A stretch of DNA of 64,000 bases from Brachynemurus nebulosus. Lineage: Eukaryota > Arthropoda > Insecta > Neuroptera > Myrmeleontidae. The notes under the pieces are model-generated. The model saw nothing but the letters and a program-made list of their open reading frames with translations. It had not been told where the DNA came from and did no database searches. Positions 1 through 64,000 of the stretch are shown here, piece after piece. Both the position numbers and the translations under genes were made by a program. Numbering within the stretch: position 1 is the first letter of the stretch; each line of letters starts with the position of its first letter. The DNA lies in NCBI GenBank assembly GCA_035578155.1, contig JAPWDM010000005.1:40748365-40812364 (forward strand), given 5' to 3'.

Positions 1-1333
1 GCGTCAGACAAACAGATCTCCTGAGCTTTTTATAAGGATTCGTTTTTGTTATTTGTGATGTGAAATCCAAAAAAAAAAAAAAAAAAAATTACAAATATTC
101 AACCGTTTGTAGCTCAAAAAAAAAAAGAATTTTAAAAATTTTTAACCCTTTTCGTTATTTTAGTAAAATTGTTTCTTGCAAGCGAAAATGTTTGGCGTTT
201 TGCGTTTCATCAAAAATCAAAATAGTTTAAAATTTTGTTGGTCTAAATTTAAGTACATATGTTTAACCGATTCAGTTTGACAATCAGTTATTTCAAAATA
301 AAAAAAAAGAAAATTTGTACTAATCACTCTGTTCTCAATCTTTTATTTTTAAAGTGTAAATAATATCCATAGATGGTGCTGATAACTGAAAAGAAATATT
401 TTTCAATCCTTAAAAAATTTCTCCAATTTAGGTATTTTTTTATTGTGATTGGTACAAATTCTTCAATACAAATATATTTGAGTACTATTTTTAAAATAAA
501 AAAAATTGAAAAATATTCTAACATTTCTCAGTTTTGAAATATATTAAAAAATTGTAGAAAATTTTGTCTAAATTTATACACTCCCTATACTATTATGAAC
601 TTTGTTTACTACTTTACATTAGTAAATTTATATTTGTAAACAACGTTAGCATTGTTGAAAAGGGACCTAAAAACTTTTCCTTGCTAATTATTATAGCAAG
701 GCGTACCGATTTTCAAGTTTTCAATTTAAGATTAGTACTCAAAACAGAACAAAATGATGTGATGGTGAAATTTTTTGGCGATAAAATAAAAAGAAAATGT
801 AGAATATTTTAGTAAAAACTTTTTATGTGATTGAACAATACTTGTGTATATATTTTAAAAGAGTTATACCTAATTTTTTTTGTAGAAAATTGTACATATC
901 TTTTTTTTTTGCTCTTTGTTAATATTTTATTATTGGATAAGATATTTTTTTAATTTGTTTCAAAGTAATTTAAATTGTGTTTTCAAGTAATTGGCATCCA
1001 ATTTGTGTATTTGTAGTTATTTTTCGTTTTTAAGTGAAATCTATTTATTTTTCTATTTGTCATTGAATTCAGTGTTCTATGTTACATAGATAAGAGAGTA
1101 TATTTGTGAAATAATTCCAGTAATAAAATATAATAAATACTATATATTGAAAGAAATGGTGAATTTTGTTGTTTTTTCTGCTCCTGTGAAAATATGCCTT
1201 TATTACAATGTCGATATAGAACCAATGAGGAATACACAATAGGTGTAATTTCTGTTGTAGTTTTCGCGTAATTCTACCCCAAACCGGTTTTTGTATTTTT
1301 CTGTAAGAATAATACATTTTAGCTCTTCTAGTG
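1..1333. other. AT-rich non-coding DNA
   Basis: The region is dominated by poly-A and poly-T runs. The short open frames here are low-complexity and show no recognisable domain. I see no gene, RNA or delimited element. Confidence 0.6.
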
Positions 1334-1810
1334 ATTAAAATGAGTTAATTCGTCCTACAATATGACGGCTCAAAATGTTTTGATATGTATATATTCACTC
1401 TGGATTCACTTGTACAGGTGCCGCCATCTGTGACAAATTGTTCGAAATACAGTATAATTGTAAGTAAAGTTCAATTTCACCAACATAGTATAATTTATTG
1501 ATTTTGAATGTCATTTTTTTGATATTGGCATATCTGATTTTCTTTCTTTTTCTGTAACCTTATCTATTGTACTTGTCACTGACAGTAAAAGGTCCGGCAT
1601 TTTGAAACAAAAAAATCTTCTCTATGATTAAAATAAAAGCGTTAAACAAATATTACGACACCAAATTTCATCAGAATCCGTTCAGTAGTTTTTACATTAT
1701 GCGTAGGTACACAACACACAAAAATTTCAAATATTGTTGTTTTAATATCTAAACCGATAACAATCTACATTACCCTTACACCAGCCATCCAGAATTTTCT
1801 CGGTCATAAG

Positions 1811-2241
1811 CATGTCCCTGCCACTTTCCATATAGTCCATTACAAAAAAAAATGGACCGTTTTCTGACGCCGCTGTAACTAATATACCAGATGGCGTTGA
1901 TATACTAGAATAAAATTAGAGTCGGGACATGAGTTTTGACAGTTCGCTATTCTTCATCAAAGATTCATCTAAAATAAATTGGAAATAAATTAAATATTTA
2001 AAAAAAATACTTTAATTCAACCTAGAAAGATTAACTGAATTAAAAAATTTTAATTCTTTGTTAAAAGATAACTTGGTGACGATACTTTTGTACTCAATCA
2101 TACGATAATTAACTTTGACATCTACTTGATGAAAAAGGCTCACATGTCCCAACTCTATTTAGTATGCTCCTCTACCATCAGCGCCGCGTAGCAAACTGTG
2201 ACATGAAAGGTCCGTCCTTGAAAACAAGTGGCAGGGACATG
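1811..2241. mobile_element. Non-autonomous hAT-type element, 8-bp TSD
   Basis: The element begins CATGTCCCTGCCACTT and ends with the inverse AAGTGGCAGGGACATG. It is flanked on both sides by the perfect 8-bp direct repeat GTCATAAG (1803-1810 and 2242-2249). An 8-bp duplication with short inverted termini is the hAT superfamily signature. There is no transposase; another inverted-repeat element (1917-2157) lies inside. Confidence 0.88.
1917..2157. mobile_element. Small TIR element inside the hAT-type element
   Basis: The left end is TAGAGTCGGGACATGAG and the right end is the near inverse CTCACATGTCCCAACTCTA. The flanking TA on each side may be a TA target duplication. The same end family recurs at 5973-6255, which supports an independent nested element rather than a chance palindrome. 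Confidence 0.65.
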
Positions 2242-2407
2242 GTCATAAGGAAGGTAAAATAGTAATAAAAAGTGAAGTATTCATAAAACAATAAGAATAC
2301 TATGTATTTATCACGTTGATGGTTATGTGCGCTGTGCAGCGTCAAGTTATACCTGACAATCCGATACGATTAATTAGGGACAGAAATATGTACTATACAA
2401 ATTAATT

Positions 2408-2623
2408 TTGGCCGAACCGAACCCTTCAAAAAAAAAAAAAAAAAAAAACCGGCCCCTAGCCATTTGTCTCATTATTGTTTATGCGATGATCCGTTCCCTG
2501 ACTGTCGAAATTAATCTGAATTACATTCTCGATCAAGTGGTCGGGAAACGACATTTCATATTACACGACCTAATATTATTCCAGAAATTGGCGAAAATGA
2601 CTCCGGGCTACATATACTTTTAA
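2408..2623 (+). other. Open frame within a repeat unit, probably non-coding
   Basis: A frame starting near a 20-bp A-run overlaps a sequence (around gtggtcgggaaacgacattt) that recurs three times at 2955-3490. The frame is not preserved in those copies, and no domain is recognisable. It is treated as repeat DNA. Confidence 0.5.
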
Positions 2624-2954
2624 GCATTTAAACCATAAGAATAGTTTTAACGCTTTTATTTTACCCATAGAGAAATTTTTTTATCTCAAAATGCCAGACC
2701 TTTTACTGCCAGTGGCAAGTACAAAAAAAGAAAAAGAAAGAAAATCAAAGATCCCAACATCAAAAAAGTGAACCCTAGAAATTTTCAAAATATAAATTAT
2801 ACTAAACTATGTTGACAAAATTTAACATTACTTGAATTATACTGTATTTCGAAAGAGATGTCACAGATGGCGGCATCTGTACCAGTGAATATATACATAT
2901 CACAGCATTTTGAGCCACCATATTGCAGGACGAGTTAACTCGTCTTAATCATTT

Positions 2955-3490
2955 AAAGCGTTAAACAATTCTTTAATGCTCAAAAAAGTGTCGATATTTA
3001 TCTGTACTACATCGTTACGCGTTGACATTGACCAAGTGGTCGGAAAATGGTATTTCATATTACACGACCTAATATTATTGCAGATAATGGCGAAAATTAC
3101 TCCAGGCTACAAGAGTTTTATTTATAATTAGGGAACGGCTTTTAAACATTTCTTCAATGCTCAGAAAAGTGTCGATGTTTATCTGCATTACCTGCGGTTG
3201 GCCAAGTGGTCGGAAAACGACATTTCATACTACACGACCTAATGTTATTCAAGTTAATGACGGAAATGATTCCAGGATACAATAAATATATTCAGGGTTA
3301 AAGAGTTGCCTTTAAACATTTCTCTAGTGCTTAAAGAAGTGTCGATATATATCTAAATTAAATAGTTGGGCAAGTGGTTGGAAAACAACATTTCATATTA
3401 CACGACCTAATGTTATTCCAATTAATGGCGGAAATAACTCCGGGCTACAAGAATTCTATTTACAAACAATTGCTTTTAAATATTTCTATA
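2955..3490. repeat. Tandem repeat, ~168-bp period, three copies
   Basis: The signature aagtggtcggaaaa followed by tacacgacctaat recurs near 3035, 3204 and 3372, giving a period of about 168 bp. An additional upstream copy is at about 2537. Each unit also carries a 'caaaaaagtgtcgatattta'-like segment and an 'actcc(a/g)g(g)ctacaa' segment. Copies are diverged by scattered substitutions. Confidence 0.8.
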
Positions 3491-4864
3491 ATTAGGCGCA
3501 TATAAAAGGGCCCGGGGGAGGGTCAAGGGGGTCTTGACAGACGATCCATAATATTGTACAATTTTAGATTTTGTGCAACATTATTGAGCGTATAAACTGT
3601 TGAATACTTTTTAACGAATATAAGATAGCAATAATGACGCCAAACTGGATCCATATAACAACTTAAAAATAAGAAAATTCAGTTTTATGATATAATCAAA
3701 CAATGGCGAAACTACACCTTTCCATCACTGAGTACTAAATCGAACATATTAACATGTTTCCTAAAGATACCACAGGCATTATAAAAATTGTAAAGTATGA
3801 CTCCATTTTATTAAACCCAACTGGTAACCAGAGAGACTTGTTTATAAATATTAGATAAACCATTAAATTAACACTATGAGCCCCGAGCAATTTCACAGTA
3901 AACTTCCCCGGAAGCCGACAATATTTTTAAAGAAACTATATAAAGAAATACATAAAAAGATTCAACATATGTACATATATTATGTGGTATGTACATACAT
4001 ATATTTGACATTTAAACACATTCAAATCAATTACAGAATTACAGAAAGTTTAGATAACAAACTGGTAAAAATAAATAAAAAAAATAAACAAATACTTTTA
4101 TATATTAGTTTTTACATCGTTTATTTTAAAATTTTTTATAGAAACCAAAAGAGTTGTGTGTGTTGCTGTTTGTGTGAGTTGAGTATATACACATCGGTGT
4201 GGTAACATCGCACACATACATAATGCGTAATCAATTAATCATTTTATTGATCACGATGAGCTTCTTCGGTTGTTTTAATTATTTTCGGATGCCGAAGCCG
4301 TGCGACTGAAAGGTTTATGGTTTGACCGCCATTAAAGTAATCACATCAGTCAATTTTTTTGCTTCAATTTCTTAATATAATTGTAATACACAGCATTCTC
4401 TCTAGTCGATTCTCTCCTCTATGCCTTTTGATATTTTTATTAGTACTAGACTAAATACTTTATTTTTGTAAGTAATAGAAATCAGAGAAACTCTTTATCC
4501 GTTTATTCTATATCCACCTCAAAATAATTTTCCTAGCCACGATTTTGTATCAACTATAATTTCTATTTAATTAACAGTGAAATGTCTTTTGCTCTACCGA
4601 AAATTTTCATTTTATGGCTTTTTTAATAAAATTGAAACGATAATTTTATATTATAAAAGATAATTTTATTTAGTAGGTTAAGCAAATCTAGGTTAGTGTG
4701 ATAAGTTAGGTCAAATTAAAACACCAAATTCGTGGTATGTAATTATATTTACAAATTTTATTACTTCATTAGATAATGATGGTAATATCTACAGTTGAGT
4801 CGATTTTCAAAATAAATATAAAATTTTTTTACTTAAAAATTACATTGTTTAAATAAAAATTTCA
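3491..4864. other. Intergenic AT-rich DNA downstream of the Rieske gene
   Basis: A 109-codon open frame at 3876-4205 is rich in Lys, Ile and Tyr with no domain and is probably random. The segment 4757-4864 is the likely 3' untranslated region of the minus-strand Rieske gene. Nothing else is supported. Confidence 0.55.
4757..4762 (-). promoter_or_regulatory. Polyadenylation signal AATAAA of the Rieske gene
   Basis: On the minus strand AATAAA occurs about 100 bases after the Rieske stop codon, a plausible place for 3' end formation. Other A/T hexamers nearby make this a best guess. Confidence 0.45.
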
Positions 4865-5751
4865 TTAACCAACAATTAGAAGGCCCTCATCGGGGAATTC
4901 GTACGGTGGTACTTCTAAATTCAATGGGGCAGGACCTTTTCGGATACGTCCGGACGCGTCGTAATGGGATCCGTGACATGGACAATAATATCCACCAAAA
5001 TCACCAGCGTTGGCAATTGGGACACATCCCAAGTGTGTACATACACCAATCAGTACCAACCATTCGGGTTTCTGGACACGTTCACTATCGTGTTGCGGAT
5101 CCCGAAGTTCGGCAACGTTTACGGATCGTTCGGTACTGATTTCTTCTTCCGTTCTGTGCCGAATAAACAGGGGCTTTCCTCGCCACTTGAATGTAACACT
5201 TTTACCTTCCGGAATATCAGCCAGTTTGATTTCAATTTTGGCCATGGCCAGCACATCGGCTGACGCGCTCATTGAACTAACGAACTCTGTTACGATGGTT
5301 TTCGCAGCATAAGCGCTAGCAACAGCAGAACCTCCAACAAGAACATACGAAAAATTTTTCCTAGCTTCTTCCGTATCTCTACTTCTTACATTTGGATCTT
5401 TAACTGCCGGCCTTCTGTACGCAGAAAAGTCTGGCACCTTGATATCCGTGTGAGCAAATCTGATTTGAGTGGAAGCTATAAAATTCAAACGTTACATAAC
5501 CAACACATTTTCACTAATTTTTTAGTCTAAAATTTACCTGCTGGTCCAGAACTCACTCTAATTTTGCCCGTGAGTGGTTTCTTTTCAATATTATCGATTA
5601 CATTTAAACTTGGAGGTAACGCTGCAACTGTCATCGCCTTTGGTAATTGAACGGCAACAAATGACGGGCTAACCATCCCATTCGATACTACTTGAGTAGT
5701 ACCTTTTAAATATCCAGCGAGATTTGCTGATTTGGCCACTACATTCATCAT
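4865..5751 (-). CDS. RFeSP: Cytochrome b-c1 complex Rieske iron-sulfur subunit, mitochondrial
   Basis: This is the nuclear-encoded subunit of respiratory complex III. It passes electrons from ubiquinol to cytochrome c1 through a 2Fe-2S cluster at the inner mitochondrial membrane. The coding sequence is join(5538..5751, 4865..5475) on the minus strand, with a 62-bp GT-AG intron splitting an Ala codon (residue 72). The product is 274 residues, the normal precursor length. Cluster ligands are visible in CTHLGC (C217, H219, C222) and CPCHGSH (C236, C238, H239), and C222 and C238 match the conserved disulfide positions. Residues ~1-75 form the basic, hydroxylated targeting presequence. A Gly/Ala-rich hydrophobic helix at ~114-139 is the single membrane anchor, followed by the Rieske fold to the end. 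The first of two adjacent Met codons was taken as the start; the second is equally possible. The frame is intact and the gene appears functional. UQCRFS1 is the vertebrate name. Confidence 0.97.
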
Positions 5752-5905
5752 TTTGCTAATATTTCTAAAATTAAGTAAAAAATAAAGACGTAAAATTAAC
5801 TTATATTATGAAATTGTATAGAACTTTACCTGACAATTTGCCAAGTGTAACTGCAAAGGTTTTTGCCGTTTTTGCCAACTTAAAATGTATTTAATAACAA
5901 AGTTC
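5752..5905 (-). other. Probable 5' untranslated exons and 65-bp intron of the Rieske gene
   Basis: Immediately upstream of the start codon (minus strand) a pyrimidine-rich ...ATTTTAG acceptor and a CAG|GTAAAG donor delimit a candidate intron at 5765-5829. The putative upstream exon (from 5830 to roughly 5900) has no ATG. This is inferred from splice-site sequence only. Confidence 0.55.
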
Positions 5906-5972
5906 CTAAATTGTTCAATAAACAACTATTAGATGTCGCACAACAGTTGGTAAGATAGAGTTCGTATAATTA

Positions 5973-6255
5973 ATAGAGTCGAGACATGAGTCATGACAGC
6001 CATTTTCAATCAACGGAAGAGCGGGAAATTTTAAAATTACTTATCACATATGTTCGAATTAATATGTTTGAGTACATAATTGTAGTTAATAAGTTTGACA
6101 ATTAAAACGTTTTGATTTAATTATCTTTCTAGGTTAAATTCTTGTTTTTTTGCAAAAATATTTAATTTATTTTCAATCATGGAGTATTTTCAATTTATTT
6201 TACGGGAACCTTTGATTGAAAATGGCGGACTACGATGACTCATGTCCCGAATTAG
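5973..6255. mobile_element. Foldback element with GAGTCGRGACATGAGTCAT ends
   Basis: The left end GAGTCGAGACATGAGTCAT and the right end ATGACTCATGTCCCGAAT are inverted copies, followed inward by the further pair ccattttcaatca / tgattgaaaatgg. TA flanks both ends. The family is the same as that at 1917-2157. It is non-coding. Confidence 0.75.
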
Positions 6256-8924
6256 GTAGGAAGTATACGTATTTGCCAGCTGAACAAAATCAAATTTCTC
6301 AATTGGAAATTTGAATTATTCTGGGAGATATCATTTTGTTTGCATTGTTCTTTATTAATAATTAAATAAAATATTCATGTATCTTAAAAATTGTTAGTGT
6401 TCTTAATAATTTGGCAAATTTTTTGATTTATTAAAAAATATTTCTCAACTTTTATACATTTTTAAGCTTTCTATTGTTATTATAAAGGTAAACTATTTAT
6501 TATTACCAAATGAAACAATAATTTGTATTCTTTTTACTTACTTTTCATTAAAATGAAATAAATATGTAAACAATTTTTTTGTTAACTATTAAAATATAAT
6601 TTTTTTAATCAATTAGTTCATTATTAAAATTAATTTTTTAATAATAGATTTTTGTAATCGAAAGTGATTGAAAGTAAAAGTGATATAGTTGGTATTAGTG
6701 AAAATAAGTAGTTCATTGACAGTTCATGTGATCGCCGATAGGCGCACTAAACTGTACGTCAAAGGTTACTTTCATTTGCACGAAAATTTAATATTTTGAG
6801 ATAAAATTTTCCGAAAAATATGGCATGATTTGATAAATGTTTCTTAGATTCAGTCTCACACAATATATTTAGTGTAATTTCATAATTAACAATTAAATAG
6901 AGCAATCATATTTGTTTTTCATGGCATTTATTTGTTTATTTCCGGCCGTAAGAAATAATAATTTATCAACTAATAAAATTTATTTTCACGTACGGTCTGT
7001 AATGCTGATGAAGTAATTTTGTGTGAATTGTTTTGGTCAAAATTCGTCGAGCAGTAAGTACAATTTTTGATATTGTCCTAATTATATTGTCATCTTTTGA
7101 AGTTGATTTAATCAACTTTTAATATTTATATGCATTTATAGTGCTGCAATTTCAGTTTAGTTATGTTATGTCAATAGTATATATTGTAGGAATTATTGTG
7201 AATAAAATACATAATTGAGATTCTATATTTTGGGAAATATTTTTTTTCTTTTTTAAAATTATTATTTTGTGAAACATTGATTACTGAGAGAGACATACAT
7301 TTGAAAATTATTTTGTTTGCATGCAAGGGGTGAAAATATCTGGGTGCATGCATACGATGTTTCTACACATGCTCCTAGCTGAAGTTACCTGCGACTATCG
7401 ATTGACTCGTCAAGGCACTAAATAGCATATTAAACGTATGTCATGTAAGTCGCTGTTGGAAACATGTCAACTCACACTTCCATTATCCGTTTTACCTCTT
7501 CTAGTGAAAGTGATAGTCGAAACTTAATCAGTCGGGGGATGGGATGAAATAAATTAGTTTCCCGTTCCTCGTCATTTTACCCCCAAAACAAGGATTTTAT
7601 TTAAATAGATGATACTAAAGTTTCCGACTGTGATACTAAATTTTCAAAACTTTCTCTACTATTTTGGAATTCAATAAATTTTTAGTTGGCTTAAATAATT
7701 AATTGATTTGTACTTTAGCTCTGTATATATTGGAAGCTCCCGTACATTTAATGGCTACACTAATTGTAAAATACAGGTACCATGATTCGTTTTATTAGAG
7801 CAAATTATAAAATATTAATCTTTTATAGCACACGGGTTGAGGCGCCGGACAATATGTTTTTCTTCTTTGGAGACAACTAAACTCACGTATATTTAGTCCC
7901 ACAAAAATTATTTAGTTTTTACTTTTGTCGTGAAAAAAAGTTAAAACAGATTTTTACAGCGAAAAAAATTGTAGGAAACTTTTCATTGGTCATTTTACTG
8001 TAGGAAACAAGATAAAAATGAAACGAAAGTTCTTATTGGTTTTAACTGATTTCAAATCCATAGGAACGTAACATTAAATTATAATATTATTTTTGCAATT
8101 CCGGGACTAAAAGACATGGTTTAAGTCCCTCATAATAGGGAGTAAAGTACCACTTTTAGTCCCAAAAGGAACTAAAAAATTCACTTTTAGTCCCAAGGGA
8201 CTAAAAAATTATTTTACTCCCGCTTTTAAACTAATCAGCAAGCACAATTTACAGAAATTTAACTTAAATAGCGTTGCTAGGTAATTGAAAATAAACGAAT
8301 TCAAACTTGTAGATAAAAACAAACAATTATATTGTATTGTATAATTCGATTGATTTATCCAAAATATGCTTGATGGAATATTACTGCATACAATTTGAAT
8401 GACATTTAAGTAATTTTTTTAAATTTTTTTAATTTTAAATTATCCAGAATTGCAAAAAATAGTATATACACCACAGGACTAAAGTGCTTTCTCTCATCCC
8501 TCGTGTGATTTGTTGCCCTCGGGCCTTTACAGGCCTTCTGGCAACAAACTTCACACTCTCCGGATTGAAACTCACACTTTAGTCCCTTGGTGTATAACAT
8601 ACTATTATATACAATTCACTTATTTTGTTCGTTAAATTGTCTTATACCGTGTTACACTCGAATCATAATTATTATTATTATTATTATTATTATTATTTTT
8701 TTTTTTTGGAATAAATTTGTGTTTTCTCTAATTCAAATTTTTTGCCTAAAATAGTTTAACTGCGCTGTCGAATTTTTGTTAGTTGACAATTCTTTTCGTT
8801 AAATTGCTAGGCACTAAATTTTCGTTATGTATATAAACACAAATTTAATGGGGGAAATTAAGTTTTGGACAAATCTGATCACGATTACTGTACAAAAATG
8901 ATTAATTTTACTTTTAGCGAATTT
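6256..8924. other. Intergenic DNA with a cluster of TTTAGTCCC motifs
   Basis: No gene is supported. Between about 7890 and 8590 the motif TTTAGTCCC or its complement GGGACTAAA, or a one-base variant, occurs about seven times. An imperfect ~115-bp hairpin spans roughly 8474-8590. A (TTA)n microsatellite lies at about 8669-8697. Confidence 0.5.
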
Positions 8925-9036
8925 CGAAAACTCGAAATTCAGCTATTACAGTAGGTCTCATGACGCAATCTGAGTCCGGGACTATGGCAGAAATCTGTTT
9001 TGAGGTCCCTAGAATACGAAAATGATATTCACTAAA

Positions 9037-9120
<84 letters not shown>

Positions 9121-9270
9121 GTGTTCCCACGATAACTCTCGAACGAAACGTCTAACGCTTATGAAATTTTGTGTGCGGACTGGATTCTGAATTGGCTTGG
9201 CTAAGTTCGTTAGCCAGACACCTCGGATGCCCAGAAGTAGGTTTTCTGGCCATTTTTTATCATTCGATCC
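8925..9270 (-). repeat. Copy of the (AT)n-core repeat family
   Basis: The flanks of the (AT)n tract at 9044-9117 resemble those at 19.2-19.9 kb and 20.2-20.6 kb, in the opposite orientation. Shared landmarks are 'agtccgggactatggca', 'gaggtccctag' and 'gataactctcgaacgaaacgt'. The inverted termini seen in the 19198-19932 copy are not apparent here, so this copy is incomplete. The apparent open frame through the AT tract is an artefact. Confidence 0.75.
9044..9117. repeat. (AT)n microsatellite
   Basis: About 37 uninterrupted AT dinucleotides. Confidence 0.97.
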
Positions 9271-9769
9271 TATCATAAGGCAGTTCGATTTTTACATCGT
9301 TGAAAAGGAAAAAAAAAATTATGAAGAAAATATTCTTATAATTTTCTTTCTATTTTAAGTATTTTTCGAGAAAATGTAAATTTTCACTTTTATTCTTTCT
9401 TTGTTAGTCTAATAAGTAATTTATATTTATATCTCAGTTCTTTATGAAGTATAAAAATATTTCACTTTTTTATTAAAGAATTTTGTGAGAACAAGTGAAG
9501 ACTATTCACATATATGTGTTATAACACACATACATGTATAGAGTTTTGTTTCTCATTTACTGCATTATAATTAGCATGGTTCTATCTCATGTTAAAAAAT
9601 GTAAATTAAACAGATTTTCTAAGCTAATGTAATGAAGAATTTTTTTTTTTTTTATTTCAATTTTTAAGTAAACAAGAAATTGAAGATTATGTTATGATAT
9701 AAATATTATTAAATATGAAACAAAACAAAATATGTACAATGTACATATGTATGTACGGAAAAATATTTT
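9271..9769. other. AT-rich spacer
   Basis: Low-complexity A/T sequence with short palindromes such as acatatatgtgt. No gene or element could be delimited. Confidence 0.5.
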
Positions 9770-11160
9770 GAATCGATTTTGAAAATTTTTTCACTAATAA
9801 TTAATAATGTTAAAAAATTAAACCATTTCAAATGGATTTAAGGTATTTTATGTGAGGTCAAGGTTTTCGGGACCTAAAAAGGCCAGAAATTAATTAACCA
9901 ATCGATTTTAAAAATTTTTTCACAGTTAGTAAGTTAAAGTATTTGAATTAATTAATTAAATGATGTCCGCAAGAAGCTTACGGACTGCCATAAGTTATAT
10001 GAGATCCTTAGAACCCTTTTCTTACTGTTAGAGTACTAGACTTGTATGAGTTTCGCCAGGATTTACTGATCCCATAATTGTAAAAAATAAACTAAACGAC
10101 CAATTTTAAAAATTTCTTCACTGTTACAGAGCTAAACTATTTTAGATAGATTTAGAATACATTATGTAAGGTCCGCCAGGGTCCACAGGACCCAAAAGTG
10201 TCAAAAATAAACTAACTGACCGATTTTGAAAATTTTTTCACTGTTACAGAGCTAAACTATTTTAGATAAATATCGATTACGTTATGTAAGGTCCGCCTGG
10301 GTCCATAGGACCCAAAAGTGTCAAAAATAAACTGCCTGATCGATTTTGAAAATTTTTTCACTGTTACAGAGCTAAACTGTTTTAGATAAATATAGATTCC
10401 GTTATGTAAGTTCTGCTAGGGTCCATAGGATCCAGAAGTGTCAAAAATAAACTAACTGACCGATTTTGAAAATTTTTTCTCTGTTACAGAGCTAAACTAT
10501 TTTAGATAAATATAAATTACGGTATGTAAGGTCCACCAAGGTCCATAGAACCCAAAAGTGTCAAAAATAAACTAACTGACCGATTTTGAAAATTTTTTCA
10601 CTGTTACAGAGCTAAACTATTTTAGATAAACATAGATTACGTTATGTAAGGTCTGCCAGGGTCCATGGGATCCAAAAGTGTCAAAAATAAACTAACCGAC
10701 CGATTTTGAAAATTTTTTCACTGTTGGGGAACTAAGCTATTTTAGATAGACATACATTACGTTATTTAGGGTCCGCCAGGGTCCATGGGACCCAAAAGTG
10801 GTAAAAATAAACTAACCGACCGATTTTGAAAATTTTTTCACTGTTACAGAGCTAAACTATTTTAGATAAATATAGATTACGTTATGTAAAGTCTGCCAGG
10901 GTCCATCGGATCCAAAAGCGTCAAAAATAAACTAACCGACCGATGTTGAAAATTTTTTCACTGTTGGGGAGCTAAGCCATTTTAGATACATATAGATTAC
11001 GTTATGTAAGGTCTGAAGTGTCAGTAGGACCTAAAAGTGTCAAAAATAAAATAACTGACCGATTTTGAAACTTTTTTACTATTACCGAGGTAAACTATTT
11101 TAGATAGGTACAGGTTGTGTTATCTGAGATCCACAACTGTCCTGCGGATGCAAATGCGGC
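9770..11160. repeat. Tandem array, 120-bp unit
   Basis: The anchor 'gaccgattttgaaaattttt' recurs at about 10217, 10337, 10457, 10577, 10697, 10817, 10937 and 11056, so the period is 120 bp with one 1-bp deviation. More diverged units extend the array left to ~9770. Each unit contains 'gagctaaactattttagata' and 'gtccgccagggtcca'. One subset of units (near 10725 and 10965) shares 'ttggggaactaag/ttggggagctaag' in place of 'ttacagagctaaa', suggesting a higher-order pattern. Confidence 0.93.
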
Positions 11161-11182
11161 GTAGAATGCTACACAACGGGTT

Positions 11183-11326
<144 letters not shown>

Positions 11327-11364
11327 CATAAAGTCCGCCTAGAATATACGGTCGAGCTGATTTT

Positions 11365-11665
11365 TTAATGAGGTCCACCGGGATCTTGCAGATCCGAAAA
11401 CGCCAGTAATAAGCTATCGAACCGATGCTAAAAAATTTCTCACTGCTAGAGAACTAAATTATTTTAGATGGATACAACTATGCTGCACAAAATTCGTTCG
11501 GGTTCTTGGGTCCCCAAAAATACCAAAACTAATTACCCAACCGATTTTAAAAATTCTTTTACTCTTAGAAAGCTAAACTATTTTAAATAGGTACAGGTCT
11601 TAGATCCGCCAGTGCCCAAGATTTGGAAATTCGCTATGTTATGCAGATGCTGCGACAGGGGTATT
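11365..11665. repeat. Diverged 120-bp units ending in a TIR-like sequence
   Basis: Two strongly diverged array units (with 'gagaactaaattattttagat' and 'aaagctaaactattttaaat') are followed by 'ttcgctatgttatgcag' and 'atgctgcgacaggggta'. That terminus matches the right inverted end of the element at 19198-19932. The array may therefore lie inside or next to a member of that transposon family. No matching left end was found upstream. Confidence 0.65.
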
Positions 11666-13473
11666 TTAATTGTTTAATTCTGAATGTAATATGAGTTGAT
11701 TTGTTAGGAAAGCATTTATTTTTTACTATTTTTAGTTTTTTTTTTGATTATTTAGTATTCAGGGTTTACACAGTACCGGATTAAGTTTTGAATTGACCTT
11801 AAATAAAAATTAAATTGGGGCCCCATTTAAAGTATTACATACAGTACATATTATAATAACATGAACCCACAAAGAAGGCGAAATGCAGCCGGCTGCGTTC
11901 GATCGAGATCTCCCAGCTTGGAGTTTAATTTCTTAAAATCCTTTTAAGGGATAACTAGTTAATTATATTATACAAATAGCAAGTTAAGATATTTATTTAT
12001 TCTGGACTCTACAAAGAGATGAGTATAGTTGTTTTTGCATGTAATTTTTTTTGCTTTTGGGGAAGTTGTTTATTACTTTTATTTTTTCTGTCCTATATCC
12101 GAACTAAGGGCTCTTGGATTTATATACAAGGAACTTGAGAATTTTGCGTATATAACTATTTATTTGCAGTGTTTGTGTATCAAAAGGAACAAACGAGTAG
12201 AAGGGATTGACAAATACAAATAATTCAAAGTAATATTTTTTTTTTTTGAAAATTAATGAATACTGCGATACAACGATGCACGAGCCTTGTATTTGCATTT
12301 TTATATACACGTAATTTATTTGAAAGCAGGTGTCAAATATGCGGACAGCTGTTCGAGTGTCAATTACGTATACATATGTAAGTTTTAAATGGATTATTTT
12401 ATATAAAGATATCAAAAAAGGAAACCGGCGCTACAGAGTGGTTTTTGATATATTTTTTATTTTTATTTTGATATATTTCTTTTGGAATCAAATAATTGTT
12501 TGCTGATCAGGGCTTCAGTCGTAATCGTAACTGAAAACTGATAAAACCAATTGATTTCATACCCGAAATTTATTAGTTAATTGTTTAGGTTGACAAAAAA
12601 TTTTTACAAAACTAAAATGTAAATTTATACGTTGCTATTGTTAGTAGCCAATGGTGTCCCATTGTTGTTTTTTTTTTTTAATTACAGAGATTGGTTTAGT
12701 GCAGTGATTCTAAAAACTGGGGGACACAACCTTCAGGGGGGTCGCTAAAAGTATTTGGGGGATCACAGGAACAGTTGATCATATATCAAATGCCCATTTT
12801 TTACGCATTTCCTACACATTTTTCATATTTGGGGGTCTTTTGAAATTTTTAAATGCAGCTAAACTATTCATTACAGCTAAACTATTGATTTAATGGTTCA
12901 GATAAGATTTATAACTACCACTGGGGATAGTCGAGTGCTATAGTCAGGAGCTTAAAAATTATAACTCGAAAACTAAATCATTAAAAGTTGGACGCGATAT
13001 CTATATTTTAAAAATTAAACTATACGTGGTTAAGTTGACGGTTTGTTTTTTAGATAACAAAATTTAAATGACCGATTTAAACGGTTTCGGATTACGAAAC
13101 AAGGTAACTACCAATAGGTATCAGATTTTTAAATCATGTTATACTCATGGAAATGTAGTGAGTGGTCGAGTGATAAACTGACTCCTGTTTGAAAAATTAG
13201 TCAGTCAGATTTTCATCATCAAATTTCGTGTCTCTTCAACACTACCATTCGATCATGTTTGATACCTTATTGGGTTTTTGAGCTCACCGTCTCCTAATTT
13301 TGATTGGTTTATTAACGAGTGTGTTGTAGGAGTAGATTTAATCGTGTGAATAGCGGAGCCTATCTCCTAGGTACAGAGTTTTTTCGTATTTAAAAGAAAA
13401 ATTCTCCAATGGTTGCATTATCTTTTATTTTTGATCCTAAAACTTTTAATTGAAAAAAGGGTTTTAATGATTA
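11666..13473. other. Non-coding DNA with hAT-like end fragments
   Basis: No gene is supported. 'acagtaccggattaag' near 11770 and 'gcagtgattctaaaaactgg' near 12703 resemble 5' ends of hAT-type miniature elements, but no matching right ends or duplications were found. A 103-codon minus frame and a 64-codon plus frame near 12.1-12.4 kb overlap each other and lack domains. Confidence 0.45.
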
Positions 13474-14399
13474 GGGGAGACCGGGGTAGTAAGAGACAGG
13501 GTTAATAAGAGACAATGTAGAGAGAGACAAGAGACAATGATAACTTCAATATGTTTACTTTATCACCAATAACTTGTTGATAAGTTTGCAACAGTTTTTG
13601 AATTTTCTTTAGTTAATTGAAATAAACTTTGCATTTGAACTAGATTAAAAGTTCGTGACTTCTTACCGATTTTATCTTTTTTTTTCTGTTACTGTATTAA
13701 GTTTTTGAATATTTTTGATATGTAATTTGTTGACGGAAAGCATAAAAAATAATAAACAATTATTGAAAATCTTAAAACTTTCTTCATAACTGGACTCTAC
13801 TCTTGTCTCTTATTACCCAATTTTAAATTTTTGCGTGGTAATAACTAACTTTATTTTTGAATAATAAAAAAAAAAATTTCGTATCCATCTCAAATTTTTT
13901 TTTCATGTATCACGCTTGTCTCTAGCCCTTATAGATTGTGCAGAATAACAAGAAATTTTTTATTATCTGGCATTATATATACCTATAATAAACGAATTTC
14001 AGAAATCAAGTTTTGAAACTTTTTTTTTTTTAACTTAAGATATTTTGAGAATGGCTGTAAGTATTTGTAAGTAAAACGATTTGGTTGATTCAGAATTTTC
14101 TTTAGATATCTGCTATTACTTCAAGTGATTTTACATTAGTTTATACGGGCAGCTAGAGGCGTTGTCTCGTATTACCTCAGCAGGGGTTACAAGTGACAAG
14201 GATTTTTCGAAATATTAAAATATTTTTTTTTTTTTACTTTTAATTTTAAGACTTACAAAAGAAAATAAATTCAAGTAAGTTCATTTAATTTACTAAGTAT
14301 ATATTATTTTTTTCATAATGATTAGATTTGTAATTTAGAGTTAAATAAATTTTTCTGTCTCTTATTACCCTTTTTGTCTCTTATTACCGCGGTCGCCCC
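13474..14399. mobile_element. Non-autonomous TA-inserting element, 926 bp
   Basis: The left end is GGGGAGACCGGGGTAGTAAG and the right end is the inverse CTTATTACCGCGGTCGCCCC. TA dinucleotides directly flank both ends (13472-13473 and 14400-14401), typical of Tc1/mariner/pogo insertion. Subterminal 'gtctcttatta(c)cc' motifs recur internally. No transposase frame is visible. Confidence 0.8.
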
Positions 14400-14401
14400 T
14401 A

Positions 14402-15312
14402 TTTAAATTTATTTTTCTAGATTACGCCGTAAAAAATGTGCCATCCCTGAAGAATTGCGTTAATAAAACGTTTAAGTATGTATAAAATTTATTGTACATA
14501 CACCCTTACTTGTTTATCTGTATCCAATATTATTCTAAAAATAATACATACCTATAGTACCTATATACTGAACATTTTTATTAGGTCACTCGGTATATAC
14601 GTCATTCGTGTTCTTATTATTTCCTTATATAAAATTATATATAACGGTATATTACAGAGGGGAATTAAACTAGTGACTTCTTTCTTAAGAAATCGTAGGT
14701 TTATTATCTACAAATACCTATATGTATACTGTTGACATATTTTTATGAAATATGAAAACGTAGAATAAAATTTATTTTGCAAAAATATTTTTATAATTTT
14801 TTTTTTCAATAAATATATTAAAATTTGTCTATGTCTATGATTACATTTTTTTTTTCTAATAATCAAGAATGTCAATCTCGATAAAATCAGATAAGGTGTA
14901 AGGTAAAGGAACTGTGAACTAATTTGAACTGTTTGTTTGCTTTATTTGGACTATTTTTGTAAAACTCGGACAAATTCCTTAGTAACCGAGATAGAGAGAA
15001 GAAAATAAATTGTTATGAGAAATACTTTTGGTCTAAACTTAATTTTTTTTATTAATAGTAAGACTAATAACGGGGTTTAACGTTCGTTTTCCTAATAGTC
15101 CATAACAGACGCCACCCACATCATTATTGTTCTAACATTATTAATTCCACATTACATTTTACTAATTTCATTTCATTATGATGTGGGTGGAGGACAGGGG
15201 AAGTGGTGTGAGAGCTAGGTTTTGGTAGGTTTCATTTTGTTTGAAGGTACCTTCAAATAAAGAGTAAAAGGTTAAACATCCACAGAAGGAGATTCGCAAT
15301 ATAATTTTAGTG
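14402..15312. other. AT-rich non-coding DNA
   Basis: An 85-codon plus frame at 14478-14735 is Ile/Tyr-rich and low complexity. Nothing else is supported. Confidence 0.5.
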
Positions 15313-15377
15313 TATCTGTCACACCAAAAGGCAGATAATTTATCTAAAAAATTATCTGCCTATTGGTGTGACAGATA
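15313..15377. repeat. Near-perfect 65-bp hairpin
   Basis: The arms 'tatctgtcacacca' and 'tggtgtgacagata', continued by 'ggcagataattt' and 'aaattatctgcc', pair over ~29 bp with a very short loop. It could be a minimal foldback element or a cruciform or small-RNA precursor. Confidence 0.85.
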
Positions 15378-15420
15378 TAGTTAAATAATAGCCTACAAAG
15401 CACTAAAATTAATCGGCAGG

Positions 15421-15738
15421 CAGAGGCGTAGCGACGGGGGTGCAAGGGGGTCTATCATGCACCGGGCGCCACTCGTAGAGGGGCGCCAAATGTGCGCCAA
15501 AGAGGGGTGTCAAATGTGCCCCAAAAGGGTGGCAGGTATTTGGGGGCGTGAAAAAAATGAGATATGTGAGGTTTTTTTTTGCTCGTCACTTGTTTTTTGG
15601 GAGGAAAAAGGGAATATTTTTTCTACAGGGGCGCCATTTTTTGATTCTGCCTCGGGCGCTACTTAGGCTGGGTCCGGCTCTGAGGGGCGCTAATAAAGTG
15701 TCGTGCCCCGGGCGCCGGTTATGTTCACTACGCCACTG
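15421..15738. mobile_element. Non-autonomous hAT-type element, 8-bp TSD
   Basis: The ends CAGAGGCGTAGCGACG and GTTCACTACGCCACTG are inverted. The perfect 8-bp direct repeat TCGGCAGG flanks it (15413-15420 and 15739-15746). The 318-bp interior is GC-richer than its surroundings and includes several 'gggcgc' motifs. The open frames across it are not coding. Confidence 0.9.
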
Positions 15739-15746
15739 TCGGCAGG

Positions 15747-16776
15747 GTAGTAGACATTTTATCCTTTCGCTTTATCTTAGCCTATTATGTTAAGTTTTCG
15801 AATTTTAGAATTCTTGAAAATACTAGAAAGATCTCTTAATGTTCTCGTTGTAAACTTTAATTTGGTATAAGCTTCACTGGAAATTTACTTATTGTTAGAC
15901 CATTTTTCATATACATAATTATGTCTAATGATTCTCCTTTGATCTATCTATATATTCTACATACGCACTTATCTGTAAGGGAAGAAAAATATGGGACGAA
16001 AAAGCGGAAAACAGACAAAATCGTTTATATCATTTTGTTATTTATTTGAACGAAAATATCGTCAAGGCTATAGTGTCAACAATGGTAAATATGATAGACA
16101 GTCATAGACCAGACACACGACAAATACCTATTTATTTATGTAAAAATTAAAAAAGAAAATTCAATTTTACATCATGTCTTCTCTTCTATGCCTTTCGCAC
16201 GTACAGAGCTATAAGTTGAAATACAAATATACGTATCGTGTAAGTGAAAGTGAAATAGGTATGTAAGTAATAAATATATGTACACATGTACTAAAGGGTG
16301 GCGTCATCTATATAAACCATTATATAAACGTACTTGTGTGTGTAACTCTAATAATATACTAACCTCATTTTTATTACCTCCCTGTATACATTTAGGTAAA
16401 GGAAAGTGGGTTAAAGAAAATTATTAGATTCTTTATTGTACATTTGTTTGGAGTTTTCCTACAGTAAGCCCTTACTTGGTGCCCTATTTTTTTAAACATC
16501 TGGTGATAGTAACATGAATCGATTTAAATCTTATCGATTCTCTTTAAAATTTCGAACTTATTTTGTCCTCTGTAATGTTTGTTCCAGCGCCTCCACCATA
16601 ATTTCTTTTAAAATTTTGTAGAAAAATATACGATGGTCAGATTTTTTTTTAATAAAGAATATTTTGCTTTTGAATTTTCCCTAAGGCACGGGAAGCACTA
16701 CTGTGAAGTGAAAAATTTTTTTCTTGAAAATCAAAATTTTCTCTGACGTTTTATAGTACAGTTATCTGGTAGTTTT
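15747..16776. other. AT-rich non-coding DNA
   Basis: I see no gene, RNA or delimited element. Confidence 0.5.
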
Positions 16777-17240
16777 ACCTGGAAAGTTTTCCGGGAGTTT
16801 TGAAAATGGGTAATTTTATAGATTTTGAGGTGCTCTTTTCGAATTTCCATTTTGCCACCTCGCGCCGCCATATTGGAAAAATGGTGTCGAAAAGCAATTT
16901 TTTGACGATATCTCCTTTCCGAGTCATTTTACGAGAAAGGAGTTATTCCGCGAAAACGCGTATTAATTAACACTTTGCGGCGCTCGTACGCTGAAACTAT
17001 TGATTTTACGAAAAAAATTGTTAAGACATAAATTGTAGGAAATTTTCTCTAGTTTAATTTTGTGTATAGTTATTTTCCTCGTAAAATGACTCGGAAAGGA
17101 GATATCGTCAAAAAACTGTTTTTTGACGTTATTTTTCCAACATGGCGGCTCGAACGAGGTGGCAAAATGGAAATTCGAAAAGAGCACCTTAAAATCTATA
17201 AAATCACCGATTTTCAAAACTCCCGGAAAACTTTCCAGGT
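16777..17240. mobile_element. Foldback element, ~460 bp
   Basis: The left end 'acctggaaagttttccggga' and the right end 'tcccggaaaactttccaggt' are inverted copies. Inverted similarity continues inward for ~170 bp, through 'ttcgaatttccattttgcca' and 'tggcaaaatggaaattcgaa', as far as 'cgagtcattttacga' and 'tcgtaaaatgactcgga'. The opposing frames here are mirror shadows of the same repeat. Confidence 0.85.
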
Positions 17241-18285
17241 AACCCCTTTTATTTGAACCAAATGACTATACTATTATGTTTTATAACTTCCTGAACAATT
17301 TTTGTTTTGTGTCTGTTTGTTGTCTGTGTGTCCGTTATAACCCCTTAACCTCTCCACTCCTGTATAAACACAAATTTATTCGAAAAAATACAAATGTTTC
17401 GTGTAATAATAAGTGGTAAAACATCGACAAAACTAAAATTTCTATGATTTCTAGTTTGTCTCGTAACATTTTTATTGATTTCTTTAGCGTCTGACAATAC
17501 ACATTTATTGATAAAGTTTAAATTCTCCATATATAAACTGGATGATTTTACTATGTTATTTTCCCACATTTAAAACTAATTGTAAGTATTGTAGTAGAAG
17601 ACAAGAAAGAAAGGACATAATAAACGATAAAAAAAAAACACTGAATAATTAATTAATTTAAAATAATTTTATTTAAAAGAATTAATGTAAATAGGAAATT
17701 TTAACATGAAATTAATTATTCACATATCAAAAAAAAGAAAAAAAAGAAGAGGAAATAAGCTAAAGTACAGCGCAACCATTATCTCATTGTAGCGTACTAA
17801 AATTGAGTTAGGCTCAATGATCAGAATTCTAATGAAAAAAATTCACTCAGTTTCCTTTAAATGGCGTGATAATAACTACCAGGGGGTGTGGATTGTAGCC
17901 AAAAATAAAACAACCTATTTTCAAATTAATAGAATATTATTTATTTAATAAAATACAAATATTTTTTGAATTTTAATATTTTTGTTGAGGATTTAAAATT
18001 GAAAAAATATGTTTGTTAAGTTTTATTGGTTAAGTAGTCACATTGTACATAAAATTGAAGAAATAATTCTTTAATTGAATACTATTTTTACATACATTAT
18101 TATTATTTACGAATTTCCACTTTAAAGTTCGGCTACTAAAGTGGGCATCATAGTTTCATTCGAGAGCTATCGCGCGAACGCACACATAATGGCGACTAAA
18201 GTGTAAAATCTCGTAAGTTGATATTTTTCAATTCTGAGTTTTAGCAAATTTTCAAATCGAAAATTTAGCTATTATAGCCACTTGC
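17241..18285. other. AT-rich non-coding DNA
   Basis: Short frames lack domains. Nothing supported. Confidence 0.5.
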
Positions 18286-18367
18286 CTTCTATTTCAAGTG
18301 TTCCAGACTGTTCGTCAAACTGTGTCTGCAATATTTGACGAATAGTCTGGAACACTTGAAATAGAAG
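18286..18367. repeat. Near-perfect 82-bp hairpin
   Basis: The arms cttctatttcaagtgttcca and tggaacacttgaaatagaag continue as gactgttcgtcaaa and tttgacgaatagtc, pairing ~34 bp with one mismatch around a ~14-nt loop. Confidence 0.88.
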
Positions 18368-18429
18368 ATAAATTTTCTATTGTTGTTCTACTATATTAGC
18401 TTTGATCTGACAAATTAATTATACAAAAA

Positions 18430-18500
18430 TGACAAAGGAGGGGTATCGATAAGCTAAAAAAATTAACCCCATAATATGACAAAAAATTTAACTACTTATA
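18430..18500 (+). repeat. Left member of a distant inverted pair
   Basis: 'ttaaccccataatatgacaa' and its surroundings recur inverted at 20630-20695. The two flank 18.5-20.6 kb and could be ends of a composite unit or two copies of one small family. Confidence 0.6.
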
Positions 18501-18520
18501 TTTTTTTTATATTTCTCCAT

Positions 18521-19183
18521 ATTTTAGTAAAATACAAGACCCTAACTTAACGTTACAATAATTTAAAAGTAAAAGTGACTACGTTTTCTTCAAAAGAAAA
18601 ATCGACAATTTGGTCAAAATGGCTTTTTTTTTGGAAAATTGCCCCTTTTTTTTACTGTATCGAGTTTTTTTTAGACTTGAGAACATTTTTTTAGCATTTT
18701 ATTTTTTGTATTTTTATATTTGTTAACGTCTAAAGAACAATATAACGTAAAAGCCCCCATTATGGAACGGTATCTAATACTAGAACAGTTTTGAGATTTA
18801 CATATTAAAAAAGTTATTTCTGAAAGAAACGTCTGATAGCAAAAATTATTATTAATAGAATGATTGTTTTTCAATTTAAATTCACCTCGCATTAATGTTT
18901 CCTTACTGAATTAAAAAAATAAATATGTAAATGTCAAAACTGTTCCAGTATTAGATAACGTTCCATATAATGGGGGCTTTCACGTTATAAAAAAAATCAT
19001 AATGTTAAGAAAATGCGCTCATGCCTAAAAAAAGACTCGATATTGTAAAAAAAAAGGTACATTTTTCCAAAAAAATCACTTTGACCATAGTTGGTCGATT
19101 TTTCTTGTGAAGAAATCATAGTCACTTTTATTTTCGAATTGTTGTAATGTTAAGTTAGTGACCTGTATTTTACTAAAATAATG
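18521..19183. mobile_element. Foldback element, ~660 bp
   Basis: The ends 'ttttagtaaaatacaagacc' and 'acctgtattttactaaaata' are inverted. Inverted homology extends deep inward (for example 'aaagcccccattatggaac' and 'gttccatataatgggggctt'). The ~120-bp unpaired centre is repeated at 28545-28655, which marks this as an interspersed family. It is non-coding. Confidence 0.85.
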
Positions 19184-19197
19184 AGAAATAATTATAA

Positions 19198-19507
19198 TAC
19201 CCCTGTCGCAGCATCCTGCATAACATAGCGAGTTTCCGATTATAAAAATTAGTTTTTCTCGGTAACCAGTTTATACACAATGATGGTTTAAAATCTTTTT
19301 TATCTGATTTTTCTCCTCTTTCTAATGGTGTAAAAAAATGTTGCAAAAATCTTTGAAATTGGGAAAATTATAGCAAAAAGAAATTTTTTTCATGAAAAAT
19401 GCTCAAAAAAACATGCTTACGGCATCAGACGTGTCTGACTAACGAATTTCCAACATTTTCATCAAATTTCGTAAAAATAGGACATTTCATTCGAAAGTTA
19501 TCGTGCG

Positions 19508-19575
<68 letters not shown>

Positions 19576-19932
19576 TGAATATTATTTTCGGTTTCTAGGG
19601 ACCTCAAAATAAATTTTTGCCATAGTCCCGGACTCAAGTCGCGTCATGACAGTGGCTGTAATAGCTGAATTCCATTCTGGAAATTCTCCAAAAATCTTGC
19701 CATAAATGCGATGCTCGGAACATGGTTTTTTGGGCATTTTTCGTGAAAAAAATTAAATTTTGCAAAAATTTTCCCAAATTTAAAAATTTTTGTAACATCT
19801 TTTTACACCATTGAAAAAATCACATAAAAAAGGTTTTTGAACAATAATTATTCTGTCAACTAATTTCCGACAAAAACTAATTTTTGTAAACGGAAATTCG
19901 TTATGTTATGCAAGATGCTGCGACAAAGGTAT
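19198..19932. mobile_element. (AT)n-core transposon with ~40-bp inverted termini
   Basis: The left end 'tacccctgtcgcagcatcct' continues with 'gcataacatagcgag'. The right end is the near inverse 'atgctgcgacaaaggta' preceded by 'cgttatgttatgcaag'. The boundary TA may be a TA duplication. The interior holds an (AT)n tract at 19510-19572 framed by sequences shared with 8925-9270 and 20222-20625. It is non-autonomous, with no transposase. Confidence 0.82.
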
Positions 19933-20221
19933 TTTATATGCTACATATTACATTAAATTTATAATAATCACTGCTTGTACGGAACACTATTGGCGCAAGT
20001 ACAACTTGCACTTGGCGGCTTTTTTATTTCGTAATTATGTACATGCCATAGATATATGAATAGTATTCATATATCAATGGTACATGCATAGGTCTTTGAG
20101 GAATATGTATATAGTATCTTACTACATACATATTGGTATGTACATACTAACTCTATAAGTCGTTATTTGACTTCAGTAACGAAATATAGTATATGGATAA
20201 TCCATATCAAATATCTCCTTA

Positions 20222-20346
20222 TTGAAAAACCATGTTCCTGACGTCAGACACGTCTGGCCGAAGAACTCATCCAAGATTTTTGGACTTCCAACGTTCTCAC
20301 CAAATTTCGTAATCCTAGGACATTTCGTTCGTGAGTTATCGTGCGG

Positions 20347-20409
<63 letters not shown>

Positions 20410-20410
20410 C

Positions 20411-20496
<86 letters not shown>

Positions 20497-20625
20497 TTTA
20501 GTGAAGGTTATTTTCGGGTTCTAGGGACCTCAAAACAAATTTCTGCCATAGTCCCCGGCTCAGGTCGCGTTATGACAGCGGCTGTAATAGCGTGTATCCA
20601 TTCTGGAAACTCGCTAAAAAGAAAA
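20222..20625. repeat. Third copy of the (AT)n-core family, ends missing
   Basis: 'cacgtctggc', 'ttatcgtgcggacac', (AT)n at 20350-20493, 'ttctagggacctcaaaac' and 'catagtccccggctca' parallel the 19198-19932 copy. The 40-bp termini are absent. YIYI-type open frames across the tract are microsatellite artefacts. Confidence 0.8.
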
Positions 20626-20629
20626 ATAT

Positions 20630-20695
20630 AGTTAAATTTTTTGTCATATTATGGGGTTAATTTTCTTAACATATCGATACTCCTCCTTTAATCAA
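20630..20695 (-). repeat. Right member of a distant inverted pair
   Basis: This is the inverse of 18430-18500, with 'ttgtcatattatggggttaa' and 'atcgatactcctccttt'. Confidence 0.6.
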
Positions 20696-20699
20696 ATTT

Positions 20700-21397
20700 C
20701 TAAATCTAGAAATTTCTTTGGTTGAAATGTATATTTTTCTGAGAAATATTGTGGATGTAATTTTTTTTTTAGTATCAGTTAAAAAAACATAACACAGTTT
20801 GGCAAAATTCTAGGCCTCATTGTACTTTTATTCATCATATTTTCCTATTCCTATCAATTTTTCCTGGTTAAGTAAGACGTAGAGGTAAAACAGAAAACAA
20901 ATAGTGAAAAGTAATGACATAAATAAAAGATTCATATTCGTTTGTCGAGTCGAAAATAGACGGACGAATGAACAAACAGAGAAAAAAACAAACATATTAC
21001 AAGTGTTCATATCAAAAGCTAATTAATTGAATTTACAAGAAACATGTACATGGAGTACACCTTACCAAGTTACCACCTATTCCTTTCAAATATAACCGTA
21101 GATATTTATGTTCCGTTATGTACAGGTGATCACTTAATACAAGTATATATGTTTAATGATAAAAAAATTAAAATATTGACAGTAAAAAAAAAAAATTGAT
21201 GCTTAATGATAGTGCAGGTGGATCCAAATGTATACCGGATATTGACCACTTTGTAACAAATACAAATCGATTTTTCAATAATTTTGTTGAATTGAAACTG
21301 GACTTTTAATGCAAAATCAAAAAGAGACTAGACGAGAAATTAACTGTCTATTAGTTGAATCGAATTTCTGGACTTGCTATTTCTCGTGACGATTGTA
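20700..21397. other. AT-rich non-coding DNA
   Basis: No gene or element recognised. Confidence 0.5.
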
Positions 21398-21405
21398 ATT
21401 GAGTT

Positions 21406-21967
21406 TAGGGATGATCGATATTCATCGATGTTAGAAAAACATAGATGTTTAGGGGGAAAACATCGATGTTATGTCCTCGATAACATCGACACATCGATGT
21501 TATGAGAATAATATCGAAACATTGATATTACTCTAACCTATCCAGTAGTTAAAAAGTCCTGTCGCTGATTTAAAACAAGATCCATTACTTTTATGGCAAG
21601 TTCTAGGATCCACTTATTCAAACTTGAAAAAAATTGCCATTAAACATTTGTATTTCACAGTAACTTCAACAGCTTCAGAGAGACTTTTTTCAAAAGCTGG
21701 GCAGCATTTGTATCAACAAAGGAACATATTAAAAGGCAAACTTCTAACAAAGTGACTTTTTTTGCAAAGTGTACCAAATAAATACTGGCAATGTTAATTT
21801 TTAATAAATAAAATAATATATTATAATGGTTGTTTATTTTGCTACAGAAACATCGATGTTTTCGAACATCGATGTCTTTCTTTCGATATATATCGTATAT
21901 CGATATTCTTGAATCGATGTTAACATCGATGTCAACATTGATGTTTTTCTAATATCGATCATCCCTA
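21406..21967. mobile_element. Deleted hAT element, 8-bp TSD
   Basis: The ends TAGGGATGATCGATATT and AATATCGATCATCCCTA are inverted. The perfect 8-bp repeat ATTGAGTT flanks it (21398-21405, 21968-21975). The subterminal regions are packed with repeated ATCGATGTT motifs, probable transposase-binding sites. The centre keeps a decayed transposase C-terminus. Confidence 0.93.
21549..21777 (+). pseudogene. hAT transposase fragment (C-terminal dimerisation domain)
   Basis: The plus-strand conceptual translation keeps the hATC-domain hallmark of Ser/Ala, then SERLFS-AG, followed by an Arg and hydrophobic spacing (around TASERLFSKAG). Upstream the conserved W and 'KIAIKHLYF' segment is also seen. There is no start codon or N-terminal DDE core, and a stop follows shortly after the domain. 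It is a relic of the autonomous parent of this element. Confidence 0.8.
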
Positions 21968-22083
21968 ATTGAGTTTACTTCTACATAAAGTCGTGGTTAA
22001 ACTATTGCACAGACTTTAACAACCTGCGCGTCTTTTAATGCAAAACTGTGGTTCTTTTTAAATGAATAAGTAATATACATACC

Positions 22084-22268
22084 CAGTGCCAAATTTACAC
22101 TACGAACACTGGCCCCGGGCGGCAAAATTTCGAACACACGTGATATTTTTTTTTTGCTCGTCACTTATTTTTTGATAGGAAAAGATAAAATAGTGGGAAA
22201 GTTAGTAAGAATTTTTTTTTAAATTTTTGTCAGTACCCCGGGCGGCTTTTAGGGTAAATTCGGCCCTG
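22084..22268. mobile_element. Small hAT-type element, 8-bp TSD
   Basis: The ends CAGTGCCAAATTTACACTA and TAGGGTAAATTCGGCCCTG are inverted. The perfect 8-bp repeat TACATACC flanks it (22076-22083, 22269-22276). Length is 185 bp. Paired inner 'ccccgggcggc' segments are present. Confidence 0.9.
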
Positions 22269-22276
22269 TACATACC

Positions 22277-22989
22277 TATTTTGGTGAACACACTGTAGCG
22301 AGATCGCGTACATGGAAAATTGTAATGGTTATGTAAATAATTATCGATTTAGATATCAAAACAGCAATTTTGAATTCGTTTTGTCTGTATGTCTGTCTGT
22401 GCATGCATCACGCAAGAACTACTGGACGGGTGTTGATGAAATTTTGTGTGGTGATAACTTATTACCTGGATCAATATAAGTATAGAATAGATTTCACTGC
22501 GTGAAAAATCGGTTCGAGCAAGAATTACGCGAACATTTTATAATTATTGGTGTTGGAAATCTGGTGTTAAAAAATCAAACTCTATAATCTTTAGATGGAA
22601 AATTGAGTATAATCAGATATTAAGTTTGAAGAACCTCATTTAATTAAAGTACTATTATAGTGAGTTAAAAAAAATTGTTTTCGATTTTTTTCCTTTTCAT
22701 AAAAGGGTCTACATATAAATGTTCCGAGAATATACCGATTTTTGTATAATCATGTTTTGACGACGCTGCGTAAAACTGGAAAACTAAACAAACAAAAAGC
22801 AGGATAGGGAACTATAGGAGGAAGAATTTGAGATTGTTTATGGATTACTATGCGGTCCTGGGTTGGCTGATTAGCTATTACCTAGTATGTTTATACCTAT
22901 AAATATTTTATAAAATATAAGTAAAAATTTATTTTAAAAAATCGCGCAAATCTTAGGTCAGAAACTTTTTATCCGATTTTAACCCTTTT
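22277..22989. other. Non-coding DNA with an interspersed-repeat fragment
   Basis: Around 22380-22510, 'tctgtctgtgcatgcatcac' followed by 'actactggacgggtgttgat' resembles a repeat common in insect genomes; a related inverse piece ('gttcagtagttttta') is near 1680. No gene is seen. Confidence 0.45.
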
Positions 22990-23267
22990 AAACAAATCAT
23001 GGCAAAATTTTTTTGTCTCAAAATGCCGGACTTTTTACTCAGGTTACAAGATCCCAACATCAAAAAAGTGAACCCTAGGAATTTACAAAATATAAATTAT
23101 ACCTACTAAACTATGTTGATAAAATTGAACATTATTTAGAATTATACCGTATTTTGGAATACCTGTCACAGATGGCGGCACCTGTACCAGTGAACATATA
23201 CATAGCACCGCATTTTGAGCCGCTATATTGCAGGACGAGTTAACTCGTCTTAATCATTTAAAGAGTT
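22990..23267 (+). repeat. Solo arm of the 1334-2950 foldback family
   Basis: It matches 2660-2955 closely, including 'ccaacatcaaaaaagtgaac', 'gtcacagatggcggcacctg' and 'aggacgagttaactcgtc'. It has a single arm with no opposing partner nearby. Confidence 0.85.
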
Positions 23268-23776
23268 AATAAAACTGGGTTCATTTTGTTTATTATTACT
23301 CCTATTGTGTATCCCCTCACCGACCTGCTGATTTTTTTTCTTTTCTTCCTGTTTAGACACTTAAAAGTGCGGGAAAATGAGGCTGTTTTTAAAATTTTTT
23401 TTTCAATACGCGCTATTTTTCAAAAAAAATGCTTTGCTTTCGGTTTTGGTGGAGATGCACAATTATACATAATATGCTATATGTATTAAAATACCATTTA
23501 ATTTTCGAATGTACTAGAGAGGCTCTATCATTAGTGCAGATTTGGGTTGTCTTTTTTTATGTCAACTTCAACACCCTCTATATTAGAGGGAAAAAATAAA
23601 AAAGTATCAATACTGCGTGTGTTGAAATGCAAACAAAAGTTTGTCATACGTAGTAATGTCTCACAAGCACTCGATAATATTTAAAATTAAAATTGTAACT
23701 GTTTCTCGAATCAGAGAGAGTACTAATACACATGGGTGATTGAATGGGTGTCCGGCTCGGACGCTTGCCGAGCATA
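23268..23776. other. AT-rich non-coding DNA upstream of the tRNA-like sequence
   Basis: Nothing is supported apart from possible tRNA 5' flank. Confidence 0.45.
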
Positions 23777-23849
23777 GGATCGTTGGTGTAGTGGTTAGCA
23801 CGCCTGGCTAGTTACCAGGAGATCCTGGGTTCGATTCCCGGCCGATCCG
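23777..23849 (+). tRNA. tRNA-Thr(AGT)-like sequence, possibly a pseudogene
   Basis: The sequence folds as a cloverleaf: acceptor GGATCGT/CCGATCC, D arm with A box TGGTGTAGTGG, anticodon stem CCTGG/CCAGG with loop CTAGTTA, T arm with B box GGTTCGATTCC. Anticodon AGT would read Thr codons. Two features are abnormal. The acceptor stem has a T/C mismatch at its seventh pair, and loop position 37 is T where functional tRNAs have a purine. No CCA is encoded, as expected, and no clear run of four or more T lies immediately after, although TTTTTT occurs ~8 bases downstream. It may be a decaying gene or a tRNA-derived repeat. Confidence 0.6.
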
Positions 23850-24290
23850 GATAATTTTTTCAATCACTTTGTGATTTTTAATTTACATGTGAAAAAAATA
23901 TAATTAAAGAGAAATTTTTTTGTTTAAATAAAATATAGATCCTAAGATATCATATGTAAACAAATTAAGTTACAAAAATAAAATTTTACACTTAAAAAGA
24001 AATTATTTAAAAAGAGTTTTTTTTTTCCAACTTCACTCACTATAATAGACTAATAGTATCTTAAGCGAGTTGCTCGAATAAATTATAACAATAGAAAAGT
24101 AGTTTGTGTAGTAAGAAAGATTGCACACTAGTTATATAGGAAATACGTTCTATATCATTGGTGGAATTTAAAAATGGTTAGGCAGTGTGTTGTTTCTGTG
24201 TTTTAAAATTAGTTTTTCAATATTATCGTATATTTTTTTTTTTTGTACAATGTTCATAAATTATATTTAGTGTCCCATCCTGTATATTGT
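23850..24290. other. AT-rich non-coding DNA
   Basis: The T6 run at about 23857-23862 could end Pol III transcription of the preceding tRNA-like sequence. Nothing else is supported. Confidence 0.45.
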
Positions 24291-25693
24291 TTGATGTTCG
24301 TGTATCACGCAAACGGCCTCCATCCAGTCTCGTCTTACGGAACTACCACGTGTCGTACCCGGCTCCATCATGTTTTTTTTTTTTTACTGACTGCGTACAG
24401 GTCTAGTCGGCCTCTTGCCGGTACACACATATGTATGTAACCTGCTCGCTCCTACCCCTAAACGTCACTGATGAGACGCGCCGCCACTGCACTGCCGCCT
24501 CTGCACCGCCATACTGGGGGCGTATGCTACACAGTAGCAAGCAGAGCACACGGACAGAGCTCGGCCGTCGTCGTCGATGCCAGCCAGCCAGCCAGTCGGT
24601 CGTGCCCGCCCCCTCACTGCCGCCGCCCTGTGTATCCTTGTTTTTTGATGATACAAGGAATGAAAAATTTTTTTAGTTTCAGATTTATTTATACACATAT
24701 GGTCGATGGTAGATAGAAGTGGATGAATGATGGGATTGCTATTTGTGTTTTGTGGGAATTTTTGAAAGGGAGTTATGATTGAAATTTTTGAGTAACAGTG
24801 AATGGAGGGTGGTATTTTGGGCGATCATTATTTATTCGAATGCATTATTGCGGAGCAGCATGGATGGTCCCATGTATGTTAACTTGACAACGCTGACTAT
24901 AATAATTCCTTCCCCACGGACTGGCGCGGCAACCCATTCCACATGCCGCATATTATTCTGCCGCAGCAGAACCATTATTGGAGTACCAAACACACACACA
25001 CACACACACACACACATGCCGGCAGTAGCGTCGCACACACACGCACACATAGTGGTATGGTTGGTGGCTCAGCCTGCGTCGTCGCTGCAGTCCAAGGACG
25101 TACCTCGAACACTTCACTCTTCTCACCGTGCTGTGCTCACTGCTGCCGGCGTCCCGACGCCGACCGACGTTGTCTGTTAGTTACACACACGCGCTACTCT
25201 ACTTGCATTACTTTCTATTTCTAATTGCACTAAACTTCCTTTACTCTCGCTTTTATTATTTCACTTTCACTCTAGCCGTCGTCGTCACTCGTACGGCAGT
25301 TGTCGCTCCGATGTTGGCGGTAGTGGTGGTAGCGCCGCTCCCTCTCGTTCTCCAGCTTTGGCCGACAAACGCCCCCATCGTGGAGCGCATGCGCCATATG
25401 ATTATCTGTTATATGTACATGATAATAATGTATGCTGTTGTGCTGGATGGCGTGTGTGAATTTTATGTGTGTGCATGGCCTACTATCATCATTATCATCC
25501 TTCGTCCTACTCTTGGTGCGTTGCCTGCTGATGTGGTACTTTGTTGCCTGGTGCCTGTGTGTTCTAGAAAACTGTTCTGCTGTTTGTCGCTCTGTATCAG
25601 TCCGTCAGAATCAGTTAGAGCTGCTGCTGTTAGACGTTCATAGTATTAGTAGAGTTAGTAAAGTTGTCTTACTTAATACGGCTTCAACATTTT

Positions 25694-25726
<33 letters not shown>

Positions 25727-25740
25727 TTGATGTTATGATG
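24291..25740. other. GC-richer stretch, candidate promoter or untranslated exon
   Basis: Base composition departs sharply from the surrounding AT-rich DNA, with many CpG, GCCGCC and CCAGCCAGC motifs. A (CA)n tract lies near 24987-25013 and a (GAT)n tract near 25693-25735. Several open frames of up to 189 codons overlap in different phases, are compositionally driven, and show no domain or codon signature. It may be a regulatory or 5' untranslated region of a large host gene whose coding exons lie outside the window. Strand is undetermined. Confidence 0.4.
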
Positions 25741-26552
25741 AAAGGTTTTCTTGTATACCTACTAGCTTTCATCCCACCCCTACAGTTGAGTTCACCCATC
25801 CAAGTTATTTTCTTCCGACTACTCTTTCCCTGTTGGCCCACTTGTTTGTCTAACCATTCACTAATTTACTTATTAAATACATATAACTTTTATATGGCAA
25901 TATTGCGTGGAAAGTGGAAAAGGCTAATTCTTTGGATTATAAAAAAAACGGTTTTGAAATTTTCATGTTTTAAAACAAATTTTGCGGCATTACGCAAATA
26001 ATATGTCTGTACCTTTACGACTTCCTATAAAAGGCAATATTATGTATTTATTAAAAAAGCTTCCTTAGATACCAACAAATTATAAAAATTCTGTTTTTTG
26101 TTTTTTTAAATTTTGTTTTTGTTTGTAACGGTAACAAACTTTCTTTTTCAAATACTGCTCGGCTTTATTCGGACCATTATATTTAAGAATCGAAGATACT
26201 CTTGATGTTTCTAGTTTTCCGTTCAAATTAGCATAGTAACCACATTAAACGTATCGATTATGTAATATACATATATTTGTTATTGCGGTATAAACCTACA
26301 TTTATTTCAACTATGTAATAATGAAAAATTACTTTTGTTTTAACAAGGAGAAGTAAAATAACTCTTGAATTACTGTCAATTTAATGGGAGATGAGGTATT
26401 TTTCTGGCATAAAAGAGGTTTCTCATTTTAGAATGTGTAAAAGTAGCTTCTTTTTTCCATTTACAAAAATCAGACTTCGCATTTATAGAGGTGTAAGACG
26501 AGACAGTTTCAGTTATAAAATTTTAAATTAGAGAAACGATGTTCTAATATAC
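25741..26552. other. AT-rich non-coding DNA
   Basis: No gene or element recognised. Confidence 0.5.
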
Positions 26553-27450
26553 TTTAAGAGGGACCACTAGTGTGACCGCCTGAAAAAAGGTGATTTTTGG
26601 AAATTTTTTTAAAGAAAACTACTGTATGGAATGTTTTAATATTTTAAGGATATATTCGTTGATATATAATAAATTCATAATACAATTTTTGGACCAAAAA
26701 ATTGAAAATTCAGTGAGTTCTTTGCGATTTCCCAAGGCTCCAAAAAAAAGTTTCCCCACTGCTGCAGTGATAGCGACCTTCACAGTGCCTGCAATCGAAA
26801 AAACCAAAAAGACTATTAAACTAGAAGGTATTGCCCGTGCCATGAACCCCAATTGAAAAAAAAGTTAAAATTTAACAAAATGGCGAAGTTTTTAATAAAA
26901 AGTTTCAATTTTTGCGCGAAAATTTGATGATTTTTGGCCTGCAAATTTTGGCATTACATTTTTTATTCGATCGGAAAACTGGAGGTTCGTGGTATGAAGA
27001 AACATATACAAAAGAAGCTGAAATACGAATCAAATCGATCGGATGATTTGTTTTCGAGTTATAACTGCAGCAAATTTGAAAAATGTAGTTTTTCTTTACC
27101 TTACCTTTTAGTTTTAATCACTCAGAATTTTTACTAAAATTATTTACGATGTACTCACTATAACGGTCATAGTAAAACTAGCTGAGTCGTTTAAATGTGC
27201 CAGGATCTAGTTGCTCCACAACATGTGACTGGCAGCTACGTCCAGAAACTCCCGAACTATCAACCTTCATACATTTCTCAATACCTCAGAGTTAAGAATG
27301 AAAACCAGCATCCGCTTTTCGGATGGCTGTAACTCAAAAACTAATTGAGATATGCACTTGAACTTTTAGTATGTTATTTTTAAAGCTATAGACTATCGAA
27401 ACATGCAATTTCAATTTTTTCAAAATGTCACACTAATGGTCCCCCTTGAG
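26553..27450. mobile_element. Foldback/MITE-like element, ~900 bp
   Basis: 'gagggaccactagtgtgac' on the left and 'gtcacactaatggtccccct' on the right are inverted. No exact target duplication could be fixed. Opposing 77- and 88-codon frames near 26.6-26.85 kb overlap and lack a domain, so neither is called. Confidence 0.65.
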
Positions 27451-28061
27451 GTTATAGTATTCTAGATAAAAGTTTGGGGACTTGACAATTACTCTTAGTC
27501 ATAGATTTTCATTTTCACTTATCCAGTTCTTTTTTATTCAGATTCGATTGTATTATTGTCAGTTGCAATAACGTTATTGTCGTCTTGGTAGGATACAATA
27601 GGATGGTAGGGATATTTTTATAGGCACATATTTTTGACATATTTCTTACTTTGAAAACATATTTATACTTGCTGCCTTGAAGTAATTGTAATTGATTCTG
27701 ACTAGAATATTGGCACAGCTTTTTTTACCGGCATATTAGATGATTTAGGAGAATAGATACCATAGAAGATATAACTTATCTTCGCAATTCTTATAACTTA
27801 TTGCCATTTCAGTAACTAATGATTATTCTTTAGAAAATCCAAAAAAAGAGTCTACTTATTTTTTTAGTAAAAAATAATTTTTAACAATTTCCTTTTTAAG
27901 TGAATTAGATACAAAAATTAACCTTCCGTTAATATTCTTCTTGCGTCACTATTGTCCATAGATGAGCAGAAAGGCAGTTTCGATTCATAATTTCGCATAT
28001 GAGTCGCAAATAAAAAGTAGTTAAACAAACTGTACATACATATTTGGACAATTGGACCTAA
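27451..28061. other. AT-rich non-coding DNA
   Basis: Nothing supported. Confidence 0.5.
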
Positions 28062-28142
28062 ATCGCACCTCGGCAACAACAAAGCCACGTCTGTACATAC
28101 AATTCTATATAAGATGTGACTCTGTTGTTGTCGAGGTGCGAT
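28062..28142. repeat. Hairpin with 20-bp arms
   Basis: atcgcacctcggcaacaac pairs with gttgttgtcgaggtgcgat (one mismatch) around a ~40-nt loop. Confidence 0.8.
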
Positions 28143-28234
28143 ATATTATTACATTTAACTTTTTTGCATAGGGTGAAAGCGTCTATACCAGAACGCGATC
28201 ATATGTCCGAACAGTTTTGACAATTATATATTAA

Positions 28235-28541
28235 TGCAGGACCGGATTAACCCTGAGTCCGCCTCTAGGCATCTTGAAAAATGCCGCCCCTACCTTTTAT
28301 TTGAAAAAAAGGAAATCTTAAAAAAAAAACGTCAATCACAAATTTTTCTGCCCTGTTTTAAAAATTTGCCGCCCCTTTTCCTACCTTTTTCACAATCTTT
28401 CTCTTAAAAAAATAAGTGACGAGCAAAGAAAAAACCGGTTAATTACTCATTTTTCCGCCCTATTTTAAAAATTTACCGCCCCTAAAAAGCTCCCGCCCCT
28501 AGGTCATGGCCTAGGGTGGCCTATTGGCTAAGCTGGCCCTG
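28235..28541. mobile_element. hAT-like element with decayed flanks
   Basis: The ends CAGGACCGGATTAACC and GGCTAAGCTGGCCCTG are imperfect inverted repeats, and internal 'ccgcccctaxx' segments are repeated. Flanks TATTAATG and TATTATTT match at 6 of 8 bases. The sequences on either side belong to the foldback family of 18521-19183 and are continuous in that copy, so this element probably inserted into a second copy of it. Confidence 0.65.
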
Positions 28542-28544
28542 TAT

Positions 28545-28655
28545 TATTTCTGATAGAAACCTCTGATAACAAAAATCATTATTAATAGAATGATTATTTT
28601 TCAATTTAAATTCACCTTGCATTTAATGTTTCCTTACTTAATTAAAGAAATACAT
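28545..28655 (+). repeat. Fragment of the 18521-19183 foldback family
   Basis: 'cattattaatagaatgatta' followed by 'tttcaatttaaattcacc' matches the unpaired centre of that element (around 18845-18890). Confidence 0.85.
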
Positions 28656-28658
28656 ATA

Positions 28659-29032
28659 CAGTAGACTTTCGTTAATTCAAACCTGCGATAATTCGAAATT
28701 CTTTATAATTCAAAGGTATGACGAGCTCCCTACAAAATCTCTTTATATTTCGAACTAAAGCAATTCATTTTTATACACTTGATAATTCGAACGAAAAAAT
28801 CATTGCTACGTAACAAAACGACGCGTTAATTCGAACTCATCGGCGCCAAACACTCGGCAATTCAAAGTTGCAGAGAGAAAGAAAGATTGTAAGTACATTT
28901 TGAGACAAGTTCAAGTTCATTCATCGCAAATGCTTAAAAAAATTAAAATTGTTACCTGCGATAATTCGAACCTCTCTATAATTCGTAATATTTTAAGATT
29001 CCCTCGAGTTTCGAATTAACGAGAGTCGACTG
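28659..29032. mobile_element. pogo/Tigger-like miniature element
   Basis: The left end CAGTAGACTTTCGTTAATTC and the right end GAATTAACGAGAGTCGACTG are inverted. TA flanks both sides. Internal 'gcgataattcgaa' and 'ataattcgaa' repeats are typical of this family of ends. No transposase frame. Confidence 0.8.
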
Positions 29033-29161
29033 TATATATTCGTATATTAAACAATTTTTGTTGAATACAGTATTTTGATCCTTAAACCATTCTATGTTTC
29101 CTACGTCTGATACTTAAACCATTCTATGGTTCTTACATTGATGTCTAGATGTCACTCTATG

Positions 29162-30740
29162 CAGGGTTGGCATGTTTAAAACAAAGTGTTTTAAATCACA
29201 TGTTTTAAACACTGTTTAAAACACAATCTAAATAAAACATGTTTGAAATTAAAGTGTTTCAAATGATGTTTTAAACTATGTTTAAAACAAATAAAAAACA
29301 TTACATATTAAACTAGGTTCTGAACAATCTTTAATTAAAAACTTTCGGTTAAGTTGTAAATAAAATGTATTGAAATAAAAAAAAAATAGCTTAATTATAT
29401 CTTTAGTAATTAATAATTAGGCAGTTCTATTCCAATATGTATCAGTAATAAAATAATAAAATCAAAATTAAATTTTTAATTAGGTTAAACTAAATTTATT
29501 TAAGTATGTATTTTGTTGTTTTTTTTCTTTCTTTTATGTTAAATACTAATTTGTATTAAGTATTTCCATTTAAATCTTGAAAAACAACGACTAGCATTGC
29601 AGCTCTTTCTACTAAGGCTACAGTCGAATGCAACTGTGTTACTAAATCAAATGTTTTGGGGTCGATTTGTGACTTTAGTGATAGCATTAAGATAACAAGA
29701 TAACAATAAGATTTTGAACTTCTTTGTACCGTAATTTAAACTCTTTTATTTCAGTATGTATCAAATTCAGTGTTGCCAGATTGACTTATCATTAGTCAAA
29801 AATCCCTCTAAAAAATGCATTTTAGGGAAGAAAACCTCCAAAACATAAAAAAAATTATTTAACGCACACGAAATTCGTAAGCAACGTCCGAGTAGCCCAA
29901 AAATAACCAATATTTAAAGTGGCCAACTTTTTGAAAAATGTCTCTTCAAAAATAATACAGTTGACAAGCAAAGAAAAAAAAATAATAATAATAATGAAAT
30001 AAAATAAAATAATTTATAGCAAAATATAATTCTAATATATTTCGAAGAAATTGTTTACTATATTTTTTTAAACAATAAAATTAGGAGTGATTGTTGACTT
30101 TTGACGTTGTCTTAAAATACAATACCACGCACTTAAATTTTAGTGCTTGATTTGAAACTGGTTTTTGAATTTGAGTATTTTTAAGCAGGATGGCAAATAT
30201 ATGATTGAAATTTAATTAAACCTCCAAATTCCCCCTAGTTTGAAAATTTCCAGTCAAAAATCCCTCCAAAGAAATTATCCCCCCAAAATTCCTTCCAGCA
30301 ATTTAAAAATTCTTTCTTAAATTTTGGAGAGAAAACCCCCCCATCTGACAACACTGATCAAATTTTATAAAATTTCTCAGAAACGTCTTTATTGTAGTTG
30401 TACACAGTACAACACGTAAAAACAACAAACGGTTTTATAAATTTTACAACAAACAAAATATTCAAATGTTTCCATTTAATGCCATCTATTATAAATTAAT
30501 AGTACATTATTTTATGCCAGTGTCTGACAGCAAAAAGTCAGACATTTGAAGACAAAAAGTTTTTTCCATATGGTTTAATTAAAGGAATTAAACCTGTTTA
30601 AAACAAGTTTAAAATGTTTAAAACGTATGTTTAAATTAAACTAATAAAAACATGATTTTAAATATAGGAACACTTGCTTAAAACATTTTGAACTGTTTGT
30701 TTTATAAATTAAAAAAAAAACTGTTTTTTTTCCATCCCTG
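29162..30740. mobile_element. hAT-type element, 8-bp TSD, host of a nested element
   Basis: The element begins CAGGGTTGGCATG and ends CCATCCCTG. The perfect 8-bp repeat ACTCTATG flanks it (29154-29161, 30741-30748). Both subterminal regions are full of GTTTAAAAC/GTTTTAAAC motifs. No hAT coding region was recognised. The nested element 29768-30356 disrupts it. Confidence 0.88.
29768..30356. mobile_element. Nested hAT-type element, 8-bp TSD
   Basis: The ends CAGTGTTGCCAGAT and ATCTGACAACACTG are inverted. The perfect 8-bp repeat ATCAAATT flanks it (29760-29767, 30357-30364). Internal 'aatccctccaaa' motifs recur, and a related fragment is at 61985-62210. Confidence 0.92.
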
Positions 30741-30748
30741 ACTCTATG

Positions 30749-32825
30749 TGTCACATTACTCATATTACACGCCTGTTTGTATATCGGTTCCCAACTCCTA
30801 GTGTTATTAATATTTATTTGTTTGGATATAGATGTCGACATTTTGTAAAAGAAAAACATTAATAAATAAAAATTTTTGGGTTGTATTTTTTTAAAAACAT
30901 ATTCATTGGATTAAAAAATCCTTCTTTTGTGCTTATCAAGAAAGAAAATGGGTGTTTAATTTATTTGTCAATTTTTATAAGCCAGTTTAATTACACATCT
31001 AAAAATAGTGTTCCGGTATAGGGGCTTTTACGTTATGCCAACACATAAATTGTTTGAATAAATGACGATCAGAGATTTCCAAACGATTCTCCTCTCCGTA
31101 CTGTACTAGTTTGGGCTAGTCAGTAACCAGTAACTTTTTTTTTTTGTTCATCAATTCTACTTTTCGGGAAAATTTGGACAATTTTGGAGGTAATTCCTTA
31201 TCCGCCTAGCAAGGACCTCTACATAAATATTGAAAAGTTAAGTACTCAGATACCATCACATGTGAAGTGCCCCGTAATCATAGTTTCAAGCCTAACAGTA
31301 ATCATAGTTTTTTGGTGGAATTTTTTTTCACCATGGTATGTGCATTTACGATGATAAGTTAAATATTTGCTTAATTAATTAAAATAATATAAAGGTATTA
31401 TTCAAAATAGAAAAAATATTTTTTCAAAAATGAGTTGACTGTAACTGGATATAAAAATGATTTTTGTTTAATGTGCATTTGGCCTTGAATTTACCTCTTG
31501 CGAAACCTGTTTGTTTTCTTTTTTTATTTCTCTCTATTTTATTACTTGATTATAAAGATTTGTTTCTTCAGATAACCACGCACATCATACAACAGGAATT
31601 TATTGCCAGGCAATAAAAAAAATATTAAGAATTAAAACTTTTATTATTTCATACGCTTCTGTGAAATGCTGACGATTAATTTCATTTTTATTGTTAGTAG
31701 TACAAATTATTAGCAGATATTGTTAATGTTTCTAGCGCATTCAGCTGAGAAAAGATTTTGAAATATTCTTTCGTTATCTACGTATAGATAGTTGACTTTA
31801 GTCACATTTCTACATGAGAATTGTATGGTTAATTTGAATTATTTCACTGGGGTAACACTTTTTGCCAGGAAACTGACCAAACTGACCATAAAATAAAAAA
31901 TTAATATTTAAAATAGAATCATTCATTTCGTGTGATTCGTCTAAGTCACATTCGAAAACATAATATTGTGGATTTATTGCGTTTTAGCGAAAATAAACAG
32001 CTTTTTAAAAAAAATTACAACTGCGTTTTTATCAAGTCAAAATAAAATATGTAAATACATTTTTTTTTTTTGCTAAATATAAAAATAGATAGTATTTTGG
32101 CAAAAGTGCACGGTCATTCCACTCTTCATAATGGTGCTTGACGATTCTTACTTGGGTGCGGTGCAGAGGGGAGGGCAGGGCACCTGTTTCAGTGTTTTTT
32201 TTTGTTTTTTTTTTGCAGAAAAATAATAAGTCTCTTGTGCAAAATACATCTACATTATATATGTATATATAATGTTCGTAGGATTTATGTATTTATTGAT
32301 AATTTTGAAAATTCAATAAAGATATAAATGTAGACACAAGTTTGCTGTTAAATGAAATTTTAGTGCTACCGTTATTGAATTAAAATGTTTCTAAAGCTTA
32401 TCAGGAAGCAATATAAAAATAGATTACTAATATATAGGTATTATGTAACATAGAATAAAGGAAAAAATGACTGAAAGCATAAACTTACGTCATCACAAAT
32501 AATTACTTTAGGTTGTGTTTCTCTTAAATTCTTTGATTAAAATATAAAATATGCTTTTTTTGTTAATTCAAAAATTGATTTAGTTTGCTCAATAAAAAGT
32601 ATAAGAAAGAACACCAACTAATACCGTCACTTGAGACGAATCTGGACGATTTTTTCAGTTTTTTGGCAATAAATTGTTTAGAGTATCTAAAAAATTCTAA
32701 AAAATAATTTAAATGCTTTAATATCACCAGCATATAGGGCAGTAATAAAAATATCAAAATTGGTACTGCAACATTTTTTTTTTTTTTTTTGGTTATATAT
32801 AGTGTCTAGATTCGCCCCTATGTGT
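30749..32825. other. AT-rich non-coding DNA
   Basis: 'gttccggtataggggcttt' near 31010 is a small piece resembling the 18521-19183 family. Inverted 'tctagattcgcccc' and 'ggggcgaatctgg' lie at 32803-32841. No gene. Confidence 0.5.
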
Positions 32826-33009
32826 GGGGCGAATCTGGACAGTGCTTTATTTGCAATATAAATCACATTCAGTCATGCATTTGGGTAAAATCGGACATAG
32901 AAAGATAAAAATAGCTGAATTTCCAATCTGGAAATTCGCTAAGATAAATAACTGCATCAGCGAATGACTTTTGATGGGTGGAATAAAACATTTTGGATTT
33001 AAATGAATT

Positions 33010-33111
33010 TTATTTCGATTTGCCTTTGAGTCTATCATGCAAGGTTGATTTGGGAACGTGGAAATATTCAGCAGCTTGTCTGAGCGATTTTCTTTTATTT
33101 TTAATATCGGA
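33010..33111 (-). pseudogene. Pipsqueak-type helix-turn-helix fragment of a pogo-like transposase
   Basis: Minus-strand translation gives KRKSLRQAAEYFHVPKSTL and then a short basic tail before a stop. This is the classic psq/CENP-B-like pattern (Leu-Arg-x-Ala-Ala, then VPKSTLHDR) found at the N-terminus of pogo/Tigger and related transposases. The upstream coding sequence is cut off by an inserted element and the downstream frame is closed after Lys. It is a broken relic. Confidence 0.7.
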
Positions 33112-33114
33112 AGG

Positions 33115-33374
33115 CAGGGGCGCAACAACTACATATCTACAGGGGGTCCAACAAAAATTTAAATTATTAAATTTTTTAATAACGCAGTTCTCCGATAACA
33201 ATGGAAAATGTTGTAATAAAATGTCGTCTCCGAAAATTTGATTTTCAAGTAAAAAATATTAGTAAACCACTAAAAATTTTACTTTTAAATATAAATAAAA
33301 TAAATTGAAGGAAAATTTCTAGGTAATTTTAGGGGGTCCGGACTCCTTGGACCTCCCCGGTTGTTGCGCCTCTG
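33115..33374. mobile_element. Small element with CAGGGGCGCAACAAC ends
   Basis: CAGGGGCGCAACAAC on the left and GTTGTTGCGCCTCTG on the right are inverted, resembling hAT miniature ends. No target duplication could be verified in the flanks, which may have changed or the true ends may differ. Confidence 0.55.
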
Positions 33375-33791
33375 TCAAAAAGAGCCTATTTTATGTTATC
33401 TAGACTACAACCTATGTAGTTTATACCCGTTTTCGTTTTATATTGATGCACCATGGTGTATGAATTCGCCTCACCTATAGACAATTTTTTGTTAATCAAT
33501 TTATAAAAAAAAAAAAAAAAATTAAGCACAGTACAGCTTTCATTTTTGGTACATATATTGTCAAAAAAACGCCAAACATTTTGTTACTAGTCCCTACTTT
33601 ATATATATGACTTTTTTTTTGTATAGCAGTTTCTTTATAAGATTTCAAAACGCGCGTTATTTTTAAAAAGCTTTTCTTTGATGACTAACTTTTGACTGAC
33701 AAAATTCAGTAGCATAAATTGATATATGACCTTGTAAGGTCATAACACTGACGAAGAAATATCGAGAGGCAGCTCTGTCTAGATTCGTCCC

Positions 33792-34399
33792 AACTGATGG
33801 TACCATTCCAACGTTGTCAGTCGTTTGTCGTATGCTGCCCTAATTTTACAGAAATATTTAAAATTTGCCAAGAATTTTACAAATTTGGAATTTCTTGTAT
33901 TCTTTTGGGGGGCCCTGAGGCAATGCCCCGGCTGCTCCAGCCTAGTTACGGCCCTGTCTTTAAGAAAGGAAGATTGCCGATCCTTCACATATCCTGAGGG
34001 ACAAGACTGAAAATGCATTTGTAAAAATATATTTCTTACAGTCGTGTATGTCTAGTTTTATCCACGACTGTAGTTAAAAATGTGCGTATGTTTTAATCAC
34101 AACGAAACATCGGGATACAGCAATTTAATGATTGTGGTTTAAAAATTTCTTGAATTGTATAATTATCGAATCAAATACAATGCATAAAGTGACGCTTGCG
34201 TGTGAATTCAAGAATTTTTAAACACTAGAATAATAATTGTTCATAACAACGTAATTTGATAAACAATTACAGGAACAAAAAAGTAGACAAAGAACGTTGC
34301 ATTTTTCAAATGTTATAGCTCATTCATCAAAAGTTATCTATTTACAATTAATTGAAATATTATTTATTTAAAGAGTTGTAAGAGTTATAAGAATATGAA
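33792..34399. other. Non-coding DNA with a hAT-like end fragment
   Basis: 'ggggggccctgaggcaatgc' and 'gttacggccctgtc' near 33905-33960 resemble the GC-rich ends of the hAT-type elements in this window, without a delimitable element. Confidence 0.4.
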
Positions 34400-34465
34400 C
34401 ACCATATTTCCTCCTCTGTTTTGCAGAATAGAAAAAATGTGCAAAACAGAGAAAGAAATATGGTG
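34400..34465. repeat. 66-bp hairpin
   Basis: caccatatttc, ctctgttttgca and their complements tgcaaaacagag and gaaatatggtg form an interrupted stem around a short loop. Confidence 0.75.
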
Positions 34466-35726
34466 AGCATATTTCAAACATACTAAACAAATTATAGTGT
34501 GGACTAATGAAAGGGAGCTTTCCAGCGAGAAAAAATGTCGACTAAAGTCAACATTTATCTGGTACTGATGATTTACGTGTAATGTAAGCGTGTGTTACGA
34601 CACAAATCGACTTAGTTCAAGAGCAACGTTGGTTTCTGGTGGTTTGTGCCTGAAAAATCTGAAAAAAAAAACTTGAAAAAGTATGAAAAAGTAGCTTTGT
34701 GTCATTTTGTGTTTTTCCGAGTTGCAAAGCTCCATATATACATACTCGTATACAGCTAAAATATATATTTCTACACAAACATGTGAGCTAAGGTCGAATT
34801 GAGCCATAGAATAAAGAATCATTTCGGGTAGAAGCTTTATTACATATTATGAGGCAGAATTGACAAGTTAACGGTCAGATATGAAAATTTAAATTTTATT
34901 GAAAAAATTGGTTATTATAAATGCATTTTTTTAAACTCTTTGAAGGGGCCATGTACAATAGTCTCTAGTCTTTAAGGGCTCCCAATGGAAAGTTAACAGT
35001 GTGGGTGACAGCGTCTCCTCAAATTTTTCTAAATTTTAATTAAATATTTATAATTGGTAGTTGATACCCGTATAAATATGGAAAATTTTATTAAGCCACA
35101 GTTGTCATTTTATCGGAATCAATTTCAGAAATATATATCGATGGTTAAAATGCTCCTAAGTTTTTCTTCTTTTTTTGAATTTTGCAGGGAAAAACAACTT
35201 TATTTTTACGCATTACCCTAGTAGGCTATTAACTATGTACAAAAAAACAGGGGGAAAAGGAACTAATTTGTAACAGGTGTTTTATTGTTTCATATGTTCA
35301 GTTGTACCTCAAGGATGATAAATTCACAAAGTGCTATACAATTTTTGAGTAGTACTTTTTCTTGAGTAAATTTAGGTATAGGGATTGGTTCACAAAAAAG
35401 AAAGCTGATGTAATTGCCGCCAGAATGATGACCGATAAAAATATTTTCGATAAAAACCGGTTGATATACAGTCATTCAAAGTTACCTACTTTTTTACAAT
35501 TTTATTACATTTAACTTTTATACCATGTTATTTGTAATTTTTACACGTAAAAATTATTTTTATTCAGTACGAAAATTATTTCTGCTTTATCAGAGGTAAC
35601 GATAAAAGTATTTGTTAAAAATTTTGATATTCATATGATCTTAGGTACCTATAAAAAAAAACAAACTTTAATATTGTACTAACTTATAATTCTAATTTTT
35701 ATTTTTAAATTACATGTACCTACCTA
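34466..35726. other. AT-rich non-coding DNA
   Basis: Nothing supported. Confidence 0.5.
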
Positions 35727-35864
35727 TTATATTTCTCGCATAATGTTTTCAAATTCAATATCGATATCCTCACCAACATCGTTTTGGACATCTTCTTCTG
35801 TAATTTCTGGAACATCCGCATAATTAGGCAGTTTTGCATAATTACGCAGTTCTTTTTGAATCAT
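35727..35864 (-). pseudogene. Short acidic open frame, possible transposase tail
   Basis: A 45-codon minus-strand frame from ATG to TAA is not low-complexity. It contains 'LPNYADVPEITEEDV' followed by an Asp/Glu-rich stretch. Such acidic tails occur at the C-terminus of pogo/CENP-B-type and other DDE transposases, but no catalytic domain lies upstream. It could be a degenerate exon or chance. Confidence 0.25.
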
Positions 35865-35944
35865 CGTGTATTAGGGGTAATTTAAAATTTGGTAGTACAA
35901 CCAATACTTACATTTTAAAAAATAAAAATTAAATTTATTCACGT

Positions 35945-36017
35945 TACCCTTGGTGGGACTCGAACCCACAATCCTCGGCTTAGGAGGCCGATGCCTTATC
36001 CATTAGGCCACAAGGGC
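35945..36017 (-). tRNA. tRNA-Arg(CCT)
   Basis: On the minus strand the 73-nt sequence forms a full cloverleaf: acceptor GCCCTTG/CAAGGGT with discriminator A, anticodon stem TCGGC/GCCGA with loop CTCCTAA (anticodon CCT, reading AGG), and B box GGTTCGAGTCC. CCA is not encoded, as is normal in eukaryotes. T-rich runs (TTTTT then TTTTTT) follow within about 20-30 bases on the minus strand and would terminate RNA polymerase III. It appears functional. Confidence 0.95.
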
Positions 36018-37186
36018 TACGTTTGCATTCTACTTTAGATGTGAAAACATTGGCAGTTCTAGGTAATATTCATATAATTTTTTCAGCTTAAAATTATATT
36101 TTTGCACAAAGAATTAAACAAACAAAAAAAGTGATTAAATATAAATATTTCTATAACAATAATTTTCATTTGGCTAAACAATAAAATGATTTGAAAATGT
36201 AAAAAAATTTAGAATAAATTTATTGAGGAGTGGTATTCTGTAATAATATTGGAATTTAAGTTGGTTGTTTCCAAAAAAAGAATTTATTTTGGATATTTTT
36301 CTTTGTTTCATTTTATTCAGTAGGTATGTAGATATATTATGTTTTATTTGAAGTTTCTGAATATAATAAAAAATTAATTTTTTGTTTCTAATTTATTTAG
36401 GCTTAAAGATTTAAGGTATGTTAACAACTAGTAGGTCCGCATTGTGTTAATTTGGGATTAAACCTAATATTTATATCATTTTCGTGTTATTTTGACATAA
36501 TATTTCATTTAGCTTAATAAAACTTTACTTTTTTAAGACTACATTATTTTTAACGAAACGCCTCCAAGATTTTATATATTATGAGTAGAATCTTACAGAA
36601 ATTGTGATTTTTTTCTATTTTTATATTTGTAATGCATTTAAAAAAAGAATTCATAAATTAATTAAGATGTTACATCATTTGGAAACGCCAAAATAGAAGG
36701 TTTTGTTGGAGAATTTTCTTCTCCGTAACGAATAATACTACCAATAGACCTAAAATTTTTTTAGGGTATATTGTACGTGATTTGGGAACATTTTTTTTCG
36801 AAGAGGTTCATGCTGGGCAGCATAACAATTTCCAAACTACAGCTAGAACATTAAAAACGTTTTTTCGTTAATTACATTAGCTTTACTAAGGCGGTAACCA
36901 AGATTATTAAAAAATGTTAGTTTATCGATAAATGGCACGAGTTTGAAAAAAAATTTTGAAAATCGATAAAAATGTCAACTTTTGTTTGTTTATAAAAAAT
37001 TATTTACTGAACAATTTAAGGAATCGTGTATACCACCCTAGATAATCTATCTAAGAAGCTACAGGCAAAAATTTCAACTCAGTCGGATGAAAACTGCTGG
37101 AGTTATCTTGCCCACCGTCTCGGAAAACGTTGTTTCGGGAAAAACGTACGTTAAGTTTCGTTACGTTTTCGTCTTGTGTGTTTATA
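36018..37186. other. AT-rich non-coding DNA
   Basis: Nothing supported. Confidence 0.5.
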
Positions 37187-37586
37187 GTTGTGTTCCAGCA
37201 TCGCATGTTTGACAGTCCGCAAACTGTTTGCACATGCGAAACTGTTCCAGCAAAACAAAATGTACATTTTGTACATTTTGTACAAAATGTAGAACGTTCC
37301 AGCATCATTTTTGACATGTTTTCAACTTGTTCCTAACTGTTAGAATTGTCAGCGGACTTTTGAATGGACAAATTGTCCAATTGTTTATTTAATGAATTGT
37401 AATTAGTGTTACCAAGGCACTGAAGTGAAAGTCTATAGAATGTCAGAAACGAATTTAAACCGTTCCAGCACACTGTACATCCTGTACATTACAAACAAGT
37501 TCGTTACTTGTTTGTATTTTAGCATGGTTACAAACAAATTCGTAACTTGTTTTGTACTTGTCCAAAAATAGATGCTGGAACACAAC
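37187..37586. mobile_element. Miniature TIR element, 400 bp
   Basis: The ends GTTGTGTTCCAGCATC and GATGCTGGAACACAAC are perfect inverted repeats. Both sides carry TTATA (37182-37186, 37587-37591), a possible 5-bp duplication. The interior contains four further 'gttccagca' type motifs and a self-complementary 'ttttgtacaaaa' cluster. Superfamily not assigned. Confidence 0.82.
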
Positions 37587-37591
37587 TTATA

Positions 37592-39114
37592 TCTACTTTT
37601 AGTACCATTGCCTGTGAGTTATTTATGGAAATATGTAAATATTCCATAGTTGTCAACCAAGCTGAGAGACTTCAACATACTACGCTCAGCCGCTGACAAT
37701 AGTGTTTTTGAATGTTTTCGGAAATCGTGTCCAAAACCATTTTTAAAATATTTATGCAATCATAATTCCTTCTGAAATCATTTTAGAAATGTTAATTATA
37801 ATACATCATTAATTTAAGCCAATAAAAAAAGGAATCTTTTTTGTTAAAATGATGTAACGCATTGGGGTATACCTACATACTTTATTTCCTGATTTATGCA
37901 TGTTTCGAAGTTGGTTCCAAATATATTTAGAAAATAATTTATACCCGAAACAGAGTATCAGGATCTAAATACATAAATACTAGAGTTATTTTCAGAGTTT
38001 TCTATTTTTCTTGATACTATTGTCGTTCCTTTTTTCACACAGAAACAGGGCCGTACACCTTGGCCAAAGTAACATAAATACTTTTTGCGTACTGTTTACA
38101 ACGCATTCAAAATAATAATTCAAAAATCGATTACGGTACATTATAATTATTTTTCAAAAGATAATTTTCATCCGGCATGTGTTAAATGACAACCAAAAAT
38201 TTGACAGTGACCCATTAATAATAAATTTTCAATTCTGTGAAAAAATTTTTCTGTTCGCTAAGAAAAAAGAATTAATAATAAAATTTCAACATGACAAAGA
38301 TTGAGTTACACAAAAGATTTCTAAATTATCAACTCACACAATCACATAAAAATGTTATAAAATAAAAAATAAAAACACAGCATTTGTTTAATGTGTGCTA
38401 TGTTGTGTGTTTTTATATTATTTCTCCCATGGACTTGGTGCTACTTAAACCATGAAGGTCACAGTACCTTGCAATTGCATAATTTAACTAGGTATTACAT
38501 AGAAACACACAAGAATAATATAATAGAACATAAAATACATAATATCAAACATCAAAATTATAGTTTGAATTTATTTGTACAGTGTGTTCACTGAATAATT
38601 ATTTTTGCGTATCTGCGGGAGTCTCTTGGAACTCGCATTATAATTTACTAACAAAATTTGTGCTGTTACAGACATCCAAAAAAATTTTTGCGATCCAGAA
38701 AGTAAACTAACCTGTCTGGTCAGAAGGAAATAATAAGTTCTAATAAGAAATAATTCTGGTACTTATATAGGGAATTAAGAATCCATTGTCTTTGTTGATC
38801 ATTTCCCCACTAGCATAAATGTAAGTTATCTCACTGGCAAAGGGTACGGACAGGTCCGCTCTGCGTATAATGATACTTTTGACTACTATTAATCTTCTTT
38901 GGCGCTTCCGTAACACTCTTGAGCACTCGTTGCTAAACTTTAGACGATTTTTGGATTCACCTTTTTTCGCTAAGCATATTTATTTATCAAATATATTGGC
39001 ATTTTGATTTTTTTTAACTATGAAATTTTGATTTTTTTAACTTTGAAAATTTTAATAAAATGTTGGTTGTTGTTGTTGGAGAGGTATTTTTGTTTGAAGT
39101 CTAAATAAAATCTT
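37592..39114. other. AT-rich non-coding DNA
   Basis: 'acagggccgtacacc' near 38044 may be a hAT-type end fragment. No gene. Confidence 0.45.
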
Positions 39115-39117
39115 TTA

Positions 39118-40027
39118 AGCCGGGTCTACATATAACGAACGAATGCGAACAAACGTGAGCCAACATGAACGAACATGAACAAACAAAAACAAACACAAAC
39201 GAACGCGAATGAACAATTAACGTCAATTCGTTGATGTTCGTTTACGTTTCGGCTACACAGTAATTTTTTAAATAAGTTTAATAAATTTTGAAATGAAAAA
39301 TTATTGCAGTAAGAGTTTTATGGTCTACTAATATCACCTACATTATGACACCAATTTTATCATGCGATCTTTAAAAACAAATCAAAAAGATGTTGGTAGA
39401 TGGTTTTGTTTCATAAAAGCAAAACTCGTTATAATGCCTCTAATTTACTAACTGATTTAATTTGTGAAAATTCCTAATTTTTTGGAAATTTTACAAGATC
39501 GTCACTATCAGATTTCGAAAAGTTAACTGAAATAGTTGGACCAAAAATATCTAAACAAAATATACACTTATTATCGGAAAGCAATTCCTGTTAAAGAAAG
39601 ACTTCAGTGTTATTACACATTGTGACTTCTGCTAATCAAATTTTCGCTCCAAAGGAACCCCACACGTTATTTATTTTCTGGTAATTTTGTAAAAATTATA
39701 TAAAACATTTCAAAACATCGAAATAAAATTTCAAATCTTATCAATTTTAAATTGTTAACTGAATTTATTTTAAATTGTCTTTCTTAATTTATTGTTAGAA
39801 TAATTTTTAATCGTCCACATCTGACAGACACAAACAAACACGAACGAATCTTTTTCTTTGATGTACCGACAACAAATGCAAAACATTCGTGAGTGTTCAA
39901 AACTGTTCGTTCGTGTTTGTTCGCTTTCGTGACTACGTCCACATTTGTTCGTTTATATTTGTTCGCTACCATTCGCTTACATTTGTTCGCATTCGTTCGC
40001 GTTCGTTCGTTATATGTAGACCCGGCT
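39118..40027. mobile_element. PIF/Harbinger-type element, TTA TSD
   Basis: The ends AGCCGGGTCTACATATAACG and CGTTATATGTAGACCCGGCT are perfect inverted repeats followed by clusters of 'aacgaac' or 'gttcgtt' motifs. TTA flanks both sides (39115-39117, 40028-40030), the Harbinger-type 3-bp duplication. The interior encodes a decayed HARBI1-like transposase fragment (39421-39625). Confidence 0.85.
39421..39625 (+). pseudogene. Harbinger transposase fragment (HARBI1-like N-terminal region)
   Basis: Conceptual translation shows 'GNFTRSSLSDFEKL', then 'VGPKISKQN', then in a shifted frame 'RKAIPVKERL'. This order and spacing match the segment before the DDE nuclease core of Harbinger transposases. 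There is one in-frame stop (39475-39477) and a frameshift near 39575; the catalytic domain is missing. Inactive. Confidence 0.78.
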
Positions 40028-40031
40028 TTAA

Positions 40032-40322
40032 ACACTATCCAAAGGCACCTCGATCGACGTTTTATTATCACGTGGTCGTAAGATACTCACGTTTCTCGCG
40101 TTTAGGTACACTACGGCGAGAGATTACATCAGCTGTCTCTATAATTTTAGTAGCTAAAATCTTACATGTACAAGTTATTTAGATTTATCCAGTTTGAAAT
40201 GATCTATTCATTAGTGGTGGTGAGACGAGGGAACGAAATTCTACACAAAACTGTTGCATCGAAAATTTGCATTTCAAAATAATTTTCATTTCAAAACTGA
40301 CTTTTTTGTGAATATTTTCTAT
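40032..40322. other. Short non-coding spacer
   Basis: Nothing supported. Confidence 0.4.
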
Positions 40323-40880
40323 TAAAGTACAAATCTTTGAGTTTGTACGTATTCGAAAATTTAAATAGAAATACCTACGATCAAAAATATAAATACTGAA
40401 ATTTTAATATCTTACCAGCGTTTCCACCAGTATAGTTTTATTTATGAGTATTTGTATCATTTAGTAACGTTTCATTCTGTGTAATAGATTTGTTAATTAA
40501 AACTAACATCGCTATTATATACATAATCGCTTCAGGAAGTCTCATGTTTTTTTTTTTTTTTTGTGTAAGCGTCTGCCTATCCCGTGGAAGTCAAGGATGT
40601 TTCGTATTAAAGTACATATCTTTGAGTTTATACGTATTCGAAAATTTAAATAGAAATACGAACAAAAATATAAATACTGAAATTTTAATATTTTACCAGC
40701 GTTTCCACCAATACAGTTTTATTTATGAGTATTTGTATCATTTAATAGCGTTTCGTTCTGTGTAATAGATTTGTTAATTAAAACTAACATATTATATACA
40801 TAATCGCTTGAGGAAGTTTCATGTTTTTTTTTTTTTTTTTGTTAAACCGTCTGCCTATCCCGTGGAAGTCAAGGAAAGTT
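40323..40880. repeat. Tandem duplication, ~280-bp unit, two copies
   Basis: Both copies carry, in order, 'ctttgagttt', 'accagcgtttccacca', 'aacgtttcattctgtgtaat' (or its variant), a ~17-base T-run, and 'cgtctgcctatcccgtggaa'. Copy 2 has small deletions. Confidence 0.9.
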
Positions 40881-41095
40881 TTAAGCTTGTAACGTTTTTG
40901 TTTAAAATCAAATTATAATTATGTTACAAACCCAGCTCTCTGAAAATATTAAACAAGTGGGAGTAGTACATGTACTTTTTAATGAAGATGTAGCTTTTTG
41001 TAACACGGTATAGTAATAAAGAGACAGTTGTTAGGATTTTAGCGTCGTAAGTTTAAATGATGTGACTCAAATAACCTTTTTTCCATAGGTAGATA

Positions 41096-41556
41096 TACAG
41101 AGCGTTCATAAAGTTCCGGAACAGCTGAAATTCTCAGCTAATATTGACTTTATCGGTGGAAACCCGGACAAGAGTTTCATGGGAAGAAATGAAGAACTAG
41201 AAAATGACCTCGAATTTGACCTTGAACATGACCTTGACCAAAATTTGGAGGTCAACTTTGTTTTTTTTAATGGCAACCCCTATTTTTAACCTCGGATTCG
41301 GAACGAGCGGGAAATTCTACGTTCAAAACCATATTCATACTTCATATCCCAAAGTCGTGTGAAGGTCATAAAAACGTAAAAAAAAATGATACTGGTTGGT
41401 CAAGGTCATGTTCAATGTCAAATTCAAGGTCATTTTGTAGTTCCTCATTTCTTCCCATGAAACTTTTGTCCGGGTTATTTTTCGATAAAGTCAATATTAA
41501 CTGAGCTTTTGCGGAACTTTTGCGGAGCTGTTCCGGAACTTTATGAAGGCTTTGTA
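41096..41556. mobile_element. Foldback element, ~460 bp, TA flanks
   Basis: The ends 'gcgttcataaagttccggaa' and 'ttccggaactttatgaaggc' are inverted. Inverted homology continues inward through 'atgggaagaaatgaagaact' and 'agttcctcatttcttcccat'. TA lies at both outer ends. The centre is repetitive in 'gaccttga'. The 65-codon minus frame is a shadow. Confidence 0.82.
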
Positions 41557-42473
41557 TTTTCACATAAAATGAAAAAATTAGCCTCTACAAGGGTTTTAGC
41601 GTAATTAAAACTAAAATATTAAATAATTTTAACATCTCTGTTTGAAAAATGTTTCTGTTTGAATTTGTTTATCTAACTTTCCTTTATTTTCATAGATGTG
41701 TTGATAATATTGATATATGTAGTAACAACTTGCTGTTAATCGCAACTTATTTTTTTTTTTAAAAATTATACAATTTTGTTTAAAAATATCAGGAAAATTA
41801 TGTTAGCAATAGTGTTAAACTATTCTGAGTATATGCTTTTGTAAGAAGAAACGTTGCAACTTTTAAATTTTCAACATCTGAATACTCTAATTGATGATAC
41901 TTTTTAAAAATTTGTAAGCCTTAATTTCAAATAAATTTTCTAATTGTATTCCTCAGCGTCTTCACTATAGTATTTTTCAAAATTGTGGGTATTATATTAT
42001 GTAAGGCAGGGATCATTTAGACTGAGACTTAAAATTCAAGCTAAAATTATTTAAAGTATTCAGATCGATTATAGTAATTAAACAAGAAAGTCTGTGAGTG
42101 TATCATTCGCTGGATAGGTAAACCTCCATGTCTCGGGGTTGTAAAAAGAGTCAAACGTAACCGGCTTTACGAATTTTCATCAAGTTTTGCTGAGATACTG
42201 CTGAGATCCTAGAAAAATAAACATTAAGTCAAAATAGCTCCTTAGAGCTCTGGAGCGCCAAAAAGAATCCAAAATTAACGGTAGAATTGATCTATATAAA
42301 ATTTTTTTTCAGTTCTTATGAGATTTCGGAAATTTCGGGACCCAAAACTGTCTAATTAACCAAATTTTAGTTGAATACTCTCGAGATCTGGGAAAAATTG
42401 GTGTGAATTCAAGACTTTTTCTAAGGCCCTATGGCCATAAAAAGCGTCCAGAATTAAACTGCTCTTAACACTG
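41557..42473. other. AT-rich non-coding DNA
   Basis: Nothing supported. Confidence 0.5.
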
Positions 42474-43333
42474 TTAAGGGGGGAGTTCACGCCAGAAACG
42501 GCTAATCAACTAATTTTTTTCGAATCTCGTTTTTTGTTTTTATTTCGTTCTGTGGTTCTTTGCAAACACGGTGATATATAAAACATTTTTTTTTTTTCAA
42601 GTAGAAAAATATTTATTTTTGAGCCGCTGCACAGCCAAGTTGCTGGTCCTTTGTAGATAACGGTCGCCCACTCTCGCGATTTGATCAGTAATATTTAGTT
42701 TTGGTGTGTACACGAGTTATAGTAAGCACTGAGATAATGTTCTTTTATTTGTATGCCTTTGTAGACGTTTTAATAAACAGTGAGTAAACCGCTTCTTTTG
42801 TTATTGTTTTTGTTTTTTACCGTTTCCCGAAACTTGTGTTTTTTCCGACAAGGAAAATCATATATCAAGTTCTAGAAAAGATAGAGACTTAATTTTTTTT
42901 TTATTTTGTTCATAAACATATTGCGCATAAAGTGGAGTATGCTTTTTGATTTGAACAATTGTAACTATTTTTAAACATTTTTTTTTTTTTTAATAAAAAA
43001 TTGGGTTTTATAATTTTTGGAACTTTGGGATTACAATTTTATAGTTAATTTTTAAAATTACCTGAAACCCATACTCAGCTTTATGGACAGGTCCTTTAGG
43101 AATAAAATAATGAAAAAATATTTAAAAAATATTCGTTACTTTTTGAGACATGGCGTTCCCTGTAAACGCTTAAAAACTTGTGAAAAAGGGCCCCCTTCCC
43201 CCACAGGGAAGAGTAATGAATGTTTCAAAAACAAAATTTTCTATTTGAAACCATCCCTAATGTGAAAAAAATTTCAACAAGTAAAATAATCATAAATAAT
43301 AAAGTTGCTTTTTTATTTGAACTCCTCCCTTAA
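42474..43333. mobile_element. TTAA-flanked element, ~860 bp
   Basis: TTAA (42474-42477) precedes GGGGGGAGTTCA, and TGAACTCCTCCC precedes TTAA (43330-43333). The ends are inverted, and TTAA duplication is the piggyBac-superfamily target. A matching end ('ggcgtgaactccctccttaa') recurs at about 62076-62095. No piggyBac transposase frame. Confidence 0.6.
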
Positions 43334-43404
43334 CATTGATATCCATACGGAAACATCTCGGAAGAATGAATATGGCTACTTCAGAAGCGACCGGAGCGAA
43401 ACAC

Positions 43405-44588
43405 CGTATTTGGAAAATATACCCGTATTCAGAGCTCAATGTATCTGAACTCGGGTATACATTCAATGTTTAATAAGTATAGTTCGATACTTGAAAATAT
43501 ACCCATTAAAGGCACTGAGCTCGGGTATATTTTCAAACTCAATATTTAATAAGAATAGTATGAAAAACATACCCACTTTCAATTTATTGGTAAACAAATG
43601 GTTCAATGAAGTAGTTAAGGCAAAACAGCACTGTGACGCCGCAAAAAATTGACAATTTTAGCGAATTTTTTCCGCAAATGTGAATGAATATATGAGCGTC
43701 GAATTAAAAAGACTTTAATGAGTATCCATTTGTTCATATAAATTTTTATAGAAAATGTACCCAAAGAAATTGGAAATTATACCAATGATATTGCAATGAT
43801 GGGTCATTTCAAATTAAAAGAAGAAAAAAAATTATTAAAGTACGTAATTGTAGCTATCGTTATGCATAGGTTTTTTTACATTTTTTTCATAAAATAGCAA
43901 CGGATTAAAAAAAATTTCATCATTTCATTTTGTTTTGTTTTCGGTCTAAAATTTTCACAGTATATTTTCAATATATTGTGTACTTTCGAATTAAACAAAA
44001 AAACAATTCCAATTTTTTCAATCCAAGTTACCAGACTACCTTAATTGCACCAAATATTTTTCAGCGGATTCGAATTCAAATAATATCCGTCCATATTCAT
44101 ACGCTTTTGTAAAAAACACTTTTAAATCTGTTTTATTAATCATTATTCAATTTTAAACAAATTTACGCACGTTTAACTCACACGCTAACAATTAAGAATT
44201 AAGATAAAAATTATTTCAAAAGATTGTAACGGTTTTTTTATTTGCAACAAAGTAACGCTTGTTTTAAATAATATGTGCATAGTACCTATATAAAAAGTAT
44301 CGTACTGAGGTACGCTGAAGACTGAGTATAAATTACAGATGAAATAAGTTTGAAAATATAGCTTGTTAGTAACTATATTACATTAAACTAATTTATTGTT
44401 GGGTATATATTCAAATTCTCATAGTATCTAGTATTCTTGTACTTGAAAATATACCCGATTTTGGCTCTGAAATGAGGTATATTTTAAAGAGTCATTTTGT
44501 TAGTTTCTGTTTTGTAAATTATACCCGATCCTAGATCGGTCAGTGACGTCACAAGCTCTGACTTCGGGTATATTTTCAAAATACGCAA
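43405..44588. mobile_element. Element with iterated GGGTATATTTTC motifs, 8-bp flanking repeat
   Basis: The 8-bp direct repeat CGAAACAC flanks it (43397-43404, 44589-44596). The ends carry CGTATTTGGAAAATATACCCG (left, interrupted here only by its variant bases) and the inverse on the right, offset by about 3 bases. Inside, 'gaaaatataccc' or 'gggtatattttc' occurs repeatedly near both ends. No transposase recognised. Confidence 0.68.
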
Positions 44589-44599
44589 CGAAACACTAT

Positions 44600-45187
44600 G
44601 AGGAACTGATTTTGCACAGAATTTCAGAATATTCGATTTAAAAGTAATTTGACTTGTAACTGAGATAATTTTACGAGAATCAAACCGTAGGACACAATAT
44701 AATATGTCTTTTGCTATCCAAAAATGTAATTAAAAGATTAATAAATATAGAAAGAAAAGATTTGAACTGTGTTGTAGTCAGTAAAGATACTGAGGTACAT
44801 TCGGTATATTTTCTTGACTGAAATTGAACTATGCATTTTTCTATAAACAACCCATTGTTTCTTATTTTGTTCTAAAACAAATGTAATTGTTTTGTTCGGG
44901 AAAGAGAGAGATGTCTGACAGGCAATTATTCATAATTACAAAAAAAAAAAAACGAAATAGGAAGTAAATACTGTAGCAGCAGAGTGCAACAAAAATAGAA
45001 AGAAAAAAAACTAAACATGTAATAATTTTCCTAAATAGTCCAATAACGAATCACTTAGTTTCTGGGAGATCAAAGACCGCATCAGTTAATGAACCCTTTT
45101 TTGAACGTATATGATTATTACAGTTCCACCACATATGTAATTTGTGAATTACATACGCTAGGGTACAAGATGATACAAGAACATATA
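44600..45187. other. AT-rich non-coding DNA
   Basis: Nothing supported. Confidence 0.5.
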
Positions 45188-45792
45188 TATGCACTCAAAA
45201 GTTTGGAAACAGTCATATTCTTGCAGATTATAAAATTTCATTACCAGACATTTTAATAAATTCGTTTGTTATTAAAATAAATTGGTTGGTATAACAAAAT
45301 AATGACTAACAATATTATAAAAGCTCTTACATCTTTTGTCGGTAGTCTCCCGTATTGTTTTTGATCAGTGCACATGTTTTACTACAGTCTCGCTAATGAC
45401 ACCACAGACAACTGTTCTCTCTTCTTTTAAAGTAACTGTATAGCTGGTGAAAAATCGTTCATGATTTAGCGCAGCACAACTCTGGACATTGTTAAAAGAT
45501 CAATGGAAAAATTGAACAAAGAATATTTTGATAAATTTTTAAACGGCGCGGCGGCCCAGAATTTGTGAACGTCATCAAGAAAAAAGGTGCTGGTTACTTT
45601 AAAAGGTGGTTAAGTTAGAATCTAATATTTAAGCCATAAATTTATTTTTTGTAGCAATATTAGTATAATTAAGTATGATTAAGATGTCTAAATAAAATTC
45701 ATATTTTAAACCAAATAAATGTGATTAATATCTGTCCAGTGATGATTTTACTGAATTTTCATAGTGTTTCCAAACTTTTGAACGGTCGTGTA
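45188..45792. mobile_element. Tc1-like element remnant
   Basis: The ends 'actcaaaagtttggaaacag' and 'tgtttccaaacttttgaacg' are inverted and resemble Tc1-like termini (a 'caaaagtttggaaac' core). TA occurs at both outer limits. The ~600-bp interior is far shorter than a full Tc1 element and only vaguely transposase-like. Exact ends uncertain by a few bases. Confidence 0.65.
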
Positions 45793-46300
45793 TGTAAACC
45801 TGTAAATCTTCGATGGGAAAAGCTGATTAAAAGTCAAATGTGCACTTTACGAATAGTAGCTGAAAACTGAAATCTCGTAAAAATTAAGAACCATATGCAA
45901 TATGTATTTATATTGTAATACTAACTTTTACCCGCGGCTTTCGTTTCCGTGGTATTTAAAATTATTAAATATGAAATTGTTCCTATTAACAAAGTTGGAA
46001 CAAAGTGATACTTTTTTTATCCAACTGTCGCAATATAATTACATATTTCGTTTTAAATATATTTTTCCGTGGGAATCGGATGTTTTTCCGAGGTAAAAGT
46101 AGCCTGTCTTCTCTTTTTCCTCTGTTAAAATATGCAAAGTTTGTTCATTGTTTCATTTTGAATAGGTATAGTTTTTTTTCGAGAATGAAACATTTTCACG
46201 TGGTGAAAAGTAGCCTGTGTCTTTCTATCACCATATAATATTAAATGCCGATTTGTTATTTCGAATTGGCTCCGAGATTGTCATAGAAATTTTCAGTTTG
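45793..46300 (+). repeat. Interspersed-repeat fragment ('AGTAGCCTGT' type)
   Basis: 'acccgcggctttcgtttccg', 'ccgaggtaaaagtagcctgt' and 'acgtggtgaaaagtagcctg' resemble a repeat widespread in insect genomes. Open frames in it are not coding. Confidence 0.5.
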
Positions 46301-46927
46301 CTAGTATGATCAGCATATCTACAATTTTTTTTTTTTTTTAGTAATATTTAGTACTAATTACTTAATTAAACGGCAGATTAACTTAAGTATCAAATACAAC
46401 TCAGTGTGCCTTATTACAAATCAATTAACTCCTAAAAAATATTTTACTTTTTCGTGTATATTTAGGTTATATAGCGAAGGGAAAGCTATAAAAAGTAGAA
46501 TTATTAGACCAATTTGTGCCCAAAGGTGCCAGTTATTGTAAAGACAAAAATTTTTTTGTATTACTCATGCGGAAGAAGTACTATAACTTGGCGCACACAT
46601 TTCTGTACGCAAAATAGCTGTTTGCCCACTGTACTCTTCCCACATAATTTTGCGTGCGGAAAGTAACTTTCCACATGCAAATTAACAATAAAACACGCAA
46701 AATTTAAACAAAATATGCAAAGCCGCCTCTTGATTTTTTATTTAATAAACATTTCATAATTATTTCTATAGAAACCACCAACAAAGTAATTTAAACAATA
46801 ATTAATTCAGAAAAAAAAAGACGAACACTTAAAAATATTATTTATAAAGTAATAAAAATGTCAAAAATAGTAATAATAATAGAAAAAAGTATGTCAAATT
46901 CGTAATAAAAAATAGTATGTGCAACTC
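46301..46927. other. AT-rich non-coding DNA
   Basis: Nothing supported. Confidence 0.5.
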
Positions 46928-47024
46928 GTGCGGGATTGTCGATTGCCCACTCAAGCGAATGAGCGCACTCATTACGTTCGTGCGCTCAACTTCGCTTTCG
47001 TGGGCAATCGACAATTTCCCGCAC
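46928..47024. repeat. 97-bp GC-richer hairpin
   Basis: gtgcgggattgtcgattgcc with 'cac' pairs with 'gtg' and ggcaatcgacaatttcccgc. The inner arms 'aagcgaatgagcgcac' and 'gtgcgctcaacttcgctt' extend the stem. It is probably a miniature inverted-repeat element; no duplication was identified. Confidence 0.8.
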
Positions 47025-48133
47025 TTATTACACAATATACTATTATACGTCACGTGACTTACGAGATTTGATCTTTTTTAGTCTTTTTCCAAAAACCTGT
47101 ATCTCCTCAGTTTTTTTTTTGGCTATTATTTATAAATGCTTTAATTATATATTAATTCCTGGTTAGTTACTAACCTTAACCCCTCCTTCTCAGCAGGCTT
47201 AAGAAAATAAAAACCGCACGGCAAAGTTCTTTTTTTACTGATTTTCTTTATTAATCTCGTAACTCCATTTTAAGTTGTGTAAAACAAATTTTTACCGAAA
47301 TTTCTTTGTTAATACCTTACGTTTCCTACTCGTATGGTTCTGTGACCTCCTGTATAAGCTAATGATATGTTACATCTGTGTATATTCTCTAGACAATACA
47401 GACATAATATGTATGTGTGTATTAATAATAATTATTTGCATCTATTTTGGCAATGCAATAAAAACAAATATATTTTGTTGAGTATGATCTCATCAGTAGA
47501 TACTGAATACATACCAGTACATAGAGCGAATGCCCTATCTTTTAGTTACATGTAGCATTCCGTTGTACATCTTTAGTCGTGGATTAGGGGAGATGTGTAA
47601 ACAATGAAACGTGCTTCACATTCGCTTAACAGTAATGTCGTCCCTCGTGTGAGGAGGTAATTTTAGTTGTCTTTGATAAGACTTACCCAATTGGCTGCGT
47701 TTAGCCACAGAATGTTCTTTAAAACGCTTCAATTTGCTCCATATTGTTGATTAATTTTCTGCTAGGACAGAAATCAAATAACACGCAGTTCTGTTTTACA
47801 TCAAATTTAAACTTGACTGAGATAAATTATAAAATTCTGCCATATTGTCGTTTACTCTGATGATTCTTTAATAATATGACCTATAATGCTACCCATATTG
47901 CGTAAAATATGAAAGAAATATGAAAATTTCCTATAAATAACTATTAATGAGGTTATTTTGTTTAGATATCTGCGACGACATTTTTTTTTTTTTTTTTTTT
48001 TGGTGCTTGGTTATTTTTAGTAAATTGCCTTTTTGCTCTCAAGAGCTTTAAAGAATTTTTTTCTGCCAAAAGCAGCCTTTGTGTTTACAGGTTTACTGCT
48101 TAATATAATCGACGTAAAAACTGTAATCGATGA
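47025..48133. other. AT-rich non-coding DNA
   Basis: A T24 run lies near 47979. No gene. Confidence 0.5.
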
Positions 48134-48421
48134 CAGAGGCGTAACTACTAATTTTGCGCCTTGGAGCGACTTTTACTTTAGCGCCCCCCTTTTCTCCGAA
48201 AAATAAAAGTAGCGAACAAAAAAAAAGTCGTTGTTATCGGCTTCCTGTTTTTCCAAAAATATAACCTAATGAGCAAAAAAATCCGGATTAGACTCCTTTA
48301 CTTTTCTTAATTTTTACTCACTGCATTATATTTCTTCTCCTTGTTGCGCCTCTTTTTATCATGCGTCCTGCAGCGAATGCTCCACCTGTTCCATTATAGT
48401 TACGCCTTTGATGCGCCTCTT
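48134..48421. mobile_element. hAT-type element, imperfect 8-bp TSD
   Basis: The left end is CAGAGGCGTAACTAC. The right side has GTTACGCCTTTG followed by ATGCGCCTCTT. With the end at 48421 the flanks are ATCGATGA and ATCGACGA (7 of 8). The left end resembles the 15421-15738 element. Confidence 0.62.
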
Positions 48422-48543
48422 ATCGACGAATTAATTTTGATGAAATTTAATTTTGATACGATAAGTAATTTTTCTTAATTTTGATACGGTGAATAAAAAG
48501 TTTTTGGATCGGTTTATCGCGAGTGATTAGTATAGAGGATCAG

Positions 48544-48885
48544 CATGGGCTCTGGAGCGCCGGGGACAGGGAGGCCGTGACCCCCCTAGCTTTTCAAGTT
48601 GATGATATATTGTAAAATTTCGGGTAAAAAAGGAAACCGAAGTAGACAAAACACAGTTTTTTTTTTGCTCGTCAATGGTAGTTTTGTGGAAAATATCGAA
48701 ATTGGTGATCTGCGCACCCCCCCCCCTGCCTTCTTGAGAGAGCTCGGCAGAAGGAAAGTGACGTTTTTATTTTGCTTGGAGAAATATCGAAATTTTTATG
48801 GCTGCTTCCAAAATATTGGATATATTCCTTTTTTCTCCTAGTTGTAGCCCCCCCCCCCTTACAAATAATCATATGGGCGCCCATG
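48544..48885. mobile_element. hAT-type element, 8-bp TSD
   Basis: The element starts CATGGGCTCTGGAGCGCC and ends GGGCGCCCATG. The perfect 8-bp repeat AGGATCAG flanks it (48536-48543, 48886-48893). Two C-runs (C9-C11) lie inside. The 80- and 70-codon frames are shadows. Confidence 0.88.
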
Positions 48886-48893
48886 AGGATCAG

Positions 48894-49816
48894 TTAATTA
48901 TTAAAGCTAATTTAGGAGTCTATGTATTAAGTTGTGTAACTGTTTGTCTTGTGTGTATTAATTCCTAACCTTAAAAAAATTACAAGGTTCTAATTACTAA
49001 ATGAGGATAATGTTTCACAGTGAAACTGCAATGTATATTTCTCTTAAAAAACTGTTTAGAAAAATTATAAAATATGATAGTTTTACAATGAAACAATCAA
49101 ATTTGTTTCAGTTAAAATTGTTTCCTCTAAAATTCCAGTTAGTAACTGAAGACATTTATCATATTTCCTACGAGTAATTTTTGTTTTGCAAATCTTTATT
49201 TTAAAGTTTTTTTTCATTCTGGAACTGCATGTCCCACAGTAAAACAAAAAAATAGATTAAAAAAAATGTTTTCTCAGAAAAGGAAGGAAGTTTCTTGGAA
49301 TGAATTGAAGATATGAGTGAATGAGGTTGTTATGTAACATTTTTTATAATTTTACAATAGAAGTGTTTGAAAGTTTTTATTTACATAAAGGTACTTTCCA
49401 CGCAATAGCATGTGTTTATTATTGAATTTCTACAAAATTATTAGACGTAATGAAACCAAATTTACTTATTCTATACTTTAGTATAGAATATTTCAAAATT
49501 TTGCAAGAAATGATATTTTGAAAAAATGTTACATAACTCCTTCATTTTTTCAGTCTTCAATTTTTTCTTATGTAATTATGAAGTACACGGATGTCACTCT
49601 CCACTAGTCATTTGTAATATTATTATTTTGAATAATAATGAAAATAACTGATATTTTATAGAAATCGTTTCATTGTTTACCCACCTCCCCTACATATTGC
49701 GGAAATTATTTGCTACATCCATATGCATGTACGTATATACTTATGTTTAGTGCGTCGTATGTTTTATGTTTCACATGTAAGTGAGTAATCTCATTTTGCA
49801 CATGCTAAATGTCTTC
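48894..49816. other. AT-rich DNA left of the large element
   Basis: Imperfect inverted segments near 49330 and 49530 ('gttatgtaacattttt' and 'aaaatgttacataactcc') suggest a small foldback element. No gene. Confidence 0.45.
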
Positions 49817-49822
49817 CGTCTT
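49817..49822 (+). repeat. Left 6-bp target-site duplication CGTCTT
   Basis: Identical to 60589-60594 at the other end of the 10.8-kb element. Confidence 0.93.
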
Positions 49823-50164
49823 AGTAGATAGGCTAGGAGAGAGCTACCCCACAGTAGAACCCCAATTTTCCGGACTACTTTTTTGACGATGTTAAGAACC
49901 GTGTAGTTTGGGGTCCTACTGTACCTAGAATATGAATTGATCTCTGACCCGGCACGTACCAAGTACATGTATTTAAAATTTGTTGTTGACATTTGACCCC
50001 ACACTCGCTCATACTGTTGGCCTTGAAATTCATAAGAGATGAGTCATTACCAGCAACCAAATTAATTTATGTTAACCCATTATGCGTCATCACAATTTAC
50101 TTATAACAATTTGGTTTTGTGTTAACCCATTACCCGCCAGCACTGACGTAGTTTTTGAATGCAA

Positions 50165-50222
50165 ACCTAACGCATGCGCAGACTGAATTTAAGTACACGA
50201 CGCATGCGCAGACTGAATTTTA
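50165..50222 (+). repeat. Direct repeat 'cgcatgcgcagactgaattt'
   Basis: Two copies ~31 bp apart, each containing the palindrome CGCATGCG. Mirrored near 60190-60245. Confidence 0.85.
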
Positions 50223-50251
50223 GGTTACAATTTGATAGATGGGGTACACTA

Positions 50252-50625
50252 CCGCGTCAAAAATGTGGGGTTACCCTAACTCGGGGGTGGCCCCAAACTT
50301 TTGACGCCGTACTGTACTTAAATTTTTGGTACACTGCCGTGTCAAAAGTGCGGGCCCCCTGACCAAAAAGGTATCCGATCACTTTTTAAGCGTACTGTAC
50401 GTGCAAACCTTGGCCCCAACACGCGCTTGCCTTAATTACGTCATCTTAAACGAACTATCACGTCAAAAAATGTGGGGAATACCCTAACTCGGGGGTGGCC
50501 CCAAATTTTTGACGCCGTACTGTACTTAAATTTTTGGTACACTGCCGTGTCAAAAGTGCGGGCCCCCCTGAGCAAAAAGGTATCCGATCACTTTTTGAAG
50601 CGTACTGTGCTTATTACGTGCAAAT
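50252..50625 (+). repeat. Two ~150-bp direct repeats in the left TIR
   Basis: Units at about 50252-50405 and 50463-50615 share 'taccctaactcgggggtggc', 'cactgccgtgtcaaaagtgc' and 'aaaggtatccgatcactttt'. Their short frames are not coding. Mirrored in the right TIR. Confidence 0.88.
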
Positions 50626-50759
50626 CTTGGCCTCACTTAACTGCGTCATCTTAAATTGGGTGCGGTCGCTAACGATAAATTTTGTCGGGGGCGCCCTGTA
50701 CCAAGCGCTAGATTTTAAGATTAGACTCCGGGGTCCAGATTTCTGACCGCTACTGTACT

Positions 50760-52260
50760 GTAAATCGAGTGTCTACTGTACTTTTCAACAAGTTTAAGCC
50801 TGTTTTCAGCAAAGTCAGCACTTTTTTAATTTGTTTATTTATATAAGTTTTAATTTAAAAAAAATGTTTATTTAAGATTTTGATGACTCAGCAATTTTTT
50901 TGTTTGGATTTCAAATACGAAATAGTCTTCTTGGAATTTTTAATTTATGGCCTGATTGTTGAATTATAATTATAGTATGATTCATACAAGCGGGGATTTT
51001 TGTTATATTTGTTTATTTATATAATAATTTTTGGATCATGTAATAATTTTAAAATTCTTTATTTAAGATTGGGAGGCCGCTAAATTTTGTGGGGGCACTG
51101 TACCAAGCGCTACCGCAAAACTAACTTCAAACTCCAGGGTCCAGATGTCTGACCGCTACTGTAGTGCCGGAAATTTGGGTGTCAACTGTAACTCAGGGTT
51201 TTTTTTGTATATTTAACCTTGGAAAATTCCAGGAATTTTTATTAGTTTTAACATAAACAAACAACTAATAATTAAATGTTTGTTTTAGCTGAATTATGAT
51301 CGTAAGACTCATATAAGGAGTTTTTTTGGTATAAGAAAGATGACGTCATGGAATATTAATGAGTTAAAAAATTGTTTAGTAAAAAATATCACCCATTGTA
51401 GGCCTCAAGCAAGAAATTATTTTTATCAGTTTTAATACTTTAACATTTAACCTACAGTGACCAATTTTTTAGTTAACTAACAGAGAAGTTCTTGAAATTT
51501 TAACAAGTTACAAAAAACATTACTTCTTATGGTGCACAACATTTTTGAATTTGACTGTAGCACAAAACTGTTTCTATATCAAACGAAAATTATCTGAAAT
51601 AATTCAGTATGTACATATGTATAGACTCTGTACATTAAAAATATTTTATGTATACACTCTGTATATTGAGAATAAGAAAGAAAATTTGTATATAATTTTA
51701 ATTTTTATGAATACTAGTAAACGAATTGTATAGCCATTTATGAATAAGTATTAAATCTAATTATAAAATAATTTATAAATATTGCAAAAAATTTGTTTAA
51801 TCAGCAAAATCAATGTATATCATTTTAATACTGATACATATTTATATTAGGGTATAATAGTATTGTATTTAACATTTTTAAACAGAATAAAAGTTCAATT
51901 TTTAGTTTTAAATTACTATAAGTTAAACACGTCGCTTAATATAAAAATGATAACAGCATTGAGTTTTACTAAATTTTTAAGTCTGTAAAATCAAAATTTT
52001 TTATAGACTAGAACATTTTGAATTTGCTACTCTATCATTAACATACAAATAATATCATGTATATATAACGGGTGTATATTTAGTATTTTTAATAAATATT
52101 TTAGTATACAGGGTGTATCATGAAATATGCTTTTCAATTAGAATAATAAATTTCATAAGATTTTTGTTAATACTCTTATATGTTAACGAAAGAAACTTTT
52201 TGCTGTAAAAAATAGGGGAATGCAGGGTAATAATTAAATAAAACGCACATATTTTTTTTT
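50760..52260. other. Outer TIR, AT-rich non-coding part
   Basis: No gene. A third, more diverged partial repeat of the 'ccagatgtctgaccgctact' segment is near 51132. The mirror is 58151-59651. Confidence 0.6.
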
Positions 52261-52328
52261 TTTAAATTTTATTTATAGAATATGTATACAAAAAATTAAA
52301 TTGCTTAAATCTATATATTACTTAAAAT

Positions 52329-52814
52329 CTATTTATTTTCCATATAAAAATTTTTTAAAAGAATACAATTTTCTAATGAACAAATTTTATCTGAATGAAG
52401 CATACAGCGTCTTGAATAATATTCATCTCGCAGAATGGAAATCTTCGGTACATCAAATATTTCTTCCAAATTCAAAATCCACGGCTGGTTTTCGGTACCA
52501 TCAAACAAACTTGATATCCATTTCTTCTTTTCACCACCCTTGACGTATATAACATCATACTTCTTTAATATAGGTTTCAATATGGTATGAAGTTTTTTGT
52601 ATGGAATAAATCCATACGACCAAGGTATGCCATGCCAATTTCGGTAAAGCCAACTGGCTACTCGTTGATATTTCTTCGGCAACTCGTTGAAATCAAACGG
52701 TGCGTCGAATATAAGATGTAATATATCATCCGAATTTTCTGCAGCAATACCAACTTCTTTAAAATAAAATTCGTTGTTAGCTCCTTGATAGCCTTGTATG
52801 TCAAGAAACGCCAT
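52329..52814 (-). CDS. 161-residue TIR-borne protein (left copy)
   Basis: It is identical to the product of 57597-58082; see that entry for the protein description. This copy reads leftward toward the element's left end. A TATA box lies at 52861-52868 on the minus strand. Because it sits in the TIR, its sequence can be kept identical to the other copy by recombination between the arms. Confidence 0.85.
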   Translation of the reverse strand: MAFLDIQGYQGANNEFYFKEVGIAAENSDDILHLIFDAPFDFNELPKKYQRVASWLYRNWHGIPWSYGFIPYKKLHTILKPILKKYDVIYVKGGEKKKWISSLFDGTENQPWILNLEEIFDVPKISILRDEYYSRRCMLHSDKICSLENCILLKNFYMENK

Positions 52815-52860
52815 TTTTTACCGCCACCGTAGAACTGAATTTATTCACACAATCCACAAC

Positions 52861-52868
52861 TTTATATA
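52861..52868 (-). promoter_or_regulatory. TATA box of the left 161-residue gene
   Basis: TATATAAA on the minus strand, about 47 bases before the ATG. Confidence 0.65.
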
Positions 52869-52977
52869 GAATAATTAAAAGTGGTGGGGGTAGTTAGTTA
52901 ATTTGTGGAACGTATTCGAAAATGGCTATTAATAGCTATTGCTAGTTTACCATCAAATTACAAACTGTTAATAATAT

Positions 52978-53154
52978 TTAGCACATTTGTGAGTACCAGG
53001 TTCTTTTCACTTTAAGACCTAGTGATTTAAGGAATGCTAAATTTTCAGGTGAAATGTGTTGTTGCTCAAAAGTTTTACGTTTAATGATCTTAGGTTTCGA
53101 AAGTCCTTTGCTAGGTTCTCTAGCGGTGGACTGCGCTGAATTGTAAATTAACAT
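52978..53154 (-). CDS. 58-residue basic protein (left copy)
   Basis: Identical to 57257-57433; see that entry. It reads leftward, upstream of the 161-residue gene on the same strand. Confidence 0.65.
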   Translation of the reverse strand: MLIYNSAQSTAREPSKGLSKPKIIKRKTFEQQHISPENLAFLKSLGLKVKRTWYSQMC

Positions 53155-53260
53155 GGTTCCAAAATGTAATTGTTTTACCACGAAAGTATAATTTTCAACG
53201 AAAGAGATGTTAACTCTTTGACAACCACCGGTAAATAGATAATATTTTATGTAAGTTCAA

Positions 53261-53270
53261 CTATTTTATA
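53261..53270 (-). promoter_or_regulatory. TATA box of the left 58-residue gene
   Basis: TATAAAATAG on the minus strand, about 107 bases before the chosen ATG. Mirror of 57141-57150. Confidence 0.6.
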
Positions 53271-53344
53271 CCCTTCAACCATGATAAGGTGTATAAGCTT
53301 GAGTATAACTCAGCAAATTATATAGCGGTGGTGACGTAACACAC

Positions 53345-53540
53345 AAATGCGGTGGTTGTGTTGCGTTTGTGGCGGTGGCGGTGTTTGTGTGGCGGTTGTG
53401 TGGTGGTGGCGGTGGTGTTTGTGTGGCGGTGGCGGTGGTGTTTGTGTGGTGGCGGCGGTGGTGTTTGTGTGGCGGTGGTATTTGTATGGTGGTTTCGGTG
53501 GTTGTGTGGTGGTTGTGGGGGTGGCGGGGTAGCAGCGGTG
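53345..53540 (+). repeat. G-rich GGTGGC/GTGT tract (left TIR)
   Basis: A ~195-bp run of ggcggtggtgtttgtgtg-type repeats on the plus strand. It reads open in all three plus frames and two minus frames, an effect of the repeat rather than coding. It lies just upstream of the minus-strand 58-residue gene's TATA box. Confidence 0.92.
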
Positions 53541-53658
53541 TTTGCGGCTGACGTGCACAACTTTATCATTAATTCAATCGAAGCAGCAATTTACTGTAGA
53601 CAATAAATCGGTGGTGACATCTCGCGGTGTTTGTTGAACGCAATATCTAAATTAATCA

Positions 53659-53750
53659 ATCTGGTGACGTTCCTCTTCCCTGCTCTTATGCTGGAAGATT
53701 ATTAGATATCGATTTTAGATAAAATATTGGAAAATTTCGGTTACAAAATA
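53659..53750. other. Start of the single-copy core
   Basis: The TIR symmetry ends here. The segment includes 'atatcgattttagataaaat', which recurs with changes at about 54165 ahead of the second cysteine-rich gene. Confidence 0.7.
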
Positions 53751-53751
53751 C

Positions 53752-53758
53752 TATAAAT
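53752..53758 (+). promoter_or_regulatory. TATA box of cysteine-rich gene 1
   Basis: TATAAAT in 'actataaatacaactgaatt', followed ~25 bases later by 'ccggatgtca', a likely initiator. The whole block is repeated ahead of gene 2 (54222-54228). Confidence 0.78.
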
Positions 53759-53824
53759 ACAACTGAATTACTAACCGGATGTCACTTGTTGGTTAAGTTC
53801 CAGAAGGTAAACAACAACAGCAAC

Positions 53825-54013
53825 ATGCCGATTTGTGGTATTTGTAAATTTCAACCGTCACAGTGTAAGTGTGCCTTCTACGAGTACTGTGATAGGTGTC
53901 GAAATGAAAAACGAATTTGCATGTGTTGTAAACGATGTATGATGCCATTTCCAAACTGTGTTTGCAATTATATAAACTGTACCACATGTAAAGGCCGCTG
54001 CAATTGCAAATAA
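53825..54013 (+). CDS. Cysteine-rich small protein, copy 1 (62 residues)
   Basis: Function is unknown. The 62-residue product has 16 cysteines in CxxC and CxC pairs (C4/C7, C14/C16, C22/C25, C32/C34/C35/C38, C45/C47, C52/C55, C59/C61), no signal peptide, and several Lys/Arg. That arrangement suggests a zinc- or metal-binding mini-protein acting inside the cell. The first ATG in a good context (aacATGc) was chosen. An ATG in 'ccggatgtcac' upstream opens only five codons and may lie at or before the transcription start. The gene is the first of a direct duplication; copy 2 follows 278 bp downstream. I do not recognise a family. Confidence 0.78.
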   Translation: MPICGICKFQPSQCKCAFYEYCDRCRNEKRICMCCKRCMMPFPNCVCNYINCTTCKGRCNCK

Positions 54014-54221
54014 TTTAGTAAAATCAATCATCTGATTGCCACATAATACATATTGACCAATTCCACGGTTGCTCAAACCAACGTAAACATTTATTTATAA
54101 CGCAATGACCAGCGATGTAATGAGGCATAATGGATATTTTGTGTAACAGTGGAATTGGTCAATATCGATTAAATATCGATTTTTTATAAAATATTAGATT
54201 ATTTGGTTTCAGTCAAAATAC
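54014..54221. other. Spacer within the duplicated unit
   Basis: It contains 'taatgaggcataatggatat' and 'aacagtggaattggtcaata', which reappear after copy 2. This shows the duplication unit (~470 bp) includes promoter, gene and downstream sequence. Confidence 0.75.
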
Positions 54222-54228
54222 TATAAAT
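54222..54228 (+). promoter_or_regulatory. TATA box of cysteine-rich gene 2
   Basis: TATAAAT in the same context as 53752-53758, with 'ccggatgtca' ~25 bases downstream. Confidence 0.78.
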
Positions 54229-54291
54229 ACAACTGAATTATTAACCGGATGTCATTTGTTGGTTAAGTTCCAGAAAGTAAACAAAAACAAC

Positions 54292-54480
54292 ATGCCGATT
54301 TGTGGTATTTGTAAATTTCAACCACCACAGTGTAAGTGTTCCTTCCCCGAGTATTGTGATAGGTGTCGAAACGAAAAACGAATTTGCATGTGTTGTAAAC
54401 GATGTATGATGCCATTTCCAAACTGTGTTTGCAATTATGTAAACTGTACCACATGTAAAAGCCGCTGCAATTGCGAATAA
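54292..54480 (+). CDS. Cysteine-rich small protein, copy 2 (62 residues)
   Basis: It differs from copy 1 at six residues (S12P, A17S, Y19P, I50V, G57S, K62E), while all 16 cysteines are kept and there is no length change. At the DNA level I count ten substitutions over the 189 bp, three of them silent, so the ratio gives no strong sign of purifying selection. The two copies may have diverged in partner binding. The role is unknown, as for copy 1. Confidence 0.78.
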   Translation: MPICGICKFQPPQCKCSFPEYCDRCRNEKRICMCCKRCMMPFPNCVCNYVNCTTCKSRCNCE

Positions 54481-54540
54481 TTTAGTAAAATCAATCACCT
54501 GATTGCCACATCATAAGTATTGACCAATTCCACGGTTGTT

Positions 54541-54697
54541 AAAACAAACATTAGCATTTATTTAGTAATGAGGTATAACGTATATTTTGAGTAACAGTGG
54601 AATTGACTAATAGCTATTAATCAGTATTAAAGTTTCTGTTGAATACTCAAAATATACATTATACCTCATTATTAAATAAATGTTAATGTTTATTTGA
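54541..54697. repeat. Inverted repeat downstream of the cysteine-rich genes
   Basis: The left arm (54541-54597, with 'taatgaggtataacgtatat') and the right arm (54640-54697, with 'atatacattatacctcatta') pair over ~50 bp with mismatches. A related single arm is at 54080-54130. It could be a terminator, a structural RNA or a recombination remnant. Confidence 0.75.
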
Positions 54698-54829
54698 TAT
54701 TTTCCATTGGTTGTGGTGTATAAACACTGATCATATGAAGGTGTGGTTGCTTTAGAGTAACTTAATTTGTAGCTGTGTGGGAATAAACATATCGGTGGGG
54801 TAAAATGAGCAACTCAAATTTTGTAGCTG

Positions 54830-54916
54830 GGGTGGTGGTGGTGGTGGTGGTGGTGGTGGTGGTGGTGGTGGTGGTGGTGGTGGTGGTGGCGGTGGTGGTG
54901 GTGGTGGTTTTTGTGG
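54830..54916 (+). repeat. (GGT)n tract
   Basis: About 28 GGT/GTG units with one GGC. It is preceded by 'taaaatgagcaactca', a phrase repeated at 55732-55747 before the next G-rich tract. The valine-only frame is an artefact. Confidence 0.95.
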
Positions 54917-54977
54917 TGGCAACTCATAATTTATTTAAGCGACGTGCTGTAACAGAAATTGGTAGTGTATTGGCAAA

Positions 54978-55340
54978 ATGTCTGAACAACACGGTGTTGA
55001 GTTAAGTATAAGTGATCTGTGGACCACTTTTACTGCCACTGATACAACAATGGATCCGGTTTTGGAGAAGTTGAATAAACTTGGTGCTGGTAAACCATTC
55101 AAATCGCTATCTACACTCAAACCGTATGAAACGTGGAAAATTCTTGATGTACGACGCATGGAAACTCGATATGGGCCAGCGGTTGCGGTGGAACTTGCAG
55201 ATGCTCAAGTGTTCCTTCCAAAACGATTCGCGGATTTGGATGAGCAGACCATTCAATGTTTACGTACAGGACAATATTTTATTACATATAAAGGAACTGA
55301 TTCTAGTGGTTTTTTACATATTGTGGAATTTAGTAAATAG
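54978..55340 (+). CDS. 120-residue protein, possible OB-fold nucleic-acid binder
   Basis: Function is unproven. The product has an acidic N-terminus followed by 'KILDVRRMETRYGPAVAVEL' (54-73), 'VFLPKRF' (78-84) and 'GQYFITYKG' (98-106). This is a pattern of alternating beta strands with a TRYG turn and ends at residue 120. The small size, the strand pattern and the basic 'LPKR' strand suggest an OB-like fold such as a single-strand DNA-binding protein. I associate this TRYG...LPKR pattern with small ORFs in invertebrate mobile elements, from memory only. The start is ATG in 'caaaATGt'; Met25 (55050) is an alternative. AATAAA is near 55446. It lies after the (GGT)n tract and before the zinc-finger gene. 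Confidence 0.8.
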   Translation: MSEQHGVELSISDLWTTFTATDTTMDPVLEKLNKLGAGKPFKSLSTLKPYETWKILDVRRMETRYGPAVAVELADAQVFLPKRFADLDEQTIQCLRTGQYFITYKGTDSSGFLHIVEFSK

Positions 55341-55756
55341 CTATCACATGTATGATGTTAGATGTAAGATTAAGGTAACTGTCAGATATGAAAATGAATT
55401 GATTTACTTTTTAATTTTAATGCTGTAAACGTATATTTCATTAAAAAATAAATTATTTTACGTATAAATTTTTATATTGTTCTTATTTTACAACACACTA
55501 GAACCTCCCAAATTATATCTTGAATTATGATAAGACTCTCAGTAGGTATGGACGCAGTTGGCAACCCAATGTAATTGCCTATATTCAGGAGAAAGTATTC
55601 TAATGTTGGTGTTGAGTCACCTGACACTTGCATATGGCTCTTCATTCATTTTTCTGAACTAATTTCCAAACCGAAAGAGCGTAATGGGGGCAAAATGTGT
55701 AAGCCGGATGTCAACAGCTACTTCATGGAGTAAAATGAGCAACTCAGATGTGGTGT
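55341..55756. other. Intergenic spacer in the core
   Basis: It holds the probable 3' end of the 120-residue gene and, at 55706-55747, 'gccggatgtcaacagc' and 'taaaatgagcaactca', echoing the promoter and pre-tract phrases of the other core genes. No gene. Confidence 0.65.
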
Positions 55757-55758
55757 TT

Positions 55759-55792
<34 letters not shown>

Positions 55793-55820
55793 TGGCGGTG
55801 GCGGCGGTGGTGGTGGTGGA
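55757..55820 (+). repeat. (GGC/GGT)n tract
   Basis: ~64 bp of GGC and GGT triplets ending just before the zinc-finger gene's TATA box. Confidence 0.95.
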
Positions 55821-55821
55821 G

Positions 55822-55829
55822 TATATAAG
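55822..55829 (+). promoter_or_regulatory. TATA box of the zinc-finger gene
   Basis: TATATAAG, about 70 bases before the ATG and abutting the G-rich tract. Confidence 0.78.
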
Positions 55830-55892
55830 TAATCGCTAACACAATTCTGAATTAATCTTGTAAGACTAGTTGAGCTTTACACATCTATTATA

Positions 55893-56759
55893 ATGTTCGA
55901 GTGTACGCGGTGCTATAAAAGCTTCTCGCGGAAAGATTCTCTTTCACGTCATATAAGAAATACACATATGCGAGAATTTTCACCAAAAAGGTTTGAAAAT
56001 AGTTACTCTCTTGATCCGCTAAAAAGACAAACATTAGACACGGCTGATGACTTATCTAGTTATGATACCGGGAGGAATGATGTTGATGATGAATTTCTAA
56101 ACAATAAAGTTGAAGAAAGGGTCAATCCACTTGAACAAAGAATTAAAGCTGCATCAAAAGCAATTCAAACTAAATTTAATAATTTAAGAAATCAAAATAA
56201 TGTTTACACACCCAGCGATGAGTGTAATAACAGGGTTTTAACCACTTCTGATAGTGGAACTGTTATCATTCCCAAGTTAACTACAGCTTTGCAAACCCTT
56301 TTGGATATTTTATTAATCAAAGAAACTCAAAATAAAGTTGAGGATTCTAATGAACGAATAGCAATAAAACGTCCAGTCAATTCAACGGACCAAGAGCTGC
56401 TTGCTAAGCGTATCAAATACAACGACTCGGAAAATGCTAATGGGCAATCGAAAAAAATAAAATACTGGCATAATCCTAATACTTTAATAGATGAATTACG
56501 ACGTTTATACGAGACTTCAGAGACTGGTGAAAAAATACTCAATATTATTCGGAGTATAGAGGAAAATAAAAACATATTGTTTAACGTTGACGATAGTGAA
56601 GCTTTAATCGAAGAGTTAGATGCTTTAAGAGAAACTACTGTCGGTCAAGAAATATTCTCTATACTTCGTGAACTTCAAAAGGCTGATGTTATTGAGCCAC
56701 TAGGTGATTATCTGGATGAAACTGATAAAGAAGATGCTAGCGATTATGATGATGATTAA
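55893..56759 (+). CDS. 288-residue C2H2 zinc-finger protein with acidic tail
   Basis: An N-terminal C2H2 finger (C4, C7, H20, H25) is followed by a charged, probably flexible region with basic KKIK/RPVN segments. Two related helical segments follow at ~198-224 and ~238-264 (LIDELRRLY...ILNIIRSIE and LIEELDALR...IFSILRELQ). The last ~20 residues are almost all Asp/Glu/Ser, ending DYDDD. A single finger with an acidic tail would fit a transcriptional activator or a DNA-bound adaptor of the element; this is inference. The start is the first ATG after a TATA box. The stop codon (56757-56759) lies just inside the right TIR, so the TIR's inner edge coincides with the gene's end. I do not recognise an orthologue. 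Confidence 0.85.
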   Translation: MFECTRCYKSFSRKDSLSRHIRNTHMREFSPKRFENSYSLDPLKRQTLDTADDLSSYDTGRNDVDDEFLNNKVEERVNPLEQRIKAASKAIQTKFNNLRNQNNVYTPSDECNNRVLTTSDSGTVIIPKLTTALQTLLDILLIKETQNKVEDSNERIAIKRPVNSTDQELLAKRIKYNDSENANGQSKKIKYWHNPNTLIDELRRLYETSETGEKILNIIRSIEENKNILFNVDDSEALIEELDALRETTVGQEIFSILRELQKADVIEPLGDYLDETDKEDASDYDDD

Positions 56760-56870
56760 TTTAGATATTGCGTTCAACAAACACCGCGAGATGTCACCAC
56801 CGATTTATTGTCTACAGTAAATTGCTGCTTCGATTGAATTAATGATAAAGTTGTGCACGTCAGCCGCAAA

Positions 56871-57066
56871 CACCGCTGCTACCCCGCCACCCCCACAACC
56901 ACCACACAACCACCGAAACCACCATACAAATACCACCGCCACACAAACACCACCGCCGCCACCACACAAACACCACCGCCACCGCCACACAAACACCACC
57001 GCCACCACCACACAACCGCCACACAAACACCGCCACCGCCACAAACGCAACACAACCACCGCATTT
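56871..57066 (-). repeat. G-rich tract (right TIR), C-rich on the plus strand
   Basis: Mirror of 53345-53540. It lies upstream of the 58-residue gene on the plus strand. The Pro/Thr/His-rich frames across it are repeat artefacts. Confidence 0.92.
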
Positions 57067-57140
57067 GTGTGTTACGTCACCACCGCTATATAATTTGCTG
57101 AGTTATACTCAAGCTTATACACCTTATCATGGTTGAAGGG

Positions 57141-57150
57141 TATAAAATAG
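57141..57150 (+). promoter_or_regulatory. TATA box of the right 58-residue gene
   Basis: TATAAAATAG; a start near 57170 would leave a ~85-base leader before the ATG. Confidence 0.6.
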
Positions 57151-57256
57151 TTGAACTTACATAAAATATTATCTATTTACCGGTGGTTGTCAAAGAGTTA
57201 ACATCTCTTTCGTTGAAAATTATACTTTCGTGGTAAAACAATTACATTTTGGAACC

Positions 57257-57433
57257 ATGTTAATTTACAATTCAGCGCAGTCCACCGCTAGAGAACCTAG
57301 CAAAGGACTTTCGAAACCTAAGATCATTAAACGTAAAACTTTTGAGCAACAACACATTTCACCTGAAAATTTAGCATTCCTTAAATCACTAGGTCTTAAA
57401 GTGAAAAGAACCTGGTACTCACAAATGTGCTAA
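57257..57433 (+). CDS. 58-residue basic protein (right copy)
   Basis: The first in-frame ATG (gaaccATGt) gives 58 residues. The frame is open for nine codons further upstream but without an ATG. The product is Lys/Arg-rich, with 'KPKIIKRKTFEQQ' and 'ISPENLAFLKSLGLKVKRTW', the latter a short amphipathic helix followed by a basic stretch. There is no signal or membrane segment. A nucleic-acid-binding or small structural role is possible but unproven. It is followed 163 bp later by the 161-residue gene on the same strand. An identical copy is in the left TIR. Confidence 0.68.
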   Translation: MLIYNSAQSTAREPSKGLSKPKIIKRKTFEQQHISPENLAFLKSLGLKVKRTWYSQMC

Positions 57434-57542
57434 ATATTATTAACAGTTTGTAATTTGATGGTAAACTAGCAATAGCTATTAATAGCCATTTTCGAATACG
57501 TTCCACAAATTAACTAACTACCCCCACCACTTTTAATTATTC

Positions 57543-57550
57543 TATATAAA
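57543..57550 (+). promoter_or_regulatory. TATA box of the right 161-residue gene
   Basis: TATATAAA, ~47 bases before the ATG, with 'gtgtgaataaattcagttc' at the expected transcription start. Confidence 0.68.
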
Positions 57551-57596
57551 GTTGTGGATTGTGTGAATAAATTCAGTTCTACGGTGGCGGTAAAAA

Positions 57597-58082
57597 ATGG
57601 CGTTTCTTGACATACAAGGCTATCAAGGAGCTAACAACGAATTTTATTTTAAAGAAGTTGGTATTGCTGCAGAAAATTCGGATGATATATTACATCTTAT
57701 ATTCGACGCACCGTTTGATTTCAACGAGTTGCCGAAGAAATATCAACGAGTAGCCAGTTGGCTTTACCGAAATTGGCATGGCATACCTTGGTCGTATGGA
57801 TTTATTCCATACAAAAAACTTCATACCATATTGAAACCTATATTAAAGAAGTATGATGTTATATACGTCAAGGGTGGTGAAAAGAAGAAATGGATATCAA
57901 GTTTGTTTGATGGTACCGAAAACCAGCCGTGGATTTTGAATTTGGAAGAAATATTTGATGTACCGAAGATTTCCATTCTGCGAGATGAATATTATTCAAG
58001 ACGCTGTATGCTTCATTCAGATAAAATTTGTTCATTAGAAAATTGTATTCTTTTAAAAAATTTTTATATGGAAAATAAATAG
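57597..58082 (+). CDS. 161-residue TIR-borne protein, possible degenerate RNase H-like fold
   Basis: Function is unproven. Notable blocks are 'FLDIQGYQG' at 3-11, 'FKEVGI' at 18-23, 'WLYRNWHGIPW' at 55-65, 'VIYVKGGEKKKWI' at 88-100 and 'CMLHSDKICSLENC' at 137-150. A DxQ on a first strand, a 'YVKG' strand in the middle and a C/H-rich block near the end in place of the usual HxxxxD are reminiscent of DEDD-type exonuclease folds with the acidic catalytic residues lost. If so, it would be a non-catalytic domain. I recall similar ORFs in invertebrate mobile-element loci but cannot verify this. The start is the ATG in 'taaaaaATGg'. AATAAA overlaps the stop codon (58074-58079) and a second is ~55 bases on. 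It is identical to the left-TIR copy. Confidence 0.85.
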   Translation: MAFLDIQGYQGANNEFYFKEVGIAAENSDDILHLIFDAPFDFNELPKKYQRVASWLYRNWHGIPWSYGFIPYKKLHTILKPILKKYDVIYVKGGEKKKWISSLFDGTENQPWILNLEEIFDVPKISILRDEYYSRRCMLHSDKICSLENCILLKNFYMENK

Positions 58083-58150
58083 ATTTTAAGTAATATATAG
58101 ATTTAAGCAATTTAATTTTTTGTATACATATTCTATAAATAAAATTTAAA

Positions 58151-60180
58151 AAAAAAAAATATGTGCGTTTTATTTAATTATTACCCTGCATTCCCCTATT
58201 TTTTACAGCAAAAAGTTTCTTTCGTTAACATATAAGAGTATTAACAAAAATCTTATGAAATTTATTATTCTAATTGAAAAGCATATTTCATGATACACCC
58301 TGTATACTAAAATATTTATTAAAAATACTAAATATACACCCGTTATATATACATGATATTATTTGTATGTTAATGATAGAGTAGCAAATTCAAAATGTTC
58401 TAGTCTATAAAAAATTTTGATTTTACAGACTTAAAAATTTAGTAAAACTCAATGCTGTTATCATTTTTATATTAAGCGACGTGTTTAACTTATAGTAATT
58501 TAAAACTAAAAATTGAACTTTTATTCTGTTTAAAAATGTTAAATACAATACTATTATACCCTAATATAAATATGTATCAGTATTAAAATGATATACATTG
58601 ATTTTGCTGATTAAACAAATTTTTTGCAATATTTATAAATTATTTTATAATTAGATTTAATACTTATTCATAAATGGCTATACAATTCGTTTACTAGTAT
58701 TCATAAAAATTAAAATTATATACAAATTTTCTTTCTTATTCTCAATATACAGAGTGTATACATAAAATATTTTTAATGTACAGAGTCTATACATATGTAC
58801 ATACTGAATTATTTCAGATAATTTTCGTTTGATATAGAAACAGTTTTGTGCTACAGTCAAATTCAAAAATGTTGTGCACCATAAGAAGTAATGTTTTTTG
58901 TAACTTGTTAAAATTTCAAGAACTTCTCTGTTAGTTAACTAAAAAATTGGTCACTGTAGGTTAAATGTTAAAGTATTAAAACTGATAAAAATAATTTCTT
59001 GCTTGAGGCCTACAATGGGTGATATTTTTTACTAAACAATTTTTTAACTCATTAATATTCCATGACGTCATCTTTCTTATACCAAAAAAACTCCTTATAT
59101 GAGTCTTACGATCATAATTCAGCTAAAACAAACATTTAATTATTAGTTGTTTGTTTATGTTAAAACTAATAAAAATTCCTGGAATTTTCCAAGGTTAAAT
59201 ATACAAAAAAAACCCTGAGTTACAGTTGACACCCAAATTTCCGGCACTACAGTAGCGGTCAGACATCTGGACCCTGGAGTTTGAAGTTAGTTTTGCGGTA
59301 GCGCTTGGTACAGTGCCCCCACAAAATTTAGCGGCCTCCCAATCTTAAATAAAGAATTTTAAAATTATTACATGATCCAAAAATTATTATATAAATAAAC
59401 AAATATAACAAAAATCCCCGCTTGTATGAATCATACTATAATTATAATTCAACAATCAGGCCATAAATTAAAAATTCCAAGAAGACTATTTCGTATTTGA
59501 AATCCAAACAAAAAAATTGCTGAGTCATCAAAATCTTAAATAAACATTTTTTTTAAATTAAAACTTATATAAATAAACAAATTAAAAAAGTGCTGACTTT
59601 GCTGAAAACAGGCTTAAACTTGTTGAAAAGTACAGTAGACACTCGATTTACAGTACAGTAGCGGTCAGAAATCTGGACCCCGGAGTCTAATCTTAAAATC
59701 TAGCGCTTGGTACAGGGCGCCCCCGACAAAATTTATCGTTAGCGACCGCACCCAATTTAAGATGACGCAGTTAAGTGAGGCCAAGATTTGCACGTAATAA
59801 GCACAGTACGCTTCAAAAAGTGATCGGATACCTTTTTGCTCAGGGGGGCCCGCACTTTTGACACGGCAGTGTACCAAAAATTTAAGTACAGTACGGCGTC
59901 AAAAATTTGGGGCCACCCCCGAGTTAGGGTATTCCCCACATTTTTTGACGTGATAGTTCGTTTAAGATGACGTAATTAAGGCAAGCGCGTGTTGGGGCCA
60001 AGGTTTGCACGTACAGTACGCTTAAAAAGTGATCGGATACCTTTTTGGTCAGGGGGCCCGCACTTTTGACACGGCAGTGTACCAAAAATTTAAGTACAGT
60101 ACGGCGTCAAAAGTTTGGGGCCACCCCCGAGTTAGGGTAACCCCACATTTTTGACGCGGTAGTGTACCCCATCTATCAAA
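58151..60180. other. Outer right TIR, non-coding
   Basis: Mirror of the left outer TIR, with the same TACTGTAC-type motifs and two ~150-bp direct repeats (about 59796-59948 and 60006-60159). Short frames on either strand are present in mirrored pairs and lack domains. Confidence 0.75.
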
Positions 60181-60588
60181 TTGTAACCTAAAATTCAGTC
60201 TGCGCATGCGTCGTGTACTTAAATTCAGTCTGCGCATGCGTTAGGTTTGCATTCAAAAACTACGTCAGTGCTGGCGGGTAATGGGTTAACACAAAACCAA
60301 ATTGTTATAAGTAAATTGTGATGACGCATAATGGGTTAACATAAATTAATTTGGTTGCTGGTAATGACTCATCTCTTATGAATTTCAAGGCCAACAGTAT
60401 GAGCGAGTGTGGGGTCAAATGTCAACAACAAATTTTAAATACATGTACTTGGTACGTGCCGGGTCAGAGATCAATTCATATTCTAGGTACAGTAGGACCC
60501 CAAACTACACGGTTCTTAACATCGTCAAAAAAGTAGTCCGGAAAATTGGGGTTCTACTGTGGGGTAGCTCTCTCCTAGCCTATCTACT

Positions 60589-60594
60589 CGTCTT
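60589..60594 (+). repeat. Right 6-bp target-site duplication CGTCTT
   Basis: Identical to 49817-49822. Confidence 0.93.
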
Positions 60595-60740
60595 CCCTCA
60601 GAGTCCAAGATGCAAATAAAATTAGTATTCGTTTTAAAAATAAATGAAGAAATTCAAATATTTTTGTATGACGCAGTCTACAACAGATTTATGCATTATT
60701 AATAGTTTTTAATAGGTAGTATTTATATAATAAGTAGTAA

Positions 60741-61240
60741 GGAGGTGCCTTTTGGGGGTTTTAATTTTTAACTTTCAGCCCCACCATTTTATACACTAAA
60801 ATTTCATGTATTTTCGTGGTTTTCAGTGCGTGTGACACACCCTCAGGTTGCCCAAATAAGCCTAAAGTACCGTTGATGATTGAATTGGTGATGTATAGGT
60901 GTGCCTTTTGAAGGTTTAATTTTTTATGCCTTACCCTCACAAATTTTATATTAAAATTCCATGCTTTTTCGTGTTTTTCGGTGAATCTGATACGTCTATA
61001 GGCTTTGGAAATATATACCCAGAGGGCTAAAATTTTGTATATGGATTGAGTTAGTGTCCAGGGCATACCTTTTATGGATTCCACCTTCCCCTACCGCACT
61101 TCTACCGATTTTCTACCAAAATTTCATGGTTCTTTCGTGCTTGTTGGTGAATATGACACGTCCACAGACACTCTGAATAAATCTAGAAGGCTGGAATTTT
61201 GTATATAGATTGAATTAGTATTCAGAGTGTCTTTTGGGGG
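60741..61240. repeat. Diverged tandem repeat, ~160-170-bp unit, three copies
   Basis: 'gtgccttttgggggtt', 'gtgccttttgaaggtt' and 'gtcttttgggggttgcaa', together with 'aaaatttcatg...ttcgtg' and 'gtga(a/g)t(c/a)tga(c/t)acgtc', mark three old copies. The 107-codon minus frame in it is not coding. Confidence 0.7.
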
Positions 61241-61322
61241 TTGCAATATTAAACTGGCATCATCATCATTATTACTTCAAAATTTTTTAATATTTAAACA
61301 ATAAAAACATAAATTTCAAATA

Positions 61323-61854
61323 TCAGGTCAGTCCGTAAGTTCGTGCGTATTAATAGCAGGCATGGAATTCACTATGACTCATTTACTAAACCAATACAAT
61401 TTTGAACCTGTCGAAACTTGTCATCGTTTGACTAACATATTATTCAGTTCATCACCAACTTTCGTAAATATCGGACGCATTTTAGTACCCATAGAAGATG
61501 AATATAAATAATCAGTACAAACGTGCTGTGCTACATTTTTTATTTTCGTGTGGTGAATTTGCCAGGTCTGCAGCGATAAAAATTAATAGTGTACATGATG
61601 AACACAATATTAGTGTAAGGACTGCCCAGAAATGGTTTAAAAAAATTAAAGTTTGAGAAAGCAGCATTTATGATGAACCCCGTTCAGGACGTCCTGTTAA
61701 TTGTGATGATGACATTCTTCGAAATCTTGTGGAATCAGAGCCACAATTACCATTGGATCAGATCACAGAAAGGATGAGTTGTGTTTAATTGGGTTTTTTT
61801 ATATTATTTAAAAATTTACCAAAAAAATACGCAGGAACTTATGGACTGACCTGA
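61323..61854. mobile_element. Internally deleted mariner-family element
   Basis: The ends TCAGGTCAGTCCGTAAGTTC and GAACTTATGGACTGACCTGA are inverted and flanked by TA on both sides (61321-61322, 61855-61856). Length is 532 bp against ~1.3 kb for complete mariners. It retains only the 5' part of the transposase gene. Confidence 0.9.
61498..61788 (+). pseudogene. mariner transposase, N-terminal fragment
   Basis: Translation from the ATG gives a mariner-type helix-turn-helix region ('VRTAQKWFKKIK') followed by the 'DEPRSGRPV' linker and 'SEPQLPLDQITERM'. There is one in-frame TGA (61654-61656) at the end of the first helix-turn-helix. The DDD catalytic domain is deleted. Inactive. Confidence 0.88.
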
Positions 61855-61984
61855 TACATTTAGGTAGATATCTTAAAAATATCGTGATGGAGCTCTACTG
61901 CTCACGGCGTTTTTTTTTTGTGTATGATTGTACATTTTTACTTTCTTATTCCCTAAATATTTGCTCTCGTTGGTAATAATACTC

Positions 61985-62210
61985 AAAATCCCTCCAAAAA
62001 CCGCATTTTAGGTAGAAAAACCTCCAAAAAATTAAATAAATTCGAAAAAAAAAATAGTTTATTAGCCGTTTCTGGCGTGAACTCCCTCCTTAATGATTAA
62101 AAACTTTTTTTTTTTAGCAGTCCCGATTTTATATTTCTCGTCCCGATTTTTTTTTCATTAAATTCCGAAATATTTATTGGAAGAGTTGGCAACCCTACAG
62201 TGTCACCATA
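61985..62210. repeat. Fragments of families seen elsewhere
   Basis: 'aatccctccaaaaaccgcat' and 'gagttggcaaccctacagtg' match the 29768-30356 hAT family. 'cgtttctggcgtgaactccc' followed by 'tccttaa' (62069-62095) matches an end of the 42474-43333 TTAA element. A nested arrangement is likely. Confidence 0.65.
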
Positions 62211-62560
62211 CAACGTTTGGTTGCGATCAGTTTTAAAAGGTTACTCGCGAGTCGCGAGAGCTCCGGTAATAAAATTAATGAGTATTCCATGTAACTTCAC
62301 TAAATTGTAATATTCTTTGCAAGCTTTTAGATAAAAAAATTTTAATTTACACACAAAACCAAGGTTTAATTACATTTTAATCAAAAATAAAAAATTTATT
62401 TCTTTTTTCGTCGACTACCCGGCCATTATTAATGGCCCTATGATACATTCAAACATAAAAATCTAATGCGATTCTTATTTAATATTTTCGAAAAAAAAGT
62501 TTTTATGAAACCCATAAAAAACGATCTAATAATAAAGTTGTCTGCCTGCCGTTGAATACA
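62211..62560. other. AT-rich non-coding DNA
   Basis: Nothing supported. Confidence 0.45.
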
Positions 62561-63120
62561 AACAGCGTAGCGATGAGCGAGCGTAGCAGCAGGCTAGGCG
62601 CAGCAATGGATGGAACGTCATGACTATGTCTATTGTTATAATTATTGTAAAGATGAAAACGCACGACGGACGTACGAGTGACAGATAGTCATGTTACATA
62701 TTATTTGGTTGCTTGGCATTCGATGTTCAACTGCTATGAAATGAACATATCAAACATGTAATGATAAAGAGTGAAATAATGAACCTCTGATGGTAGCTTG
62801 GTTGGTACTTGGTTGCCAGTGCGTCGCGGCGCGTCGAACAAGGCCATATTATCGCGTGCGTGTGTACGTATTGTCGAAGAGCAACAAACAAGTGTGCGCC
62901 AGATCGAGCAGCGCAGCATTACCGGCCTGTTTGTTGCTACCGTTTGTCTGACCTTCTTCATTGTGCCCCAAATATTACCACCACCACCACCGGCACCACC
63001 ACCGGCACCGGCACCGGTATCATATCATATCATTATGCCGCATACCACCGTTTGCCTGCTCCGGAGTTGGGGGAGCTCACACCACTGTTGTCTACACATA
63101 TAAAAATGCAGACGAAATCG
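62561..63120. other. GC-richer stretch, candidate promoter or untranslated exon
   Basis: CpG-containing sequence such as 'gcgatgagcgagcgtagcag' and 'ccagtgcgtcgcggcgcgtc', plus a (CCA/CCGGCA)n tract at about 62977-63017. Overlapping frames up to 134 codons are repeat-driven and carry no domain. It is similar in character to 24291-25740. Confidence 0.35.
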
Positions 63121-64000
63121 AACTTCTCTGTCAAGATATAAAGTTTTGTGTTCTTTTATGGGCCAACCCTAACTTATCTTTTATTACTTTTATTCTAGAC
63201 AGTCGACAATGTGTGAGAGAGATGGGGCTAGTTAAATATTTCACTAGTGAAAATCACATAACTGTGTTTTTCTTTACTTCCCCCTACCTTTCACGAAAAT
63301 ATTCATTCATATACATAGTTAAAACCCTTTATCAAATGTACCTATCATATTTATTTATTATGTAATATGTCGGAATTGGAGCCGCGTCTTTTTACACTTT
63401 TACACAAAACTTTTTCACTCAAAAATTAGCGACAGTTTTCCTGCTTCTGTTTCATTTTATGTATTTTGTACACTGCTACAGTTACACTCGTATTTCATTT
63501 TTATCGAAAATAGTAAGTGAATCATCACAGAAACTAACCTACATTATCCTTGATGATGTTTTTAAACATATTTCACTGTAACCATGTTTGTACTATTAAA
63601 TTTTTACGACTAAATTTGCTGAAATATAGTAGGTAACTAGTTGAAATACATTAGGTATCGACCGATTGTTACCGAAACCATCCCGAAAGAAAGATATTCT
63701 TCTTTAAAAACCCTCCCAAAATATATATGACTTTATCATGACAGTTGTTGGCGATAGCATCGTCATCGGAGGCAACTCAACTTCATAGTCACAGTTATAC
63801 TTTCACCGTTTTCCTCAGCGTGTACCTAGACGTAGCTGTGTAGACAGCCCGAGAGAAAATTATCGTTTTTCTCATGAAGACGTCGAAGAGATAATGTTTA
63901 TGACATTGTCTGAGATCATTTTTAATAGAAATTTCACTTTCAAAGCATCAATTGTTTTCTTCATGTAGGTACTAGCATATCTTGGCAAGAATAATTCTGC
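63121..64000. other. Non-coding DNA to the window end
   Basis: No gene recognised. The last 300 bp are somewhat GC-richer and could begin another untranslated or regulatory region beyond the window. Confidence 0.4.

What the first reader, a model, noticed from the sequence alone, without database searches (positions are those of the whole stretch)
49817..60594. A complete 10.8-kb Polinton-type insertion with giant gene-bearing TIRs
Seen directly: perfect 6-bp duplication CGTCTT, termini AGTAGATAGG..., and 3,836-bp inverted repeats around a 3,094-bp core. Established: 6-bp duplications, 5'-AG ends and long TIRs define Polintons/Mavericks. TIRs making up 71% of the element and containing two genes each are unusual, and the gene set is not the standard Polinton one. 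It may be a new lineage or a satellite of one.
Basis: partly seen in the sequence, partly recalled or inferred. Interest (0 to 1): 0.88.

Follow-up and report, generated by a model that had tools for sequence, protein, structure and literature searches.

The report
Gene-bearing satellite of a Polinton transposon
In this insect genome a 10.8-kb mobile element shares its exact ends with full-size virus-like Polinton transposons in the same genome but lacks their integrase and predicted polymerase, so it is likely a parasite of that virus-like parasite, with two giant mirror-image arms that both match one arm of the Polinton.

Summary
Confirmed: perfect 3,836-bp inverted arms, 3,094-bp core, 6-bp duplication CGTCTT. 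In the 960-Mb genome the exact 28-base terminus occurs 57 times: 28 facing pairs plus one lone end. By length these are 10 long (16.7-18.8 kb), 17 short (9.7-11.3 kb) and one of 13.1 kb. 26 of 27 tested pairs carry perfect, all-different 6-bp duplications. All 10 long pairs hold an integrase match; the four fetched carry a Polinton gene set (PolB by motif), and the three measured have 992-993-bp TIRs. The 12 non-long copies examined, the window's included, show no polymerase, integrase, ATPase, protease or major capsid. Their arms match the Polinton's LEFT arm on both ends, minus the major capsid gene: window copy about 94-98% outside, 65% inside. Two arms of one copy differ by 0.04%, arms of different copies by about 1.1%. 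Best reading: a high-copy, gene-bearing, non-autonomous Polinton satellite, probably replicated and integrated in trans, its arms homogenised. Mobilisation, packaging and gene functions are untested.

The parts
49817..49822 (.). left copy of the 6-bp target-site duplication CGTCTT
   Evidence: 26 of 27 tested copies have matching 6-bp repeats, all different
49823..53658 (+). left arm (terminal inverted repeat, 3,836 bp), relative of the left arm of the long Polinton copies
49823..51222 (+). subterminal part of the arm with clustered TACTGT motifs (11 in 1.4 kb counting both strands; at most 3 per 1.4 kb in the rest of the window, scanned in 50-bp steps) and a stem-loop near the tip
52329..52814 (-). 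g161, left copy: 161-aa gene, also found once, identical in protein, at the left end of each of the four long copies fetched
52978..53154 (-). g58, left copy: 58-aa gene related (53%) to a 63-aa gene between the two capsid-type genes of the long copy
53187..53285 (-). stub matching residues 203-235 (67%) of the long copies' 258-aa minor-capsid-like protein
53825..54013 (+). cys1, 62-aa cysteine-rich protein
   Evidence: against cys2: coding 179/189 identical without gaps, flanks 236/280 with 29 gap columns
54292..54480 (+). cys2, 62-aa cysteine-rich paralogue
54978..55340 (+). ob120, 120-aa protein, tentatively an OB-fold single-strand-DNA-binding protein
   Evidence: weak: pLDDT 49, no Foldseek match at E <= 0.001
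55893..56759 (+). zf288, 288-aa protein with one N-terminal C2H2 zinc finger and an acidic tail; its last 7 bases, stop included, lie inside the right arm
   Evidence: 40 of 40 scored genomic hits at 99-100%
56753..60588 (-). right arm (3,836 bp), inverted copy of the left arm
57126..57224 (+). minor-capsid-like stub, right copy
57257..57433 (+). g58, right copy
57597..58082 (+). g161, right copy
60589..60594 (.). right copy of the 6-bp target-site duplication CGTCTT

Best explanation
The element is a non-autonomous satellite of a Polinton (Maverick): it has the same ends and the same kind of 6-bp target duplication as 16.7-kb Polintons in its own genome but lacks their integrase and predicted polymerase, so it likely replicates and integrates by using those proteins in trans. 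Shown: long and short copies share the terminus; the long ones carry integrase, double-jelly-roll capsid, A32-like ATPase and a phospholipase A2-like protein (all by Pfam), a polymerase assigned by motifs, and protease- and minor-capsid-like proteins assigned by motif or position. Shown: both arms of the short element match the LEFT arm of the long one (terminus, subterminal repeats, g161), skip the major capsid gene, and end with a diverged g58 and a minor-capsid stub; of the long copy's right half only the terminal kilobase and a few short repeats match. Inferred: a copying accident, such as a displaced strand folding back on its terminal repeats or a template switch between ends, put the left arm on both ends. 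Shown: the two arms of a copy are about 26 times more alike than arms of different copies. Inferred: one arm templates the other, during replication as linear DNA or by conversion. Inferred: the outer arm (about 94-98% like the helper in the window copy) is kept in step with it by recombination, while the inner arm (65%) and the private genes cys1, cys2 and ob120 mark an older, separate lineage.
For: Exact 28-base terminus: 57 hits, 0 for the reversed control, forming 28 facing pairs plus one. Integrase matches lie inside 10 of 10 long pairs (coordinates read). Gene content of 4 long and 11 fetched non-long copies by tblastn, of the window element by tblastn, Pfam on one long copy's proteins. 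Arm derivation and TIR lengths; same mosaic in 4 more non-long copies. Within-copy arms: 14 mismatches in 33,173 aligned bases (11 copies); between copies 0-62 per about 2,490 bases, mean 27.9, over 45 pairs of 10 copies. Target duplications: 26 of 27. Recent amplification: zf288 40 of 40 scored hits at 99-100%. Coding signal: A at -3 in 6 of 6 genes against 41 of 127 ATGs; zf288 periodicity exceeds 2,000 of 2,000 random stretches.
Against: No mobilisation, expression or particle was observed. The long copies' PolB gave no Pfam polymerase match and no PDB polymerase; it is assigned by recalled motifs. Within-copy arm identity could come from conversion after insertion or partly from assembly. 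In the 10 fetched copies only the inner 2.6-3.6 kb of the right arm was compared (stretches stop at 10,000 bases). The 65% inner arm could come from a different, older Polinton. g58 shows no codon periodicity and g161 is marginal (8% of random stretches); ob120 is not remarkable by length. One of 27 pairs has no direct duplication. In one fetched short copy zf288 matches in two overlapping pieces (L046). Only 40 candidates per probe were scored.
Confidence: 0.86

Rival explanations
1. A regular segment or cargo vehicle of the same Polinton community, useful to the long copies rather than a parasite, as one of the hypotheses for the many segments of Drosophila Vesanto virus would have it.
For: Shares g161 with the long copies and carries private genes that recur in 10 of the 12 non-long copies examined, window included; many Vesanto virus segments show similar terminal repeats (PMC8363768 section 3.3, which itself urges caution on those repeats).
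Against: The four long copies fetched carry a full gene set by themselves; the missing capsid gene and the minor-capsid stub look like loss, not division of labour.
Confidence: 0.12
2. A simple defective Polinton: an internal-deletion and arm-duplication product that was amplified by chance and has no lineage of its own.
For: Missing capsid gene and stub; arm doubling; two other copies hold a truncated helper gene p249 at 96%.
Against: cys1, cys2 and ob120 have no match in the four long copies fetched; the inner arm is only 65% like the long copy; cys coding sequence is more conserved than its flanks.
Confidence: 0.2
3. A transposon of another superfamily with 6-bp duplications and long arms (foldback type), unrelated to Polintons.
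For: Long internally repetitive arms occur in other superfamilies such as Galileo (PMC3573991).
Against: Identical terminus on Polinton-encoding copies; Galileo is of the P superfamily, with 7-bp flanking sequences.
Confidence: 0.01
4. Assembly artefact: the second arm is a copied or folded contig.
For: Perfect 3.8-kb arms; one copy (C74:36763701) has mirror-image flanks, which can be a chimeric read or a real palindrome.
Against: The two sides carry matching direct duplications in 26 of 27 tested copies; doubled arms recur in 10 of 10 fetched copies measured, with copy-specific lengths of 3,478-4,082 bp.
Confidence: 0.03

Closest known systems
Polinton/Maverick (intact vertebrate copies, PMC8097293)
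   Same: 6-bp target duplications; AGT-type ends; integrase, capsid and ATPase in the long copies; TIR of the long copies (992-993 bp) lies in the published 46-1,447 bp range (section 7 read)
   Different: The window element is 10.8 kb, below the published 12.7-24.6 kb, with 3,836-bp arms and none of the core genes except a minor-capsid stub
Virophages and satellite viruses (general knowledge; listings only seen)
   Same: Works like them: a smaller replicon with its own genes that probably depends on a larger virus-like helper
   Different: The helper is an endogenous Polinton in an animal; no capsid gene of its own beyond a stub; dependence not shown
Bidnaviridae (PMC4061559, abstract start and passages seen)
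   Same: There too Polinton terminal repeats are thought to carry foreign genes
   Different: Bidnaviruses carry PolB and parvovirus-type genes and (recalled) are not integrated with 6-bp duplications; this element has neither gene
Foldback-like long-TIR transposons such as Galileo (PMC3573991, passages seen)
   Same: Arms extended by recruiting internal sequence; the paper says that expansion of Polinton inverted repeats has been reported too (the source it cites was not read)
   Different: P-superfamily transposon with 7-bp flanking sequences; here the ends are those of a Polinton

Membership tests
Polinton/Maverick | 6-bp target-site duplication | tested here: met
   Window copy; 26 of 27 tested pairs
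Polinton/Maverick | 5'-AG (AGT-type) termini, shared with Polinton-encoding elements | tested here: met
   vertebrate motif (AGT)2 seen, here AGTAGA
Polinton/Maverick | long terminal inverted repeats | tested here: met
   3,836 bp; longer than the published vertebrate range
Polinton/Maverick | protein-primed PolB and retrovirus-like integrase encoded | tested here: not met
   No match in the window element to the long copy's PolB or integrase, nor by Pfam in six frames of core plus right arm (Pfam also misses the long copy's PolB, so one search is the better test). In the long copies integrase is confirmed by Pfam, PolB only by motifs
Polinton/Maverick | capsid proteins, packaging ATPase, protease | tested here: not met
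   Only a minor-capsid stub in the window element; present in long copies (protease and minor capsid without a convincing Pfam match)
Non-autonomous derivative (satellite) of a Polinton | same ends as a coding-complete partner in the same genome, with arm sequence related to it | tested here: met
Non-autonomous derivative (satellite) of a Polinton | replication and integration by the partner's enzymes in trans | not testable with these tools
   Needs observation of both replicons in living material
Bidnaviridae / Vesanto-like segmented virus | PolB or parvovirus-type replication and capsid genes | tested here: not met
   No such Pfam match in six frames of core plus right arm

The most novel reading that the evidence does not exclude
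Endogenous Polintons of an insect have their own long-lived, gene-bearing satellite lineages, the animal counterpart of virophage-like parasites: they are built on a doubled helper arm, keep their outer arms in step with the helper by recombination, keep their two arms identical at every copying, and bring a replication gene of their own (a single-strand-DNA-binding protein) plus private cysteine-rich and zinc-finger genes.
Probability: 0.45. Interest if true: 0.87.

Novelty: new variant of a known kind. Interest (0 to 1): 0.75.

Why it matters
Polintons/Mavericks are thought to be virus-like, but their particles have not been observed (PMC8097293, abstract start). A recently amplified, gene-carrying satellite next to near-identical helpers would be a genomic trace of recent Polinton replication, shows that arms can double and carry genes, and makes it testable whether Polintons suffer hyperparasites as giant viruses do. 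If arms are made identical at copying, the arm comparison also dates each insertion, like the LTRs of retroviruses.

Tried and rejected
Homologues: no relative of g161 (5 word-sharing candidates, none at E <= 0.001) or ob120 (3 candidates, none at E <= 10) among 5.8 billion proteins; a control with the window's Rieske gene returned many insect proteins, so the collection holds insects but the word filter is strict. zf288, cys and g58 were not searched there. In viral contigs no relatives of g161, ob120 or zf288 and no match to the terminus or to the ob120 and cys patterns. A first g161 motif pattern (no hit) failed its own control on the window; the replacement passed it, and its two hits, L001 and L002, are GC-rich contigs in which I saw no related frame by eye. 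g161 has no relative in prokaryote genomes. Single-sequence folds are poor (g161 pLDDT 39.7; ob120 49.0); ob120's Foldseek lists include several SSB and OB proteins but no match passes E 0.001, so the SSB reading is tentative. An idea that g161 is a decayed DEDD exonuclease is recalled resemblance only. Before the genome search answered, I inferred left-to-right arm copying from the missing poly(A) signal after zf288 (first hexamer +567 against +56 to +155 for the five others; 6.5% of positions have such a gap); the long copies then pointed to the left arm directly. zf288 against the long copy's neighbouring protein pieces gave only a 16-residue match at E 0.001 and nothing else. Literature: phrases for non-autonomous or satellite Polintons and Mavericks found none in the held library (three papers, only for 'Polinton-derived'); searches listed no described Polinton satellite by title or abstract start, though Polinton-like viruses as parasites of giant viruses appear there. 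Repbase and subscription papers were not searched.
Full report
Observation. The two arms 49823-53658 and 56753-60588 are identical over 3,836 bp as reverse complements, around a core of 3,094 bp, and CGTCTT flanks the element on both sides. The terminus is found nowhere else in the window with up to three mismatches, and blastn finds no similar sequence in the rest of the window at E <= 1e-3. The host is an insect: the Rieske gene at 4865-5491 is at most 83% identical to the 120 best hits listed of 7,993, among them many insects such as Anabrus simplex; the order is not resolved.

Gene content. The frames of note in the core and right arm run rightward: cys1, cys2 (62 aa each), ob120, zf288, g58, g161. 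The longest frame reaches 288 aa in 0 of 500, 161 aa in 1 of 500 and 120 aa in 47 of 500 shuffles, so ob120 is not remarkable by length. All six starts have A at -3, against 41 of 127 ATGs. A TATA box lies 40-110 bases upstream in 4 of 6 (not ob120 or g58), against 14% of positions. Periodicity is strong for zf288, fair for ob120 and cys (1-2% of random stretches do as well), marginal for g161 (8%) and absent for g58. The cys duplication is 179/189 identical in coding, without gaps, and 236/280 outside with 29 gap columns; dN/dS is about 0.5 on only ten changes. Pfam finds only a C2H2 finger (in zf288, E 5e-5, just under the curated cut-off) in the proteins and in six frames of core plus right arm.

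The genome test. The window's genome has 960,095,421 bases. The first 101 bases of the terminus gave 942 first-look candidates; 40 were scored and all 40 are 100% identical. An exact 28-base terminus gives 57 hits, and 0 for the reversed control: 28 facing pairs and one lone end. By distance, 17 pairs span 9,651-11,250 bp, one 13,059 bp, and 10 span 16,699-18,767 bp. Of 27 pairs whose flanks I read (all but C129), 26 have identical 6-mers on both sides, and all 27 left 6-mers differ. The exception, C74:36763701, has mirror-image flanks, 40 of 40 bases read.

The long class. One long copy, in two pieces L033 and L034, encodes an integrase (rve, 4.6e-15), a double-jelly-roll capsid (8.4e-124), an A32-like ATPase (3.3e-10) and a phospholipase A2-like protein (9.2e-13). 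A 1,163-aa protein shows the recalled PolB motifs DVNNLYG, NNAVFG and YTDTDS, but Pfam matched in it only zinc-finger models and an endonuclease VII piece below cut-off and the PDB search only a zinc-finger protein at E 0.1. A 126-aa protein resembles the adenovirus-type protease by recalled motifs only, and the minor capsid is named by position only. Three more long copies have the same set at 97.8-100% (in one the capsid match comes in two pieces). TIRs measured in three long copies are 992-993 bp and 99.4-99.7% identical. g161 occurs once in each of the four, at the left end, at 100% protein identity. Integrase hits fall inside all 10 long pairs (40 scored of 592 candidates).

The short class. 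Of 11 fetched non-long copies, 9 have the window's gene order g161-g58-[cys1, cys2, ob120, zf288]-g58-g161, the core in either direction (in L046 zf288 matches in two pieces); the other two (L035; L037/L038) instead carry a helper gene piece (p249, residues 43-249, 96%), a distant zf288 (46-47%) and a g161 matched in pieces. In the stretches read none of the 11 matched PolB, integrase, protease, phospholipase, ATPase or major capsid; nor did the window element, which keeps only residues 203-235 of the minor-capsid-like protein in each arm. zf288: 40 of 40 scored hits at 99-100%, of 967 candidates. Only 5 of these 40 lie in the 28 exact-ended pairs (read together), so at least 35 further places carry zf288 without an exact pair of 28-base ends: variant or broken ends, not examined. 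g161: 40 of 40 scored at 100%, of 1,339 candidates.

Where the arms come from. Against the long copy's left half the window arm aligns at 1-958 (93.8%), 1256-3078 (97.7%, through g161 to the 3' end of the capsid gene) and, after a jump over the capsid gene, 3151-3452 (65.4%). Against the right half only the terminal kilobase and a few short repeats align. Four further non-long copies show the same picture, outer arm 88-98%, inner pieces 65-78%. So both arms match the left arm of a Polinton, and I infer that it replaced the right one. g58 corresponds to a 63-aa gene between the two capsid-type genes (53%). The sharp change from about 98% to 65% suggests that the outer arm was shared with the helper recently, while the inner arm parted long ago or came from another Polinton.

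Homogenised arms. In 11 non-long copies the two arms differ by 14 mismatches and 5 gaps in 33,173 aligned bases; left arms of 10 window-type copies differ by 0-62 mismatches per about 2,490 bases, mean 27.9 over 45 pairs. Arm lengths vary between copies (3,478-4,082 bp in ten fetched copies) and yet the two arms of a copy align with few or no gaps over the part compared. Arms that evolved independently across jumps would not behave so. Copying one arm from the other during protein-primed replication of a linear molecule fits; conversion after insertion is not excluded. With zero differences in the window copy and a recalled rate of 2.8e-9, the insertion would be younger than about 140,000 generations if there is no conversion.

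Other features of the ends. The outer 1.4 kb of the arm holds 11 TACTGT motifs (10 in one direction), at most 3 in any 1.4 kb scanned in the rest of the window, and the first 120 bases fold into a stem-loop better than 200 of 200 shuffles. These may be binding sites; that is inference.

Papers. PMC8097293: abstract start, passages and section 7. PMC8363768: passages and section 3.3. PMC3573991: passages. PMC4061559, PMC4028283, PMC6431247, PMC2836005, PMC10175614, PMC12747079, PMC11071308, PMC2871265, PMC9004415: listings and passages only. The AG ends and 6-bp duplications of Kapitonov and Jurka 2006 are recalled and seen as cited in PMC8097293. A claim that Polinton satellites are undescribed rests only in an open-licence library; Repbase and closed papers were not searched.

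Verdict. An ordinary-looking insect Polinton family with an unusual dependent: a high-copy, gene-bearing satellite with doubled helper arms. Membership as a Polinton proper fails on coding content; as a non-autonomous Polinton derivative the sequence feature that could be tested is met, and use of the helper's enzymes remains untested.

Noticed in passing
G000:C74:36763701-36774593 (L063, L064): A short copy whose right flank is the exact reverse complement of its left flank over the 40 bases read; a palindrome around the whole element, real or an assembly fold.
   Followed up: partly
L035; L037 and L038: A second satellite type (10.1 and 13.1 kb) with the helper gene p249 truncated, a distant zf288 relative (46-47%) and a g161 matched only in pieces.
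   Followed up: partly
L039 (G000:C69:367706-377200): An 18.8-kb long copy whose left gene row starts about 2 kb further in than in the three other long copies fetched.
   Followed up: no
G000:C1:158789544-158789571 (L072): A lone exact terminus without a partner in the exact-pattern search.
   Followed up: no
53351-53518, 54831-54919, 55759-55819, 56909-57031: GGT/GCG-rich arrays upstream of ob120 and zf288 and, in each arm, between g58 and its core neighbour; possible promoter elements.
   Followed up: no
54542-54695: A 52-bp inverted repeat (92% complementary, 50-bp loop) downstream of cys2.
   Followed up: no
window 9929-11068: A tandem array with a 120-bp period, about nine units, in host DNA.
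   Followed up: no
window 8967-9188, 11115-11396, 19427-20620: Related repeat-rich host segments in both orientations (listed arms 89-98% complementary, 9-11 kb apart).
   Followed up: no
window 4865-5491 (-), 23777-23849 (+), 35945-36017 (-): Host genes: a Rieske protein frame, tRNA-Thr(AGT) and tRNA-Arg(CCT).
   Followed up: partly
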